Part shown: positions 1-64,000 of the stretch, in pieces
Numbering within the stretch: the first letter of the stretch is position 1
Layout of the letters: each line of letters starts with the position of its first letter
Assembly (NCBI RefSeq): GCF_039962115.1
Contig: NZ_JAMPKJ010000027.1
Location: 1 to 64,000, forward strand
Source: Funiculus sociatus GB2-C1
GTDB taxonomy: Bacteria > Cyanobacteriota > Cyanobacteriia > Cyanobacteriales > FACHB-T130
Length of the DNA stretch: 64,000 nt
Direction of reading: 5' to 3'
Position numbers and translations under genes: made by a program
Notes under the pieces: generated by a model
The model's input: the letters and a program-made list of their open reading frames with translations, nothing else
Told to the model about the DNA's origin: nothing
The model's database searches: none

Positions 1-1
1 A

Positions 2-163
2 AAGCGCCGTTTTGCTGTCAATGCCCTCAATCGAGAAGCGACCGGCAAGCGCAGTCTACGGCAGAAGTCAAAGCAGGCTGCTATGGATGATACCTATATG
101 CTAACGGTATTAGTAGCTGCACTACCCGAGCCCATTGAAAACCTAGACCCTATCTGTAAATAG
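2..163 (+). pseudogene. Transposase C-terminal tail (element runs off the window edge)
   Basis: An open frame enters at base 2 and ends at a TAG at 161-163, giving 53 residues that include NREATGKRSLRQKSKQAAM and a C-terminus ending LDPICK. The basic, Lys/Arg-rich composition and the position against a truncated kinase suggest the C-terminus of an insertion-sequence transposase. The IS family is not certain to me. The right end of the element should lie a few bases beyond the stop, near 175-186, where the neighbouring kinase frame loses its homology. Only this tail is in the window, so intactness cannot be judged. Confidence 0.6.
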
Positions 164-177
164 CGTTTGAGGTGCGC

Positions 178-312
178 TTACCCTGCATCGAGACGGCTTA
201 CCTTCGCCTCATAAATCAGCCACCAAGAGATTAACCCAAACCCAACGATGGCGCTCCCTGCGAGAACAGCAGACAATAGAGCAATTCGGATACGGAAGGA
301 ACGCAACTTCAC
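178..312 (-). pseudogene. Truncated sensor histidine kinase (N-terminus only)
   Basis: A GTG at 312-310 overlaps the stop codon of the response regulator (GTGA overlap), the usual coupling of a regulator-kinase operon. The frame reads KLRSFRIRIALLSAVLAG, continues through one hydrophobic membrane helix (SAVLAGSAIVGFGLISWWLI) and then EAKVSRLDA, a typical start for a two-component sensor. It stops at TAA 180-178 after 44 codons. No periplasmic, HAMP, HisKA or ATPase part follows. The transposase tail at 2-163 lies immediately beyond, so an insertion sequence has severed the kinase. The remnant cannot signal, leaving the neighbouring regulator without its cognate kinase unless the rest survives across the element. 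Confidence 0.75.
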
Positions 313-1016
313 TGTTGAGACTCTGATTGCCGAAACCGATAGCCAACGCCGCGAATGCTTTCAATCCAACCCGCGCCACCGATGGAATCAATCTTTTTGC
401 GAATGCGTTGAACGCACACATCTACGACGTTGGTATTGGGATTGAAATCGTAGCCCCAGATATGTTCTAAGATTTGCGTTCGGGTGAAGACTCGTCCAGG
501 CGATCGCATTAGATATTCCAAGAGGTTAAACTCGCGGGTGGTGAGTTCAACTATATGTTGATTGCAAGTGGCTTCTCGCGTGATGCGATCGAGCTTTATG
601 GGGCCAACGCAGACTAGATTTTGGCGATACTCCGAAGGAGTCGCTCCGCGATCGCCCGCACTCCGACGCACGACGGCATGAATACGGGCAACAAGTTCTT
701 CAACGAAAAATGGTTTCGCTATATAGTCGTCAGCACCCAAATTTAGCCCCTCAAGTCGGTCATCCAATTCATTACGAGCAGTCAGCAAAATTATCGGCAC
801 ATTCTGTCCTTTCCGACGCAGGTTTTTGAGGATGGACAAACCATCTTTTCCCGGCACCATTATGTCAAGTACAAGCGCGTCATACTCGTTATCCAAAGCG
901 CGAGTATAGCCCTCGTCTCCGTTATCGCAGTAATCGACAACAAATCCTTGTTCCTTCAATCCAGCTTGGACGAAATTGGCAATTTTTGCTTCATCTTCAA
1001 CAAACAGAATATGCAC
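309..1016 (-). CDS. OmpR/PhoB-family response regulator
   Basis: 235 residues. Receiver domain at about 1-115 with the acidic pocket E7/D8, phospho-acceptor D51 (in LVLDIMVPGKDG), switch T79 and conserved K101 (AKPF). A winged-helix DNA-binding domain of the OmpR type occupies about 135-230, with LTTREFNLLEYLMRSPGRVF and the RIRKKID...IRGVGYRF signature. It resembles cyanobacterial RppA-like regulators. It is the first gene of a regulator-kinase operon, but the downstream kinase is cut by an insertion sequence after about 43 codons. The regulator itself looks complete. It may be orphaned or driven by a kinase elsewhere; its regulon cannot be inferred from the sequence. Confidence 0.93.
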   Translation of the reverse strand: MHILFVEDEAKIANFVQAGLKEQGFVVDYCDNGDEGYTRALDNEYDALVLDIMVPGKDGLSILKNLRRKGQNVPIILLTARNELDDRLEGLNLGADDYIAKPFFVEELVARIHAVVRRSAGDRGATPSEYRQNLVCVGPIKLDRITREATCNQHIVELTTREFNLLEYLMRSPGRVFTRTQILEHIWGYDFNPNTNVVDVCVQRIRKKIDSIGGAGWIESIRGVGYRFRQSESQQ

Positions 1017-1081
1017 AGTTTCTCATGCGATTGAACGGCTTGGGAGGTTTATCCAGTTTAACTAAATGATTCGTGAAGGCG

Positions 1082-1114
1082 AGATACCCGACTTCTCCAA
1101 GAAGTCGAGTATCT
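1082..1114. repeat. Hairpin repeat, family A (copy 1)
   Basis: A near-perfect inverted repeat with 15-nt arms AGATACCCGACTTCT and AGAAGTCGAGTATCT around a 3-nt loop (one mismatch). The same hairpin, perfect, lies after hisC at 53664-53696, and a related one at 5602-5638. This copy is in the 5' leader region between the response regulator and the Uma2 gene, so it is a dispersed element rather than only a terminator. Confidence 0.75.
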
Positions 1115-1190
1115 GAACCAGTGGCATCTCACAATAGCCGATATGATCGGAGGATGACCCGGCAAGAAACCCGAACCCAAAACACAAGCA

Positions 1191-1880
1191 ATGGTCAGAA
1201 CACCTCCTCATCAAAAACCTTTGCCAATTCCACCGCTCGAAAGTGGCGATCGCCTAAATCGCTATGAATTTGAGCGACGCTACAATGCCATGCCCCATCT
1301 CAGGAAAGCTGAACTGATTGAAGGAGTTGTTTACGTGTCTGCTGCCAGGGGTTTTAGAAGTCATGCTCAACCTCACGGAAATTTGATTGGTTGGCTGGGC
1401 AATTACAAAGTTGCGACACCTGGTATTGAGTTGGGGATTGAACCCACCGTTCGTTTAGATTTGGACAATGAACCTCAACCCGATGCGGTGCTGATGATTG
1501 AGGAACAAGCTGGAGGTCAGGCGCGGCTGAGTGAGGATGATTATATAGAGGGTGCGCCAGAGTTAGTGGCAGAGATTGCAGCGAGTAGTGCAGCGATCGA
1601 TCTAGGTAATAAAAAACGAGCCTATCGTCGCAATGGCATTAGAGAGTATATCGTTTGGCAAGTGTTTGAGCAGAAACTCGACTGGTTTTATTTGCAAAAA
1701 GGGGAGTATGTTCCACTGCCAGCTGATGAGCATGGGGTGGTTCGGAGTCAAGTGTTTCCAGGTTTGTGGTTGGCAGTGAATGACTTATTAGCAGGGAATA
1801 TGGGACGAGTGCTAGCTGTGTTGCAGGAAGGTTTAGCTGCACCAGAACATACGGCATTTGTGCAGCAGCGATCAAAGTAG
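1191..1880 (+). CDS. Uma2-family (DUF820) PD-(D/E)XK nuclease-like protein
   Basis: 229 residues with the layout of the Uma2 family that is greatly expanded in cyanobacteria: LIEGVVYV near residue 45, PQPDAVL with D98, PELVAEI with E128, then GNKKRAYRRNGIREYIVW with K141/K142. D98, E128 and the lysine fit a PD-(D/E)XK nuclease core. The C-terminal tail of about 40 residues (after FPGLWLAVNDLLAG) is helical. The cellular role of the family is not established; many copies are dispersed singly and may be tied to mobile elements. Two more members occur in this window (9902-10606 and the broken copy 40404-42190). The family call is solid and the activity is inferred. Confidence 0.88.
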   Translation: MVRTPPHQKPLPIPPLESGDRLNRYEFERRYNAMPHLRKAELIEGVVYVSAARGFRSHAQPHGNLIGWLGNYKVATPGIELGIEPTVRLDLDNEPQPDAVLMIEEQAGGQARLSEDDYIEGAPELVAEIAASSAAIDLGNKKRAYRRNGIREYIVWQVFEQKLDWFYLQKGEYVPLPADEHGVVRSQVFPGLWLAVNDLLAGNMGRVLAVLQEGLAAPEHTAFVQQRSK

Positions 1881-1932
1881 TAAGTGTTAAACGTTGTTAA
1901 ACTATCCCAAATAGCTGTATGAGCAAACGCTT

Positions 1933-3399
1933 ATGTTGTGGCAACCGATAGAAGACTTACCGTCAGACTGGAAAAATTTGGCAAGTTCTGAGTTGCCGCC
2001 TCTAGTCACTGTTTGGAACGAGCAGGCAGATCGTCTGCGTAAATCTGGTGAGTTCCAAACTTTTAACGAGAAGCTACGTAGGGAAATAGCTATTGAAACT
2101 GGGATAATTGAGCGTTTATACACTATAGATCGCGGCATTACTCGTTTATTAATTGAACAAGGAATTAATGAGGCTTTAATTCCTCATGGAGCCACAGATC
2201 GTCCGGTCAAGCAGGTGGTTTCTCTTATTAAGGATCAAGAAGCTGCAATTGAAGGATTATTCGATTTTGTAGGCGGACAAAGAACACTATCAACCTCTTA
2301 TATAAAGCAGTTACATCAACTCCTAACTCAGAGCCAAGACAGTACGGAAGCTCTAGACCCACTTACAGAAAAAATATTTCGTGTCTCTTTGATAAAGGGC
2401 GACTGGAAACGTCAACCTAACAATCCTCTGCGACAAGACGGCACTGTTCATGAGTACTGTCCTCCTGAGCAGGTTGCATCCGAGATGGACACATTGATTG
2501 CACTACATCATCAACATCGTGACCAAAAAGTTCCTCCTGAGATCGAATCAGCGTGGTTGCATCATCGATTTACACAAATTCACCCATTTCAAGACGGAAA
2601 TGGTCGTGTTGCTCGTTGTCTAGCTAGTTTGGTCTTTATTCAAGCTAGTTGGTTTCCTTTGGTTCTTACCCGTGATGATCGAGCAGTGTATATCGCAGCC
2701 TTGGAAGAGGCAGATCAAGGAAACCTATCCAACTTAATTAGTCTCTTTGCCAAGAGCCAAAAGCAAGCTTTTCTCAGAAGCCTTGGCTTATCGGAGCAAG
2801 TTCTATCAGAAGGACGACGAACTCAATTTATTATTTCCTCCATTGCTGACAAATTGAAACAAAATCAGTCAGCGTCTATTCAGGAGCGGTGTAATAAGGC
2901 TGAAAGCTTTGCCTCAAGTTTATTTGATATAGCTTCTGATCGCTTACAAGACGTTGCTGAGGAAATTAAGCTATCTGTCCAGAATTTTATAACGGATCCA
3001 CAAGTTTTTGCGGTTTCTGCTCGTGTTGGCGACCCTCGCTCATATTACCATCGCTACCAAGTTGTGGAAACAGCTAAGCAGTTGGGGTACTTTGCCAATC
3101 TTCGCAACTACCACACCTGGATTCAATTAGTCATTAATGTAGAAACATCAACAACACTTCTTCTTTCATTCCATGTTCTTGGACATGAATACCGAGGGTT
3201 ACTCGTATGCTCTGCATGTGCCTACCATAGAGAGGATGCTGAGGAGGGTGAACGAAATATTAGTGATATTCAGTCTTTAACAGATTCTCCATTCCAGTTT
3301 TCCTATGCAGATGAAGAACAGAATTTGATAGAACGTTTCAAGCAGTGGCTAGAAAATGTAATTTTGTCAGGCTTAGAGTATTGGAACAACAGTATTTAA
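1933..3399 (+). CDS. Fic domain protein (probable AMP-transferase)
   Basis: 488 residues. The Fic core carries the catalytic signature HPFQDGNGR (H217 onward), matching HPFx(D/E)GNGR, where the histidine deprotonates the target hydroxyl and the loop binds the nucleotide phosphates. An N-terminal helix around residues 56-61 reads TGIIER, which resembles the inhibitory (S/T)xxxE(G/N) motif but ends in Arg instead of Gly/Asn. The 200 or so residues after the Fic core match nothing I recognise and may select the target or partner. No antitoxin gene is adjacent; the next gene is on the opposite strand. The usual Fic reaction is AMPylation of a hydroxyl side chain, but other phosphate-containing donors are known, so the exact chemistry is open. 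Confidence 0.88.
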   Translation: MLWQPIEDLPSDWKNLASSELPPLVTVWNEQADRLRKSGEFQTFNEKLRREIAIETGIIERLYTIDRGITRLLIEQGINEALIPHGATDRPVKQVVSLIKDQEAAIEGLFDFVGGQRTLSTSYIKQLHQLLTQSQDSTEALDPLTEKIFRVSLIKGDWKRQPNNPLRQDGTVHEYCPPEQVASEMDTLIALHHQHRDQKVPPEIESAWLHHRFTQIHPFQDGNGRVARCLASLVFIQASWFPLVLTRDDRAVYIAALEEADQGNLSNLISLFAKSQKQAFLRSLGLSEQVLSEGRRTQFIISSIADKLKQNQSASIQERCNKAESFASSLFDIASDRLQDVAEEIKLSVQNFITDPQVFAVSARVGDPRSYYHRYQVVETAKQLGYFANLRNYHTWIQLVINVETSTTLLLSFHVLGHEYRGLLVCSACAYHREDAEEGERNISDIQSLTDSPFQFSYADEEQNLIERFKQWLENVILSGLEYWNNSI

Positions 3400-3590
3400 G
3401 CAAGGTAACACAGTAATTGCATGAGAAGTGACGCGGCATAATCCCATTGTTCTGCCTTGCACTCATGGCAGAACTCGTGTTTTGGACTTGACCTCAAACA
3501 TCAAATTGGGACTAACAGAGCATAGTCTTGTGTTGTTCGGCGCGATCGCTCTACTTTTGCTTCTTCAATCAATCTAACTGACACAGAACT

Positions 3591-4451
3591 TCATGAATGA
3601 TGAATTTTCAAGTTCTGGGAGTCGCTGGACTGGTCGGCGAAGGCTTTGAATTCAATCGCATCGTGACTGCAAAAGAGGCGCACGTCGTTACTGCGATCGC
3701 GCGATAATGCACGCAGCCGATCTTGATTGTGGAGCCTCGCCTCGCGATCCACCTCCATCATCCATTGGTAAAACCGCATTCCCGGCGTGCAACGTGGCTC
3801 GGAGGAGTCCATCTCATGTCGGTAAAAGTAGGCATCGCCTGCATTCAGGAGCCAACCCTCTGCTGTCTGGATGGCAATGCCAGCATGACCCCGAGTGTGA
3901 CCAACAAGCGGAACTAGGAGAATCTCTGGCGGTAGTCCCTCAAGATCGCGCACAGCCTGGAAGCCGAACCAAGGTTCGCCCCCCGGCGAATAGAACTTCC
4001 AGCGTTTTACCTCGTCCCACTGGTCTGGACGATAGCGCTGGGTGGTAATGAAGCCGTGCCGATCCTGCGCTGCGTCAATTTCAGTCTGCATTACGTGTAC
4101 CGTTGCTTCAGGGAAATCCTCCAGCCCACCAGCATGATCGAAATCGAGGTGAGTAAGCACGATATGGCGCACGTCGCGTGCGGAAAATCCTAGTTGCTCG
4201 ACCTGAGCGATCGCTGTGTACTTGCGATCAAACTGGATACCATTGAAATGAATAAAAAACGGGCTGAGTCGCGCGTAAGGCGAGTTGACATCGCGCAGAC
4301 CAAAGCCAGTATCGATTAGAACAAGTCCCTGGTTTGTCTCCACAAGCAAGCAGTGGCAGACAAGGCGAGCTGTCAGACCGCGACTGAAGCCATCAAAGAG
4401 CGCCCCACCGACCGGACACATACAGCCACAATTGAGATGATGAATGTGCAT
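3591..4451 (-). CDS. Metallo-beta-lactamase-fold hydrolase, AHL-lactonase-like
   Basis: 286 residues. The metal-binding motif is THLDFDHAGG (H101, D103, D105, H106), followed by GHTRGHAGI and NAGDAYFY for the remaining ligands, and a strand with LVLIDTGFG near residue 45. The length and the HLDFDH variant fit the N-acyl homoserine lactonase-like branch of the MBL superfamily, but substrate cannot be read from sequence. A Cys-rich N-terminus (HHLNCGCMCPVGG) is typical of this subgroup. The ATG at 4451 leaves a 150-bp gap to the SDR gene 4595-5404 on the same strand, so the two could be cotranscribed. Confidence 0.85.
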   Translation of the reverse strand: MHIHHLNCGCMCPVGGALFDGFSRGLTARLVCHCLLVETNQGLVLIDTGFGLRDVNSPYARLSPFFIHFNGIQFDRKYTAIAQVEQLGFSARDVRHIVLTHLDFDHAGGLEDFPEATVHVMQTEIDAAQDRHGFITTQRYRPDQWDEVKRWKFYSPGGEPWFGFQAVRDLEGLPPEILLVPLVGHTRGHAGIAIQTAEGWLLNAGDAYFYRHEMDSSEPRCTPGMRFYQWMMEVDREARLHNQDRLRALSRDRSNDVRLFCSHDAIEFKAFADQSSDSQNLKIHHS

Positions 4452-4594
4452 AAATGTTCTGCTTTAAACTACTTCTTGCCTACGGGTATTGATGTCTGCA
4501 CCTCATTCGACGCTTGCATTTGCTTCGGTCGGTATGAGAATGCCTGCCAAAACGCCTTTACATACAACAGATGAGCAGGAAGGCACTGCGTGCG

Positions 4595-5404
4595 TTACTT
4601 GTTAGCCGAGTCAGATTCAGTCATCTGACGATGCAGTTCAGCCTTGAGCGTATCAGGCAAAACCTTGCTTACATTGCCCTGAATCTTCGTCAGGAGCGAA
4701 CCGGCGATGATGTGATCCTTGCCTGCCATTAGGGCATCGAAACCCTGTTTGGCGACTTCAGCCGGGTCATCGTTCTGTTTTGTACCCACCGTGGTGTCGT
4801 CCATTCCCGCACGATGGAAGAAGTTGGTATCGGTTGGCCCAGGCATGAGTGAGGTAACAGTGACGCCTGTATCCTTTAACTCGTTGCGTAGCGCTTCCGA
4901 GAAGGAGTGTACAAATGCTTTGGAAGCCGCGTAGACTGCTTCAAAGGGCCCTGGCATGATGGCAGCAATTGACGAACTGAAGAGGATTCGACCCTTGCCG
5001 CGCTCGACCATATCTTTCACTACCCGTTTGGCAAGATGCACAGATGAAACGACGTTCAGGTTGATGAGATTCAGCTCGTCCTTCAGGTCAGTCTCGCGGG
5101 CGAAATCACCGCCGACACCAACCCCTGCATTTATCGCGATCGCATCTACCGATCTGCCAGTCGCCTTAATCTGATTGTAGAGTGTCTCAACACCGTCATA
5201 AGTAGCAAGATCAGCTTGCACCGTCTCGACCTTGGCACCCATTCCCTCAAAGGTTTGAGCAGCTTCATCAATACTCGATCCGGTGGCTGTGACGAGGAGA
5301 TCAAAGCCGTTTTGGGCGAACTGTTTGGCAAGCTCGTAACCGATGCCCTTGGAGGCACCTGTCACGACAGCCAGAGGTCGGTTCGACGAACTGTTCATAA
5401 CCAT
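4595..5404 (-). CDS. Short-chain dehydrogenase/reductase (SDR)
   Basis: 269 residues with the complete classical SDR set: NAD(P)-binding TGASKGIG (residues 15-22), NAG at 92-94, the catalytic serines S144/S145, and YAASK with Y158 and K162. The start at 5404 is preceded by AGGAG at suitable spacing (an in-frame ATG two codons later is possible). The protein catalyses NAD(P)-dependent oxidation or reduction of an unidentified carbonyl/alcohol. The long C-terminal part after SLMPGPTDTNFF is of the type seen in fatty-acyl or ketone-reducing SDRs, but this is not enough to assign a substrate. Confidence 0.9.
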   Translation of the reverse strand: MVMNSSSNRPLAVVTGASKGIGYELAKQFAQNGFDLLVTATGSSIDEAAQTFEGMGAKVETVQADLATYDGVETLYNQIKATGRSVDAIAINAGVGVGGDFARETDLKDELNLINLNVVSSVHLAKRVVKDMVERGKGRILFSSSIAAIMPGPFEAVYAASKAFVHSFSEALRNELKDTGVTVTSLMPGPTDTNFFHRAGMDDTTVGTKQNDDPAEVAKQGFDALMAGKDHIIAGSLLTKIQGNVSKVLPDTLKAELHRQMTESDSANK

Positions 5405-5601
5405 TTAAACTCCTGTGGGACTTCTCCACGCTAGGAAAGCTGTGGATTGTGCTTCTTTTTCGCTACCAGACAATCTGCGCGAATGCGATCGCAACTCTTA
5501 CTAATCCTAGGAAGACATCTGTGCGATCGCGTCTTTCCAAGGAAGTATGGCTGTTGTGTGTTTGGGGTTACTTTCCTAGAGTTCACGCGATTGCCTACGG
5601 T

Positions 5602-5638
5602 TCAGATCCCCGACATCTTAGAAATGTCGGGGATCTGA
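5602..5638. repeat. Hairpin repeat, family A-like (copy 2)
   Basis: Inverted repeat with 15-bp arms TCAGATCCCCGACAT and ATGTCGGGGATCTGA. It keeps the AGAT-CCCGAC core of the hairpins at 1082-1114 and 53664-53696 but the inner arm differs. It lies in the 350-bp divergent intergenic region between the SDR gene (minus) and the secreted repeat protein (plus), where no other feature is visible apart from HIP1 sites. Confidence 0.7.
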
Positions 5639-5753
5639 CCTTCACTAGCTCGAATTACAAAACTGTAATTTAGACGAAGGGCAAGCTGTAATTTTGGTTG
5701 AGCTTAATTGAATTTATAGACACGTTTCGAGATTCAACCAAAGGAGAAAGCTT

Positions 5754-6356
5754 GTGATAAATACCCGCCGACTGCTGGCAGCGATCGCAATTCCTGTTCT
5801 AGTTGGGACGTTTGGATTTGTAACTTTGAATCAGGCAACGGCTCAATCGCCCAACCAACAGGCGCAAAACTCATCCCAGCCGAATCAACAACAGCAGGGA
5901 CAGGGACGCAGACGAGGGCCAGATTTTGCCGCTGCGGCTCAGAAATTGGGCATTTCAGAAGCTAAGTTGAAAGAAGCACTGGGAGTGCCAGCGAATCCTA
6001 CACCGGGACAACGCCCGCCTCGTCCCGACTTTAAGGCTGCGGCGGCAAAACTCGGCATTACCGAACAACAACTGGTTGATGCGTTGGGAGTTCCGCCGCG
6101 TCGCCCACGTCCAAATTTTGCAGCCGCAGCGCAGAAACTGGGCGTATCAGAAGCCAATTTAAAGGCAGCGCTTGGGGTTCCGGCAAATCCACCGACTACG
6201 CCGCCTGCACCGGGACAGCGCCCACCCCGACCCAACTTTAAGGCTGCGGCTGCAAAACTCGGCGTTACAGAAGAGCAACTGGTAAATGCGTTAGGAATTC
6301 CGCCCCGTCCTCCTCAAGATGGCAACCAACCAGACGTACCTCCTCCTCCTCAGTAA
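5754..6356 (+). CDS. Secreted protein with four Ala/Leu helical repeats and Pro-rich linkers
   Basis: 200 residues starting at GTG 5754, chosen because AAGGAG lies just upstream and a signal peptide follows at once (LLAAIAIPVLVGTFGFVTL, then cleavage near ATAQS). A Gln-rich stretch leads into four tandem units of about 25 residues, each of the form F-AAA-KLG-(I/V)-(S/T)-E--L--ALG-(I/V)-P, joined by linkers rich in Pro and Arg. The units alternate between AAAAQKLGxSEAxLK and KAAAAKLGxTExQLV, so a two-unit block was duplicated. It is exported and probably periplasmic. I do not recognise a family with known function; each unit looks like a small helical hairpin. Confidence 0.8.
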   Translation: MINTRRLLAAIAIPVLVGTFGFVTLNQATAQSPNQQAQNSSQPNQQQQGQGRRRGPDFAAAAQKLGISEAKLKEALGVPANPTPGQRPPRPDFKAAAAKLGITEQQLVDALGVPPRRPRPNFAAAAQKLGVSEANLKAALGVPANPPTTPPAPGQRPPRPNFKAAAAKLGVTEEQLVNALGIPPRPPQDGNQPDVPPPPQ

Positions 6357-6512
6357 TAAGCTTAAGCTCAAGCCAATTTAGCAACCTGTTCATGGATGCG
6401 ACCAAGTTTTCAGGTCGTGTCCCTGACATCTTGGGTGAGATGTTTCTCATGTTGATATCTTGCGCCAGTCACAATAAGCCCCAGCGATTAGAAATCGCGG
6501 CTAAACAAACCA

Positions 6513-6593
6513 AGTCCGCCTGCGCGGACTGTAGAGACGCGAAATTTCACGTCTCTACATTTAAAGGGTTTTGAAACCCGCGAAGGCGGGTTT
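6513..6593. repeat. Three adjacent hairpins in the 300-bp gap 6357-6657
   Basis: Three inverted repeats stand side by side: AGTCCGC/GCGGACT (6513-6530), GTAGAGACG/CGTCTCTAC (6531-6558) and AAACCCGC/GCGGGTTT (6574-6593). These are mosaic intergenic repeats common in cyanobacteria. The last has a T run on its plus-strand side and could end transcription of the secreted repeat protein gene. Nothing coding is seen in this gap. Confidence 0.65.
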
Positions 6594-6657
6594 TGTGTGT
6601 GTAGACGCGGTTTCAACCGCCCAGTAAATTGCGATAATTCTATTGGGAGCAGATGCA

Positions 6658-7440
6658 ATGAAAAAAGACCGTGCAAAAATAATTCCCGTAGCCTCCATGC
6701 TGAAGCGACGAGAGGTGCTTGGCTTCCTAGTGGGAACAGCCGCCGTATCGCTTATTGGATGCTGGCGCGGACAGTCTACCTCAGCAAAGCCGATAGGTAC
6801 ATCAACTCAGACACCAAATCGGAAAGCGATCGCGCAAACTCCGACCTGCGTGGCCAAACCCCAACAAACGGAAGGGCCATATTTTGTCGATGAGAAGCTT
6901 AACCGTTCTGATATCCGCTCAGATCCATCGAACGGTGCGGTAAAGCAGGGAGTACCGTTGCGTTTGGTGTTTCGTGTCTCTGGGATTGATGGTAGCGCCT
7001 GTACACCTTTGAGGGGTGCGACTGTAGACGTTTGGCATTGCGACGCGCTGGGCGTATATTCGGATGTTCGAGACTTCAACGGGGATACGCAAGGGCAAAA
7101 GTTCCTGCGCGGCAATCAGGTGACAGATGCAAATGGGACTGCGGAGTTTGTGACGATTTACCCTGGTTGGTATCCAGGCAGAACGGCTCACATCCACTTC
7201 AAGATTCGCACCGATTCTGCGTCCGGGCGGGGTTCTGAGTTTACCTCGCAGCTTTACTTTGACGATGCTCTCACGGATCGAGTCCACGCACAGCCTCCCT
7301 ATGCCGCTAAGGGACAGCGCACCCAGAGGAACGATGGAGATAGCATCTTTCAAGATGGTGGCGATCAACTGATGCTCCAGCTTACCCAAGATGCACAAGG
7401 CTACGTGGGAACCTTCGATATTGGGCTTCAGAGGACTTGA
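6658..7440 (+). CDS. Exported intradiol dioxygenase-like lipoprotein
   Basis: 260 residues from ATG 6658, preferred over the in-frame TTG at 6643 because GGGAG sits 8 bases before it. The N-terminus carries KRREVLGFLVGTAAVSLIGC: a twin-arginine-like start, hydrophobic core and a lipobox-type cysteine, so the product is probably exported and may be lipid-anchored. The mature part is the protocatechuate/catechol 1,2-dioxygenase beta-sandwich, with TEGPYFVDE, GVYSDV (a Tyr ligand) and WYPGRTAHIHF (Tyr and two His), matching the 2-Tyr 2-His Fe(III) site. The family cleaves catecholic rings between the hydroxyls. The substrate is unknown; the secreted location is unlike classical cytosolic catabolic enzymes. 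Confidence 0.85.
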   Translation: MKKDRAKIIPVASMLKRREVLGFLVGTAAVSLIGCWRGQSTSAKPIGTSTQTPNRKAIAQTPTCVAKPQQTEGPYFVDEKLNRSDIRSDPSNGAVKQGVPLRLVFRVSGIDGSACTPLRGATVDVWHCDALGVYSDVRDFNGDTQGQKFLRGNQVTDANGTAEFVTIYPGWYPGRTAHIHFKIRTDSASGRGSEFTSQLYFDDALTDRVHAQPPYAAKGQRTQRNDGDSIFQDGGDQLMLQLTQDAQGYVGTFDIGLQRT

Positions 7441-7524
7441 GCGAGCGGATTTTACTTATAAGCGATCGCATTCTTCATAATCCCTGAGTTGATAGAACGC
7501 GATCGCCCAAAACGCCCAACTCAC

Positions 7525-7701
7525 TCACGACGAAACACAATGGAGTGGCTGTGGGATGGGATTGATGTCCTCTAGCCGTTGCACAATTGTATCAATTGGC
7601 TCTCCATCAGATGGAAATAAGGCTTGCTGTAGCCCTAACGCTTCCACTCCTTGAAAGAGTTCGGTTTTTAAAACAAATCTCGTTGCGTCATCTCCTACCA
7701 T
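7525..7701 (-). pseudogene. Remnant of a plastid-lipid-associated protein (PAP/fibrillin) gene
   Basis: A 58-codon frame from ATG 7701 to TGA 7525 reads ...GLQQALFPSDGEPID and then IVQRLEDINPIPQPLHC. The pattern hydrophobic-xx-LE-x-x-NP-x-P-x-P is the N-terminal signature of cyanobacterial and plastid PAP/fibrillin proteins, which normally continue for about 150 more residues as a lipocalin-like barrel. Here the frame stops soon after PQPLH, so only the start of the gene survives. Recognition is by eye and based on a short stretch. Confidence 0.5.
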
Positions 7702-7764
7702 GTTTTAATGTTCCACTTTCATACTTTGGGGAAAGCATACATATATTTAGAGAATAGTTACCCT

Positions 7765-7995
7765 TGGCTAGGATAGTTCGGGAAGATGACTTATCTGGTG
7801 CAGCCGACTTTAGGTCATGCCAGTCTCATCATTAAAAGTAAGAAGACTAATTCAGTGGATTCTAAGCTACGCTAGGTCATGTAAGCGTTGCTACTAGGCT
7901 TCGTGAACTTCATGTTCGTCCACAGGGAGGCAGTAGCCTTCTGCCTCGTAGGTGATGTGTTAGCTATGATCATCAATTAGGTGTCTCTGAGACGA
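7765..7995 (+). ncRNA. Candidate structured RNA upstream of the reverse transcriptase
   Basis: In the 370 bases between the PAP remnant and the reverse transcriptase there is no convincing frame, but there are several stems. ATGACTTA (7786-7793) pairs with TAGGTCAT (7811-7818); ACGCT/AGCGT (7869-7873/7884-7888); GAAC/GTTC (7905-7917); a 7-bp stem GAGGCAG/CTGCCTC (7927-7933/7941-7947); GTCTC/GAGAC (7983-7993). The 9-mer TAGGTCATG occurs twice (7811-7819, 7873-7881), so the first arm has two possible partners, and GCTACT (7890-7895) can pair with AGTAGC (7932-7937) as an alternative to the 7-bp stem. Position and orientation match the template ncRNAs of some antiviral reverse transcriptases. 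Boundaries and transcription are inferred, not seen. Confidence 0.4.
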
Positions 7996-8070
7996 ATCAG
8001 CCATGTTAACCCGTATTTTCATCGATACTAAAAAGTCTAAGGGCATATAGTCACGCTAATATTACTACGT

Positions 8071-9717
8071 ATGACACAGCTTAACCCTTCTACAGAAAAA
8101 GATTTTTTAGAGCTAGAGGAAAATTCTCAGCCAGCTCCTACAATACAAGATTTTATTAAGAAAGGTTTTTTTCCTAAAGAGTTAGTTCCAGCGTTCACAA
8201 CTGAGAGCCTAGCGCAGAATTTACCTTCTTTTAAAGAAATTTTAGGAAGCAAAAATAATTTAGCTAGTAAATGTTTTTATTACTCCTTTCCTAAAGTTAA
8301 ACATCTTCGTCGTAATCTAGGAATCCCCAACCCTTTTCATCAAATTAACCTTTCCCAAACTTTAATTGATAATTGGATTGAAATACAAAAAACAATTTCA
8401 ATCTGCGATCTATCTATAAGCGCTCCCTTAACCAATTCTATCAATAGAGCAGTTTCTCCTCCTCCTGTTCAACTAAGTAATGAACGAGCTATACAAGCAG
8501 CTGGCTCTCGCTATCGTTTATATACTGATATTTCACGCTACTATTCCACTATTTACACACATAGCATTCCTTGGGCTATTCATGGAAAAGCTCAATGTAA
8601 AGCTAATCTAAAATTAAAAAAAAATCAAAGGACTACTTTCTATGGTGACTTAATTGATGAATGTGTTCGTAATACACAGGACAAACAAAGTATAGGGATA
8701 CCAATAGGCCCAGATTCTTCCTTCGTTATAGCAGAGATTATAGGTACAATTATGGATAAAATGCTATGCGATCGCTTAGGGGATAAACCTAGGGGGTTCC
8801 GTTTCATTGATGACTATTATTTATATTTTGATACTTTCTCGGATGCAGAACAAGCACTTTATCAACTCCATAAAATTCTGAAAGAATTTGAACTTGAAAC
8901 CAATTCATCTAAAACTTCTATTATCGAGCTTCCTGAACCTCTAGAGTCGGCTTGGGTTTCTGAAATAAGACGTTATAATATTAGTCCTGACGGGAAGGAA
9001 CAAAACACAGAAATTATAAGTTTTTTTAGCAAGGTATTTGAGTACTCAAAATTATTTACAGATGAACAGGTAATTAAATATTCTTTGAGTAGAATCCGCA
9101 ACCAAAAAAATCCTATATCTCCTGACAACTGGTCTCTTTTTGAATCTTTAATCTTACAATCAATTATAGCTGAGCCAAGTGCCTTAGAAACAGGAACTGA
9201 AATATTAGTTAGTTACTACGAGAATGACAACTTTGAATTAGATAAGAGCAGAATAGCTGATACTATCACATCACTTATTATTAACGATAGTAAACTTAGT
9301 CATAGCCATGAGCTTGCATGGGCTTTATGGCTAAGTAAAACATTAAAAATAGCTATAAAGGAGGAAGCGGCTCAGAAGATTTCGGAAATTGAAGATTCTG
9401 TAGTGGCTCTAGTTACATTAGACTTACGTGAGCAAGGGCTTATACCAAGAGGCTTAGATTTAACTAGATGGGAATCATTAATGACAACTGATGAGTTATA
9501 TTCAACCAATTGGCTTCTAGCTTATGAAGCAAACATTAAAGGTTGGCTTCCCTCACAGGGTAAAAGCGATCATGTTGATAAAGACGCTTTTTTTAAATCT
9601 TTAAAATCTCATAATGTCAGTTTTTATGACTCAATACAGCAAGCCAATCTAGTAGATGATGATCAGACTGGATACGACAACGATGATGAAACTGAAGCTT
9701 ACTATTGGATGTACTAA
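8071..9717 (+). CDS. Stand-alone reverse transcriptase, UG/Abi (defence-associated) type
   Basis: 548 residues. Reverse transcriptase motifs are clear: YTDISRYYSTIYTHSIPWAI (motif A, catalytic D153, with the THSIPWA block seen in UG/Abi enzymes), GIPIGPDSS at 209-217 (motif B) and FIDD at 245-248 (motif C, normally YxDD). About 270 further residues, mostly predicted helical, replace the thumb/maturase/endonuclease parts of intron enzymes. No NAxxH/VTG retron signature, no intron GxPQG motif and no DGR-type SQ motif is seen. The gene is clearly AT-richer and poorer in HIP1 sites than its neighbours (one GCGATCGC), suggesting transfer. It stands alone: the next gene faces it. I infer an antiphage function from class; the exact UG group was not determined. 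Confidence 0.85.
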   Translation: MTQLNPSTEKDFLELEENSQPAPTIQDFIKKGFFPKELVPAFTTESLAQNLPSFKEILGSKNNLASKCFYYSFPKVKHLRRNLGIPNPFHQINLSQTLIDNWIEIQKTISICDLSISAPLTNSINRAVSPPPVQLSNERAIQAAGSRYRLYTDISRYYSTIYTHSIPWAIHGKAQCKANLKLKKNQRTTFYGDLIDECVRNTQDKQSIGIPIGPDSSFVIAEIIGTIMDKMLCDRLGDKPRGFRFIDDYYLYFDTFSDAEQALYQLHKILKEFELETNSSKTSIIELPEPLESAWVSEIRRYNISPDGKEQNTEIISFFSKVFEYSKLFTDEQVIKYSLSRIRNQKNPISPDNWSLFESLILQSIIAEPSALETGTEILVSYYENDNFELDKSRIADTITSLIINDSKLSHSHELAWALWLSKTLKIAIKEEAAQKISEIEDSVVALVTLDLREQGLIPRGLDLTRWESLMTTDELYSTNWLLAYEANIKGWLPSQGKSDHVDKDAFFKSLKSHNVSFYDSIQQANLVDDDQTGYDNDDETEAYYWMY

Positions 9718-9893
9718 ACAAGACCAAACAGCGATCGCCAAACCGTATTTCGTACCGCACCACCTGCTAACCACCAGTTGGGGAGATTGAGAAGGGAGAT
9801 CGCAGGTAACACAACACCAACAGGCGAATCAATTAGAATCTTCTGGAGGCGAGTGGCACTATCCATGTTTTGCTTATCTAGTTTTGTTCCCAT
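9714..9893 (-). pseudogene. Nucleotidyltransferase N-terminal fragment (copy 1 of 3)
   Basis: A 59-residue frame starts 8 bases after the Uma2 gene on the same strand and ends over the stop codon of the reverse transcriptase. It reads MDSATRLQKILIDSPVGV, then LLNLPNWWLAGGAVRNTVW, ending RSLFGLV. The LPxWW-GxxRNxxW pattern is the N-terminus of COG3575/DUF925-type nucleotidyltransferase-like proteins, which are normally about 180 residues. Only this start remains. Closely similar but more degraded copies lie at 10637-10759 and 12707-12793. The frame could be expressed with Uma2, but I regard it as a gene remnant. Confidence 0.6.
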
Positions 9894-9901
9894 CTTTCCA
9901 G

Positions 9902-10606
9902 TTATTGACTCAGTTGTATTTTCAGTTCGCGCAGCATCCGACTGGTTCCATCATCAATGGCTTTTTGCACCAGTTGGGGAATCATTTCGGTAATCGGCAA
10001 ATCGGGAAAGATAGCACTGACGGATGATTCGGCGTAGTCACCATTTTGTAGAATGTAAATCTTGAGTTGGCGATTCCGATAGATCCACACTTCCGGAACG
10101 CGCAGCGCTTCGTAGGCGTTCAAGGTGGTCTTGGAAGTGACATCAGACTCAATGGCGAGATCCGGGGGTGGGTAAACCGCTAGATCCATATTGGTGCAAC
10201 CCCGGACACGACTCGCATTCTGGATGTAAAAGCAGGTATCGGGTTCGACTCCGGCAATTTCTGGTTGCTTTAGAGTAGTTGAGCCAAAATCTTCCCAGTC
10301 CCGCCCTTGAGCCTCCAAGATTGTTGTGAGGAGGTAAGCAATAATGCGATGGGGGCGTTCGTGCAGTGCTAGAGGAGACATGATTTCGAGAGTTCCTCGG
10401 TAGTATGCAATGCGGGTGCTGCGCTGTTCTCCCAGTTCCGTAAGAATCTGTTCAAAGTCCTGCCAAGACAAGTTATGAATGCTAATCGTACTACCGGGAG
10501 TGAGTTCAATGGCACGAATGGGAATGGTAACGGTCATTGGTGTTCCTCCATCGATTGCTGGGGCGGTTTCTTCAACCGTAACTCGGCATTCACCCATAAT
10601 TATCAT
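9902..10606 (-). CDS. Uma2-family (DUF820) PD-(D/E)XK nuclease-like protein
   Basis: 234 residues. Family features are SWQDFEQILTELGEQRSTRI near the N-terminus, GTLEIMSPLALHE, and the core PPPDLAIESDVTSKTTLNAY followed by ALRVPEVWIYR. The aspartate in PPDLAIE, the glutamate after it and the downstream lysine fit the Uma2 nuclease site. It belongs to the long-N-terminus subgroup, different from the copy at 1191-1880. It is bracketed by two fragments of a nucleotidyltransferase-like gene (9714-9893 and 10637-10759), suggesting insertion or cassette-like movement into that gene. The function of the family remains unknown. Confidence 0.88.
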   Translation of the reverse strand: MIIMGECRVTVEETAPAIDGGTPMTVTIPIRAIELTPGSTISIHNLSWQDFEQILTELGEQRSTRIAYYRGTLEIMSPLALHERPHRIIAYLLTTILEAQGRDWEDFGSTTLKQPEIAGVEPDTCFYIQNASRVRGCTNMDLAVYPPPDLAIESDVTSKTTLNAYEALRVPEVWIYRNRQLKIYILQNGDYAESSVSAIFPDLPITEMIPQLVQKAIDDGTSRMLRELKIQLSQ

Positions 10607-10636
10607 TAATGACTAACTGACAGTCATTGCTAAATA

Positions 10637-10759
10637 GCGATCGCTTCTACCGTATTTCGCACCGCACCACCCCCTAACCACCAACCGGGGAGATTCAAAA
10701 GCGCGATCGCAAATAATACAGCTCCAACAGGTGAATCAGCCAGAAGCTTTTGGAGACGA
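10637..10759 (-). pseudogene. Nucleotidyltransferase N-terminal fragment (copy 2 of 3)
   Basis: The minus strand reads LQKLLADSPVGAVLFAIALL, then NLPGWWLGGGAVRNTV, collinear with copy 1 (9714-9893). It has no start codon of its own and runs out of homology after RNTV. The upstream end overlaps, in another frame, the last codons of the TPR gene (stop 10738-10736), so the C-terminus SSPKASG of that protein is borrowed from this repeat. Confidence 0.6.
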
Positions 10760-12625
10760 AATAGAGCGAGCAATTTCTACGGCTTGCTCTAGTAACTTTA
10801 GAGCTTCCTCAGTCTGCTCAGCTTGAGCGTATTCACGAGCGATCGCACTGAGCGCCTGAACCCTTCTATAGTTACCAAATTTGTTCGAGTTCATCATATT
10901 AACAGCTTGAATCGCACGGTCAAACTGCCTTAACTGTCCATACTCACGAGCAATTGCCAAGAGCAGTTTATTGCGATAGTTAAGACTCTCATTTGTCGCT
11001 CCATCAATTGTCTCACCAATGGCTTGAGTTGCCTGCTTTGTCCATTCAATTGTCTGAGTTGTTTGCACCGCCCAGTCTAGTTCTCTTGCCTCAATAGCCC
11101 GTTCGATGATACTGTAAATGACGCTAGCTTTATTTTGAACTTCCAGAGCCTTAATCATCTGAGCCGTCTTAAGCGCTTGGGCGTACTGCCCTTTTGATGC
11201 ATATTGATCGACAATGCGACGCAACGCCTCGTCTCGATGACCTCTACCAAGGGTATTAGCAAGCTGGAGTGCCTGTTCAAATTTCCCAGTTTGTGCATAG
11301 AAGTCCACAATAGGTGGCATCAAACTTTGGTAGGCAAACTTGGAGTCTACTGGAACTTGAGAAAAGTCGGAAGCGGCAAGATTCAGTTTGCCAGTTTGAA
11401 CCAGTTGAGCCACTGCGAGTGCCTGAGCGATTTGTCCAATTCTTAAGTACCCAGCAATAATTTCTTCAAGCGCACGACTCGCCTCATAACGAGCATCTGA
11501 GCGTAAATTTTCTGCACCGGCTTGTAGAGTCAATAGTGATTTATTCAAAAGCTTGACTGCTTCTGCATCCTTCTCCACATTTGCATACAGATTGGCAACT
11601 GCTGTCAATGTACGCGAGCGAGAAATAGGATTTGCAATCTTTTGTGTAGCTACAACTATTTGTTCAAGAGCTTTGAGAGTTAGTGCAGAAACTTCTGTCG
11701 CTTGTTCAGCTAGTTCTACTTCCTGGCAACTGTTGAGAATTTGCCTTAGCTGCTCTGGATCTAAAGTTTCTATAATTGTTCTTATTGACAAAAGAGTGTT
11801 AGTTTCTTTTTGGGCAAAACACCGAGAAAGCTCTATTTGTGCTTGATTTTGTCGAGATTCGGTGCTTGAGGAGCTACTATTGAAGGTTCGCTCAGCCTTT
11901 GAAGCTAAACTCTGAAGCTCGGCTGCTCGGTCAGGCTGACCTATCTCGTTATAGTAGTTAACTAGGAAAAGCCATATTTGAACAGCTTTGTCAGATTGCC
12001 CTGTCCTGTTGTAGTAATCAGCTAACTTTAGCTGTATTTCAGCCGCTCGATCAGGTTGTCTTAAGCCACTGTCAGTGTATGTATATAGCAGCCCTTGCAG
12101 CATATCTTCAAGATAGTTGTCTCCAAAACTCGTTGCGATTCTAAGGGCTATGTCATGGCGACCATCTCTAGCGTGCCTTCCCGCCGCTACAAGTACCCAA
12201 TTCTGTGGATCGTTACGAGCAGATCCAGACGGTTCTGGTTCGCAGTATTTAGTTGTCTCAAGAATTTTTTGAGCTTGAGCAAAAAGTGCAGAACTTTTGG
12301 CTTCTTGCCCCATGAAGGCGTAGTGACCCGCAACATCGGTTAAAATTTCGAGCTTGTGGCAGGGGTTTGCCAGGGTTTGATTGAAAGACAACGTTTCTTC
12401 TAGAAGCTGAATAGCTCGGTCAGGCTGCTTAATGGTAGTGTAGCCCCCTGCAAGGGAAGCTAATAATTCTGTTTCAGCTAGAACCAGCTCCGGCTCCGCA
12501 TTTTTTTGTCCAATCACTGCGCTTTCAGCTAGAACCTGTTCCGGTTCCGCATCTTGTCCAATCACTGCGCTGCCTGGATGAGTGATAGTCAACAGCAGCA
12601 CAGCCAACAAAAGTTTGAGTTTCAC
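10736..12625 (-). CDS. Secreted TPR-repeat protein
   Basis: 629 residues. A signal peptide (KLKLLLAVLLLTITHPGSA) is followed by a short tandem duplication: SAVIGQDAEPEQVLAE (19-34) and SAVIGQKNAEPELVLAE (35-51). The rest is tetratricopeptide-like helical repeats of about 34 residues, with motifs such as QPDRAIQLLEETL, KFEQALQLANTLG, QYAQALKTAQMIK and QTEEALKLLEQAVEIA. It has no recognisable catalytic domain and is probably a periplasmic protein-protein scaffold. The last residues (SSPKASG) are encoded by the flanking nucleotidyltransferase repeat, so the original C-terminus may have been lost. No operon partner is visible. Confidence 0.82.
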   Translation of the reverse strand: MKLKLLLAVLLLTITHPGSAVIGQDAEPEQVLAESAVIGQKNAEPELVLAETELLASLAGGYTTIKQPDRAIQLLEETLSFNQTLANPCHKLEILTDVAGHYAFMGQEAKSSALFAQAQKILETTKYCEPEPSGSARNDPQNWVLVAAGRHARDGRHDIALRIATSFGDNYLEDMLQGLLYTYTDSGLRQPDRAAEIQLKLADYYNRTGQSDKAVQIWLFLVNYYNEIGQPDRAAELQSLASKAERTFNSSSSSTESRQNQAQIELSRCFAQKETNTLLSIRTIIETLDPEQLRQILNSCQEVELAEQATEVSALTLKALEQIVVATQKIANPISRSRTLTAVANLYANVEKDAEAVKLLNKSLLTLQAGAENLRSDARYEASRALEEIIAGYLRIGQIAQALAVAQLVQTGKLNLAASDFSQVPVDSKFAYQSLMPPIVDFYAQTGKFEQALQLANTLGRGHRDEALRRIVDQYASKGQYAQALKTAQMIKALEVQNKASVIYSIIERAIEARELDWAVQTTQTIEWTKQATQAIGETIDGATNESLNYRNKLLLAIAREYGQLRQFDRAIQAVNMMNSNKFGNYRRVQALSAIAREYAQAEQTEEALKLLEQAVEIARSISSPKASG

Positions 12626-12706
12626 CCTGTAAACCCCTGCTAAAACTATAAATGTAAGTTGTTGTTAACTTGCACAATCTTCAATCAAGTTAGTCACATC
12701 TTAACA

Positions 12707-12793
12707 ACCGCCAAATCGTATTTCGCGCCAGACCACTTGCCAACCACCAGTTAGGGAGATTGAGAAATGCGATCGCAGATAATATAGTTCCAG
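12707..12793 (-). pseudogene. Nucleotidyltransferase N-terminal fragment (copy 3 of 3)
   Basis: The minus strand reads GTILSAIAFLNLPNWWLASG, then LARNTIW, collinear with copies at 9714-9893 and 10637-10759. A stop codon lies directly before the conserved part and the frame ends shortly after. With the other two copies it brackets the Uma2 and TPR genes. Confidence 0.55.
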
Positions 12794-12840
12794 TTTAGTG
12801 ACGCATTACCTCCACCATCTTGTCGGAAATACCGAAACAA

Positions 12841-12874
12841 AAAACTCCTGCTGTGCATGGACAGAAGGAGTTTT
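12841..12874 (-). terminator. Probable rho-independent terminator of atpB-atpC
   Basis: Inverted repeat AAAACTCCT (12841-12849) and AGGAGTTTT (12866-12874) about 30 bases after the atpC stop codon. On the minus strand the hairpin ends in a T run, fitting intrinsic termination. Confidence 0.65.
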
Positions 12875-12906
12875 AGAAATAGAAAGGTTTGGCGAAAACT
12901 TTTAAC

Positions 12907-13317
12907 TTAAACCATGCCACCAGCAGCTTGAAACCGAGCGCGGGCGCGTTTAAGGGCTTGAGTTGCCTGAATTTGCTCCTGACGGGAGCCGCCACTCTCA
13001 GCTTTATTAATTCTGGCTTCGGCTTCGGAGTACGCAGCACGGGCTTGTTCCCGGTCAATTTTATCGCCCCGTTCGGCACCATTAACCAGAATAGTGACTT
13101 CATCATTGTCCACTTCTGCGAAGCCACCCATCAGAGCGATCGCTACCCAATCTTTCCCTGGACGAACGCGCATCACACCGATATCCAACGCCGTCAGTAA
13201 AGGTGCGTGGCCAGTGAGGATACCTAGTTGACCAGTTGTGCTTGGCAGAATCACCTCTTCAGCACTGGAATCCCAAACAGTTTTGTCGGGAGAAACTACA
13301 CGAATAGTTAAAGCCAT
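12907..13317 (-). CDS. atpC: ATP synthase F1 subunit epsilon
   Basis: 136 residues, the usual cyanobacterial length. The N-terminal beta-sandwich begins [21 protein letters not shown] and holds the family block [18 protein letters not shown]. The C-terminal pair of helices (from about residue 90) is rich in Ala, Arg and Glu. Epsilon sits on the gamma central stalk of F1 and can inhibit ATP hydrolysis. It follows atpB on the same strand with a gap of about 100 bases, the arrangement normal for cyanobacteria, where these two genes are separate from the main atp operon. The gap contains a small TTGTCAG tandem repeat. Confidence 0.97.
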
Positions 13318-13416
13318 AGTTTGTTACTTGTCAGTTGTCAGTTGTCAGTTAGCTCATCGCTAATGCCTAATTGTCAAAACTAGCCATCCTGACCTTAGCG
13401 ATGAGCAATCCTTCAA

Positions 13417-14886
<1,470 letters not shown>

Positions 14887-15057
14887 CTATCTATATAGAT
14901 ACAGGAAAACGGTCTTAACATTTAGCAATGCCATTCTCCAGATTACCACGCCAAAGCGATCGCACAGCTAGAGATGATCCCTATGAGGATGCGATCGCTA
15001 TTTATGATTTCCCCTTACTCAACCGGAACGCCTGAACTAAGCTGATTACAAAATAAA

Positions 15058-15089
15058 CTGCTGTGCCAACCACAAGGAAAGCACAGCAG
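15058..15089 (-). terminator. Hairpin downstream of the PEP-CTERM gene
   Basis: Inverted repeat CTGCTGTGC / GCACAGCAG with a 14-nt loop, 40 bases beyond the stop codon of the gene at 15129-15818. It could terminate that minus-strand transcript, although no strong T run follows. Confidence 0.45.
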
Positions 15090-15128
15090 CGATCAAATTA
15101 AATTTAGAATCTGAGTATGGCTATTATC

Positions 15129-15818
15129 TTAGGCTTGCTGTTCTTGTTTGCGCTTGGCCCGCTTTGTGACACCTAATGCACCAAGACCCAGTAAAGCGAT
15201 CGCACTAGCAGGCTCAGGAACATCTATCGGCGGCTGTACTGGATCGGTTGTCGTACCGCTATCAGTATCGGCTTTAAAGCTCATCCCCCCTGTAAATCCG
15301 TTAAGCCAGCTCATTGACAAAGTACCGAACAAATCGCCCAGTGAAATGTCAATTGGTGTCGAATAGTTAGATGAAGTTGGAGCTTGTCCAGATTGGACTG
15401 CAAACGACAAACCACTAGCCGACCCAGGCGTACTGGGGTTGCTACCTGTATCAAAAACTGTGTTTCCGGGAATAGCATTGATTGTCAACTTGGCAATACT
15501 TTGCCCCAGGTTGTTAAATCTCCAGGCTGAAGTGAAAGTATCACCAGCTTGGGTCAACGACCAGTTGCTACCGAATGCTCCTCCCGAATTGGCATCATTT
15601 GAAGTTGCCGGATTTGAAGTCGCCCCCCAAGTTGCAGTCTGGGAACCTCCACCGAGATAATCAACTGTCACTTTCATCCCAGCCATCATGTCTCCGAAAG
15701 TTGAAAACCCTGTGAGAGTGGTTGCTTGGGATGGTGCTACGCCTGTTCCCACGATTAACGTCGCCCCAACAACACCAGTTGACAATTTTTTCAAGAAAGA
15801 TGTACGCATAAAATTCAT
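15129..15818 (-). CDS. PEP-CTERM exported protein with unnamed N-terminal domain
   Basis: 229 residues. A signal peptide (FLKKLSTGVVGATLIVGTG, cleaved after SQA) precedes an about 170-residue domain beginning TTLTGFSTFGDMMAGMKVTV and continuing through ATWGATS, GGAFGSNWSLTQAGDT and LTINAIPGNTVFDTG to ADTDSGTTTDP. The C-terminus VPEPASAIALLGLGALGV plus a basic tail is a PEP-CTERM signal, by which exosortase-type enzymes anchor or release surface proteins. The same domain recurs in the broken gene 16500-16998 and the PKD protein 18984-20837. Its function is unknown; I recognise it only as a cyanobacterial exported domain. GGAG lies directly before the ATG. Confidence 0.85.
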   Translation of the reverse strand: MNFMRTSFLKKLSTGVVGATLIVGTGVAPSQATTLTGFSTFGDMMAGMKVTVDYLGGGSQTATWGATSNPATSNDANSGGAFGSNWSLTQAGDTFTSAWRFNNLGQSIAKLTINAIPGNTVFDTGSNPSTPGSASGLSFAVQSGQAPTSSNYSTPIDISLGDLFGTLSMSWLNGFTGGMSFKADTDSGTTTDPVQPPIDVPEPASAIALLGLGALGVTKRAKRKQEQQA

Positions 15819-16499
15819 TGCTCCAAACGGCTAACTTTTTGATATTACGGTTAATGGTTACTTGGCAATTACAACAATTTCGTATTATTAGTAGTTGCCA
15901 ATTTCTGAGCTACACTTAGCTATTTAGCTTTTGTAATTGCTTGTGCTTGCAAACGCTAAGACGAATATGGCACATGATTTTTACAACTGGCAACTACTTT
16001 AAGCTATCTTCATCAAATCAATACATTTAAATGACTTCTGTAAACTTCGTGATTTGTTTTTTAGAAAAAATATTCAAAAAAATACTGGAAGCGCTAATTT
16101 GTATAAATAGAAAAAATTTATTAGTAATATTACAGGCTAAGCTAAACTATTGATAGTGTTATTTCTTCAGTATTACGTACATAGTATTTTATCTTGCTCG
16201 TAGGATTACTTAAGTGTACGTCTATACATGGTTAGTAGGGGTAATAAACGTTCCATTTTCCTTTAAAATTTAGTAATTATAATTAACTGTGCATAATTAA
16301 TTGCACCACAATCTTGCCTTGCTACCTAAGGCTTTTAATAGGATTTGAGGTGTAATTTATTTCGCATATTCACTCATTTGTAAAGAATACAAGAGTGCGA
16401 TCGCACTCTGAGCAATACCCACATTTACCATCCTCTTTTTCAAAAAACTGCCATGTCTTCTGGTAGAAGACACGGCAATCATTAACTAGATTTTACTTT
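15819..16499. other. AT-rich intergenic region between PEP-CTERM genes
   Basis: 680 bases with no gene. It is AT-rich, holds long A and T runs and a single HIP1 site near 16398. It contains the upstream region of the gene at 15129-15818. A hairpin at 16450-16476 (GCCATGTCTTC/GAAGACACGGC, one mismatch) lies just after the broken gene 16500-16998 and may be its old terminator. The stretch TTATTAGTAATATT at about 16119-16132 recurs upstream of the PKD gene. Confidence 0.6.
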
Positions 16500-16998
16500 T
16501 TATGCTTTGTGTGGTTGTTTGCGCTTTAAATGCGAAGCTGCACCCAAAGCACCAAACGCCAGTAAACCCATCACAGAAGCAGGCTCAGGAACATCTTTCG
16601 GTTCCACTGGATTGGTTGTCGTACCGCTATCAGTATCGGCACGGAAACTCATCGTACCTGTAAAGCCATCAAGCCAGTTAATTGACAAAGTACCAAACAA
16701 GCTCGCCCAAGGAGATATCAATTGGCACAGAGTAATTAAAGGAAGTTGGAGCTGTCCCAGGGGTTACCAAGAATGGCTGACCAAAAGCTGACCCAGGCGT
16801 ACTCGGTACACTTCCTGTATCGAAAACCGCATTTCCCGGAATAGCATTGATTGTTAGGGAAGCAATTTCTGACCCAAGGTTGGTAAATGTCCACGCTGAA
16901 GTAAAGGAATCGCCTGCACAACTTAAACCCCAGTCAGTGCCAGAAGCTTTTCCCGTATCAATACCAGCAATAGCTCTTTGTTTTTTAGCAATAAACAA
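16500..16998 (-). pseudogene. Broken PEP-CTERM gene of the same domain family
   Basis: Two overlapping minus-strand frames together match the gene at 15129-15818. The upstream frame (16998-16678) has GTDWGLSCAGDSFTSAWTF, LTINAIPGNAVFDTG and VPIDISLGELV. The downstream frame (16721-16500) has LFGTLSINWLDGFTGTMSF, ADTDSGTTTNP and the PEP-CTERM tail VPEPASVMGLLAFGALG. They join by a frameshift near 16700-16710. The N-terminal signal peptide and about the first 60 residues of the domain are missing. The gene is therefore a recent pseudogene or, less likely, a sequencing frameshift in a truncated copy. Confidence 0.8.
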
Positions 16999-17102
16999 AA
17001 CTTATGTTCTATGTCATGCTGTCGGTGCTTCGCCTTCCCTGATATGAAGCGTTACCCCTATTTTTTTTACATAGAATTGAGACTATTTTCCTTGGCTTTG
17101 TG

Positions 17103-17807
17103 TCACTGTTGGCTCAACAGCCGCGACCGGACACCTAAAGCACAAAATGTTAATATACCGAACACAGAGGAGGTTTCAGGAATTTCACGGGCTGCCAAAC
17201 GGAACTCAGCCATAGCAAAACCATTAGCAGCACCGCCCGTTCGGTCAGTGATCGTGACGGAGGAAAGCACACCTCCATTAGTGGCGTAGAATCCGAAATA
17301 CTTGGCACCTCCAAAACCATTTATTTCTTGCGTCAGAGTTGCCAGACTACTATCAATAACCGTTACTGTAATTTTGTATGTACTAAACATATCTGGCTCT
17401 ACATACAAATCAAACGCAGATATACCAAAGGGCAATTTAATCTTCGTGGTCACAACATTAGCGCCGCTATAGTAGACCTCGCCCATGTGGCCATGACTCC
17501 ACGTTGTCCAGCTGGAACCAATATATCGTTTTTCTACCGTAGGGCTGAAAGTTAAGTTGCCAAACGGTGAAGAAAGGGTCGAAACCGACGATAACTCCGC
17601 TTCGGGGCTATCTGGCACCGTTACCATATTGAAACCTAGATTGGCTAAGGTGTCCGTCCCTGTTGCCCACGACCCAGAATCGTCTACTGCAATAATTGCT
17701 GCCCTAACAGGGGGCGCATTAGCTAAAGATCCAAGGGTTATAAATGTTACGCCAGCAGTAATCATAGATAGCTTTTTCATAAAAGCTGAGGTTTTCATAG
17801 GACTCAT
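17103..17807 (-). CDS. Exported protein with PEP-CTERM-like tail
   Basis: 234 residues from ATG 17807 (an upstream ATG at 17864 and an internal one at 17798 are alternatives; only starts near MKTSAFMKKLS place the signal peptide correctly). The signal segment is LSMITAGVTFITLGSLANA, cleaved near VRA. The mature part is beta-rich (AIIAVDDSGSWATGTDTLAN, FGNLTFSPTVEKRYIGSSW, FDLYVEPDMFSTYKITVTV) and ends ANGFAMAEFRLA, a pattern common in cyanobacterial secreted proteins. The tail EIPETSSVFGILTFCALGV plus Arg is a degenerate PEP-CTERM signal (IPE instead of VPEP). It lies within a cluster of such genes but lacks the TTLTGF domain. Function unknown. Confidence 0.75.
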   Translation of the reverse strand: MSPMKTSAFMKKLSMITAGVTFITLGSLANAPPVRAAIIAVDDSGSWATGTDTLANLGFNMVTVPDSPEAELSSVSTLSSPFGNLTFSPTVEKRYIGSSWTTWSHGHMGEVYYSGANVVTTKIKLPFGISAFDLYVEPDMFSTYKITVTVIDSSLATLTQEINGFGGAKYFGFYATNGGVLSSVTITDRTGGAANGFAMAEFRLAAREIPETSSVFGILTFCALGVRSRLLSQQ

Positions 17808-18861
17808 TTTTCTACAAGTGTGCATATTCACAGGAAACGTCTTGAGAAGTGCGTTAATTTGCACTGTTGATCTAGCGATTCCGAAAGATTTAGCGTTTGT
17901 GTACTCCTAGTGGCTTGCTAGTTGTGATAGTAGAGTCACCAGAAATTTGCTTCATTAGTAAGAATCAATCACCAGCAAAAATGACTTAAGATCATTTCCT
18001 ATTAATTGCTTTGAGCAAGTACCTGCACAGATGATGAAAAGATATTGCCTCAGTCGTTAATAGAAGCCTTCAGGAATCTTACTGACAAAAATTATGTATC
18101 CCTCAAACTTAATGTTGATTCAGTAATTTTTCTGACGTGCGATCGCAACCTTTGTTTCTCTAAAAGCTACTTATTTCATATGTGGACTGGAATTCTTATT
18201 TGCTAAGTTTGGTTAGAACATAGCTAGGGAAAGTTTGGCATATATTTAATAACTATGGCTAGTATTTATACGTAATCTTTATTAAAAAAACATATTTAAC
18301 TACGGTATTTTCGGATACCGATAGAGGATTAAGTAGCTATATCACTTGTTGCATATAGCTTGCACGATTCCTAAGAAGCACTTGATTACATTAAATCTAT
18401 ATAAAATTTTAGTAAAGCCTGATTGTAATAAGATGTTATTTCTACAGGTATCCAGGTATACTTTTCAGCTATTTTTCCGGCAAAATTTGCTGTTGAAATG
18501 TCCCTAGGAGATTTTATTTTTGCTAAGACCTGCTGAGATTAAAATAATTGTTCCGGCGGCAATATAAGACGGAGTTGATGTTATTTTTGTATTAATTGTT
18601 GCTTTTGTTCGCAATCGTCAAGCTCTGGCGACATGAGAAATAAAGTAATTATAAACTGGTAAGAAAACCAGGTATAGGAAGTGAAGGTTCTATTTTTTTG
18701 AAAGAAAAACTCACCCTTTTTTTAGGGGCGGATTCAATACCATAATTTTAACCATGTTTTAAAAGAGTGTATTTTAAAATACATTTTTCCGGCTTAAGCT
18801 TTCTGTAGGGTTGCAGGAAGGATGAAAGCGATCGCTCTCAACTTTCCCACTTTTGGAAAAA

Positions 18862-18904
18862 TACCCGTGCAGCTCTGGCTTACAAAGCCAGAGCTGCACG
18901 GGTA
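18862..18904 (-). terminator. Perfect 20-bp hairpin after the PKD/PEP-CTERM gene
   Basis: The arms (18862-18881 and 18885-18904) begin TACCCGTGCAGCTC and are perfectly complementary over 20 bp around a 3-nt loop, an exceptionally stable structure. It lies about 80 bases beyond the stop of the minus-strand gene 18984-20837, but no T run follows. It may be a terminator, an mRNA 3'-end stabiliser or a mobile palindromic repeat. Confidence 0.6.
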
Positions 18905-18927
18905 GACTTAGTTTGTAAAACATTGAG

Positions 18928-18963
18928 GCAACGCCTGCGGGTATATATACAAGCAGGCGTTGC
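18928..18963 (-). terminator. Second hairpin after the PKD/PEP-CTERM gene
   Basis: Arms GCAACGCCTGC (18928-18938) and GCAGGCGTTGC (18953-18963), an 11-bp perfect stem with a 14-nt loop, 20 bases after the stop codon. With the neighbouring 20-bp hairpin it makes a tandem structure at the 3' end of the gene. Confidence 0.55.
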
Positions 18964-18983
18964 ACCGCCAAGTAACGGTTACG

Positions 18984-20837
18984 CTAAATTTTTCGCTGGT
19001 GTTTACGCTTATAGGCTATACCAGCACCTACAGCACCAAACGCGAGTAAACCGAACGCCGAAGAAGGTTCCGGAACGTGTTCAACTGCCACGTCAAAAGA
19101 ACTGTAAGTAAAACCGTTATTACCATCAGAGACTTTTAACTTAACGTTATAAACACCGTCATTGTTAAAAGACCACTGCCCATCGGTACCAAAGAAATCA
19201 TCATACTCGCCATCATCATCCAAGTCCCAAGCAAAGCTGAGAAGATCGTTGATACCCGGATCAGTTGCGGTAGCACCAAAATCAAACAACTCACCTTCTA
19301 AAACACTAATAGCCTTGGTGATGCTGGTAATTGTCGGCGCAACGTTCTCCACTGTGACGTTAAAAGAACCGAAATCAAAACCACCATCGCCATCGGCGAC
19401 TCGCAACCCCACGGAGTTGACACCTACATCTGTATAGGCATATTTTCCAGTTTGACCCCTGTAGTCATCATACCTACCGTCACCATCCAAATCCCAGCGA
19501 TATCTGAGAATATCGTAGATTCCCGGATCGGTAGCAGTAGCGGCAAAATCGAAGGATTCGCCTTGTTTAATAGTTAAATTTTGGGTGAGGCGGGTAATTG
19601 TAGGAGCAACGTTCTCCACTGTCACGTTAAAAGAACCGTAATCATACCCACCATCGCCATCGGAAACTTGCAGCTTGATGGGATTGGAACCCTCATCCGC
19701 AAAGGAATGTCTGCCCCTAATGCCAGTGCGGTTATCATACTGACCGTTATTATCCAAGTCCCAATTGTAGGTGAGAATATCATTGATACCCGGATCAGTG
19801 GCTCTAGCAGCAAAATTGAAGCGATCGCCTTCTTTGATCGTGATATTTCGGGTGAGTCTATTGATGGTAGGAGCGACATTTAAAACAGTTAATGTCCTCG
19901 TGATAACACTTGTTTCACCTTTATCGTCCTGTACTTGCGCCGTTAAAGCATGGGTTCCCTCATCAACATAAGTTCCTAAAGGCACAGTCACAGAACTGCC
20001 TCCGGCAGTATTTACCGCACTGCCAATAACATTACCGTTCAGCCAGAAAGTAAGCGGATCGTTATTCGCATCACTGCCATATACGATTGGCGATACCGAT
20101 TGACCCTCATTGATCGTGTAATTGTCCAAACTCACTATCGGTGCGACGTTTGGTGGTGGTGGCGGTGGTGGCGGTATGACAGGTGGCAGTGGTGGTGGGA
20201 TGACGGGTGGCGGTGGCGGTGGCGTGATAGGTGGTGCTGGCTCTAGCGGCTTAACCGGATCGTTTGTGGTGCCGCTATCAGTATCGGCGATAAATGTCAT
20301 TGTCCCGTTAAATCCGCTGTTCCATACCATTGCGAGACGGCCAAACAAGTCTCCCCGCGAAATATCAATCGGTACAGAGTAAGCGTGGTTATCGGGCCTT
20401 TTTCCAGATAACACCTCGAAGTTCCAACCATCTGCTGAGTTCGGCGTATATTCGCTATCTCTACTTCTGATCCGATCGAAAACAGCATTTCCGGAAATAG
20501 CATCAATCAGTAGAGAGTTAAGCGAGTTGCCACCAGAGTACGAAAACGTCCAGCCGTAGGCGTTATTATCGGAACTATAACCGTATGTATCGCCACGTTG
20601 GGTGAGTGACCAGCCAGTACCAAACGCTCCTCCTGAATTAGAGCTTGTGGCACCCCAGGTTGCAATTTCGTAGCTTCCATCAAGGAAGCCAACCTTAACT
20701 TGCATTCCACTCATCATATTTCCGGTAGTTTTAAAGCCAGTGAGAGTTGTTGCCTGGGAGGGTGTGGCTGTGGTTCCTATGACAATAAAACTTGCGCCAA
20801 CAATAGCAGTTGCTAGATTCCTGAAAGAGATATTCAT
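18984..20837 (-). CDS. Large PEP-CTERM surface protein with PKD-like repeats
   Basis: 617 residues. A signal peptide (LATAIVGASFIVIGTTA, cleaved after SQA) leads into the unnamed domain shared with 15129-15818 (TTLTGFKTTGNMMSGMQV ... ADTDSGTTNDP, to about 200). A linker of mostly Pro with Ile follows (about 203-235), then one Ig/cadherin-like unit (VAPIVSLDNYTINEGQ) and three PKD-type repeats of about 90 residues, each with INRL/ITRL/ITSI, TATDPGINDILTYNWDLD or similar and a DNNGQYDN or DGDGRYDD acidic loop that may bind calcium. The end is VPEPSSAFGLLAFGAVGAG plus a basic tail, a PEP-CTERM signal. It is probably anchored or released at the cell surface, with roles in adhesion or matrix only inferred. 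Confidence 0.87.
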   Translation of the reverse strand: MNISFRNLATAIVGASFIVIGTTATPSQATTLTGFKTTGNMMSGMQVKVGFLDGSYEIATWGATSSNSGGAFGTGWSLTQRGDTYGYSSDNNAYGWTFSYSGGNSLNSLLIDAISGNAVFDRIRSRDSEYTPNSADGWNFEVLSGKRPDNHAYSVPIDISRGDLFGRLAMVWNSGFNGTMTFIADTDSGTTNDPVKPLEPAPPITPPPPPPVIPPPLPPVIPPPPPPPPNVAPIVSLDNYTINEGQSVSPIVYGSDANNDPLTFWLNGNVIGSAVNTAGGSSVTVPLGTYVDEGTHALTAQVQDDKGETSVITRTLTVLNVAPTINRLTRNITIKEGDRFNFAARATDPGINDILTYNWDLDNNGQYDNRTGIRGRHSFADEGSNPIKLQVSDGDGGYDYGSFNVTVENVAPTITRLTQNLTIKQGESFDFAATATDPGIYDILRYRWDLDGDGRYDDYRGQTGKYAYTDVGVNSVGLRVADGDGGFDFGSFNVTVENVAPTITSITKAISVLEGELFDFGATATDPGINDLLSFAWDLDDDGEYDDFFGTDGQWSFNNDGVYNVKLKVSDGNNGFTYSSFDVAVEHVPEPSSAFGLLAFGAVGAGIAYKRKHQRKI

Positions 20838-21712
20838 AAACCCGGTTGCTCCTAAATGGTAGATTTTTGAAATGGTGAAGATGCGGCTGATTTTATAAAT
20901 AAAAATCTACCTCCTTTTTTTTCTAAAAAAGCTTAAGACAACAGGCTGAGCCAAGGCTTATTATTAGTAATATTCTAATAAATTTTTTAGCCAGCCAAAG
21001 CCTCGGAAAGATTAAACACACTTTTCTAGACGTAATAATAAATATTGAAGTTCCGGAAGATTTATAAATTTCGTTATATTTATTTGAGGGTTTATATAAC
21101 TTTTTGCAAGCAAAAGTTAGAGCTTAAAACCTCCAATAAAAAGGCAAACTTTTTTGCCTTTTTACTTTTAATTTCTTACTTTTTATAAAAGTTGAAAATC
21201 TTCTGAATTTCAACTTTATTTACTTGCGTGAGCGATGTACTCAACGCCAGAAATGCAGTCTCTATATAAGCTGCAAACTTATCCTATTTGTTGTTTGTAG
21301 CGCAGGCGTCTTCCCGGCAAAAGGCTATTTTGCCTGTCCTACATACAAATGAAATAGGGCTGCTATAGTGCAGCTTTTTTTATTTCTAATCTTGCTCTCC
21401 GATAGAGATCGCAACTTAGAAAAGTGTTGCATACCTTATCTGGAAAAAACCAGTATTTCTGTGCAATCTTTATAAAAAAAATATATTTAGCTAGGTAAAA
21501 TTTAGATTAAAACGTACAATAAATCAGCCAGATAGCTGAGCTTACATGATTTGTAAGCATCCTACCCCTAAGTGATTGTACTGAGATGATGTGAAGTTTC
21601 AGTAAAGGCTGACGTGAAGTGCGGGATGTATGGATACCTTACGGGTATCTACGGAATAAACCGCGCGATCGCAACAACTCTACTACTTCCTAAAATGGCA
21701 GATAAATGATCG
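20838..21712. other. Gene-free region between the PKD gene and minE
   Basis: 875 bases without a supported gene. It contains the AT-rich upstream region of the PKD gene (minus strand), two hairpins at 21138-21163 and 21189-21216, and on the right about 250 bases related to the region upstream of the gene at 17103-17807. One HIP1 site lies near 21665. Confidence 0.6.
21138..21216. terminator. Two adjacent terminator-like hairpins
   Basis: AAAAAGGCAAA (21138-21148) pairs with TTTGCCTTTTT (21153-21163), with A and T runs giving a terminator on either strand. AAGTTGAAA (21189-21197) pairs with TTTCAACTT (21208-21216). They lie 500 bases after minE and 300 bases before the PKD gene, so they could end the min transcript or act in the PKD gene's leader. 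Confidence 0.5.
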
Positions 21713-21988
21713 CTACTCAGACTCAGCCTTAACGCGCCGGATGGGCAAATTAGCAATTAACGCCGTCGCCCGTTGATTACTTTCTAAAGAAAATTCCAAT
21801 CCGTCTGCCTCAATTTCAACGTACCGAGAGACGACCTCCATAATTTCTTTCCGCATTGACTCAACCATCTCTGGGGTTAAGTCAGCGCGATCGTGAGCGA
21901 TTACCAATTGCAGACGGCGCTTGACTTCCGCACGGCTGTTGTCAGCACCCATGCGAGGAAAAAGTCGTTCTAAAAGTTCATTGATCAT
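21713..21988 (-). CDS. minE: Cell division topological specificity factor MinE
   Basis: 91 residues. The N-terminus [12 protein letters not shown] is the amphipathic/anti-MinCD segment. [20 protein letters not shown] and the following [20 protein letters not shown] match the conserved MinE core, which switches from MinD-binding helix to dimer beta-strand. It ends VRRVKAESE-like, a short cyanobacterial tail. MinE stimulates MinD ATPase and sets the Min pattern that keeps the Z ring at mid-cell. It follows minD after about 20 bases on the same strand, so the two are cotranscribed. Confidence 0.97.
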
Positions 21989-22008
21989 CGAACTGGCAGA
22001 AGTGAAGG

Positions 22009-22815
22009 TTAGATAATCTTAGACCACAATAATTTTCGGATGCGAGAAAAGACGTTTTCCTTAGCAGCATCCAAATCAATAAACTCGATTGGCTCACCTT
22101 CCAGGCGGCGTGCAATATTGTAAAATGCCATTCCCGGTCGAGAGAGATTTTCAGCCAATACCAAGGGTTCGCCTCGGTTGGTGGAGACAATTACCCGCTC
22201 GTCGTCAGGGACAACGCCAATTAGGGGAATTGAGAGAATTTCTTGCACGTCTTCCACTGACATCATGTCATTGGCTTGCACCATCGCGGGTCGAATGCGG
22301 TTGACAATCAGGCGGGTGCTTTTGATAGTGTGTGCTTCCAGTAAGCCAACAACGCGGTCAGCGTCGCGCACGGCGGCAATTTCCGGGGTAGTGACGATCA
22401 AGGCTTCTTGGGCGGCTGCGATCGCATTCTGGAAGCCCATCTCAATACCCGCCGGAGAGTCAATCAAAACATAATCGTACTTTGCAGCTAACTCATTGAC
22501 CAACTTCTTCATCTGGTCTGGAGTAACTGAATCCTTAGTTCGATTTTGGGCCGCTGGTAGTAGCACCAGTCCCGGTTGGCGTTTATCTTTCACCAAAGCT
22601 TGATCCAGCCGACACTCACCAGCCAGAACTTCAACAGCAGTGTAGACAATCCGATTTTCCAACCCCAGCAACAGATCCAAATTTCTCAGACCGAAATCCG
22701 CATCCACCAAGGCAACTTGCCGCCCCAATCGAGCTAGAGCCATGCCCAAATTTGCCGTTACAGTGGTTTTTCCTACCCCTCCTTTGCCGGAGGAAATTAC
22801 AATAATGCGACTCAT
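22009..22815 (-). CDS. minD: Septum site-determining ATPase MinD
   Basis: 268 residues. The deviant Walker [12 protein letters not shown] (signature K11, catalytic K16) is at the N-terminus, followed by [19 protein letters not shown] (switch I region) and [13 protein letters not shown] (switch II). The C-terminal [13 protein letters not shown] is the amphipathic membrane-targeting helix. MinD binds membrane as an ATP dimer and recruits MinC and MinE. It lies between minC (270 bases upstream, same strand) and minE. A separate promoter is possible in the minC-minD gap, which contains a hairpin at 23022-23054. Confidence 0.98.
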
Positions 22816-23021
22816 GTTGAAAGATTTGTTTTTTGACTTCTGATTTTGTTCTAGGCGCGGTTTATTGCGGCTTTGTTTTTGCCTTTTAAATTATGTTAAT
22901 GGCTTAGCTATTGAGTTTTGTAGTTGTGATATATAGTTATCACTCAAAAATAATAACTCCTTAACCGAAAACTAGCGCAAAACTTGGTGAGAGTGGGAGA
23001 GCAGGAGAGGGGGGAGAATGT

Positions 23022-23054
23022 GGCTAGTTCCCAGTCTCTGAGGGGGAACTAGCC
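23022..23054 (+). terminator. Hairpin with T run in the minC-minD gap
   Basis: GGCTAGTTCCC (23022-23032) pairs with GGGAACTAGCC (23044-23054). On the plus strand it is followed by ATTATTTTTTT, so it would act on transcripts antisense to the min genes, or partly on minC mRNA. The preceding G/A-rich run (22990-23019) is simple sequence. Confidence 0.45.
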
Positions 23055-23085
23055 ATTATTTTTTTGCCTTCTAAGTTTTGCCTGT

Positions 23086-23886
23086 TTATCCCCTAGCCCC
23101 CAGTGATAAAAATTGGGTTTTGGGAAAATCAGCAGCTTTAGCGATGCGAATTCCTTCCGGCGTTACATAAGCAACCTCCGGGTAAAATTGAGCAGGTGGC
23201 GTTTCCGGCGATCTGGCTAAATAATCGCCTATTCGCAGCTGAGTAGGTTCCATCTGTAGCGCCATAATCAGACATTGAGAATTCCCCTCAGCACCAGCAT
23301 GAGCAATTCCCCGCAAGCGTCCCCATACTAAAATATCGCCTGCCGCTATAACGCTACCGCCGGGATTTACTTCTCCCAGGATAACGACGGTGCCGGGATG
23401 ACGAATTTCCATGCCAGAACGCACAGTAGTTTGCAGATACAAAGGTTCTGTTAATAAAGGTGCTGGACTCGAAGGCTTTTCATTCAGGGAAGAAACAGGG
23501 GGCGACTGTTCCACCGAGTACCCAGCAGTAGCAGCAGCGACAGCGGTTTGACGGCGTGAAGTGTAAACGCGCTTAAGTTTTAGCTGGTCTTCAGAAAGAG
23601 CATCAGCGATCGCTTGCAGCTGGCGTGCATCCAACAAGCGATCTTTCGCCACCAAATGCACCGCTGTATTTGGTTGCCAGAAGCGATCGCCTCCATTCAG
23701 GCGCTGCTTTAGCTGTTGCCAAAGATCAGACCAGCTGCTAGTAGCAGGTGTCTCCGCTTCTGGGGGCAAAATTAACATAATCCCCCCATCCTCATTTTTG
23801 ATGCGAACTTGCTCGTGGCAATTCACCTCCCTTGGATTATCGGGAACCACTGAAACAGCTATAGGAACGGAGGAATCAGAAGTCAT
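23086..23886 (-). CDS. minC: Septum site-determining protein MinC
   Basis: 266 residues. The N-terminal domain (about 30-110, from GGIMLILPPEAETP through WQPNTAVHLVAKDRLLDARQ) is the FtsZ-antagonising part. A Ser/Pro-rich linker of about 30 residues follows, then the C-terminal beta-helix with RSGMEIRHPGTVVILGEVNP, GGSVIAAGDILVWGRLRG and IAHAGAEGN, which binds MinD. It inhibits FtsZ polymerisation away from mid-cell. It opens the minC-minD-minE cluster, all on the minus strand. Length and layout are normal for cyanobacteria. Confidence 0.96.
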   Translation of the reverse strand: MTSDSSVPIAVSVVPDNPREVNCHEQVRIKNEDGGIMLILPPEAETPATSSWSDLWQQLKQRLNGGDRFWQPNTAVHLVAKDRLLDARQLQAIADALSEDQLKLKRVYTSRRQTAVAAATAGYSVEQSPPVSSLNEKPSSPAPLLTEPLYLQTTVRSGMEIRHPGTVVILGEVNPGGSVIAAGDILVWGRLRGIAHAGAEGNSQCLIMALQMEPTQLRIGDYLARSPETPPAQFYPEVAYVTPEGIRIAKAADFPKTQFLSLGARG

Positions 23887-24014
23887 GGGCGAAAAGTCTG
23901 ACCTGGGCGGAATTGACTAATTATCCATAATAGAGGCAAGCGGCTTCTGCTGTAGAAATACTGCTGTCGCTTATCCTAGAAACGCCGGAAGCATCTATCT
24001 GGGCTGACGATTTT

Positions 24015-25364
24015 CTAAAGATTTTTAGTCAAACGTCGATAAACCGTGGCTAACGCATCGGCATCTCCTACATTGCCAGGAAACAGCACCACTGGCAAAT
24101 TAGGAAACTGAGGATGACTCTCTGGAGTCCGCACCATTGAACATCCAGCCAAAATTTGACCGAGTAACCGCGCCGAAGTCAGCGCCAAACCTGTACTCAA
24201 GACATCATTGGAAGTAATGCCACCTTTGCTAATCAGAAAGCCGATATCTGTCGGTAAACCGCGCACGATATCCATCAACAAGGCGGAAACATCTGCCCCA
24301 AACTGCAACCTTGTCTGCACATCCTTAAAGCTGAGTTCCTGGCGGCTAGTGTAAACTACTGGCGTTTTACCTGAATTATGCGCCGCTTGAACTTTGGTAA
24401 GAGTTTCCTTGAGGAGTGTTGCCGACTGATTGATAGAATCATCAACTAAACGCGCCACCTCAACCTCAATGCCCAATATACCCGATTCTTGCAATAGCTT
24501 TTCCAGCTGTTGCGTCGTCTTTTTGACGTGGGAGCCGACGATTACTGCGCCCGGTTTGCCACCCCGCACATATTGCGCCATATCCTCGGCGGCGACTGGT
24601 TGAGGAGGTAAGGCAGCTAAGGCGGTTAAAATACTGGCAGCACTGCGAAATAAGAAACGTTTCCCTTGACTTGCTGCTTTGAGAATATCCTGGGCAAACT
24701 TGTTGAAGTCGTCTTGGGTTTCCCCATCCACAACACCGCACTGATTACCCGTCAAGTTCATCAATCGTTCCCAACTTCCGGCGCGAATATCTGATAATAA
24801 AAATCTTTCGACGGTGTTAGCTGGAATCCTACCTTTCGTCTTTTCTTGGACATAATCGGGCAGGTAGGAGTGATGGTAGCCAAAGACAGAATCGCGGGCA
24901 AACTCTGTTTCATGGACTGGTGTGGGAACGCCGTCGATAATCAGATAATGTACGCTATCGCGGGTAATTCGTCCCCCCTCGAAGAAAGCGGGAACCAAAA
25001 AATGAGCATCAAAGGGGCCAATTTCTTCAGCAATGATATCCGTTTCGACTGGGTAATGTCCGCGCAGGGTGGAGTCGGAACGACTGACAATTAGAAAATC
25101 TTGGATGTCATAGAGGGCGGATTCCTCGGACTGAAGCGAAGCGATCCCTTCCTTCAAGTTATGGCAAACTTCTCTAGTGACAGCGGTTGCTTCTTGTGGT
25201 GTCAGCGCCCTAGTATTTGTCAGTACAAAGAAAATCGGCGACTCATCAGCTAACCCCAATTGCAAGGTTTCCACGTCCCAGCGCGTCAGCAGCAGGCAGC
25301 TGTGGACAGTTTGAGAACCAGTGGGGTCATCATCTAAAACAATAATTTTTGGGTTGGTTGTCAT
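24015..25364 (-). CDS. Four-carbon acid sugar kinase family protein (DUF1537)
   Basis: 449 residues. The N-terminal domain begins KIIVLDDDPTGSQTVHSC, the DDDPTG substrate-binding motif of the family, with SRSDSTLRGHYP near residue 95. The C-terminal nucleotide-binding domain includes LISKGGITSNDVL, GCSMVRTP and a final VLFPGNVGDADALATVY. Characterised members phosphorylate four-carbon acid sugars (threonate, erythronate, over-oxidised sugars), probably making C4 phosphates for salvage. Here no partner dehydrogenase or aldolase is adjacent. Its start codon lies 2 bases beyond the stop of the upstream membrane protein 25367-26038, so translation is likely coupled. Confidence 0.88.
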   Translation of the reverse strand: MTTNPKIIVLDDDPTGSQTVHSCLLLTRWDVETLQLGLADESPIFFVLTNTRALTPQEATAVTREVCHNLKEGIASLQSEESALYDIQDFLIVSRSDSTLRGHYPVETDIIAEEIGPFDAHFLVPAFFEGGRITRDSVHYLIIDGVPTPVHETEFARDSVFGYHHSYLPDYVQEKTKGRIPANTVERFLLSDIRAGSWERLMNLTGNQCGVVDGETQDDFNKFAQDILKAASQGKRFLFRSAASILTALAALPPQPVAAEDMAQYVRGGKPGAVIVGSHVKKTTQQLEKLLQESGILGIEVEVARLVDDSINQSATLLKETLTKVQAAHNSGKTPVVYTSRQELSFKDVQTRLQFGADVSALLMDIVRGLPTDIGFLISKGGITSNDVLSTGLALTSARLLGQILAGCSMVRTPESHPQFPNLPVVLFPGNVGDADALATVYRRLTKNL

Positions 25365-25366
25365 CT

Positions 25367-26038
25367 TCAGTTTGAACGTTGCCCCTGTAATTTTCTCATT
25401 TCTTCTTGTACGCTGACACCAATCTGCAAAGCTTCATTCAATAATTGTCCATATTCACTCGCCTCTTGGCTGACTTGCAACGCTCTCACTGCTGCTAAAT
25501 TATTGTTAAACAGTTCGCGATTTTTAGCAATCAGGTCTTTGTTATCTCGCAAAATTCTTTCGGTTCTCAAAGCCTTAACTAAATCTTCTCTTGTAAGTTG
25601 CAGTCCGGCAATTACGTTTTCTCGTTCGCTGAGACTTTCTGACATACTGCCAGCATTTTCCAGTTGATCGTGAATATGTATGGCTTTAATAACGGAATTG
25701 TATTTATCAACTTCATCAAGCAGATTTATCAATAATTTTGGACTTCTTTTATTTACCCAAATCCATCGACAGATAGATACTAAAATTGGCGTTATTATTA
25801 ATAAAATAATTACGGCAATGATTGAGTAACCAAGAGTTGGTAAAATAATAAAGGTATAAATAAAGCCACAAATAATAGGAGTAAGCGCTAGTCCAATTAG
25901 TAGCTCATTAAATAAAAAATTAAACCGATTTTCAGGTTTTTGGAAAAGTGAGGGTCTGAAGACCTCATCTGTATCAACTCCAGTCAAATGTTTCAGTTCT
26001 CCCTTAGTAATTTCCAAACCTTGCAAATCTGGCTGCAC
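25367..26038 (-). CDS. Membrane protein with two TM segments and a helical tail, unknown function
   Basis: 223 residues. A short N-terminal part (LQGLEITKGELKHLTGVDTD) precedes two hydrophobic segments, LLIGLALTPIICGFIYTFII and IIAVIILLIITPILVSICRW, at about residues 45-92. The remainder is a long, charged, mostly helical region with coiled-coil character (ENVIAGLQLTREDLVKALRT to the Gln/Arg-rich end). No enzymatic motif is seen. It is followed after 2 bases by the DUF1537 kinase on the same strand, an operon-like arrangement. I do not recognise the family beyond its resemblance to other cyanobacterial hypothetical proteins. Confidence 0.75.
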   Translation of the reverse strand: MQPDLQGLEITKGELKHLTGVDTDEVFRPSLFQKPENRFNFLFNELLIGLALTPIICGFIYTFIILPTLGYSIIAVIILLIITPILVSICRWIWVNKRSPKLLINLLDEVDKYNSVIKAIHIHDQLENAGSMSESLSERENVIAGLQLTREDLVKALRTERILRDNKDLIAKNRELFNNNLAAVRALQVSQEASEYGQLLNEALQIGVSVQEEMRKLQGQRSN

Positions 26039-26255
26039 AGATTAATACTCCTGGGATATTGAGTTGGCTATTTATGGTATTTTACTCGCGTTTTGCGGAA
26101 TAAAGGCTATGCGATCGCTTCCGGGAGATTAAGGCCGATTGTGTAACTTTTACGGAGAGGAGACAGGGACATATTCAGCATAATCTGAGCGGAAGCGATC
26201 GCTTGGCAGAATTGAAACTACAACTGTTCGGGCGTTTGTTATAAGGAGCAACGGC

Positions 26256-26963
26256 ATGAATGATGAGCGATCTAATCGGCGGGGTGGCAACAACTACGAC
26301 CATCTAAAGAGAAACCTGCTACTGATGACCACAGGGGGCATTTTGCTGGCGACGCTGTTCGTACTGATTGGTATCTGGCGCACGGGTACTCGCTTTGTGG
26401 GCGAACTCAATTCTATGTTTAACCCTCCACCTGCCACACCTCAGGTTGATGTACGCTCAGTAGTTGTCCGTCAAGTGAGGAATGCCAGCGAACTAACCAC
26501 CGCCGTTTTTACAATGGAAGCAGTCGTCCCCACCAGCCAAGATAGAAAATTAGGTGAATATGTTATTGGCACAACCAGACTGCTCTACATTGCTTATGGC
26601 GAGGTGAAAGCTGGGGTAGACTTGAGCGAGCTAAAAGCTGACAACGTGCAAATCGTCAACGACACTATTCTGCTGCGCCTTCCGCCGCCCCGCATCCTCG
26701 ACAGCAAAATTGACGTAAATCGCTCTAAAGTATATGACTACGACCGGGGGTTTTTAGGCTTGGGGCCAGACGTAGCACCGCAGTTGCAGACCCTAGCCCA
26801 GCAAGAAACGCTGTTGAAAATTATCACCGCTGCTTGTAATCAGGGGTTGTTAAAGCAAGCAAACGACAGAGCAGAGCTAGTTGTTTCCCAGCTTTTGAAT
26901 GTAGCAGGTTACAAAGAAGTTTTGGTGGAAACTACTTCGCCCCCACCAGAAAGCTGTAGGTGA
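26256..26963 (+). CDS. DUF4230 protein, membrane-anchored
   Basis: 235 residues, ATG with AAGGAG upstream. One N-terminal transmembrane segment (LLLMTTGGILLATLFVLIGI, about 24-43) leaves the rest outside the cytoplasm or in the thylakoid lumen. The soluble domain matches DUF4230: VVRQVRNASELTTAVFTMEA, GTTRLLYIAYGEVKAGVDLS, LPPPRILDSKIDVNRSKVYD and a helical C-terminus with AACNQGLLKQANDRAELVV. The function of the family is unknown. It is transcribed divergently from the DUF1537 operon and is not clearly linked to the kinase gene downstream. Confidence 0.85.
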   Translation: MNDERSNRRGGNNYDHLKRNLLLMTTGGILLATLFVLIGIWRTGTRFVGELNSMFNPPPATPQVDVRSVVVRQVRNASELTTAVFTMEAVVPTSQDRKLGEYVIGTTRLLYIAYGEVKAGVDLSELKADNVQIVNDTILLRLPPPRILDSKIDVNRSKVYDYDRGFLGLGPDVAPQLQTLAQQETLLKIITAACNQGLLKQANDRAELVVSQLLNVAGYKEVLVETTSPPPESCR

Positions 26964-27060
26964 AGGGGCTGGGGAGTATGCACAGGGGTAGAAAATATAC
27001 AATATAGGCCAAACTCTGAAGGTATCTAGCCGCGAAAACTGGTTTAGAAAGTACACATTT

Positions 27061-29748
27061 ATGAAAAACCCGTCAATACCTTTACGAATGCCTGACTTTC
27101 GGACTTTGTTTGAGTCTGTACCAGGCTTGTATCTGGTATTGATGCCAGATTTTACTATCGTGGCGGTTAGCGATGCTTACTTGCGTGCCACGATGACAAA
27201 AAGGGAGGAAATTCTGGGACGCGGAATATTTGATGTTTTTCCCGACAATCCAGACGATCCCAGTGCTACGGGGGTTCGGAATCTGAAAGCTTCCTTGGAG
27301 AGCGTACTACAAAATCGGGTGGCGGATACGATGGGGGTGCAGAAGTACGACATTCGCCGCCCGGAATCAGAGGGAGGTGGATTTGAGGAGAAATATTGGA
27401 GTCCGATTAATTCGCCAATCTTTGGGGAAAACGAAGAGATTGCCTATATCATCCATCGTGCCGAAGATGTGACAGAATTTGTCCGCCTCAAGCAGTTGGG
27501 AATTGAGCAGCACAAGCTCACCGAAGAACTGCAAGCACGAACCCAGCAGATGGAAGCTGAGATTTTCTTGAGAGCGCAAGAGTTACAGGATGTAAACAGA
27601 CAGCTAAGAGCAGCCAATGAGGAACTGGCAAAGGCGCGTGACGAAGCGCACACAGCGCAGGAGCAGATAGCAAGCATTCTCGAAAGCGTGACCGAGGCGT
27701 TTATTGGCTTAGATAGGGAATGGCGGATTACCTATGTGAACCAACAGACGGCGAAGCTTAACGGTAAACAGCCGGAGGACTTCATTGGCAAAATCTACTG
27801 GGAGGTTTGGCCCTGGTCAGTAGGGACTCGCCTTGAGAGGGAATATCGTCGAGCAGTTAGCGAGCAGATGGCTGTTCATTTTGAAGAGTTGTACGAGCCG
27901 TTGAATATCTGGTTGGAAATTTCTGCTTATCCTACCAAAGACGGACTCGGCATTTATTTTCGGGACATTAGCGATCGCAAAGCTGCGGAGAAACAGCGCG
28001 AACACTTGCTCTTCCAAGAGCAGCAACACACAACCCGCTTACAAAAACTGGCTGAGGCAACGTTAGCTATTAACTCGGCTTTGTCAATAGAAGAGGTGTT
28101 ACAAGTAATTACAGAGCAGGCACGTTCTCTCATCGATGCACACCAGTCAGTCACGAGTGTGACGATTGATCAAAACTGGAGTCAGGCGATTAATTCGGTT
28201 TCGCTTTCAGATAAGTATGCTGCATGGCGAGATTATGATGAAAAGACTGATGGTTCTGGGATTTACGCCTGTGTCTGCCACATGAATCGCCCGATGCGGA
28301 TGACTCAGGCTCAACTGGAAGCTCATTCCCGATGGCGAGGGTTTGGGGATGCGGCTGACAAGCATCCACCGATGCGGGGTTGGTTGGCGGCACCTTTGAC
28401 GGGACGGGATGGACGTAATATTGGTTTGCTCCAGTTGTCGGATAAGTACGAGGGCGAGTTTACCGAGGAAGACGAAGCGATTGTTGTGCAGCTGGCGCAG
28501 ATGGCATCGGTGGCGATTGAGAATGCGCGGTTGTACGAAGCGGAACAGAATGCACGTACTCAGGCGGAAGCAGCCAACCGAGTTAAAGATGAATTTTTGG
28601 CTGTGCTGTCTCATGAATTGCGATCGCCTCTGAATGCCATACTTGGTTGGGCGCAAATGTTGCGATCGCGCTCTTTTGACCAGAAAACTACATTTCGCGC
28701 GTTGGATACAATTGAGCGCAATGCCAAGTTGCAAACTCAACTAATTGATGATTTATTGGATATTTCCCGGATTATTCAGGGTAAGCTAAGTTTGAATGTC
28801 TCCCAGGTGGATCTAGTTTCACCGATTGAGGCAGCAATTGAAACTATGCGTTTAGCTGCTGAAGCTAAGTCGATTAATGTTAAATTTTCGATTTTAGATT
28901 CTGAATTGCAGGTAAACAAAAATCCCAAATCCCAAATCCCAAATCCCAAATTTCTAGTTGCGGGCGATCGCAATCGATTACAACAAGTTATCTGGAATCT
29001 GCTCTCCAATGCCATCAAGTTTACATCTTCTGGAGGAATTGTAGAAATTAAACTTGAGGCTATAGGTTCAAACACGCAAATTCAAGTCAAAGATACAGGT
29101 GTTGGAATAGATGCTGATTTTCTGCCTCATGTCTTTGATTACTTCCGCCAAGCTGATAGCAAAATTACCAGATCGTTTGGTGGCTTGGGATTGGGATTGG
29201 CGATCGTGCGTAACTTGGTAGAATTGCATGGCGGAACTGTTAGCGCCGAAAGTCTTGGAGTTGGGCTTGGGGCAACGTTTATCGTGCAATTACCGCTTAT
29301 TAAGGATGAAAGCATAAGTAAGGATGAATTTAATTCATCCCTGATCCCTGATTTCTCATCTTTACCTCTTGAGGGTGTGCGGATACTTGTTGTGGATGAT
29401 GAAGCCGACACCCGCGAATTTTTGACTTTTGCGCTGGAAGAATATGGTGCCGAAACGATTGTAGCTGCATCAGCAGCAGAAGCGTTAAAAGCATTGGAAT
29501 TGTATAATCCAGATGTGTTATTAAGCGACATCGGAATGCCCGAAGAAGACGGCTATAGTTTGATCCGCAAAGTGCGATCACTTTCTTTAGAACGTGGCGG
29601 AAGCATAAAAGCTGTAGCACTGACAGCTTACGCTAGAGAGGAAGACCAGGAACGGGCTATCTCTGCCGGGTTCCAGATGCACGTAGCTAAGCCCGTCGAA
29701 CCAGCAGAGTTGGTGGCGGCGGTGTCAAGTTTGACGGTTGGTTCTTGA
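27061..29748 (+). CDS. Hybrid sensor histidine kinase (PAS-PAS-GAF-HisKA-HATPase-REC)
   Basis: 895 residues, without membrane segments, so cytoplasmic. Domains in order: PAS (about 13-135, LFESVPGLYLVLMPDFTIVA), a coiled coil (145-205), a second PAS (208-320), GAF (340-500), HisKA with H518 in AVLSHELRSPLNAIL, HATPase (about 630-755, with KDTGVGID and GLGLGLAIVRNLVELHG), and a C-terminal receiver (about 775-890) with D823 in LLSDIGMPEEDG. It should autophosphorylate and pass phosphate to its own receiver. Between HisKA and HATPase, residues 621-630 are encoded by an in-frame AAATCCC tandem repeat, a short-tandem-repeat insertion normally intergenic. No partner regulator is adjacent. Confidence 0.93.
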   Translation: MKNPSIPLRMPDFRTLFESVPGLYLVLMPDFTIVAVSDAYLRATMTKREEILGRGIFDVFPDNPDDPSATGVRNLKASLESVLQNRVADTMGVQKYDIRRPESEGGGFEEKYWSPINSPIFGENEEIAYIIHRAEDVTEFVRLKQLGIEQHKLTEELQARTQQMEAEIFLRAQELQDVNRQLRAANEELAKARDEAHTAQEQIASILESVTEAFIGLDREWRITYVNQQTAKLNGKQPEDFIGKIYWEVWPWSVGTRLEREYRRAVSEQMAVHFEELYEPLNIWLEISAYPTKDGLGIYFRDISDRKAAEKQREHLLFQEQQHTTRLQKLAEATLAINSALSIEEVLQVITEQARSLIDAHQSVTSVTIDQNWSQAINSVSLSDKYAAWRDYDEKTDGSGIYACVCHMNRPMRMTQAQLEAHSRWRGFGDAADKHPPMRGWLAAPLTGRDGRNIGLLQLSDKYEGEFTEEDEAIVVQLAQMASVAIENARLYEAEQNARTQAEAANRVKDEFLAVLSHELRSPLNAILGWAQMLRSRSFDQKTTFRALDTIERNAKLQTQLIDDLLDISRIIQGKLSLNVSQVDLVSPIEAAIETMRLAAEAKSINVKFSILDSELQVNKNPKSQIPNPKFLVAGDRNRLQQVIWNLLSNAIKFTSSGGIVEIKLEAIGSNTQIQVKDTGVGIDADFLPHVFDYFRQADSKITRSFGGLGLGLAIVRNLVELHGGTVSAESLGVGLGATFIVQLPLIKDESISKDEFNSSLIPDFSSLPLEGVRILVVDDEADTREFLTFALEEYGAETIVAASAAEALKALELYNPDVLLSDIGMPEEDGYSLIRKVRSLSLERGGSIKAVALTAYAREEDQERAISAGFQMHVAKPVEPAELVAAVSSLTVGS

Positions 29749-29774
29749 AAGTCATCTGTCATCGCAATGGCACT

Positions 29775-30596
29775 TCAGCTGAGGGGAAAAAATAGTCGCA
29801 GGTAAGTGGATAAAATTTCTTTCCCCCAAAAAGCTGTTAAAACCGCTCCCAGTGCCAAGAATGGCCCAAAAGGTATCGCTTGACGGCGTTTTAGCAAACC
29901 GAGTGCTAAAGCCCCTCCGCCACCAAATGCACCCACCACACACGCTAAAAAACCAGCTAGAAGCAAATACTTCCAACCCAGCCAGGCTCCCATCATTGCC
30001 GCCAGTTTAGCATCTCCTCCACCCATTGCCGCTTGCCCAAAAACTAATGCTCCGACAATGGTAATGATGTCAAATAACCATATTCCGACAACTGCACCAA
30101 AAATACTCGATGACAAATAATTTACCAATCCTACCCAACTTGCCTCTGGGATAAAACCTGCGATCACTTGAAACACTAATCCCAAAATTAATCCCGACTG
30201 AGTGAGTTGATTTGGCAACGTCATTGTGTCTAAATCTATCAAAGATAGTGCCAAAAGCCAGCTGAAAAAAGCCCAATACCCTAGCGTTTGCCAGGACATT
30301 CCAAAAACCAAGAATACCAGCAAAAATAGCGCCCCCGTTACCGCCTCAACGATTGGGTAACGCACGGAAATCTTACTTCTACAGTGGCGACACCGCCCCC
30401 GCAACAACAGCCACCCGAAAATTGGTACATTCTCGCGCTTACCCAGCCGATGTAAGCAGTGGGGACAGCGAGAAGGAGGCCAAAGAATCGACAAACCCGC
30501 TGGTAGCCGATAAACAACTACATTCAGAAAGCTGCCTATTGCGGCACCCAAGGCAAAGACAATGAAAACAGCAGGCAACGCCAACAGGGTATCCAT
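29775..30596 (-). CDS. pilD: Prepilin peptidase (type IV leader peptidase, PilD-like)
   Basis: 273 residues, about seven or eight membrane helices. The cytoplasmic N-terminal loop has the two cysteine pairs RCPHC and RCRHC, after GSFLNVVVYRLPAGLSI, a hallmark of full-length enzymes with methyltransferase-type loop. The aspartyl protease site is LIDLDTMTLPNQLT (first Asp) and GGGDAKLAAMMGAWLG (second, GxGD). It processes type IV pilin precursors, needed for motility and competence in cyanobacteria. It converges with the hybrid kinase gene on the other strand. Its ATG is followed upstream by a GGGGATT repeat block. Confidence 0.95.
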   Translation of the reverse strand: MDTLLALPAVFIVFALGAAIGSFLNVVVYRLPAGLSILWPPSRCPHCLHRLGKRENVPIFGWLLLRGRCRHCRSKISVRYPIVEAVTGALFLLVFLVFGMSWQTLGYWAFFSWLLALSLIDLDTMTLPNQLTQSGLILGLVFQVIAGFIPEASWVGLVNYLSSSIFGAVVGIWLFDIITIVGALVFGQAAMGGGDAKLAAMMGAWLGWKYLLLAGFLACVVGAFGGGGALALGLLKRRQAIPFGPFLALGAVLTAFWGKEILSTYLRLFFPLS

Positions 30597-30933
30597 AATT
30601 AGGGATTGGGGGCTGGGGATTGGGGATTGGGGATTGGGGAAGATAGGAATGTAACTGTTTTCTTTTGCTTTTCAGCAATTTCTTAATCCCTAATTCCCAA
30701 TTATCAGATGCTTCGTGAAATTAGTTTAAATATTTTCAAAAAAATGATATTTTTTCTGATATTCTTATAATATATTTAATTACTTTTAAATGATTTTGTT
30801 TACAATCGAAATCTCACCAAATTTTTAAAAATCGCACAGATTCCCATTATTTAAGTATACATCAATACATCAACCAGTACAAAACAGGGGACAAAAAAAG
30901 TTTTTTTGCCTGCTTCAATTTTTCGCGGTAATA
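30597..30933. repeat. GGGGATT tandem repeat block and AT-rich spacer
   Basis: 30601-30641 is a run of imperfect 7-mers GGGGATT, the usual cyanobacterial short tandem repeat. The rest of the 340-bp gap is AT-rich (30720-30900) and contains no frame worth reporting. It serves as upstream region of the prepilin peptidase gene (minus strand). Confidence 0.75.
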
Positions 30934-31197
30934 TCAATAAATTTCAGATTCAATCTGACTAAGGGGTACAAAACATTCTTGTGGCAGGAGAATTGGTTTA
31001 TTGTAAAAAATCAACTTTCCACGACAAGTGTATCGGTCAATTGCCACACCCAAAGGACGCTGTACGCGGTCTGGATGAACTTCCGAGTAAGTGCGATAGA
31101 TTTGTCTGGCTGCTCTGATGATACTGGGATCTAGCAACACGGGAATCTCTATCCTTTCAGTCCAAGTTTCTGTTCGTTGCTGTGAAGCGTAAACCAC
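30934..31197 (-). CDS. Small conserved-looking hypothetical protein
   Basis: 87 residues, ATG 31197. It reads as a compact soluble protein: RTETWTERIEIPVLLDPSII, then RAARQIYRTYSEVHPDRVQR and a C-terminus rich in aliphatic residues (LIFYNKPILLPQECFVPLSQ). No signal peptide or membrane segment. Codon usage matches the neighbours and the frame is bounded by normal spacers, which supports a real gene. It lies 90 bases beyond leuB on the opposite side of its stop, same strand as leuB but upstream of the prepilin peptidase. I do not recognise the family. Confidence 0.6.
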   Translation of the reverse strand: MVYASQQRTETWTERIEIPVLLDPSIIRAARQIYRTYSEVHPDRVQRPLGVAIDRYTCRGKLIFYNKPILLPQECFVPLSQIESEIY

Positions 31198-31290
31198 TTT
31201 TAACCCCTATTGTTTTTTGTTAGCTGTTAATCAAGAGCGTGCAATGGCATCAATCAAGCATGGCAATTTTAAGTTTTGGGAAGAGTTTAA

Positions 31291-32379
31291 TTAGGACTCC
31301 TCCAGTGCTTGAATCAAACTATCACCCATTGCGCGGCACCCTAAAAGATTCATTCCTTCGGACATGATATCGCCAGTGCGATCGCCTTTATCGAGAACTT
31401 GCAATACCGCTTGCTCAATTTTATCTGCGGCAACAGGCTGATTTAAGCCGTAGCGTAGCATCATTGCGGCACTGAGAACCTGGGCTAGAGGATTTGCCTT
31501 ATCTTGCCCCGCGATATCGGGGGCAGAACCGTGAACGGGTTCAAAGACACCGGGGCCAGATGCACCTAAACTGGCAGAAGGTAACATACCAATACTGCCT
31601 GTAAGCATAGCGGCAGCATCAGAAAGGATATCACCAAAAAGGTTGCCTGTAACAATTGTGTCGAATTGTTTAGGTCTGCGGACAAGTTCCATAGCGGTGG
31701 CATCGACATAGAGGTGAGAAAGCTCCACATCAGGATATTCTTTAGAGAGGAGAGTAATGCGATCGCGCCAAAGTTGCGACACCTCCAGCACATTCGCCTT
31801 ATCCACAGAGCATAGCTTACCGCCGCGTTTTTGCGCTGTTTCAAAAGCTACTCGCCCAATTCTGTCAATTTCCGCTTCCGTGTAAGCCATCGTATTGACA
31901 CCGCGTTTTTCCCCGGTTTCTGTCTCAAAAACTCCCCTTGGTTGCCCGAAATAAATTCCCCCAGTAAGTTCGCGTACCACCATCATATCGACACCCTCGA
32001 CAACTTCCCGCTTCAACGAAGAGGCATCAACTAGCTGAGGTAATATTTTTGCGGGACGCAAATTAGCAAATAAACCCAATCCCGCCCGAAGCCCCAATAA
32101 TCCGGTTTCTGGGCGTTGATGGCGAGGTAAATTATCCCACTTGTAACCGCCAATTGCCGCCAGTAAAACAGCATCGCTATTGCGGCAAGTTGAGAGAGTT
32201 TCGTCGGGTAGTGGTGAGGACGTAGCATCAATCGCTGCACCACCGAGGAGTGCTTCTGTGAATTCAAAGCTTAAATCCAGTTGCTTCCCTACGACTTTTA
32301 AAACATCTACCGCCACTGCCATAATTTCAGGGCCAATGCCATCGCCGGGTAAAAGAGTAATGCGGTAGTTCTGTGCCAT
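31291..32379 (-). CDS. leuB: 3-isopropylmalate dehydrogenase
   Basis: 362 residues. Family signature elements are present in order: [14 protein letters not shown], the substrate-binding arginines in [34 protein letters not shown], the [15 protein letters not shown] region and the metal site [14 protein letters not shown], then [19 protein letters not shown] for NAD binding. It oxidatively decarboxylates 3-isopropylmalate in leucine biosynthesis, in the cytosol as a dimer with Mg2+. It stands alone; no other leu gene is in the window. Confidence 0.97.
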
Positions 32380-32572
32380 AGCTCGTTATGGGTAAATGTT
32401 GAATCTGCTGAAAGTGGTTGCAGAGTAAATATAATACACAGCAACTGTACCGATGGAGTTTTTAATCTACTTAGATGTTTTGTTTAAATTTCGGAAACGC
32501 TGATGGCAAATGCTGTAGGTAAAGGCTACGCTATGGTCAATCTAGCGGTCTTAAAGTCAACCCCCAGCAGCT

Positions 32573-33523
32573 ATGGCAAAAGAACTGGCAATACGTACTT
32601 GTGGACTCACCAAGCAATTTGATCGGCATATTGCAGTTAATGATATAGATTTACAGGTAAAAGCCGGGGAAGTCTACGGACTAATTGGGCCGAATGGTGC
32701 CGGAAAAACTACGCTGTTGCGGATGTTGGCGGCAGCTGAAGAACCAACAACGGGTGAAATTTATATTAATGGCGATCGCTTGCAAAGAGATCACTCTAAC
32801 CCAACCCTGAAGCGGCGACTCGGCTATCTTCCCGACGACTTTCCCCTGTATGACGATTTGACAGTCTGGGACTACTTAGACTATTTTGGACGACTTTATC
32901 GCTTGCGAGAGCCACATCGCAGCCAGCGCCTGCGAGAAGTTTTGGAACTGGTGCAACTCACCAATAAGCGCAATAGCATTATTTCCACCCTCTCGCGGGG
33001 GATGAAACAGCGCCTGAGTCTGGCACGGACGATTATTCACGAGCCGATTTTGCTACTGTTAGATGAACCAGTTTCCGGCTTAGACCCAATTGCCAGGATG
33101 CAATTCCGGGAAATCATCAAAGTATTGCAGGAAGCTGGGATGACGATTGTGATTTCTTCCCATGTCCTTAGCGACTTAGCGGAACTTTGTACCTCAGTCG
33201 GCATCATGGAACTAGGTTTTTTAGTGGAAAGTGCGCCGCTAAAAGAACTTTATCGCCGTTTGTCGCGACAGCAGATTTTCCTGTCAACATTGGGTAAGCT
33301 AGAAGCACTTATTACCCAACTGAAAAACCATCCTTTAGTCGAAGAATGGGAGGTGGTGCCGGGACAAGAGCGAGTACGTCTTTATTTTACCGGGAGTCAG
33401 GAAGAGTGTGCTAAGTTATTGCGATCGCTCGTAGAATCCGGCATTGAGTTGACCGAATTCCACTGCACCCAAGAAGACCTGGAAACTATCTTTCTCAAAC
33501 TGGGACACCAGCAAGCCTCATAG
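32573..33523 (+). CDS. ABC exporter ATP-binding protein
   Basis: 316 residues. Walker A GPNGAGKT at 39-46 (K45), Q-loop in GYLPDDFPLYDDLTVWDYL, signature LSRGMKQRLSLARTI, Walker B LLLLDEPVSGLDP and switch His in ISSHVLSDLAELC. An extra C-terminal part of about 80 residues (after ELYRRLSRQQIF) is the regulatory region seen in ABC-2 type exporters with separate membrane subunits. It is followed by two paralogous permease genes (33608-35314, 35436-36944) on the same strand, so the three probably form one transporter. The substrate cannot be predicted. Confidence 0.93.
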   Translation: MAKELAIRTCGLTKQFDRHIAVNDIDLQVKAGEVYGLIGPNGAGKTTLLRMLAAAEEPTTGEIYINGDRLQRDHSNPTLKRRLGYLPDDFPLYDDLTVWDYLDYFGRLYRLREPHRSQRLREVLELVQLTNKRNSIISTLSRGMKQRLSLARTIIHEPILLLLDEPVSGLDPIARMQFREIIKVLQEAGMTIVISSHVLSDLAELCTSVGIMELGFLVESAPLKELYRRLSRQQIFLSTLGKLEALITQLKNHPLVEEWEVVPGQERVRLYFTGSQEECAKLLRSLVESGIELTEFHCTQEDLETIFLKLGHQQAS

Positions 33524-33607
33524 ATTTTGGATTTTGGATTTTAGATTTTGGATTTGATTGGAAATTGAAAATCTAAAATTCCGTTGATTCTGGAGAATTT
33601 TTTACTC

Positions 33608-35314
33608 ATGAAAGTTAATTGGACAGATCGGCTGGGAGACTTAAATCCCCAGTTATTGCGAGAATTCAAAGGACGTTTAAAACCCCGGAACGTACTTATT
33701 GCAGTAGGGATATCCCTGCTGGGGCAGCTGCTACTGCTAATGAGTTTTAGCACCATGTTGCCTCTTGATAGTGGTAACGCCGACATTTACAACAGATATT
33801 GCAGAGGAAGAGTTGGGGATACCAAATGCTTACGGGATGCCCTTGGCAATATTGACATTAACTGGCAACTGTGGTGGCTAGATGTATCCGTCTGGCTGAG
33901 TGTTATTGGTTTCTTAACCGTGTTAGTGGTTGGCACCTATATGCTGATCAGCGACCTGGCGCGGGAAGAAAATCGCGGTACGCTTAACTTCATTCGTCTG
34001 AGTCCGCAGTCTACTACCAGCCTTTTCAGCGGCAAGCTTTTGGGTGTGCCGATTGTCATGTATCTTTTGGTAGGTTTGGCGATTCCTTTGCATTTATTCG
34101 CGGGACTGTCGGCAGGAATTCCTTTAGCCCTGATTTTGGGCTTTTACGGGGTCGTCGTTGCTAGTGCCGCTTGCTTCTACAGTGCGGCACTACTCTATGG
34201 CTTAGTCAGCGGTGGACTAGGTGGATTCCAAGCTTGGTTCGGCGGCGGCATCGTGTTAGCTTTTCTGAGCATGATGACTGCCATGAACCTTCACAATGGT
34301 TCAGTAGCTGGTAATAATGCACTAGACTGGCTGCAAGTATTTTCTCCTTCAGTTGTACTGCCATATCTAATAGATGCCAGTCCGCTAGGGAAAATGTATT
34401 CTTTGGGAATGGAGCAGCGAGAAGCGTGGCAATGGTTTGGCTTACCATTAGGTGCCAGTCTTTGGAACATGGCCAGCTTTAGCGTACTGAACTATGCTCT
34501 GGGAACCTTCTGGTTTTGGCAAGGGCTGAAACGTTGCTTCCACAACTCCGGTGCTACTCTACTGAGCAAGCGTCAAAGTTACTTGATCACAGCTTGCTGT
34601 GAAGTTGCGCTGATCGGATTTTCTCTGCAACTACCAAAATGGTTCGAGAATCCAGACGCTATACCAGCAAGACTATTCGAGAATTTTGGTGCTTTACTGC
34701 TGTTGAATCTGCCGCTGTTTTTGTGTCTAATGGCAGCTTTGTCACCGCACCGCCAAGTCTTGCAAGATTGGGCACGTTTCCGCCGAGAGGGGACATCTTC
34801 TCGTGGTAAGAAACTGGTTCAAGATTTGGTTTGGGGTGAGAAAAGCCCCTCACTGGTGGCAGTGGCGCTGAATTTGCTGATTGCCTCACTAATAGTCGTA
34901 CCCTGGATACTGGTTTGGCCTGAAAGCGACTATAAGGTATCAGCACTAATGACTGTAGTGCTGAGCGTGAATGTAATCTTGATTTACGCAGGCGTAGCGC
35001 AGCTGATGCTGTTTATGAAGACACCGAAGCGATCGCTATGGGCTGCCAGTACAGTAGCTGCATTGATTATATTGCCGCCTGTCACCTTCGGCTTGCTGTC
35101 CATCGAACCTAATGAAATTCCTGGTTTATGGCTGTTTTCCGCCTTCTCTTGGTATGCGGCAAAAGACGCTGCGATAACCACCGTTTGTTTATCAGTGCTG
35201 GGACAGTGGTTGGCGTTCAGCTTATTGAGTATTCAGACAGCCCGACAACTGCGGTTGGCTGGTGAGTCTGCCTCGAAAGCTCTGATGTCCGGGCGTTCTG
35301 CTTTACCTAGCTAA
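33608..35314 (+). CDS. ABC exporter membrane protein, first copy
   Basis: 568 residues from ATG 33608, chosen over an upstream in-frame TTG at 33584 because GGAG lies between them. The N-terminal WTDRLGDLNPQLLREFKGRL is cytoplasmic, followed by a helix at the RNVLIAVGISLLGQLLLLMS segment; about ten further hydrophobic segments fill the rest. A conserved cytosolic block reads AREENRGTLNFIRLSPQS, typical of this cyanobacterial ABC-2-like permease family. It is a paralogue of the next gene (35436-36944), with REFKGRL/RELKGNL, GTLNFIRLSPQS and KLVQDLVWGEKSP in both. Together with the ATPase upstream they probably form a heteromeric exporter. Confidence 0.85.
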   Translation: MKVNWTDRLGDLNPQLLREFKGRLKPRNVLIAVGISLLGQLLLLMSFSTMLPLDSGNADIYNRYCRGRVGDTKCLRDALGNIDINWQLWWLDVSVWLSVIGFLTVLVVGTYMLISDLAREENRGTLNFIRLSPQSTTSLFSGKLLGVPIVMYLLVGLAIPLHLFAGLSAGIPLALILGFYGVVVASAACFYSAALLYGLVSGGLGGFQAWFGGGIVLAFLSMMTAMNLHNGSVAGNNALDWLQVFSPSVVLPYLIDASPLGKMYSLGMEQREAWQWFGLPLGASLWNMASFSVLNYALGTFWFWQGLKRCFHNSGATLLSKRQSYLITACCEVALIGFSLQLPKWFENPDAIPARLFENFGALLLLNLPLFLCLMAALSPHRQVLQDWARFRREGTSSRGKKLVQDLVWGEKSPSLVAVALNLLIASLIVVPWILVWPESDYKVSALMTVVLSVNVILIYAGVAQLMLFMKTPKRSLWAASTVAALIILPPVTFGLLSIEPNEIPGLWLFSAFSWYAAKDAAITTVCLSVLGQWLAFSLLSIQTARQLRLAGESASKALMSGRSALPS

Positions 35315-35315
35315 T

Positions 35316-35413
35316 CCTTCTCATTCCCAGGCTTAGCCTGGGAATGACTATCGGAGGCTCTAGGAGGCCCTGCCTCCGGAATGCGTTCCCAGGACGCAGC
35401 CTGGGAACGAGAT
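35316..35413. repeat. CCCAGG hairpin repeats between the two permease genes
   Basis: Two successive inverted repeats, CATTCCCAGGCTTAGCCTGG (from 35325) and GTTCCCAGGACGCAGCCTGG (from 35383), of the dispersed GTTCCCAGG...CCTGGGAAC type common in cyanobacteria. They lie inside a probable operon, so they are not likely to be terminators; they may adjust relative expression or mRNA stability. Confidence 0.7.
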
Positions 35414-35435
35414 TAAATAATAAAGGAAAAAGGCA

Positions 35436-36944
35436 ATGAATCTACGTTGGATAGAGCGGTTAGGCGACTGGAATCCGCAGTTGTTGCGAGAACTAAAAGG
35501 AAACCTAAAAAACCGTAATTTACTAATAACAGTTGGCATATCTGTGCTAACACAGTTTTTACTACTGACGTATCTCTACGAACAGGCGCATTATTCTTTT
35601 TGGGAGAGCTTGTTTCCAACTCTCAACTGGATTTTGCCGCTTATTCTTTTGCTGGCAGGTGTCTATATGTTAATCACTGACCTCGGCAAAGAAGAACGTC
35701 GAGGCACCCTAAATTTTATTCGGTTGAGTCCCCAATCTAGCCAAAGTATTTTGATTGGCAAGATGTTAGGAGTTCCAATTATAGTTTATTTGGGTGTAGC
35801 TCTTGCAGTGCCGTTACATTTGTGGACTGCTATTAGTGCAGGTGTTCCTTTTATTTTTATTCTGAGCTTTTATCTCCTCATAGGCGCAGGTTGCTGTTTC
35901 TTTTACACTGCTGCTCTGCTCTATGGTTTTTTAGGAGGATTTCAAGCTTGGGCAGGCACCTTTTTGAGTTTTGTATTTGCTTGGCCTTTGCTACAAATAC
36001 TAAATTTTGCTATGGGCTTGGTGAGGAGTAAGGATTTCGATTCAACCAGCATCAATATTTACAGTTTGCAATGGTTCCACTTACCACTTGGTAGTGTAGT
36101 GTTGACCGAAGGTTTTATAATGCTAAATTTTGGTTTGTGGACTTACTGGATTTGGCAAGCATTAAACCGACGTTTTTCTAATGCTAATGCTACTTTAATC
36201 AGCAAAAAACAAAGTTACTGGATAACGGGTTGTTTTGAAGTTATACTTATAGGATTCTGTCTGCAAAACAATCATTTTAACCCAGCAAGAACCTCTAATT
36301 ACGGGTTTTTGTCACTATTGACATTGGTTTTTGAAATAATAAACTTGCTTTGGTTTGTAGGGTTAATTGCTGCTTTGTCACCTCACCGCCAATCGTTACA
36401 GACTTGGGCGCGTTACCGCCGAGAAAGGGTTTCTAAACGCCGAGGGTTCTGGAAGAGTGATTTAGTTCAGGATTTGATTTGGGGTGAAAAAAGCCCTGCT
36501 GTTGTAGCAGTGGCGATTAATTTGGGAATTAAAACAGCAGTTTGGGGAGCTTGGATTTTATCTTGGCCGGCAAATTCTGAGAAGATGCAAGCAATTTTAG
36601 GTTTGATACTAAGCCTAAACTGGATTTTGATTTACGCGGTTATAGTTCAGAGTCTGCTGTTTATGAAAACAGATAAGCGATCGCTCTGGGCTAGCATGAC
36701 TGTAACAGCCTTGATTGCATTCCCCCCGGTCTTTTTCGGCTTGCTGTCGATGCCATTTTATAAAAATCCTGGTGTTTGGCTGCTTACCGCCTTTCCCTTG
36801 ATGGCTGTAAAAGAAGCCTCCGTGATTACTGTTTTTATGGTGATCTTGGGGCAATGGAGCGCTATGACATTGTTAAGCTTACAATTGAGGAGACAGATGC
36901 GGCTGGGTGGTGTATCTGCATCAAAAGCGCTGTTTGCAAAATAA
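35436..36944 (+). CDS. ABC exporter membrane protein, second copy
   Basis: 502 residues, ATG with AAAGGA upstream. It follows the first permease gene after a hairpin-rich 120-bp spacer and is clearly its paralogue: RWIERLGDWNPQLLRELKGN at the start, EERRGTLNFIRLSPQSS in the cytosolic loop and DLIWGEKSPAVVAV in the C-terminal half. It lacks about 65 residues present between the first helices of the longer copy. Roughly ten membrane segments. It is probably the second transmembrane subunit of one ABC exporter with the ATPase at 32573-33523. Confidence 0.85.
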   Translation: MNLRWIERLGDWNPQLLRELKGNLKNRNLLITVGISVLTQFLLLTYLYEQAHYSFWESLFPTLNWILPLILLLAGVYMLITDLGKEERRGTLNFIRLSPQSSQSILIGKMLGVPIIVYLGVALAVPLHLWTAISAGVPFIFILSFYLLIGAGCCFFYTAALLYGFLGGFQAWAGTFLSFVFAWPLLQILNFAMGLVRSKDFDSTSINIYSLQWFHLPLGSVVLTEGFIMLNFGLWTYWIWQALNRRFSNANATLISKKQSYWITGCFEVILIGFCLQNNHFNPARTSNYGFLSLLTLVFEIINLLWFVGLIAALSPHRQSLQTWARYRRERVSKRRGFWKSDLVQDLIWGEKSPAVVAVAINLGIKTAVWGAWILSWPANSEKMQAILGLILSLNWILIYAVIVQSLLFMKTDKRSLWASMTVTALIAFPPVFFGLLSMPFYKNPGVWLLTAFPLMAVKEASVITVFMVILGQWSAMTLLSLQLRRQMRLGGVSASKALFAK

Positions 36945-37071
36945 TCGGTTGTTGATTGGCTGACAATGATTGATAGCGATCGCTCTTTGCAAATAAAGAC
37001 GCGATCGCTATATAGTAATCCAGGGTAAAAGCATCTAGATTAACTTGACAAAAGAAAGCATCTGTGTGATT

Positions 37072-37404
37072 AACGTGAGTTCGGGATAAGAATTGAGACA
37101 AGAAAGGGGCAAACCCGATAGGCTGAAAATGCAAAAACTTCATGCCCTGTTTGCCCTCATGCTTAGTCTAGAAGAACTGTTCTGCTTTGTAGATGATTTG
37201 TGCAAAACCTTTGAGCTGCAATGGAAGCAGCAGCTTTTGGGATTTGGCTTGCACTTTCGCAATCGACCATGTAGTTTGAGTTTGAGTGAAATTATGACGA
37301 TTCTAATTAGATTTCACCAGTCGTGAAGAAGCAATTTCAAAACGTATTATCAACAGAAAGATCGACTACAATCTCTTGCTTCCAGCTTAACCCGAACTCA
37401 CGTT
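37072..37404 (+). mobile_element. Internally deleted IS982-type element (MITE-like)
   Basis: A 333-bp element bounded by the inverted ends AACGTGAGTTCGGGATAAG (37072-37090) and CTTAACCCGAACTCACGTT (37386-37404), the same ends as the full-length IS982-type copy at 50360-51331. Inside, the first 70-odd codons of a transposase remain (37093-37326, with [19 protein letters not shown]), joined directly to the extreme right end. Almost all of the catalytic part is gone, so it is non-autonomous but could be mobilised in trans. Its right end supplies the stop codon of the adjacent gene 37403-37846. Confidence 0.85.
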
Positions 37405-37846
37405 ACTTTACATTCACCTTACGCTTGAATACCGTTCCACCTGACCTACCAGTTCCTGGGTATTTGTGGATTACTTCAACCTGATACTTGCCAGGGGTAA
37501 GGTTGTTAACAGTAGCTAGATACCGAAAATTACCCTCTGTGGCGATACATCCACCCTCAAGTGGATGGATGGTAACGCGCACCGTCACTTTATTGCCCTT
37601 CCGTTCCGCCGCACCGCTTAGTTTCTGGCAAGGATAGGGGGTAGATACCCCTTCTGCACGAATCGCCATACTACCCGCGCCACCTGTTGCACTCATCAAA
37701 GGACGTTCTAACTGTTGCCCAAGGGGACCCGGTTGAGCGACGAAACGAAACCAGTCTGTTTGAGAGGATGTATCAGCTGAGACTACGTTCAAGGGATTGG
37801 ACGCCAAAACAGAAGCGAATACACTGGCGAGTAGCAAAGTGTTCAT
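37403..37846 (-). CDS. Small secreted protein, paralogue of 44897-45340
   Basis: 147 residues from ATG 37846, the start that puts a signal peptide at the N-terminus (MNTLLLASVFASVLASNPL); an upstream in-frame ATG at 37906 would bury it. The mature part is beta-rich with TDWFRFVAQPGPLGQQLERP, a CQKLSGAAERKGNKVTVRVT block and GKYQVEVIHKYPGTGRSGGT. Two cysteines could form a disulfide. A close paralogue lies at 44897-45340, showing intrachromosomal duplication. The TAA stop spans the end of the IS982-type derivative at 37404, so the insertion hit the very end of the gene without harming the protein. Function unknown. Confidence 0.75.
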   Translation of the reverse strand: MNTLLLASVFASVLASNPLNVVSADTSSQTDWFRFVAQPGPLGQQLERPLMSATGGAGSMAIRAEGVSTPYPCQKLSGAAERKGNKVTVRVTIHPLEGGCIATEGNFRYLATVNNLTPGKYQVEVIHKYPGTGRSGGTVFKRKVNVK

Positions 37847-38005
37847 TGTCAGTTTCCGATGATAAAAGGAAAGAGATTGGAGGCAATACTTTGCTTTGAA
37901 TGACACTCACCAGAACTTCTCAGTTCCCTTCAACTGCGATCGCTCCATCACAGTGCGATCGCTTTTATGCAACCATACCAGAGAGGATTCGAGTAGTTGA
38001 GCCGC

Positions 38006-38644
38006 ATGAAATACAACTGGATAAAAATTCTGCGTTGGTTTGCGATTGGAGTTCTGATTACTTTAGCAATCTGGCTGCTCAACAAATTTGGGATTGAGCA
38101 AGTTCGAGAACAGGTGGATCGGGTTGGCATCTGGGCACCCGCAATCGTGTTCGGGCTGCGCTTTACCAGTATCATCGTGCCAGTGCTTCCAGGTACGGCT
38201 TACGCGATTTTAGCCGGAGGTTTGTTTGGGTTCGCTCAAGGATTGCTAGTGGTTGCGTTGGCAGATTTAGCCTCCTGTACGTTCAATTTCTATATTGCTC
38301 GTCGCTATGGACGGAGTTTAGTAGAGCGATTTGTCGGTCAGCAATTTATGGAAAAAGTCGATCGCCTCGCTCAACAACATTTAGAAGGCAACTTTTTCCT
38401 AATGACGGGTCTTTTGATGACCGGACTATTTGATTTCGTCGCTTATGCCGCCGGAATGACTACAATGCGTTGGCAAAGCTATTTCTTAGCGCTCATTGTC
38501 AGCATTCTGATTGCCAAACCGCTTTGGGTAGCGGCTGGTGCTGGAATCTTTGAAGGTAGTCAGTTACTATTAGGCTTTGCAATCCTCGGAGCATTGGGCA
38601 TCGGCATTGTGACTGCTATTGTTCAACGCCAGGGGTCACAATGA
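38006..38644 (+). CDS. TVP38/TMEM64 family membrane protein (VTT domain)
   Basis: 212 residues from ATG 38006 (an in-frame TTG at 37997 is possible). Five or six hydrophobic segments and the VTT/SNARE-associated core LRFTSIIVPVLPGTAYAILA, GGLFGFAQGLLVVALADLA and CTFNFYIARRYGRSLVERF, then FFLMTGLLMTGLFDFVAYAA. Proteins of this family (relatives of DedA) act in membrane lipid or undecaprenyl-phosphate translocation; that role is inferred here. The next gene, nudC, starts 78 bases later on the same strand. Confidence 0.9.
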   Translation: MKYNWIKILRWFAIGVLITLAIWLLNKFGIEQVREQVDRVGIWAPAIVFGLRFTSIIVPVLPGTAYAILAGGLFGFAQGLLVVALADLASCTFNFYIARRYGRSLVERFVGQQFMEKVDRLAQQHLEGNFFLMTGLLMTGLFDFVAYAAGMTTMRWQSYFLALIVSILIAKPLWVAAGAGIFEGSQLLLGFAILGALGIGIVTAIVQRQGSQ

Positions 38645-38721
38645 TCGGCTAGGTGCTGAATGGCGGTGATACGATAAAAGCGATCGCCTGCGGCACACTA
38701 TGCGATCGCGCTTGATTAAAT

Positions 38722-39540
38722 ATGCATCGAACTTTCATCCCTGGCATTGCTCCACCGGAAGTACAATCTCAACCCGCTTGGTGGTTTGCATTTGCGGGCA
38801 ATAAGTTGCTAGTTCGCGTTGAAGGAACGGTGAGCTATATTCCCAATCTAATCAGCCTAACTGAGATTGGCTTAATGCCCGTGAGATCGCAATTTCTCGG
38901 CACCTTGGACGATAGACCTTGTTACTCGGCGGAACTACCCAAAGATGCAGTGATAGCCGATGGCCTGAGATTGCAGGGACTGCGCGAATTGTACGGCACC
39001 TTAGACGAAGACTTGTATGCACTCAGCAGTCGTGCCATTCAGATTATGGAATGGGATCGCACCCATCAGTATTGCGGACAATGTGCGACTCCGACAACCC
39101 AATTAACCAACGAACGTGCCAAGCGTTGTCCTAAGTGTGGATTAGTTAATTATCCTCGCCTGTCGCCTGCGGTGATTGTACTCATCTCGCGTGGTGAAGA
39201 GATATTGTTAGCTCGCGCTTCTCGGTTTCCCGCAGGAATGTACGGTTTGATCGCTGGATTTGTCGAACCGGGAGAATCACTTGAAGAAACAATCGTGCGC
39301 GAAGTCCGAGAGGAAGTTGGCATAGAAGTCAAGGATATTCGCTATTTTGGTTCGCAACCTTGGCCTTTTCCAAACTCGCTGATGATTGGATTCACAGCTA
39401 CCTATGCCAGTGGTGACATTATCATCGATCCGCAAGAATTGGAGGATGCTGCCTGGTTTAGTAAAGACAGTCTACCGCTGATTCCCCCTAAACTGAGCAT
39501 CGCTCGAAAACTTCTCGACTGGTTTGTTTCTACTCCCTAA
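38722..39540 (+). CDS. nudC: NAD(H) pyrophosphatase / deNADding Nudix hydrolase
   Basis: 272 residues. The N-terminal NADH-PPase domain includes IPGIAPPEVQSQPAWWFAFA. A zinc ribbon follows, with C118, C121, C136 and C139. The Nudix box begins GFVEPGESLEETIVREVREE, and the NudC-specific SQPWPFPNSLM follows. The enzyme cleaves NAD(H) to AMP and NMN(H), and removes NAD caps from RNA in bacteria where tested. A 5' fragment of a second nudC lies inverted at 51903-52137. The gene appears complete and follows the VTT-domain gene closely. Confidence 0.95.
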   Translation: MHRTFIPGIAPPEVQSQPAWWFAFAGNKLLVRVEGTVSYIPNLISLTEIGLMPVRSQFLGTLDDRPCYSAELPKDAVIADGLRLQGLRELYGTLDEDLYALSSRAIQIMEWDRTHQYCGQCATPTTQLTNERAKRCPKCGLVNYPRLSPAVIVLISRGEEILLARASRFPAGMYGLIAGFVEPGESLEETIVREVREEVGIEVKDIRYFGSQPWPFPNSLMIGFTATYASGDIIIDPQELEDAAWFSKDSLPLIPPKLSIARKLLDWFVSTP

Positions 39541-39740
39541 GCGATTCGGATGATATTGCGATCGCAAGCCATACATCTGTAGGGACATTGCCATGTCCCT
39601 ACAGAACGTTAGAACCACAAGATATTCCACCCAACTGAGAACCGCTATAAAAGAAGCGATCGCTCTCACTGTTCATCCTCTACATCCAGAGTGCGCGATT
39701 TGTTTAGCAGCAGCGCTTGCGCTATTGGATTTAACAAACA

Positions 39741-39938
39741 TCAAGATGTTGAAATAAGTTCAGCAATAATATCTTCCGACATAAATTGCTTGAAATCTAA
39801 AATCTCAATCAGCACTAACTTTTCATTATTTGAGTAGTGAAGAATTACTCGTCCTTCATCCTCTGCATAGGCGATCGCATCATCTGATAGCTCAATCAGA
39901 AGTGCATCAACATCTTTGCTGTATTTAACTGTTTTCAT
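39741..39938 (-). CDS. DUF2283 domain small protein
   Basis: 65 residues. MKTVKYSKDVDALLIELSDD, followed by EDEGRVILHYSNNEKLVLIE and an ending FMSEDIIAELISTS, is the DUF2283 layout (Y-x3-D-x-L-I-x-L ... I-x-G/E-I-L-D). It overlaps the end of the DUF4258 gene by 14 bases on the same strand. Pairs of DUF4258 and DUF2283 genes recur in cyanobacteria and look like toxin-antitoxin or other two-part modules, with this the likely second partner. No function is proven for the pair. Confidence 0.85.
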   Translation of the reverse strand: MKTVKYSKDVDALLIELSDDAIAYAEDEGRVILHYSNNEKLVLIEILDFKQFMSEDIIAELISTS

Positions 39939-40188
39939 AACGGCTCCTTCTGCCTGGATAAAGTGTAATCACTAGAATGAATGCCTCGTATTCTCGGTAG
40001 ACAACCCGTAGCACTAGATTCTCATTCAACTGTTTTTGTGCTGTGATTTTTTCTCCTTCTCCCGCTTCTCGTTTATCAGGAAACTGAATGGTTTGAAGTA
40101 TAAACTCCTGATCAATGGCAATTCCTCGTTCACTTAAGAGGTCAATTTTTAACAGGGCATGGTCACTGAACCGGATTTCCTTTGACAT
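39925..40188 (-). CDS. DUF4258 domain small protein (toxin-like)
   Basis: 87 residues from ATG 40188, used instead of the longer in-frame start at 40209. KEIRFSDHALLKIDLLSERG fits the family's S-x-H-A-x-x-R/K-x-x-x-R-x-I start, and LVLRVVYREYEAFILVITLY the terminal beta-strands; the fold is distantly related to RelE/BrnT-like ribonuclease toxins. It overlaps the DUF2283 gene. Together they suggest a toxin-antitoxin-type pair, inferred from layout only. Confidence 0.78.
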   Translation of the reverse strand: MSKEIRFSDHALLKIDLLSERGIAIDQEFILQTIQFPDKREAGEGEKITAQKQLNENLVLRVVYREYEAFILVITLYPGRRSRYENS

Positions 40189-40576
40189 AGTTCTAACCCG
40201 AGAACTCAACTCCTAATGCGACAATTTGTTGGTTCATCCAGGCACTTGCAGTGGCTTCCTCTGTCTCAATTGCCCGTTCCACTCCAGTTTTAGCAATTTA
40301 TAGCAACAAAGCGATCGCTCTCACCGTTCATTCTCCACATCCAGAGTGCGCGATCGCTATTGGCAAAAATCAAGACATTGAAATAAGTTTAGCAATAATA
40401 TTTTCAGGGGCTTACTTCTACGGACTCAAACTCAATTTTGTCATATATATCTGCCAGCGATATTTGAAAAGAAAAGGAGTTTAGAGATACTATTTCATTG
40501 GCATCGTCATACTCAGTAAATGTCCAGCGTTTTTGCTCGGTTTTGAAGTATTGCTCAATGTGCATAGTGTATTGGT

Positions 40577-41757
40577 CAGAAATGTTGAATGCTGATACAA
40601 AACTTTACATAGTTAGTTGCAATAAGTCTAAAAAGCCTAAATTAGTCAACAGAACATCATCTCCTCAAACCAATGGACATAACTGATTTTTTGACACATA
40701 CAACATTGTAAATAGCGGAATTTATCTAATAGTGTATGACCCCATTGTTCGGGAATACATAAAAGCTGTAAAATCAGATAAGCTATCAAACTAATGTAAA
40801 TTTGTATAGTAATACCATTGACGTTTTTAGTAATTAATTTGTCAAGTTTTAAGTGCATTTTTAAAAACTTCCATAATAATTCAACTCCCCAACGTAATCG
40901 ATAAATATCCCTAATGTCATCATCACTAACTGCTGCATCCCCTGCTGCTGGTAAATTAGTTACTAAACGGAATTCACTTCGGGTTTCCAGATCACAAAAA
41001 CTAATCACTCTATATGCTTGAGCATTGTTAGATGCACCAATTTTCACTAATTCATTTGACTCGTGAAATTCTAACTTCCAATTGTTTTTTATCCGCAAAA
41101 CAAAGTATTTTTTTTCTTGTACTAAGTCTTGAATGAATTTTAATCCCGCAAATCCCCTATCCATTATGCCAACAGCATTTGTTGGTAAGCTAGACATCAT
41201 TTTTGCACCAAAATTATAATCATGCTTATACCCAAAATTGATGAAGTTATCTCCAAGACTCCCTGTAGATAAATTCAGAGAACTAAAAAGTTTAACCTGA
41301 TTATGACCCAGAAACCACAACAATTTACTTGTTAAAGTAATAACCGTTGAATCAATTGGACAAATAGCATATTCACCATGTATTTTTTTATGGGGTTTCT
41401 TCTGCACTAACTTATTCAATTTCTGATAAATTTCTTGAAAAGGTTTCTGGCTCCGATGAGAACTCGCCTTAGAAAATGTAGAAATATCTACTTCAAACCC
41501 TGTATTGTTTAATCTTTTAAATAAATCCCGCATACTCGTTAAGCTGTTATCCAGGGCATAAGATAGCCAACACTCAAAGAACAGACGACTGTTTAACACT
41601 GGATAATCATTTTTTGGTAGTCCTCTCAGGACACCTTTGACAACCTTCGGAAATGAATTTATAATCATTATCAACAGATATACTTAGATTTATAGCCCAA
41701 AATATAACAGATTTTGGGCTATTTTTATCGAGGCTTTCTTAACATTCAACATTTCTG
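40577..41757 (-). mobile_element. IS4-family insertion sequence with 9-bp target duplication
   Basis: 1181 bp. The ends are inverted: CAGAAATGTTGAATG from 40577 and CATTCAACATTTCTG ending at 41757. TGTATTGGT flanks both sides (40568-40576 and 41758-41766), the target-site duplication. The single transposase gene (40646-41674) fills it. Intact ends, intact transposase and identical target copies suggest a recent insertion. Confidence 0.92.
40646..41674 (-). CDS. IS4-family transposase
   Basis: 342 residues, uninterrupted. DDE residues are visible: ICPIDSTVITLTS (first D), AVGIMDRGFAGLKF (second D), and YRLRWGVELLWKFLKMHLKL, the Y-(2)-R-(3)-E-(6)-K signature that defines IS4-type transposases, carrying the catalytic E. 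The N-terminal part includes RDLFKRLNNTGFEVDISTFS, the helical DNA-binding region. AT-richer than its surroundings. It should be able to catalyse cut-and-paste transposition of the element 40577-41757. Confidence 0.93.
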   Translation of the reverse strand: MIMIINSFPKVVKGVLRGLPKNDYPVLNSRLFFECWLSYALDNSLTSMRDLFKRLNNTGFEVDISTFSKASSHRSQKPFQEIYQKLNKLVQKKPHKKIHGEYAICPIDSTVITLTSKLLWFLGHNQVKLFSSLNLSTGSLGDNFINFGYKHDYNFGAKMMSSLPTNAVGIMDRGFAGLKFIQDLVQEKKYFVLRIKNNWKLEFHESNELVKIGASNNAQAYRVISFCDLETRSEFRLVTNLPAAGDAAVSDDDIRDIYRLRWGVELLWKFLKMHLKLDKLITKNVNGITIQIYISLIAYLILQLLCIPEQWGHTLLDKFRYLQCCMCQKISYVHWFEEMMFC

Positions 41758-42399
41758 TGTATTGGTCAATTAAGAGATATTCTTGAAAACTGGTAATGGT
41801 ACGATAGGCGGTAAATTTTGCGTCTTTGTCATAGCTTCTAGTAGATGCTGACAACACTTCAGCAATCATCAAGGGGTTAGTAATGGTGTCTCGCCGTCCT
41901 TCTTGTAATTGCAATTCACCCTGAACTACCATGACATCAGGATAAGTATAGATGCGTTTTCTAGGAATCCAGAGACGCTGATCGGTGACGAATACTCGAT
42001 AAGGTTGACGCTTGAGTGCAAAATTCAACGCACCACTCAGGTTAAGCGCAATTTGATTGTGATTGGGGGTTCCGCCAGTCATTAGGGCAACTTCACCATT
42101 AATATATTCATGCCGTTCTTCTGAGCTAACCTCAAACTCAAGGTATTCTTCATCTGTGTAAACTTTTTTATCTTCAGCTTGCATAATCATTGTTTCTAAG
42201 TTTGAGAATTACACTATTGGGATAAGCCTTCTGTCTAAGTCGGTAAATAAATTATGACAAACTGAATGTTTGGTTATTGTCCCAGTTTCAATCTTGAGCG
42301 ATCGCTCTCACTGTTCATCCTCCACATCCAGAGCGTGCGATCGCTCTCTCCGCCCCACTCCTGATAAACTATGGAGCGGCTTACTCAGATGCACTTTGA

Positions 42400-42735
42400 A
42401 TGATTCTCATCATCCGCGATCGCGCTACAAAGGCGCAAATTGATGGAATGCGGTCGGCTCATCGTTTCTACATTAAACTAGCAGTAGATATCGAGCATGG
42501 AATTCTTGCAGGTGGTGGGGAGCTTCATGCAGATTGTGAAGCGGTGTTGCTGGAAGATGGGAGCAGGCAGGAAAATATATGGGGAGCGAGTTGGAACCCA
42601 TTGACGCAGGAAGTGTTCTATGAATCGCTGATTAATATCCGTCCTCGTCAAAATAATCGCTCGATGGAGATTCTTGACCCAGCAATTCGAGAGCAAGTTG
42701 CCCAAATTACTCAGGAGTTATTAGAAGGCGTATGA
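42400..42735 (+). CDS. DUF5674 family protein
   Basis: 111 residues. It begins MILIIRDRATKAQIDGM and carries the family blocks YIKLAVDIEHGILAGGGELH and DCEAVLLEDGSRQENIWGAS, followed by INIRPRQNNRSMEILDPAIR. The family is small and uncharacterised. It overlaps the next gene by an ATGA (42732-42735), so the two are translationally coupled. I see no catalytic pattern; its setting among mobile and toxin-like genes suggests an accessory role. Confidence 0.82.
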   Translation: MILIIRDRATKAQIDGMRSAHRFYIKLAVDIEHGILAGGGELHADCEAVLLEDGSRQENIWGASWNPLTQEVFYESLINIRPRQNNRSMEILDPAIREQVAQITQELLEGV

Positions 42736-43109
42736 AAGACTGGACGACAAAGCGAGAGCATTATTTGCATGAATCTGTACCCACTCGCTTAGGAGAACTC
42801 GCTGCAAACTTAGCTCGAATTCGGTCATTTTCTAATAATGACCTGAACCGCGATGCAGTTGCCCATTTGATAGAGGAAAGCAAGTTTTTCATCGAGTGGA
42901 CAGCAATCGATTCTGGAATAGACATTGCAGCAGAGTTAGTTGAGTTACAAGTGCAATTAGCTCGTTGGCAACTAAATTGGTCAAACATTTGGGCAGACAA
43001 TTCACAACGAACGAAGGTTGCCCAACAAGCGAAAGTTTGGTCAGACCATATATTAGAAATGTCAGGATTGCTGTCTGAGCCAGTGACATTATGGCATCAA
43101 AGTAGCTAG
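42732..43109 (+). CDS. Small helical protein coupled to DUF5674
   Basis: 125 residues, starting on the ATGA overlap with the DUF5674 gene. It is entirely helical by composition, with REHYLHESVPTRLGELAANL, LIEESKFFIEWTAIDSGIDI and LVELQVQLARWQLNWSNIWA, and no membrane segment. I do not recognise the family. The fixed overlap suggests that it is a partner subunit of the DUF5674 protein. Similar two-gene modules of DUF5674 plus a helical protein might exist elsewhere; this would need a search. Confidence 0.7.
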   Translation: MKDWTTKREHYLHESVPTRLGELAANLARIRSFSNNDLNRDAVAHLIEESKFFIEWTAIDSGIDIAAELVELQVQLARWQLNWSNIWADNSQRTKVAQQAKVWSDHILEMSGLLSEPVTLWHQSS

Positions 43110-43249
43110 ACTCTAAACATTCATTTAGCGATGATGGGTTTCGTTCCTCAACCCATCCTACGGCTGAAGAGGGTAACGTCATCTCAAGTTGAAGGGACTT
43201 GCAGTAGGTAGTTTAGGAGTTAGTTACTAACATTACTAATGAAGGTGAA

Positions 43250-43567
43250 ATGCCACAAAAATATATTTTTGAAACCAATGAGATAAGAGCAACTGGATAT
43301 TACGAAAATGGTAGAAATGGAGAATTTATTGTCGAAAAAGGTTCAACAGCAGTTGGCGACATGAGGCTAGGTAATTCATTTATTGAACGCCCTGAAAATG
43401 AAGGAAGGCGTTATTTAAGGCAGAAATTAATACAAGAAGGAAAACTAAGAAGTAATGGTGATTTTTTAATTTTCACAGAAGATGTTCCATTTAACTCTCC
43501 TTCCCAAGCTGCAACAATAATTGCTGGTAGTAATCAAAATGGGTTGAAAGTATTTGGAATTACGTAA
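43250..43567 (+). CDS. DUF4357 domain protein
   Basis: 105 residues. The N-terminal half has YIFETNEIRATGYYENGRNG and EFIVEKGSTAVGD, and the C-terminal part FNSPSQAATIIAGSNQNGLK, the S-P-S-x-A-A-x-x-x-x-G-x-s-x-N-G hallmark of DUF4357. Such domains often sit at the ends of nucleases of the GIY-YIG and restriction types; here the domain stands alone. The role is unknown. It is AT-richer than neighbours and sits alone between spacers. Confidence 0.8.
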   Translation: MPQKYIFETNEIRATGYYENGRNGEFIVEKGSTAVGDMRLGNSFIERPENEGRRYLRQKLIQEGKLRSNGDFLIFTEDVPFNSPSQAATIIAGSNQNGLKVFGIT

Positions 43568-43977
43568 TTATTCTGTAATTACTCTTACAGCCGACCACCT
43601 GCAATGCCCGAAGCAAAATGGCTGAACTCAGGCGTTATTTGCTCAGCGTAATAGGGGTTATCGGTGAGGTTTAGTGCAATCACCCATCGCCGTAGTAAGG
43701 CGTCTAGGTTAAAATGTTGAGTTCATAAAATTAGCAGAATCAAAATATACCAAGCTTAGAGGCATTGATCTACCCAACAAATTAGGCTGGATGTGTTACT
43801 ACAATAGTACACTTTTGAGGTTGTTTGACTGCACGTAAATATCGGTGCGATATCCTCTTTCCAATAGCCATCTGTAATGTCAAGCGATCGCATCATCAAA
43901 GAAACTTGCGCGATCGCATCCTTGCTAAGTTTTCGCTGCACATAGAAGCGCGATCGCTACCTAGTCATACTTTGAGT
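43568..43977. other. Intergenic region with a possible gene remnant
   Basis: 410 bases. On the minus strand, 43585-43720 encodes LDALLRRWVIALNLTDNPYY, then AEQITPEFSHFASGIAGG, with a stop after RL; no start codon precedes it, so it looks like the C-terminus of a lost gene that I do not recognise. On the right, 43909-43958 is a copy of dispersed repeat R2. Nothing else is seen. Confidence 0.45.
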
Positions 43978-44301
43978 TTACGCAGTTGCAGCAGTTTGCT
44001 CTTCAGGGAGAAACGCAAGAACAATTTGCTCCCTTGGAATGCCTGCGGCGATTAAGTCTTTGGTGATTCCCTGTTCCATTCCGTCATATTCCACCCAAAC
44101 CTTACCCTCACTCAGAGTCACATAAATCAAATTCCCCCTAACTCGTCGTCCTCTATCCCAACCCACCTGCATCAGCGCATAGCGGTTTTGCGTGTCGTCA
44201 AATACCGTGTCGAGCCGAATATCACCGTGAGAAGGTTTGAATTGAGCGTATCGTTGAATTACTTGCTTTACAATGTCCCGTTCTTGAGTGGTGGTATCCA
44301 T
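43978..44301 (-). CDS. xisI: XisI, fdxN element excision controlling factor
   Basis: 107 residues. The XisI pattern is DIVKQVIQRYAQFKPSHGDI, RLDTVFDDTQNRYALMQVGW and VWVEYDGMEQGITKDLIAAG, ending with GIPREQIVLAF. It overlaps the end of xisH (44268-44732), the usual gene order. In Anabaena the pair controls XisF recombinase during excision of the fdxN element in heterocysts, but xisHI pairs are widespread in non-heterocystous species. No xisF recombinase or fdxN gene is in this window, so the local role is unknown. Confidence 0.92.
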   Translation of the reverse strand: MDTTTQERDIVKQVIQRYAQFKPSHGDIRLDTVFDDTQNRYALMQVGWDRGRRVRGNLIYVTLSEGKVWVEYDGMEQGITKDLIAAGIPREQIVLAFLPEEQTAATA

Positions 44302-44732
44302 TGCTTCACCTCTTGCGCCGCTACATCTACAATAAGCAATTTCATCGGTAACTCACGCCTCACCAACTCACCAATCGGTTCGCTGAAAATCCCGTCAAAA
44401 GTTGTGTCTGCAATAGCAAGATACAATTCACGATCTGGATCGACCTGTTCAAGTAGAAGTCGATAAAGAACGTATTGACCAATCGCTTGCTCCAAATCAG
44501 CAATTGCCGAATTGCCTCGAAATTCCTTGATTTCAACTGCAATTCGACTACTCCCGCGTCTCGCACCAATAAAGCGTCCTGCAATACCGCTGACGGCATC
44601 TAATCTTGCTGCTAAGTCGATAAACAGAAATCGCTCACCATAGGATATGACATAGGGATCATCCGTGATTTCCCAACCCTCTTTGATGAGAGCTTGCCTA
44701 ATGATGTTATGGATCGCATCTCGTTGAGGCAT
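44268..44732 (-). CDS. xisH: XisH, fdxN element excision controlling factor
   Basis: 154 residues. It begins PQRDAIHNIIRQALIKEGWE, with FLFIDLAARL, SSRIAVEIKEFRGNSAIADL and EQAIGQYVLYRLLLE, the standard XisH sequence. The pattern D-x18-E-x-K (with IAVEIKEF) is of the PD-(D/E)XK type, so the protein is probably nuclease-related. It overlaps xisI by about 34 bases. The pair behaves like a small two-gene module, and its frequent occurrence outside heterocyst elements suggests a general role not yet defined. Confidence 0.93.
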   Translation of the reverse strand: MPQRDAIHNIIRQALIKEGWEITDDPYVISYGERFLFIDLAARLDAVSGIAGRFIGARRGSSRIAVEIKEFRGNSAIADLEQAIGQYVLYRLLLEQVDPDRELYLAIADTTFDGIFSEPIGELVRRELPMKLLIVDVAAQEVKQWIPPLKNGTL

Positions 44733-44896
44733 GACTTAATAGGCCATAAGCCGCATGACTAGCCTATAGTACGCTATGCGAAGCGACTTTTCAGCGCAAC
44801 GCGATCGCATCCTTGCTAAGTTTTCGCTGCACGTAGAAGCGCGATCGCATCCTCAAACAAACGCAAGCTATCGCTCTTCGTGGAAGATTTTCTGTC

Positions 44897-45340
44897 TTAT
44901 CTTACGCTCACTTTACTCTTGAATACTGTCTCACTTAACGAACCCCTATCCGGGTATTGGTGGATTACTTCAACTTGGTACTTGCCAGGGGTAAGCTTGT
45001 TAAGAGTAGCTTCATAGCGGAAATTGCCGACCATGAGTATACATCCACCAGTCTCAGGTGGACGGATGGTAACGCGCATCGTCACCTTATTGCCTTTGCG
45101 TTCCGCCGCACCGCTGAGTTTCTGGCAAGGAGTTGATGTTGATAGGTCTGTACGAACCGTAATATTTCCCGTACCACCTCTTGCACTCACCAAAGGACGT
45201 TTTAACTGTTGTCCAGGCGTACCCGGTTGAACCATGAAACGAAACCAGTCTGCTTGAGAAGGCGTGTTCTTTGAGGACACATTCAAGGGATTAGACGCCA
45301 AAATAGAAGCGAATACACTGGCGAGTAGCAGAGTCTTCAT
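44897..45340 (-). CDS. Small secreted protein, paralogue of 37403-37846
   Basis: 147 residues with a signal peptide (MKTLLLASVFASILASNPL). The mature sequence follows its paralogue closely: DWFRFMVQPGTPGQQLKRPL, CQKLSGAAERKGNKVTMRVT and GKYQVEVIHQYPDRGSLSET. Both genes lie on the minus strand, with similar leader sequences (GAACTTCTCAGTTCCCTTCAAC in both upstream regions), so the duplicated unit included the promoter. Probably periplasmic, beta-rich. Function unknown. Confidence 0.75.
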   Translation of the reverse strand: MKTLLLASVFASILASNPLNVSSKNTPSQADWFRFMVQPGTPGQQLKRPLVSARGGTGNITVRTDLSTSTPCQKLSGAAERKGNKVTMRVTIRPPETGGCILMVGNFRYEATLNKLTPGKYQVEVIHQYPDRGSLSETVFKSKVSVR

Positions 45341-45595
45341 GGTTGGTTGCTATTAATAAAAGGAAAAAAGATTGGAGCGTGCCATGCTTTAACCTGTATG
45401 ACACTCAGCACGACTTCTCAGTTCCCTTCAACAGCGATCGCCTCCATCTCCAGCCAAAGCGATCGCAACCTCAAATAAACTTGCGCGAGCTGACAAGTCA
45501 GCGCTTCGCGATCACATCCTTGCTAAATTTTCGCTGCACGTAGAAGCACGATCGCTCATACTAGAATACAGAATGTCAAGTGAGAGCAGCACACT

Positions 45596-45826
45596 ATGTC
45601 ATCAGCAGCGATCGCTACAGTAGTAAAGATGATGGAGTTTTTACCTGTTGATGTACAGGAGCAAGTTGCAGAGCATCTTCGGGAGTATATTGACGACTTA
45701 CAAGATGAAATTCGATGGAATGAATCGTTCCAGAGAACACAACAAAGCCTTATTGCTGCTGCAAAACGTGCCAAACAGGAGATTGCTGAAGGGCAAGCTA
45801 CTGTGATGGACTACGACCAACTATGA
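45596..45826 (+). CDS. Putative antitoxin of a RelE-type pair
   Basis: 76 residues, helical: FLPVDVQEQVAEHLREYIDD, then WNESFQRTQQSLIAAAKRAK and QEIAEGQATVMDYDQL. The pattern of a short helical protein ending in a conserved D-Y-D-Q-L-type tail, with an ATGA overlap to a RelE-like gene, is that of many cyanobacterial antitoxins. The overlap at 45823-45826 indicates coupled expression. The call rests mainly on the partner. Confidence 0.75.
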   Translation: MSSAAIATVVKMMEFLPVDVQEQVAEHLREYIDDLQDEIRWNESFQRTQQSLIAAAKRAKQEIAEGQATVMDYDQL

Positions 45827-46086
45827 AGTCGGCAGCCCTTCCCTCCTGTTGGGTTGAATATCGGCAGTTAAGTAATGATCTCAGGCAGAGTGCCAGGAAA
45901 GCTTATCGTCTGTGGGCAAAGAATCCATTTCACCCATCTTTGCATTTCAAGTGCATCAATAGCCAAGAGGATATTTGGTCTGTTAGAGTGAAGCGAGGTT
46001 ATCGGGCGCTTGGAGTATTAGAAGGCGATACAGTTACATGGTTCTGGATCGGTAGCCACGACGATTATGAGCGGTTCTTCTCGTAA
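45823..46086 (+). CDS. RelE/HigB-type toxin-like protein
   Basis: 87 residues. The core LRQSARKAYRLWAKNPFHPS, IWSVRVKRGYRALGVLEG and TVTWFWIGSHDDYERFF matches the cyanobacterial RelE/ParE-like family: helix, then FK-x-I, W-S-V/S-x-x-Y-R-A-L/x, and W-I-G-x-H-x-x-Y. Related toxins cut mRNA at the ribosome or inhibit gyrase. It overlaps the antitoxin-like gene upstream and terminates just before a copy of repeat R2. Confidence 0.85.
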   Translation: MKSAALPSCWVEYRQLSNDLRQSARKAYRLWAKNPFHPSLHFKCINSQEDIWSVRVKRGYRALGVLEGDTVTWFWIGSHDDYERFFS

Positions 46087-46263
46087 GTTGTATCAGGTCA
46101 ATATTCGCCTATGCGAACTGACGAGTCAGCGTAACGCGATCGCATCCTTGCGAAATTTTGGCTGCACGTAGAAGTGCGATCGCCTGTCGTTATAGTTTGA
46201 GTTTAAGCAGTTGCGATAATGTTGCTCCAACTATAATTGGACAAAAGGCTCTCAGGTAAAGAC

Positions 46264-46626
46264 ATGACTACAGTCGCTATCTTGCCAGTATCTGATGCCA
46301 ATGGCGAGAGGCTCTATCGAGCGATCGCAGGTGATAAGCAATCAACAGGTAAAACCGCAGGTGAAGCGCTCGATGCGTTAACTGCTCAGTTAGAAGGTAG
46401 CGAATTGGGTACATTACTGCTTATCCAGAGTTTTCGTCCTGACTGGTTTTTTAGTGCTGGGGAGCAACAGCGTTTATCAGAGTTGATGAGTTTGTGGCGA
46501 ACAGCTCGCGATGAAGGACAGGTGCTACCTCCAGAACAACAAGCAGAGTTAGATAGACTGGTTGAAGCTGAATTGAAAGCAGCCACAGCCCGAACAGCAG
46601 CTTTGGTGCAACAACTGAGTCAATGA
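46264..46626 (+). CDS. Small protein coupled to an HNH nuclease
   Basis: 120 residues from ATG 46264, preferred to an in-frame TTG at 46237. The N-terminal half has VAILPVSDANGERLYRAIAG and GKTAGEALDALTAQLEG, and the C-terminal half is a long helical stretch ending ELKAATARTAALVQQLSQ. It overlaps the HNH nuclease gene by an ATGA. I do not know the family, but the coupling suggests a partner or regulator of the nuclease, perhaps an immunity or inhibitor protein. That is inference from gene order only. Confidence 0.7.
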   Translation: MTTVAILPVSDANGERLYRAIAGDKQSTGKTAGEALDALTAQLEGSELGTLLLIQSFRPDWFFSAGEQQRLSELMSLWRTARDEGQVLPPEQQAELDRLVEAELKAATARTAALVQQLSQ

Positions 46627-47024
46627 ACCCTTTCTATACTCTAGTCGCTGACCGCGCTGCTCATCGATGTGAATATTGTCATACTCCAGAGCTAGTTTTC
46701 AACTTCCCGTTTGAAGTCGAACATATTGTGCCTCTTTACCGAGGCGGCGCTGATGCCGAATTCAATCTGGCTCTTGCTTGTCGCTCCTGCAATCTTCGTA
46801 AAGGAACTCGCATCAGTGGAATCGATCCTGAATCCGATACGGAAGTTCGTCTGTTTAACCCAAGGCAAGACCAATGGGACGACAATTTCCAAGTAGACAG
46901 CGATTCTGGAACGCTTGTGGGAAAAACACCCATTGGAAGAGTAACAATTGCTTGTTTAGAGATGAATAGCCAAGCACAAGTAACGGCGCGGCAGCTATGG
47001 ATTCGTCTAAGTTTATTTCCTTAA
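46623..47024 (+). CDS. HNH endonuclease
   Basis: 133 residues. The HNH zinc-finger nuclease core is clear: HRCEYCHTPELVFNFPFEVE, HIVPLYRGGADAEFNLALAC, then RSCNLRKGTRISG, giving the C-x2-C ... E-H-I/V ... N ... C-x2-C-N-x-x-K-G signature. It starts within the stop of the preceding gene (ATGA at 46623-46626). The C-terminal 60 residues (LFNPRQDQWDDNFQVDSDSG) are conserved in stand-alone cyanobacterial HNH proteins. It is probably a DNA nuclease; biological role unknown. Confidence 0.92.
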   Translation: MNPFYTLVADRAAHRCEYCHTPELVFNFPFEVEHIVPLYRGGADAEFNLALACRSCNLRKGTRISGIDPESDTEVRLFNPRQDQWDDNFQVDSDSGTLVGKTPIGRVTIACLEMNSQAQVTARQLWIRLSLFP

Positions 47025-47243
47025 CAATACCTATATCGTCATGGGCGATAAGCCGAATGACTAGCTTATAGTATGCTATGCGAACTGACGAGTCAGCGCA
47101 ACGCGATCGCATATTAACCCTAAGAATCGCTTGAGAAATGTACTCCCAACTTTCCCATAGAGAAAACACATTCAAATAGTTGTGGGGCAGCAATTATAAA
47201 TAATCGCTGCCCCACACAGAGTATTAACTATTTCTTGCGTTAC

Positions 47244-47648
47244 TTACGCAGGAAGCAATACTGTATCAATGATGTGGATGACACCATTATCAGCAGCAAC
47301 ATCGGCTGTTGCAACTGTTGCATCATTCACCTTGACGCCACCATTGGAAGCATCAATTTTCACATCTGAACCCTGAACTGTAGTAGCTGACTTTAGCTTA
47401 GCTACGTCAGCTGCCATCACTTTGCCGGAAACCACATGATAGGTCAGGATTTGCTTAAGCTTCGGAATATCTTGAAGCAAGGAATCTACTGTACCTGCGG
47501 GAAGTTTAGCGAAAGCTTCATCAGTAGGCGCAAACACAGTGAAGGGACCAGCGCCTTGTAGTGTATCAACCAAACCAGCAGCTTTGACGGCAGCAACTAG
47601 GGTGTTAAATGAACCAGCCTGAACGGCGGTATCTACGATATTAGCCAA
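47244..47648 (-). CDS. Fasciclin (FAS1) domain protein
   Basis: 134 residues, one FAS1 domain with no signal peptide. It begins [20 protein letters not shown] and has [40 protein letters not shown] and [14 protein letters not shown], the H1/H2-type FAS1 motifs. The start at 47648 is a TTG placed where related proteins begin. FAS1 proteins act in adhesion, but the cyanobacterial cytosolic type has unclear function. It is followed by a 600-bp gene-free region. Confidence 0.92.
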
Positions 47649-48244
47649 GTTTTTTACCTAGTTTTTTGTCTCTTGTTAACAACTATAAAGGGTATTCTAA
47701 TAAATTGTCTGTACCTTTAGGCATACACTCACTTTGTTGGGCGGGGGCCGCAGAAATACTGGATATCCTTTATACTAATAAAGCTATAGGTTTAATTTAG
47801 GTTAAGTGGAGTTTATGCAAAAGTTATAAGATAAACTTCGATTTTATTTAAGAAGGTTACTTAGCATTTTTATAACAATAACTACTGGAATAGTATACAT
47901 TACTGCAAATACAGCCGAGGCAACGCTTTCTCATATTTTTAATATAAATTCATGTAGTTTTATCCTAATCTTGTAGATTAACCTGCTTAGCTGAATTTGG
48001 CAAATGCGGAGTAGTGGAAACCTGAATCGCTGCTTCAGGGAAAGCAGATTTTCTGTTCTGTAATGGTAAGTGCAATTGGGCAAAGCCCAGCGCCTGTCTG
48101 AAGAGATGCCAAAAGCTGCTCAAGCGATCGCACTCTTCTCAGATGAAGTCTAGATCGTTGCTTGCACTAAAGGACTATCAAAGATTTCCGTACCCATAGA
48201 AAAGCACCGCAAGGTAAATTGCGGTGCTTTTCCTTCACTTAGCC
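47649..48244. other. Gene-free region with a strong terminator
   Basis: About 600 bases without a supported frame. 48199-48212 and 48219-48232 form a 14-bp perfect stem (GAAAAGCACCGCAA) with a T-rich end, an intrinsic terminator for the minus-strand gene at 48245-48676. The rest is AT-rich in the left half, with one HIP1 site at about 48123. Confidence 0.75.
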
Positions 48245-48676
48245 TTATTTATCAGATGCAAGAAGCTCTGATACGGCTGCGTGTGCCAACACAACACCAG
48301 GTTCCCGCTGGAAAGCGTTGTAGTATTTCCTGGCAAACCCATTGCCTACCTCTGAGGGAGTTAGCAGCGTGCGAGCATATCCAATCAAATTCTGGACATC
48401 CTCCAGCGATACGGGTTCATCAGCTTGGAGCATTTCATCAATCTGCACAACCAGCTCAGAAATGCGATGCAGCCAAGCAAATTGTTCATGCTCAATGACG
48501 AGTTGAAGAAGTTCCGTGTTCGAGACTCGTCCGCGCACCTGTTCGTAAGTGATGCGTTCTGTGTCAAGCAACATCCGGTGGAGGTGCAGCAATTTATTCC
48601 GCAGATCGCGCAGATATTGATGTTGATGTATTCGTTGTAAAAGTGTGTTAGAAGTCAATTGAACCCATCCTCCCAT
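48245..48676 (-). CDS. Helical hypothetical protein following pirin
   Basis: 143 residues from ATG 48676 (alternatives at 48703 and a TTG at 48658). It overlaps the end of the pirin gene by 29 bases in another frame, so it is translated with it. Almost entirely helical: QYLRDLRNKLLHLHRMLLDT, LQLVIEHEQFAWLHRISELV and VSLEDVQNLIGYARTLLTPS, then GNGFARKYYNAFQREPG. No membrane segment or metal motif. I do not recognise the family, though the coupling with a pirin gene is notable. A strong terminator follows at 48199-48232. Confidence 0.75.
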   Translation of the reverse strand: MGGWVQLTSNTLLQRIHQHQYLRDLRNKLLHLHRMLLDTERITYEQVRGRVSNTELLQLVIEHEQFAWLHRISELVVQIDEMLQADEPVSLEDVQNLIGYARTLLTPSEVGNGFARKYYNAFQREPGVVLAHAAVSELLASDK

Positions 48677-49541
48677 TACGATAATCTTCAATCGCTTGAA
48701 CAATTTCTGCTTCGGTATTCATCACGAATGGCCCGTAGCGGACAACTGGCTCGTTTAGCGGGACGCCAGCAATGAGCAGCACATCCAATGGCGATCGCGC
48801 ATTTGATGGATTTGAAATTGCTACTTCCTCACCATCTTGTGCAAACAACACCATCTGTCCATCTCCTGCACGTTCCTTGTCTGCACCAAACAAACCTTCT
48901 CCATCTAGCACGTATGTAAAGGCATTGTATTCTTTTGGCACAGGCTGAACCACTGTTCCGCCTGGTTGGAGGGTGAAGTGCAGGTACATTATCGGAGTCT
49001 GCGTTGCGATCGCTGACTTCACTCCCAGCGCTTCTCCAGCGATCGCTTTTACCGTTACCAAGCCATCATCAGTCTGAGCCGTGGGAATTTGCTCCGCCGA
49101 GATTTCCTGATAACGAGGCTTCATCATCTTGTCCCGCCGAGGCAGATTGACCCAAAGTTGCAGTCCGTGAAGCCGTCCGCCAGTCCGAGCAAATTCTCGC
49201 TCTGGCATTTCCGAATGCACAACACCCGCTCCTGCTGTCATCCACTGCACATCACCGGAACCCAACTGTCCTGCATGACCCTGTGAATCTTTGTGTTCCA
49301 AGCGCCCCTCAAGGACATAGGAAACCGTCTCAAAGCCTCGATGGGGATGATCCGGCGCTCCTTTTGCTTGACCCGGCTCAATATCAACCGGCCCTAATTC
49401 ATCAAGGAGGAGGAAGGGGTCGAAGTGGGAAAAGGCGCTTTTGGGGAATGGGCGACGCACAAGCATCCCTTCACCCTCCAGGGTTTCGACACTGTTAATG
49501 ATGCCTGCAACCGTTCGCATCGTTCGTATTTGAGTCGTCAT
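48648..49541 (-). CDS. Pirin family protein
   Basis: 297 residues from ATG 49541, selected because GGAGA lies 7 bases upstream and TTQIRTMRTVAGIINSVETL is the normal start. The N-terminal cupin holds FSHFDPFLLLDELGPVDIEP, APDHPHRGFETVSYVLEG with the metal-binding histidines, and MTAGAGVVHSEMPE, the pirin signature. The C-terminal cupin follows with ALGVKSAIATQTPIMYLHFT. Members act as metal-dependent quercetinase-like oxygenases or as regulators. It is transcribed divergently from a PadR repressor gene with an operator-like palindrome between them, so it is a likely PadR target. Confidence 0.95.
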   Translation of the reverse strand: MTTQIRTMRTVAGIINSVETLEGEGMLVRRPFPKSAFSHFDPFLLLDELGPVDIEPGQAKGAPDHPHRGFETVSYVLEGRLEHKDSQGHAGQLGSGDVQWMTAGAGVVHSEMPEREFARTGGRLHGLQLWVNLPRRDKMMKPRYQEISAEQIPTAQTDDGLVTVKAIAGEALGVKSAIATQTPIMYLHFTLQPGGTVVQPVPKEYNAFTYVLDGEGLFGADKERAGDGQMVLFAQDGEEVAISNPSNARSPLDVLLIAGVPLNEPVVRYGPFVMNTEAEIVQAIEDYRNGRMGSIDF

Positions 49542-49728
49542 CAACTGTCTCCTTGATGCCTTAGTTTTCAGTTTAATAAGAACCCTGGCGAAGAATATGC
49601 GGATAACCAGCACTTGCAGAGTATGAAAGTCTATCTAAATTGGGTCATAAACCCCGGACGGCAAGAAGCTGATGCCTTTAGGTTCTTTGTCGGAGCACAT
49701 CATTCATTTCGTTTACTTTGATTGCTCC

Positions 49729-49748
49729 TATATGTGATTACTCATATA
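49729..49748. promoter_or_regulatory. Operator-like palindrome between pirin and padR
   Basis: TATATG - 8 bases - CATATA, a perfect dyad of 6-bp arms. It fits the general PadR operator form (ATGT-N8-ACAT). It is centred about 70 bases from padR and 200 from the pirin gene start, in the 270-bp divergent intergenic region. A site of this kind would let the regulator control itself and the pirin gene. Confidence 0.6.
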
Positions 49749-49810
49749 TTAGCATAAGATCATAAGTAAGCAATAGAGCTTCCACTACTTCATTCTTCGG
49801 AAAACCGTCT

Positions 49811-50347
49811 ATGTCTCTGGCACACGCAATTCTGGGTTTACTTCAGCAACAAGAGAGGACGGGTTATGACCTGAAAACAGGCTGCTTCGATGGATGTATT
49901 GCTCACTTGTGGCCCGCAGACCAAGCACAAATCTACAGAACCCTCGATAAACTGGTTGAGCAAGGTTGGATTACCTGTACTGTAGAAATTCAGAGCGATC
50001 GCCCCAATCGCAAAGTTTACAGTTTGACAGAGGCAGGACTAGCTGAGTTAATCCGGTGGCTTCAATGTCCTCAGCCTTTGGCAACGGTAAGAGAACCGTT
50101 ACTTATTCAAATGTATTTCGCCGGACAGCTATCAAATGATGCGATTATTCATCTGCTAGAAGAGCAGCTAGCTGCACGTCGCGAAAAGCTGGCTGAGTGT
50201 GAGAATATTGATTTACCAACTCTGGGCGACGAAGCTGCTAGTCGCGAACAGATTATGCAACGCCTGGTGCTGGAGCTGGTAATGGGAAGAGAACAAACTT
50301 ATATTGATTCGCTCAAGAGTGCCATTGATGTAATTCGTCAGCAGTGA
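49811..50347 (+). CDS. PadR family transcriptional regulator
   Basis: 178 residues. The winged helix is at the N-terminus: SLAHAILGLLQQQERTGYDL, QIYRTLDKLVEQGWITCTVE and NRKVYSLTEAGLAEL. The helical C-terminal domain (LLIQMYFAGQLSNDAIIHLL, LEEQLAARREKLAECENIDL) makes the dimer and is that of the PadR subfamily with Vir_act_alpha_C. It represses or activates genes in response to small molecules, often phenolic compounds. Its target here is probably the divergent pirin operon and itself. It is followed immediately by an IS982-type element. Confidence 0.95.
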   Translation: MSLAHAILGLLQQQERTGYDLKTGCFDGCIAHLWPADQAQIYRTLDKLVEQGWITCTVEIQSDRPNRKVYSLTEAGLAELIRWLQCPQPLATVREPLLIQMYFAGQLSNDAIIHLLEEQLAARREKLAECENIDLPTLGDEAASREQIMQRLVLELVMGREQTYIDSLKSAIDVIRQQ

Positions 50348-50359
50348 ACTTTTTAATGT

Positions 50360-51331
50360 AACGTGAGTTCGGGATAAGGAAAGGACGAGCAGGTAGGCTG
50401 AAAGTGTTGAAGTTCCAAGCCACCTATACTCGTCCCATGCTTAGTCTAGAAGACCTCTTCTGCTCCGTCGATGATTTCTGCCAACAGTTTGAACCGATCT
50501 GGCAAAACCAGTTGCTTTGTAATGGAGTATTGCACCGCAATCGGCGACGCAGCTTGTGCTTAAGCGAAATGATGAGCATCCTGATTGCCTTCCATCAATC
50601 CTCCTATCGCAATTTCAAAGCCTACTACACCGAAAAGGTGCAAGCCCAGTGGCACTCAGCTTTTCCAGGGTTAGTTAGTTATGGACGGTTCGCCCTTGTG
50701 TATACCCAGCACCCTGTTACCGTTGTGTGCCTACTTGCACTCTTGTTTTGGCAGATGTAGCGGCATTAGTTTTCTCGATTCCACCAGCCTCAAAGTCTGC
50801 CATAACCGTCGCATCAACCAACACAAAGTATTCAAGAACTTGGCAGCACGAGGCAAAACCTCGGTAGATTGGTTCTTTGGGTTTAAGGTACACCTGCTGG
50901 TTAATGACAAAGGCGAGTTGCACGGGCTTCACCTTCACCCCAGGGAATATTGACGACCGCACTCCTATGCCTAAACTGTTGCAACAGCTATTTGGTAAGG
51001 TGTTTGCTGACAAGGGCTATGTTTCTCAGAAGTTGGCTCATGTATTGTTGGAAACTACAGGTGTGCAACTGATCACGAAGCTACGGCGCAACATGAAGAA
51101 TCGCTTGATGGCGTTGAGCGACCGCCTCATGCTCCGTAAACGGGCGATCATCGAGACGGTGATTGACCAGCTCAAAAACATTTCTCAGATTGAGCATTCT
51201 CGTCACCGTTCCCCGGTCAACTGCCTGGTCAACGTGGTCTGTGGCTTAATTGCTTATTGTCACCAACCGAAGAAAGCGTCCATTGCGCTTGACCATAATT
51301 TCCTCCCCTCCGCTTAACCCGAACTCACGTT
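50360..51331 (+). mobile_element. IS982-type insertion sequence with decayed transposase
   Basis: 972 bp, bounded by AACGTGAGTTCGGGATAAG (50360-50378) and CTTAACCCGAACTCACGTT (ending 51331), the inverted ends shared with the derivatives at 37072-37404 and 51332-51827. The transposase occupies 50404-51317 but is broken by two frameshifts. No clear target duplication is seen on the flanks. The element lies 12 bases after padR, so it did not interrupt it. Confidence 0.9.
50404..51317 (+). pseudogene. IS982-family transposase, frameshifted
   Basis: Three consecutive frames together make an IS982-type transposase of about 300 residues. Frame 1 (50404-50700) has MLSLEDLFCSVDDFCQQFEP and FHQSSYRNFKAYYTEKVQAQ; frame 2 (about 50695-50953) has FLDSTSLKVCHNRRINQHKV, carrying the first catalytic Asp; frame 3 (about 50930-51317) has [20 protein letters not shown] with the second Asp and [20 protein letters not shown]-like sequence with the Glu. 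The shifts lie near 50700 and 50940. The element is therefore unlikely to be self-mobile. Confidence 0.85.
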
Positions 51332-51590
51332 GACTAAGCTCAAGCGCAACATGAAACAGCGATTGATGTCGCTCAATGACCGTCTGATGCTCACAAAGCG
51401 CTCGATTATTGAAAGTATCATCGACCGGTTGAAAAACATTTCTCAAATCGAGCATTCTTGGCATCGTTCTCCGGTCAATTGTTTTGTCAACATTTTGGCT
51501 GGAGGGAATTGCCTACTGCCATCAGCCAAAGAAACCGTCGATCGCAATTGACTACAATCTCTTGGTTCCAGCTTAACCCGAACTCACGTT
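51332..51590 (+). mobile_element. Right-hand fragment of a second IS982-type element
   Basis: The 259 bases directly after the complete element encode the C-terminus of a second, slightly different transposase (LKRNMKQRLMSLNDRLMLTK and [20 protein letters not shown]) and end with CTTAACCCGAACTCACGTT at 51590. Its left part is missing, replaced by the first element's right end. Confidence 0.82.
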
Positions 51591-51827
51591 AATTAGAATC
51601 GTCATAATTTCACTCAAACTCAAACTAAGTGGTCGATTGCGAAAGTGCAAGCCAAATCCCAAAAGCTGCTGCTTCCATTGCGGCTCAAAGGTTTTGCACA
51701 AATCATCTACAAAGCAGAACAGTTCTTCTAGACTAAGCATGAGGGCAAACAGGGCATGAAGTTTTTGCATTTTCAGCCTATCGGGTTTGCCCCTTTCTTG
51801 TCTCAATCCTTATCCCGAACTCACGTT
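51591..51827 (-). mobile_element. Inverted left-hand fragment of a third IS982-type element
   Basis: On the minus strand this encodes the first 70 codons of a transposase almost identical to the copy at 37093-37326 ([20 protein letters not shown]), beginning at the inverted end CTTATCCCGAACTCACGTT (51809-51827). It stops exactly where the right end of the second fragment begins, so elements inserted into one another and then lost parts. Confidence 0.82.
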
Positions 51828-51902
51828 AAAGTAAGAGGAAATCGTCATGCTGACCTGGGATAAAGCGCTACATCTGGTACTTCCCTTCAGTCAGCAAAGA
51901 AG

Positions 51903-52137
51903 GCTATCACCGCATCTTTTGGCAGTTCCGCCGAGTAACAAGGTTTATCGTCCAGGGTGCCGAGAAATTGCGATCGCACAGGTATCAAGCCAATCTCTCC
52001 CAAACTGATAAGATTGGGAATTGTGCTGAGTGTCCCTTCTAGTCGAACCAACAGCTTATTGCCGACAAATGCGAACCACCACGCAGGTTCAGATTGTACT
52101 GGAGGTGGAGCGATGCCGGGGATGAAGGTTCGATACC
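51903..52137 (-). pseudogene. nudC 5' fragment, duplicated and broken
   Basis: The minus strand reads YRTFIPGIAPPPVQSEPAWW, FAFVGNKLLVRLEGTLSTIP and SLGEIGLIPVRSQFLGTLDD, ending PCYSAELPKDAVIA, collinear with the first 75 codons of nudC at 38722-39540 but with about 15 substitutions. The ATG is lost (GGTATCG replaces ATGCATCG), and homology stops abruptly after AVIA, before the zinc ribbon. Homology extends also into the upstream non-coding DNA. It is an old partial duplication or the remnant of a second nudC. Confidence 0.85.
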
Positions 52138-52316
52138 TATTCAGTAGAGTGTGATCGCACGTATCCACCTAGCGTGCGGTAGGCAGCCGCCTTCATCGTA
52201 TCATTGCGATCGGAACATCATTTCCCTTAGCAACGGAACATGGCGTTGCTATATCGCCGCGCATATCCTGGCATCATGATGAATTATTGTTGTTTAAAGC
52301 AGGGGGAACTTAAATA

Positions 52317-52553
52317 ATGCGATGTGTAATTAGTAGTCGTGCGGGGCAAGTTTTGGCAAGGGGTCGCCTGATTCTTCACAAGAGTGATGATGGCGAATTG
52401 CGATTGAATTTGGAAACCGAGGGAGGGAGGTTGCTTGAGGGTGGAATCATTGATCCGGATGGAGATATGGCATCAGCTAGTGAAGTGTTATTTCGTGAGT
52501 TCTTTGAAGTTTGGGGTATGAGCGATTTGACGTTGAATGTAACAGTCAGATAA
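52317..52553 (+). CDS. Small hypothetical protein
   Basis: 78 residues, ATG 52317. CVISSRAGQVLARGRLILHK, then DDGELRLNLETEGGRLLEGG and ASASEVLFREFFEVWGMSDL suggest a beta-strand-rich N-terminal half and a short helix; no signal peptide or membrane part. A small spacer of GGGGG and AACTTAAAT precedes the start, which fits a ribosome-binding site. I do not recognise the family. Support comes from the codon usage and length only. Confidence 0.55.
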   Translation: MRCVISSRAGQVLARGRLILHKSDDGELRLNLETEGGRLLEGGIIDPDGDMASASEVLFREFFEVWGMSDLTLNVTVR

Positions 52554-52865
52554 GCGATCGCTCACAGACAACTTCCTTAAGTTCTTGCTCTAGACGTGGG
52601 ACTACTTCAACAGATGCGTATGTCTGAATTTTAGTATGAGCGATCGCACTGATGCCCACGTGGAACGAAAATTTAGCACGGATGCGATCGCTCTGTTTGC
52701 TTGAGGATGCGATCGCTCACAGATAACTTGCAATTATGCTTGCTCTTTGAGTTCTTTCTAGCGTTTATTAGTGAGAATCATTCAAAGTCCATCTGCGTAA
52801 GCCGCTCCATAGTTTATCAGGGGCGGGGTGCAGGGATCGGCTCTCCAGATTGAAACTTGTGACCT

Positions 52866-53525
52866 TCAACGATGAGAGCGACTTTGTGTTTTTAAAGCTT
52901 GATAAATAGATAAAGCAGCAAGCCCCTCCAATGCTGCAATATTGCCAGTACGAGTGGTGCAAACCCACACGCAGCTAAACTCTAAAATAAGGTTTCCCAC
53001 AATAATTATTAGTGCAGCAGTCAATACTTGCTTTGTGAAATGCTTAGGTACAACAAAAAGCCCCAGCAAAATTAAGCCAGTGATCATAGACCCGGTAAAG
53101 CCTTGCTGCCACTCTACAAACTCCCGAAATTGTAACGTCTGCGGGAGCGCGATCGCTTTAACTGGCATAAATATCGCTAAAATCAACTTTGCCGACCCCA
53201 CCCCAAGAATCCAGCCATTAGCGGTCGATAAACGTTGTTGGGGGTTAGGTATCAACCCCGGTAAATCCCGCCCATCCAAACTCAGGTGTAGGTATGGCTG
53301 AAACCCCATTCCCAATATTTTGAAACTTGGAATCTGCTTAATCTTTAACCGCGAACCGTTCTTTAGAACAAATTCATGTGCTTTTCTAAGTTTAGCTCTG
53401 GGAATCCTGCCAATTTCCTCACCATCTAAGCGAATTACAATCTCTCGACTAAAAAATCCCCAGGAAATTGCCAAGCGTGGGGGTTCGCCTTCTTCCAAAG
53501 CATAGAATTCTTGCTGATCGAACAT
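52866..53525 (-). CDS. Membrane protein of unknown function
   Basis: 219 residues, ATG 53525. A soluble N-terminal part of about 100 residues (FFSREIVIRLDGEEIGRIPR, HEFVLKNGSRLKIKQIPSFK, PYLHLSLDGRDLPGLIPNPQ) is followed by three or four hydrophobic segments (GSAKLILAIFMPVKAIAL, GSMITGLILLGLFVV, QVLTAALIIIVGNLILEF) and a charged tail. No catalytic motif is evident. It resembles other cyanobacterial hypothetical membrane proteins with an N-terminal beta domain, but I cannot name it. It precedes hisC on the same strand by about 170 bases. Confidence 0.75.
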   Translation of the reverse strand: MFDQQEFYALEEGEPPRLAISWGFFSREIVIRLDGEEIGRIPRAKLRKAHEFVLKNGSRLKIKQIPSFKILGMGFQPYLHLSLDGRDLPGLIPNPQQRLSTANGWILGVGSAKLILAIFMPVKAIALPQTLQFREFVEWQQGFTGSMITGLILLGLFVVPKHFTKQVLTAALIIIVGNLILEFSCVWVCTTRTGNIAALEGLAALSIYQALKTQSRSHR

Positions 53526-53663
53526 AACAAGGCTAATAAATATTCCTAGTTTTTGATTTTAACTGCGGGGAAGATAGATTGATGCGATCGCACTTGCAAC
53601 GCCAACCAATTTTCCAGTTATTAGCACAGCGTAACTCACAGAAAGATTAAACCGCTCACTTTA

Positions 53664-53696
53664 AGATACCCGACTTCTTCGAGAAGTCGGGTATCT
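53664..53696 (-). terminator. Perfect 15-bp hairpin (family A) after hisC
   Basis: AGATACCCGACTTCT (53664-53678) pairs perfectly with AGAAGTCGGGTATCT (53682-53696) around a 3-nt loop, ending 3 bases from the hisC stop. It is the same repeat as at 1082-1114 and is placed as a terminator or 3'-end stabiliser for hisC mRNA. Confidence 0.7.
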
Positions 53697-53699
53697 CGT

Positions 53700-54749
53700 T
53701 TACATCAAATGAATCAACGCCTCAACAAGTATCTGATTTTGCTCATCAGTACCGACAGTAATGCGAAGCTTATCCTCTAAACCAGGCTGCTTGAAGTAGC
53801 GCACCAAAATTCCCCGTTCCTTTAGCGCCAGATAAATTTGCTCTGCATTGCCTTTGGGGGGTTGTGTCAAAAAGAAATTAGCTTGAGAATCCCACAACCG
53901 GAATCCCAATTGCTTGAGAGCCACCCCTAGAGTTGTCCGCGATCGCTTCACCTTTTCGGCACACTCATTTTTATAAGCTTGATCGCGCATCGCCGCCGCG
54001 CCAACAAAACAAGCGATCGCGTCAATGTTGTAGCTATCTTTAACCTTAAATAAGCCACTCAAAAGCTTTGGATTTGCAATCCCAAAACCCAGCCGCAACC
54101 CTGCCAGAGAATAACCTTTAGATAACGTGCGGATTACAATAACATTCTCAAATTCCTTCACCAAGGGCAACGCCGTTTCGCAAGCAAAATCAACGTAAGC
54201 CTCATCAACAACTAAAACGCCAGACAACCTCGCCGCCAACTGTCGAATCTCGTCAATGCGAACAATATGCCCTGATGGACTATTGGGCGTTGCAATAAAC
54301 GTCACCGCACCGTTTACCGCCACCAATTCTTCAATTGGCAAACGATAATCTTCCCCATAGGGAATTTCGACACGCTCCGCAGGCTGGATATCCGTCAATG
54401 TCCGATACAGTACATAAGTCGGCATCGGATAGACGACCTTGCGCCCCAACTCCGCACAAGCACGCACCACAACATTCAGCAATTCATCGCTGCCATTGCT
54501 AACAATAATCCACTCAAGCGGAACCTCCAACGCACTAGCGATCGCAAGGCGAAACTCGTTGGCGTAAGGATCTGGGTAACGTCGCAGCCATTCACTATCC
54601 AGGTTTCGCAGAACTGCGATCGCATCTGGTGAAGGCGGATAGGGATTTTCGTTGGTGTTCAGTTTGATGATATTTGTCCCAGGCTTGGGCTGTTCGCCGG
54701 GAACATAGCCAGTCATCGCCTCAACACTGGGGCGGAAGTAGGTAGTCAT
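53700..54749 (-). CDS. hisC: Histidinol-phosphate aminotransferase
   Basis: 349 residues. Fold type I aminotransferase: NTNENPYPPSPDAI at the start, SNGSDELLNVVVRACAELG, PNSPSGHIV, VVDEAYVDFA, and RTLSKGYSLAGLRLGFG, where the lysine (about residue 210) binds PLP. The C-terminal Arg is in GILVRYFKQPGLEDKLRITV. It transaminates histidinol phosphate with 2-oxoglutarate in histidine synthesis; close relatives can act on aromatic amino acids. The gene stands alone; a family A hairpin follows its stop. Confidence 0.93.
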   Translation of the reverse strand: MTTYFRPSVEAMTGYVPGEQPKPGTNIIKLNTNENPYPPSPDAIAVLRNLDSEWLRRYPDPYANEFRLAIASALEVPLEWIIVSNGSDELLNVVVRACAELGRKVVYPMPTYVLYRTLTDIQPAERVEIPYGEDYRLPIEELVAVNGAVTFIATPNSPSGHIVRIDEIRQLAARLSGVLVVDEAYVDFACETALPLVKEFENVIVIRTLSKGYSLAGLRLGFGIANPKLLSGLFKVKDSYNIDAIACFVGAAAMRDQAYKNECAEKVKRSRTTLGVALKQLGFRLWDSQANFFLTQPPKGNAEQIYLALKERGILVRYFKQPGLEDKLRITVGTDEQNQILVEALIHLM

Positions 54750-54777
54750 GGACTGTGTTGCGTCTAGAAAAAATGAA

Positions 54778-54888
54778 TTATTGGAAGCAGAAACCAGCTA
54801 ACACAAGCGGTAAGACTATAAAGGCAAACACAATCAGAACAACGGTTCCCTCATCAATGTCGATAGTATTCTTCTGGCGATCGCGCAT
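54778..54888 (-). CDS. Small single-span membrane protein
   Basis: 36 residues, ATG 54888 preceded by AGAAGG at about 6 bases. RDRQKNTIDIDEGTVVLIVF is followed by a hydrophobic helix (VVLIVFAFIVLPLVLAGFC) and ends FCFQ. It is like the tiny photosynthetic or stress-linked membrane proteins of cyanobacteria in size, but matches none I know (PetN, PetM, PsaM, PsbY and others do not fit). It lies just upstream of hisC on the same strand. Too short for standard gene callers. Confidence 0.5.
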   Translation of the reverse strand: MRDRQKNTIDIDEGTVVLIVFAFIVLPLVLAGFCFQ

Positions 54889-55181
54889 CTGGCACCTTCT
54901 ATAAAATCTGCATATTTATTCAGGCTAGGGGATTTTGGTTCCTTTCTCCAAGCCCCATCAGATTGATAATTACTGGCCGCATAACAAGACCTTTGGAAGC
55001 TTTATTAATCAACCTTTTGGGGAATCACCCAGAACAAGATAGCAATCTTTATAAATTGCTCTTTGCAAACTCCTCGCACCAGCAATACAATCGGCTGTAG
55101 GGTGAGATGTTGCTGAAAGACTCTGTAATTAAGCTCTCATTCCCAAGATTCTGATTTAGAGACGCTGGCGCAAACACCCTC

Positions 55182-56564
55182 ATGCTTCAACCAGAACAAG
55201 TAATTCACAATCGTTACCAACTCAAGCAAAAACTAGGACAAACTGCTGGGCGACAAACCTGGCTGGCAGAGGATATATCTGTACCAAATGCTGAACCTGT
55301 CGTAGTGAAGTTATTGGCGTTTGGCGATGAGGTGCAATGGGACGACGTGAAATTATTTGAGCGGGAAGCGCAGGTACTCCGACAACTAGCTCATCCCCAA
55401 ATTCCCAAATACCGGGATTCGTTCTCAGTTGACGATCGCCTGCTCTGGTTTGGGCTAGTGCAAGATTACATCCCCGGTTCCTCCCTCAAGCAATTGCTGG
55501 CTCAAGGCAAACGCTATACGGAACAACAGGTACGCCAGATTGCGGCTGACATCCTCCATGTACTGACTTATCTACATGAACTCAGCCCACCCGTCCTGCA
55601 CCGCGATATTAAGCCCAGTAACTTGATCTGCGGCGAAGGCGATCGCATCTATCTGGTTGATTTTGGTGCGGTACAAGACCGAGCAGCAAGGGAAGGAGCC
55701 ACTTTTACGGTCGTTGGTACTTACGGCTATGCGCCAATCGAACAGTTTAGCGGACGGGCGGTGGCTGCTTCTGACTTATATGCTTTGGGTGCGACGCTGA
55801 TCCACTTGCTAACTGGCATTTCTCCATCTGAGTTGCCTCAGAAAGACCTCCGCATTCAGTTTGCCGATCGGGTAAGTCTGACTCCCCGCTTTGTGCAGTG
55901 GATTGACAAGCTTGCCGAACCTGATGTAGCAAAACGGTTTCAGACTGCTCGACAGGCGTTAGAGGCATTGCGTGCTGATAGCCGCATTTCCTCAGATGAT
56001 AAGTCAGCGGCGCGATCGCGTTCTACTTCCCAACACAGCGAACTTGAACCATCTAAGGAGCGATCGCTAACACCTCCATACAATAGCCAAATTGAATTGA
56101 ATCAAACTGCTGATGAACTGTTGATTACGATTCCTGGCGCAAGCCTCTGGAATCTTTTAATGTTAATTCCGATTGCGATCGCTCTGATTGCCTTTGTCCC
56201 AATTGTGACATATTCTATTGCGGTAATCCCTATTGAATTTAGATATATTCTCTTTTTTCTCCTAATTGTTATCACCATTAGCGGAAGCGTTTCTTGGGAA
56301 TTCTTGCCAACCTTTGTACAGTTTAATCGATCACAGTTCTCCATCTACCAACACCGTTTCGGCTTCACTAGGATGAGGATACGCGGTTCAACGGCGGACA
56401 TTGAAGATGTGTTCCACACGATGAAAACGGTTCGGAATGGAAAAGAGAAAAGGGTAGTCACGATCCAGACCAACCGTAGAGAATATTTCTTACCTGAAGG
56501 AATGAGTAGGGATGAATGTAGCTGGTTAGCTAATGCGATCCAATACTGGCTGGATTTACGCTAA
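55182..56564 (+). CDS. Ser/Thr protein kinase with C-terminal membrane region
   Basis: 460 residues. The Hanks-type kinase domain fills about 10-260: glycine-rich loop KLGQTAGRQTWLAEDI (one Gly replaced), VVVKLL with the phosphate-anchoring Lys, HRDIKPSN (catalytic D142), DFGAVQDR (D160) and a truncated activation loop followed by GTYGYAPIEQF. Two hydrophobic segments lie at about 325-370 (LWNLLMLIPIAIALIAFVPI and PIEFRYILFFLLIVITISG); a 90-residue C-terminal part follows. It belongs to the cyanobacterial SpkX-like kinases with APIEQ. It is probably membrane-anchored, with a target unknown. Confidence 0.9.
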   Translation: MLQPEQVIHNRYQLKQKLGQTAGRQTWLAEDISVPNAEPVVVKLLAFGDEVQWDDVKLFEREAQVLRQLAHPQIPKYRDSFSVDDRLLWFGLVQDYIPGSSLKQLLAQGKRYTEQQVRQIAADILHVLTYLHELSPPVLHRDIKPSNLICGEGDRIYLVDFGAVQDRAAREGATFTVVGTYGYAPIEQFSGRAVAASDLYALGATLIHLLTGISPSELPQKDLRIQFADRVSLTPRFVQWIDKLAEPDVAKRFQTARQALEALRADSRISSDDKSAARSRSTSQHSELEPSKERSLTPPYNSQIELNQTADELLITIPGASLWNLLMLIPIAIALIAFVPIVTYSIAVIPIEFRYILFFLLIVITISGSVSWEFLPTFVQFNRSQFSIYQHRFGFTRMRIRGSTADIEDVFHTMKTVRNGKEKRVVTIQTNRREYFLPEGMSRDECSWLANAIQYWLDLR

Positions 56565-56728
56565 TGCTGTTCAGTTAGCGCGATCGCATTCATAGAGGTG
56601 AAGGATGAATGGTAGGAGGGAGTGCAGTTGCAAGTTGGTTACATTTGTGCGCCAGGGAACTTCATTTTGAGCATCCGCAATTTGCACAACCCCCTACCTT
56701 TACGAGCAAAGATGCCGTTTTGACGACA

Positions 56729-57640
56729 TTACTTTTTGAGTGCCTTTTTCACCAAGTCTGGAATTTGAGAAGGACTGTCTGCTATGGGGATTTTGGCTTG
56801 CTTAAAAGCGGCAATTTGGCGCTCTTCGGGGGTTAGTTCAGATGCTAGTCCATCTCGCTGAGAGGCGAACATCATTTCCCGATGCCGAAGACTAATAGCA
56901 TTCGCGTGACCTATTAGTTTCTTTTGAGATTTACGACCTGCAAGGTAAGCAACTACTGGTTTGTCAAGTTCCTCAACAATGTATTTAGCAGCCGTTTCTT
57001 CACAGGGTACACCGATATGATTGACTAAAACAATTGCCTTAGTGTTTTTATCCGCAGCCAAAATTTGCAACCACTGGACAACCGAAGATCCAACAATTGG
57101 ATCGCTGCCAATACTAACAGCAACCGACTGACCAAGACTTGCTTGTGTCAATTCCCAAGCAACTTCGTAGGCCAGAGTTCCGGTGCGACCAATGATACCG
57201 ATGTTACCGGGGGTATAAAATTTACTTTCGTGAGTGCCTAGTAAAATTTTCCCTGGAACAATGATGCCTGAAGAGCCGGAACCCAGGACGAGGGTTTTGG
57301 TAGCTTCTGCCTTTCTCAGCAGTTTTACCATGTCCAGGGGAGGGATACCACCAGTGATGAGAATAATTTGTCGGATGCCAGAAGCGATCGCTTCTAGTGC
57401 TGCATCTAACACCTGATAAGCTGGTACAAAAATAATGCTAGTGTCAATCGCACCGACTTCCACGATTGCCTGTTCTACCAGGTCAAAAACTGGTATGCCG
57501 TGCAACAGCTGCCCACCATGTCCGGCGCTCGTTCCGGCGACTATATTTGTACCATAGGATTTCATCCGAGCGGCGTAGATTGAACCTTGTTCTTCCGAGA
57601 TGCCCTGTACCAGGATTTTATTGTCTGGCGTTACATTCAT
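56729..57640 (-). CDS. sucD: Succinate-CoA ligase subunit alpha-like protein
   Basis: 303 residues. CoA-binding part: ILVQGISEEQGSIYAARM, GTNIVAGTSAGHGGQLLHGI and FVPAYQVLDAALEAIASGIR. The phospho-histidine loop is IGHANAISLRHREMMFASQ, where the His of GHA corresponds to the active-site residue in GHAGAI of E. coli SucD, but the Gly-rich part after it is altered. The C-terminal ATP-site region is present. It overlaps the beta-subunit gene by an ATGA and follows it on the same strand. The pair normally makes succinyl-CoA reversibly with ATP in the TCA cycle; in cyanobacteria its role is less certain. The loop change invites caution. Confidence 0.88.
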   Translation of the reverse strand: MNVTPDNKILVQGISEEQGSIYAARMKSYGTNIVAGTSAGHGGQLLHGIPVFDLVEQAIVEVGAIDTSIIFVPAYQVLDAALEAIASGIRQIILITGGIPPLDMVKLLRKAEATKTLVLGSGSSGIIVPGKILLGTHESKFYTPGNIGIIGRTGTLAYEVAWELTQASLGQSVAVSIGSDPIVGSSVVQWLQILAADKNTKAIVLVNHIGVPCEETAAKYIVEELDKPVVAYLAGRKSQKKLIGHANAISLRHREMMFASQRDGLASELTPEERQIAAFKQAKIPIADSPSQIPDLVKKALKK

Positions 57641-58884
57641 GTTTTAGCAGTGGACTTTGCTAGAGAGACGGCTTGAGCGATCGCATCCTCCAGGTTATCG
57701 ATCCAGTTTACAGGCATTGAGGCGAAATGCTCGCTTGAATAATCAATTTCTCCCCCAAGCAGGCGGACGATAAACTGGGGAAGACTTTTTTGATCGTATC
57801 TGCGATCGCTTCCACGGGGGCGAAAGCGGCGAGTTGCCTGCGAGGGAACTTCTGGAATATCGTTAACTTTTCGTTGCAGGTAGTTGACAATTGATGAAGC
57901 TACTTCTTCATTAACTGCGGCACTACCGACAATATTCACCAGTAAAACTTTGATATTCTTATTTTGAACAAAGCGCTCCAACTCTTGTTCAAGCTTTTCG
58001 CCGCGAGATGCTGCACTTAAATCTCCACTTGCCTCTTCACTCACACTCAGGCATAAACGAGGCGAACCGCCAGCGCGAGTTACTAAATCGGCCATTGCGA
58101 TCGCTAAATCGCTACCATTGCAGAGAATCCCAATGTTGCCGTCTCGATTTACCCAGTTGAGACTTGATTGAGAAGTATTATTGTAAGTTTCTAGCGGCGT
58201 TTCTTTAGTCATCTCTGACTCTGGCATTTCTGCTGCCAGCATTGCCAGATCCGGGTGACGGTTGAAAGCAGCATCGTTAACAGTAATTTTGCCATCCAGC
58301 GCCATCACTTCACCTGTGGCACTAACACCCAGAGGATTGATTTCCAATCCATCCAAGTCTTTTTGGACAAACAGCTGGTACATTTTTTCTAAAATGCAGC
58401 TGACCGATCCGATAAGATTACCTTTGAGTCCCATTTTCACCGCGAGACGGCGGGCATAGAAAGGGGAAAATTCCTCCTCGACTATAACTTGCTGCATTTG
58501 CTCCATCACTGCTTCCACATTCATTCCTCCCTGAGAGGAACCTAACAGCACTGGGCGACGAGCGTTATAGTCTAGTGTTACTGCCAGATAGAATTCACGG
58601 GTGACATCATATTTTGCTTCTGCCAGCAATACTTGGGGATACTCACCCAGAATTGGCAGATTAAAAATTGCTTGAGCAGCTGCGATCGCATCTATGGTAT
58701 TTTCTGCAAATCGCACACCCCCAACTCTACCCCGTCCACCAGCACGCACTTGAGATTTTAGGACGACCGGATAGGGAATCTGTAACCTTTTCAAATCTCT
58801 CGTATGGTCGATGCGTTGCGAGGGCAAAACTGGAATGCCCATTTCGCGAAATAATTCTTTAGCTTGGTATTCTAATAAATCCAT
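57637..58884 (-). CDS. sucC: Succinate-CoA ligase subunit beta-like protein
   Basis: 415 residues from ATG 58884, the usual [19 protein letters not shown]; the frame open upstream of it is only translated repeat DNA. ATP-grasp features: [40 protein letters not shown] and [20 protein letters not shown]. The C-terminal ligase domain has [20 protein letters not shown]-like sequence. It is paired with SucD (ATGA overlap) to form the succinate-CoA ligase heterotetramer. The upstream side is a GGGATT/CCCCAGT repeat block (58885-59045). The fold is typical, though the C-terminal extension of about 20 residues is long. Confidence 0.92.
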
Positions 58885-59045
58885 AAGTTGGGGATTGAGG
58901 ATTGGGAATTGGGGATTAGGGATTGGGGATTGGGAATTGGGAAATTGGGAATTGGGAAATTGGGAATTGGAAGGAATCTTACCCAGTCCCTTGTCTCCAA
59001 TACCTAGTCCCCAGCCCCCAGTCCCCAATCCCCAGTTCCCAGCCC
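58885..59045. repeat. GGGATT/CCCAGT short tandem repeat block
   Basis: The left half is built of GGGATTGGGAATTGGG-type 7-mers, the right half of the reverse type (CCCAGTCCC, CCCAATCCCC), with AAGGAATCTTACCCAGTCCC between, so the whole can fold into a long imperfect hairpin. It lies between sucC and the SDR gene, both on the minus strand. A very similar composite is at 63668-63825, with GTCTTACCTAGTCCC in the middle. Confidence 0.85.
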
Positions 59046-59951
59046 CTAACCCCTGTTTTGCCAGTCTTTGGCGACTTCATTAATGCCGTAGAAACGCTTC
59101 CAGAAAGCATCAACAGCTCTGGTGGGTAAAACTTTGTTCATTAAAAACAGCAAGATATCCCCACCTGTAGCGGCAATATAGCGCGGACGGGGGTTGCGGT
59201 CTGTGAGCGATCGCACAATTACCTGTGCCACCCGTTCGGAAGTCCAAGCACGAGAACTGGTTCGTTCCTCCAGTCCTTCTAATCGATTAAAGGCAGCACG
59301 ATAAGGCGTATCTTGAGGATTTTTTACAGCTTGCTCCACCCTTTGGGCGGCGACGGCGAAAAAGTCTGTAGTAACTGGCCCAGGCTCAATAACGCTGACT
59401 TTGATATTAAATGGATCTAATTCCATCCTGAGAGCGTCGCTGAGTCCTTCCAAAGCAAATTTTGAGGAGCTATACAAACCCCCAAAAGGAAACGCCAGCC
59501 GTCCTCCCAGAGAACTAATATTAATAATTCTTCCTCCTCCTTGGTCGCGCATCACTGGAACTAAAGCTTGAATCAAAGCCAAGGGGCCTAGTAAGTTTAC
59601 TTGAAACTGCCGCTGTACCGCCTCAGTGGGGATTAACTCTACTGGCCCCATCTGTCCGTAACCAGCATTATTAACTAAAGCATCAACTCGCCCAAAATGC
59701 TCAACAGCTTTATTAGCTAAGGCTTTACCCTGCTCACAGACAGCTATATCTGTTGGAACTACCAGGACATCTGCACCAGCTTTGCGGCAGTAGGTAGCAA
59801 CATTCTCCAGTTTCTCCTGATTTCGAGCTGCCAGCACTAACCGTATTCCCAAAAACTGGGAGGCTAGATAGTTCGCTAGAGCAGCACCAATTCCCGTGGA
59901 GGCTCCCGTAATCAAGATAACTTGTTCAGATAGCGGTGTATAGGTTTTCAT
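59046..59951 (-). CDS. Short-chain dehydrogenase/reductase (SDR)
   Basis: 301 residues from ATG 59951, the start that puts the Rossmann motif at the expected distance; the longer frame from 60011 has no better support. [15 protein letters not shown] binds the nucleotide, NNAGYG follows, [20 protein letters not shown] contains the catalytic Ser, and [20 protein letters not shown] carries Y and K. The late segment [19 protein letters not shown] is typical of SDRs acting on lipid or steroid-like substrates. The reaction is NAD(P)-dependent oxidoreduction; the substrate is unknown. Confidence 0.92.
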
Positions 59952-60179
59952 AGGTAGTTGATAGTCTGTTGGAAGGTTGGAAGGTGGGAAAGTTGTAGAA
60001 CCTGACAACATTTCAACTTGACAACTCTTCTGTGACCAATTATTAATTACTTTTTGAGCAATTTTTTATTATTGCAGCTACAACTGATGCGATCGCTCTA
60101 CTGAAAAGTAGAAAATTAAGTCCGATTTTCAGCTGCGGTGCTTCAAAATGGAATAAAGTTTAACGGAAGGGGTTGCCGT

Positions 60180-62012
60180 ATGCCAACAATAGCCCGCGAA
60201 AGCGAATTACAGGTACTGGGGCGAATTTTGCAGAATCGTCTGCAATCGGCTAAACACGAGCATATTCCCTTTCAGGTTCGCTGTGCCACCCCACAGGAAG
60301 CGCTGATTATTCTGACTCAACATCCACCCGATTTTGCCCCTGACGCGCAACAAACTTTTAGAGAAATAGAACAGACTCTCAAGACTCTGCGCCCGGAATT
60401 TGCCAACCAGGTACAGCTTTACCTGAGGATAGCCGGGCAAAAGCAGCCTTATGCGTTTCACTCCTTTACCGTAGAGTCGCCTGTTTTGTCAACTGTAACT
60501 GCCAATGCCGTTGACGAAGGAGTAGTCTTTGATACAGCAGGGGTTCCTTCGGGGGTAAAGGTGAGTGCAACCCAAAGTAGTTTGGGTGATACTGATGCCA
60601 CAGATGTCGAGGAACCACCAGCGATCGCTGAATCTTCATCAGGTTCTGAGGATGCACCTGTATCCCCTGCGGTGCCGCCAGAAGGCTCTAAGGGTAAGGC
60701 ATTGCCGCTAGTAACTAAACTGCGGCAGTTGCCATTACCGATATTGGTGGCGGGAGCGGGAGTAGGTTTGTTGGCTTTTATTATGCCTTTTTATGCCCTT
60801 ACCCGTCCCTGTGTAGTCGGCCCCTGTGTCGCACTCACGGACGCAAAGCAACTTTCCCAAGAGGCAGCTGTTTCCCTTCAGAAACCCAAATCCGGGCAAG
60901 AAATACTAGAGGCAAGAGAGAAACAACAAGAAGCTATCCGCCTTTTGGAGACAATTCCATTTTGGTCATTTTCTTACCAAGAAGCTCAAAATCAGTTGAA
61001 AGATGATTCTCAGCAAGCGCAATTGTTGGAACAGTTGGTAACAGGTTTGAGCAAGGGAGCGACGGCGGCGCAAAGAAGCCAAAATCCTCCGCATTCAGTA
61101 GCAGAATGGGGAGAAATTCAGCAGATGTGGAGAGAAGCGATCGCGCTTTTAGAACCAGTTCCCAGAAATAGCACTGTCTACCAACTAGCGCAGCAGAAAA
61201 TTAAGGAGTATCAAGTTAATTTAGCGGCGATTAATTGGCGGCTAAATGCCGAAAGAAAGGCACTCCAAGACCTTGATGCTGCGAAAGAAGCCCTGAAGGT
61301 GGCAGAAGCCCGTCAAGGGGTGGCTCAGTCGCTACCAGATTGGCGGCTGGTGGAAACTAGCTGGGATATGGCAATGAATCGCCTCAAGGGGATTCCTGTG
61401 GGTACAACGGCGCGTGCCGAGGCGCAGCAGATGATAGCAGCTTATTTGCCAAAGTTGGCAAATGCACGCGATCGCAAAAACAGAGAACAAATGGCTATTA
61501 ATAATTACAAAATGGCTCAGAACCTGGCACGCAATGCCAAAAATACTGAGCAGCTTAATCAATGGACATTGACAGTGCTTAACTGGCGCAATGCGATTGT
61601 CAACCTGCAAAAAATTCCCAGAGGAACTTTTGTATACAATCAAGCAGATTCTCTACTAAATTCCTATAAAGAGGCTCTCAGACAAGCCGAGATCAAACTA
61701 AGCTACGCGAACCTCCTGCAAAAAGCACGTAACGATCTCAATCGAACCTGCTCCGGAGCGCCCAAAGTCTGCGATTACACTGTAACCGATAGGGGCATTA
61801 GAGTTCAGTTGACACCTGCTTATATGCAGATGGTAGTTCAAACTACAAACACAGCCAAACAACGGGGAGACTTTACTGCCCAACAAGGGATTGCGACTCA
61901 CCTACGAACGCTGGGAGATGCCCTCGAAGCAATTAGCGATAATGCCAGGGTTCCACTACAACTTTATACCCCCGATGGAGCGTTGATTAATAGCTATCCT
62001 CGAACTGGCTAG
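60180..62012 (+). CDS. Large cyanobacterial single-span protein of unknown function
   Basis: 610 residues from ATG 60180 (GGAAGGGG upstream), used instead of an earlier in-frame start at 60138. An N-terminal cytosolic part (about 1-85: PTIARESELQVLGRILQNRL, IPFQVRCATPQEALIILTQH) is followed by a low-complexity linker, then one membrane helix (PLPILVAGAGVGLLAFIMPF, about 192-211). After the helix two to three helical repeats occur, WGEIQQMWREAIALLEPVPR, WRLVETSWDMAMNRLKGIPV and WTLTVLNWRNAIVNLQKIPR, each W-x-x-x-x-x-x-W-x-x-A-(I/M)-x-x-L-x-x-(I/V)-P. The C-terminal part YTVTDRGIRVQLTPAYMQMV is beta-like. No function is known to me. Confidence 0.8.
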   Translation: MPTIARESELQVLGRILQNRLQSAKHEHIPFQVRCATPQEALIILTQHPPDFAPDAQQTFREIEQTLKTLRPEFANQVQLYLRIAGQKQPYAFHSFTVESPVLSTVTANAVDEGVVFDTAGVPSGVKVSATQSSLGDTDATDVEEPPAIAESSSGSEDAPVSPAVPPEGSKGKALPLVTKLRQLPLPILVAGAGVGLLAFIMPFYALTRPCVVGPCVALTDAKQLSQEAAVSLQKPKSGQEILEAREKQQEAIRLLETIPFWSFSYQEAQNQLKDDSQQAQLLEQLVTGLSKGATAAQRSQNPPHSVAEWGEIQQMWREAIALLEPVPRNSTVYQLAQQKIKEYQVNLAAINWRLNAERKALQDLDAAKEALKVAEARQGVAQSLPDWRLVETSWDMAMNRLKGIPVGTTARAEAQQMIAAYLPKLANARDRKNREQMAINNYKMAQNLARNAKNTEQLNQWTLTVLNWRNAIVNLQKIPRGTFVYNQADSLLNSYKEALRQAEIKLSYANLLQKARNDLNRTCSGAPKVCDYTVTDRGIRVQLTPAYMQMVVQTTNTAKQRGDFTAQQGIATHLRTLGDALEAISDNARVPLQLYTPDGALINSYPRTG

Positions 62013-62059
62013 AAAGAGGCTAACAGTGCCAAGTTAACAGTAAGGAGTGAGTATTCCCA

Positions 62060-62890
62060 TTGGCTTATGATAATATCTGTCGCTATCTGGCAGTTGAGTA
62101 TCCAGTTGCGTTTGCAAGCTGGCTACTCGATACGGATGCGATCGCTATTCAACCCCTTCCGACTGAACTGAATCTTGAACCCATCCGTTCTGATGCCCTT
62201 TACTTTCTGCCAGAACGAAACCAGATTCTGCATCTAGAATTTCAGACTGTGCCTGCTTCCAAACCACCTCTGCCTTTGCGGATGCTAGACTATTGGGTTA
62301 GGCTGCATCGTCAGTACGAGTGTTCAATTGAGCAAGTGGTGATTTTTTTGAAAGAAACCTCCTCTGAAGCAGTCTTCGTTGAGCGGTTTGCTTTTGAGCG
62401 AACTTTCCACTCTTACCGAGTCTTGCGGATATGGGAGCAAGATCCAGCTCGTTTACTGAGTAGTCCCGGACTTCTTCCTCTAGCAGTTTTAGCTCGGACA
62501 GACTCACAGACAGCCTTACTAGAGCAAATTGCTGCCAGAGTAGATACGATCGAAGAACCAGACCGACAGCGAAACATTTCTGCTTGTGTGGAAGTGCTGG
62601 CAAGGCTGAAGTTTGAAGAAGATTTAATTCGGCAATTTCTCAGAGAGGATCTTATGCGGGAATCACCACTGTATCAAGAAATCTTGCAAGAAGGTGTGCA
62701 GCAAGGCATTCAGCAAGGAAAGGTGTCCTTAGCTCTGCGTCAACTCACGCGGCGACTAGGGACGCTTCCACCCCAATTGCGATCGCAAATTCAGCAGCTT
62801 TCCATTGTCCAGGTGGAAGCACTCGGTGAAGCTTTGTTAGATTTCTCCACGACACAAGATTTAGTAGCTTGGTTGCAGGCTTACCAATAA
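62060..62890 (+). CDS. Rpn/DUF4351-type PD-(D/E)XK nuclease-like protein
   Basis: 276 residues, from TTG 62060; no ATG is available near. AYDNICRYLAVEYPVAFASW, then LEPIRSDALYFLPERNQILH with LEFQTVPASKPPLPLRMLDY gives the D ... E-x-Q core of the Rpn (PD-(D/E)XK) family. The C-terminal VSLALRQLTRRLGTLPPQLR and LSIVQVEALGEALLDFSTTQ, ending DLVAWLQ, is the DUF4351 domain. Rpn proteins are recombination-promoting DNA nucleases in E. coli; the cyanobacterial members are numerous and often transposon-linked. It converges on the permease gene with a 3-base gap. Confidence 0.88.
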   Translation: MAYDNICRYLAVEYPVAFASWLLDTDAIAIQPLPTELNLEPIRSDALYFLPERNQILHLEFQTVPASKPPLPLRMLDYWVRLHRQYECSIEQVVIFLKETSSEAVFVERFAFERTFHSYRVLRIWEQDPARLLSSPGLLPLAVLARTDSQTALLEQIAARVDTIEEPDRQRNISACVEVLARLKFEEDLIRQFLREDLMRESPLYQEILQEGVQQGIQQGKVSLALRQLTRRLGTLPPQLRSQIQQLSIVQVEALGEALLDFSTTQDLVAWLQAYQ

Positions 62891-62893
62891 ACC

Positions 62894-63667
62894 CTACTTC
62901 AGTTGGGCGTTGTTATTGAAAAACTGGCTGCATAGTCCCTGACTAACTAACAGGGTTGTCACTAGGTTGGTGAAAGCAAGCATAAACATAATCAATATCT
63001 GGTAAGATGCAGCATTCAAAGGGTCAACACCACTTAATAGCTGACCTGTGATAATTCCTGGTAGCGTCACCACACCTACAACCATCATTTGGTTCAGTGT
63101 GGGAATCAACCCGGCTTTGATGGCATCTCTGCGATATTGTGCTACAGCTTGTTGGGGTGTAGCACCTAAACTCAGGTGCGTTTCAATCTCAGCGCGACTA
63201 GCGTTGACGGTGCTAACAAGACGTTCGCCTGCGATCGCTGCTCCATTCATCGCATTTCCCAGTACAATTCCCGCTAGGGGAATTAGATACTGTGGTTCAT
63301 ACCAAATTAGCGGCTGAATTATCACCAGCGTGGTATAACCCAAAGTGAGGGCGCTACTAGCTAAAATTGACCCCCAAACTACGGGCAGAACTTGGGGAAT
63401 TTTCTTGCCAATGCGATTACGGGCGACAATAGCGGCGATGCTTAGCATTACCATCAAGATTGCCAGAACTGCAATTGGATTTTTCCAGGCGAAAACGAAG
63501 GCAAGGACGTAGCCGACACCCAAAAGTTGGATAATTGTACGACCAGTTGCGATCGCAAGTTGCCCTTCTAATCCCAGTTTTTGCCAACTGGATAAACCGA
63601 TGGCAATTGCCATCATGCCTAATGCCCAAGCAAGGTCGGTAATGTCAAGTGTAATTAAAGAATCCAC
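62894..63667 (-). CDS. ABC permease of the FetB/YbbM (UPF0014) family
   Basis: 257 residues. Six or seven membrane helices and the family blocks IATGRTIIQLLGVGYVLAFV, VARNRIGKKIPQVLP, IPLAGIVLGNAMNGAAIAGE, LGATPQQAVAQYRRDAIKAG and LIPTLNQMMVVGVVTLPGII. In E. coli FetB pairs with the ATPase FetA for iron export and oxidative stress resistance. No ATPase gene is next to it in this window; the right neighbour would be beyond 64000 and the left is on the opposite strand. The substrate is inferred from the family. Confidence 0.88.
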   Translation of the reverse strand: MDSLITLDITDLAWALGMMAIAIGLSSWQKLGLEGQLAIATGRTIIQLLGVGYVLAFVFAWKNPIAVLAILMVMLSIAAIVARNRIGKKIPQVLPVVWGSILASSALTLGYTTLVIIQPLIWYEPQYLIPLAGIVLGNAMNGAAIAGERLVSTVNASRAEIETHLSLGATPQQAVAQYRRDAIKAGLIPTLNQMMVVGVVTLPGIITGQLLSGVDPLNAASYQILIMFMLAFTNLVTTLLVSQGLCSQFFNNNAQLK

Positions 63668-64000
63668 AGGTCATAGGGATTGGGGATTGGGGATTGGGGA
63701 TTGGGGATTGGGGATTGGGGATTGGGGAAGAGGAAAAAGTCTTACCTAGTCCCTAGCCCCCAGCCCCTAGTTCCTAGTTCCTAGTCCCTAGTCCCTAGTC
63801 CCCAACCCCCAACCCCTCTGCGAAACAATTTTACAGCTTCAGCATTCTGAAATGATGTGGGATGGTAAGACCATTCATTTTGCGCGTGTTGTGGCAACCC
63901 TGGAATTGTTGAAACAGTCTATAGCTAAAGGTTTCACAATCCAAAATCAAAAATCCCAAATTCAAAATGGGGTGAGGTGCGGATTCCCTTTCTGAACAAA
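63668..64000. repeat. GGGGATT/CCTAGTC short tandem repeat block
   Basis: 63677-63730 consists of GGGGATT 7-mers in tandem; 63745-63825 of CTAGTCC, CCCAGCC and CCCTAGT units in the other sense, with GTCTTACCTAGTCCC between. The two sides could pair as a long imperfect hairpin, as at 58885-59045. The remainder to the window end holds no supported gene, only AATCCAAAATC-type simple sequence near 63940. Confidence 0.85.

Follow-up and report, generated by a model that had tools for sequence, protein, structure and literature searches.

The window, a 64,000-nucleotide stretch of the cyanobacterium Funiculus sociatus GB2-C1, carries three genes on one strand that share one exported domain, and by profile search this domain is a new family inside a known kind of protein. 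The PEP-CTERM tag on these proteins belongs to a known sorting system by which proteins reach the cell surface or the surrounding slime, and cyanobacterial PEP-CTERM proteins are abundant, most of them without a recognisable function or family. With somewhat more confidence than doubt, we favour a reading of the genes as an exosortase-processed protein family built on an uncatalogued beta-rich domain, with a matrix or surface role in which the domain would engage the cell's own exopolysaccharide. The domain now has a profile, a distribution, a history and relatives in another phylum that carry a different C-terminus.

Organization of the gene cluster

The cluster lies between atpDC (12907-14865) and minEDC (21713-23886), both named from sequence and conserved synteny, and its genes are all on the minus strand. 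The short gene (15129..15818) encodes 229 residues made up of a putative signal peptide, the shared domain (164 residues, 15231..15722) and a PEP-CTERM tail (15150..15224). The long gene (18984..20837) encodes 617 residues, in which a putative signal peptide and the shared domain (168 residues, 20247..20750) are followed by a proline-rich linker read from the sequence (20151..20246), a Big_9/cadherin-like Ig domain (residues 230-317, 19887..20150), three PKD_4 domains (19080..19880) and a PEP-CTERM tail (19002..19076). The sequence-only reading had described three genes on one strand with a common exported domain, the long protein adding a proline linker and PKD repeats before its tail, and both descriptions hold, as the open reading frames and motifs lie at these positions and the domain search returned one Big_9/cadherin-like and three PKD_4 domains. 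A DNA tandem repeat with a 267-bp period occupies 19198-19856 in the PKD region, and directly 3′ of the long gene there is a terminator-like hairpin whose 20-bp stem pairs perfectly (18862..18904, minus strand). The hairpin is identical in the same-species genome, and a T run follows the long gene on the minus strand.

The third domain-bearing gene is a pseudogene (16500..~16965), a 5′-truncated and frameshifted copy of the short gene that lacks a signal peptide as well as ~44 residues from the start of the domain, carries a frameshift at about 16696-16706 and retains a recognisable tail (16521-16595). Between the domain-bearing genes sits a fourth exported gene, absent from the sequence-only reading (17103..17864), that lacks the shared domain; its mature region is unrelated and without a family match, and it ends in a degenerate PEP-CTERM-like tail (PETSS). 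This gene is kept beside the long gene in two other genomes (G003 and G004) at about 57-59% identity. Exopolysaccharide or exosortase genes are not adjacent to the cluster in this genome, Rfam returned no family in the stretch, and a promoter scan gave sites no more numerous than in shuffled sequence. Elsewhere in the window, heptamer tandem repeats (e.g. TTGGGAA, GGGATTG, CCTAGTC) occur at 28920-28951, 30598-30640, 33523-33555, 58888-59046 and 63676-63809, one of them extending into the first codons of a mechanically called ORF at 57637-59028.

The shared domain

The domain is ~165 residues long and its first residues stand directly after an A-x-A-type putative signal peptide (SQA, then TTLTGF; read from sequence). 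As read from the sequence, the N-termini have a basic n-region, a hydrophobic core and the cleavage-like SQA site, all of which are missing in the pseudogene. The short protein contains the motifs TTLTGF, ATWGATS, GGAFGSNWSLTQ, AIPGNTVFD and ADTDSGTT, and the long protein has the same set with AISGNAVFD as its variant of the fourth. In a within-genome search the short and long domains are 60% identical (E = 3e-42), and the short domain aligns with the broken gene in two pieces of 68% and 75% identity (E = 4e-32 and 3e-12, respectively). The likeness of the copies is far beyond chance, as a search of the 6.47 Mb genome with the short copy returned the other two and nothing else, the long one at E = 3e-42; short, long and broken are thus the only copies.

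We compared 13 domain sequences with Pfam and NCBIfam, and no model matched even with E allowed to rise to 0.1; none of the PEP-CTERM families searched in NCBIfam covers the mature domain. Sequence comparison of the domain with PHROGs and the PDB returned nothing of weight, and none of the PDB sequences was matched by the profile. The domain had earlier been described as one that could not be named, and among the Pfam and NCBIfam models this remains so. Two AlphaFold models (pLDDT 74.5 and 79.5), built from only ten sequences, predict a beta-rich domain. Foldseek against the PDB gave neither model a match with E under 0.001, and the best VIA matches (Z 5.3 and 5.4) were to glycoside hydrolases (GH98, GH116 and GH63), in their beta-sandwich parts, a level that the tool itself reports as common. 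As the PDB matches of both models are at noise level only, we claim no fold.

PEP-CTERM tails and exosortases

PEP-CTERM tails were recognised in the short, broken and long genes, as had been proposed. The short and broken genes score above the Pfam PEP-CTERM cut-off (PF07589, 26.4 bits for the short gene, and 29.1 bits for its tail in the genome search), and the long gene reaches 19.7 bits by hmmscan (cut-off 20.7) and 24.5 bits in the genome search. The genome also encodes two exosortases, namely cyanoexosortase A (CrtA, TIGR03763, 251 bits, cut-off 150) with its associated protein TIGR04153, and cyanoexosortase B (CrtB, TIGR04156, 475 bits, cut-off 300) with its associated protein TIGR04533, all four of which pass the curated cut-offs. 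Because both the tails and the exosortases with their partners are present, the genes are part of a complete and well-known sorting system, which in this genome has about 40 PEP-CTERM-like tails, the weakest of them uncertain. Of the two outcomes that the sequence-only reading had named as fatal to it, a profile match to a described domain and a genome lacking an exosortase, neither occurred. It is from the PEP-CTERM tail only that we infer a surface location.

Distribution, age and loss of the two forms

The domain is sporadic: a profile search found it in 26 of the order's 389 genomes, and in one of these (G234) there is a decayed fragment only. In a phylum sample of 386 genomes it was present in six, all from the same order, and in no genome outside the order. 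Viral contigs held no relatives and phages none. One copy per genome is usual, and the copies come in two builds, a short one (domain and tail) and a long one (domain, linker, Ig/PKD-type region and tail). Intact copies elsewhere end in a PEP-CTERM-like tail, save for one locus (L015) and copies cut by contig ends. A second profile, built on the diverged copies in one genome (G187), led back to the same genomes and so confirms that those copies are related; its extra near-threshold matches were mostly to the tail and were left out of the counts. At five loci of G187 (L048, L050, L051, L052 and L104) the neighbour is a divergently oriented protein of ~1240-1310 residues with a TPS secretion domain and, at its C-terminus, a CHAT domain. 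The sixth locus (L049) has transposase-like debris, and contig C15 of this genome carries two domain copies in tandem.

The long copies represent at least three families and cluster together in the domain tree, apart from the short copies (93/92; 69/94 with distant outgroups). The group includes L020, a copy labelled short in the tree whose contig ends just past the linker. Since long copies of several families group together and apart from the short ones, the gain of the Ig/PKD module is old, and it was probably a single event. The short gene of the window pairs with the short gene of another genome of the same family (G002), which has such a short-plus-long pair at the same place. On this tree the short and long forms are old paralogues, and only the pseudogene, nearest to the window's short gene (99/93), is a fit for a young tandem copy, derived from the short gene. 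The proposal of a tandem duplication with domain gain therefore fails, as the long copies are one old multi-family group, the same pair occurs in G002 and only the pseudogene is recent. Rooting the tree with alphaproteobacterial domains did not settle the order of the short and long forms. The place between or beside atpDC/minEDC is common to 11 genomes from three families, and a second place, adjoining a ribulose-phosphate epimerase gene, is shared by two genomes of another family; these shared places point to vertical inheritance.

In a second genome of the same species (G064) the stretch with the short gene and the pseudogene (15094..16991) is missing and is replaced by ~252 bp encoding a PEP-CTERM-like tail remnant, LLFGGALGATSMLKRKRQLHS*. 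The homology of the pseudogene ends at 16965-16991, which is the same border as that of the gap in G064. Short copies thus decay or vanish within the species, as G064 keeps a remnant and the window a pseudogene, and such loss is in keeping with the report that PEP-CTERM genes are strain-specific, with gain and loss (PMC1569441).

The surviving copies are under purifying selection, with whole-gene dN/dS values, obtained by a simple counting method, of 0.18, 0.10 and 0.17 (long) and 0.11 (short). For the domain alone the value is 0.29 between the two same-species genomes, the closest pair, with few changes. The earlier description of the genes as diversifying thus does not apply at the sequence level and stands only in that copy number turns over.

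Elsewhere in the window, a repeat-rich ORF (10736-12625) has a 51-bp tandem repeat in two copies close to its start (12472-12571) and a dN/dS of about 0.5 between the same-species genomes, higher than that of its neighbours.

Relatives in Rhodobacterales

A search of plasmid records, which had first seemed an unlikely place, found the domain in proteins of Rhodobacterales (alphaproteobacteria), the first match at E = 2e-5, an occurrence that is both unexpected and new. Two of these proteins score 57.7 and 56.6 bits against the profile, in alignments that cover positions 8-154 of its 161. Of 29 conserved positions (same residue in ≥85% of rows), 23 match in all six alphaproteobacterial rows, and those conserved across the phyla include W32, W67, F90, D91, Y120, D130, D152 and D154. 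With the profile matching over most of the domain and these residues shared, the Rhodobacterales proteins belong to the same domain family. Among the six proteins read, five carry Hint_2 (three of them after Big_9) and one carries RTX repeats; neither a PEP-CTERM tail nor a signal peptide was seen in these homologues. We read this as one extracellular module that was joined to different C-terminal parts in two phyla, the Hint_2 and RTX ends suggesting type I secretion. The gene of Parasedimentitalea marina and that of Paracoccus liaowanqingii are found amid glycosyltransferase, sugar transferase, CpsD/CapB or Wzz-like genes, and such a polysaccharide cluster is absent around the homologue in three of the five annotated Rhodobacterales contexts. 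Because these relatives have a different C-terminal part, the role of the domain can be tested apart from the sorting tag.

Proposed role and alternatives

From what is known of the PEP-CTERM system (PMC1569441, PMC12188702), the proteins would be exported by Sec and lose their signal peptide, and the C-terminal helix would serve as a temporary anchor. Cyanoexosortase A or B would then cleave the tail, so that the protein would be released or attached to the outer surface or to exopolysaccharide. The shared domain would be the working part of the mature protein and would most likely engage exopolysaccharide or matrix of the cell itself. The proline linker and the Ig/PKD stalk of the long form would keep the domain away from the anchor; the short form would offer the domain alone. 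The two would persist as old paralogues at the fixed atpDC-minEDC place, with repeated loss and decay of short copies, and such paired forms at one conserved locus lend themselves to comparing the domain on a stalk with the domain that has none. The processing, the location and the interaction with polysaccharide are steps that we infer, and the matrix or exopolysaccharide role is our best guess because the predictions from the sorting system are joined by the polysaccharide clusters around two of the homologues. PEP-CTERM proteins have also been reported to track exopolysaccharide genes (PMC1569441). Against a generic matrix role stand ZepA, a PEP-CTERM exoprotein that binds zinc (PMC10957091), and the Scy proteins, which have a part in pigment synthesis (PMC12188702).

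More speculatively, and in our view unlikely as a whole, the domain could be a new cross-phylum extracellular module, perhaps calcium-stabilised and polysaccharide-binding, with alternative C-termini and, in one cyanobacterial lineage, cooperation with secreted TPS-CHAT proteases.

It is quite unlikely that the family consists of secreted solute- or metal-handling proteins that are released by exosortase rather than matrix proteins. Such a role has a precedent in the zinc-binding cyanobacterial ZepA, and the acidic residues conserved across phyla (D91, D130, D152 and D154) could bind calcium, but the ZepA zinc motif (H-X2-9-H-F/Y-H) is missing in 36 of 36 copies, which makes a ZepA-like zinc role unlikely; most copies have 0-1 histidine, and no zinc or metal genes were seen adjoining the locus. 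We think it still less probable that the domain is a carbohydrate-active enzyme or an accessory module of one, as the resemblance to glycoside hydrolase beta-sandwiches is no stronger than the noise level of common beta arrangements and the proteins lack a catalytic domain.

It is very improbable that the domain proteins, at least in one lineage, work with a secreted CHAT-type protease as its partner or substrate. The TPS-CHAT protein stands beside the diverged copies at five of the six loci of G187, but this pairing occurs in that genome only, and no TPS-CHAT gene lies near the other homologues read. The genome of the window has 25 CHAT-domain matches, all elsewhere, and we dropped the CHAT link for the window, as its contig has no such match. 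Least probable of all is a recently amplified, antigenically diversifying surface layer, the view of the sequence-only reading, which the differing copy number of the two same-species genomes would suit and which the age of the paralogues, purifying selection and the single copies of most genomes mostly refute.

Comparison with known systems

The cyanobacterial proteins resemble those of the PEP-CTERM/exosortase (EpsH) system (TIGR02595/PF07589; CrtA TIGR03763, CrtB TIGR04156) in their putative signal peptide, tail and exosortases with partners, and also in having a mature part unlike known families and strain-specific gain and loss (PMC1569441). They differ from it in that their mature domain falls outside the NCBIfam PEP-CTERM families searched. 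Like ZepA of Anabaena (PMC10957091) they are cyanobacterial, with a putative Sec signal peptide, a PEP-CTERM tail and a similar size; unlike ZepA they lack its zinc motif. The same sorting route is expected as for the CrtB-dependent PEP-CTERM proteins of Nostoc punctiforme hormogonia (PMC12188702). Finally, the Hint_2 and RTX proteins of Rhodobacterales (e.g. WP_127751419.1 and WP_011536707.1) have an N-terminal domain that is homologous almost from end to end, and Big_9, which follows the domain directly in three of these proteins, stands after the linker in the long protein, whereas their C-terminal part is Hint_2 or RTX instead of PEP-CTERM.
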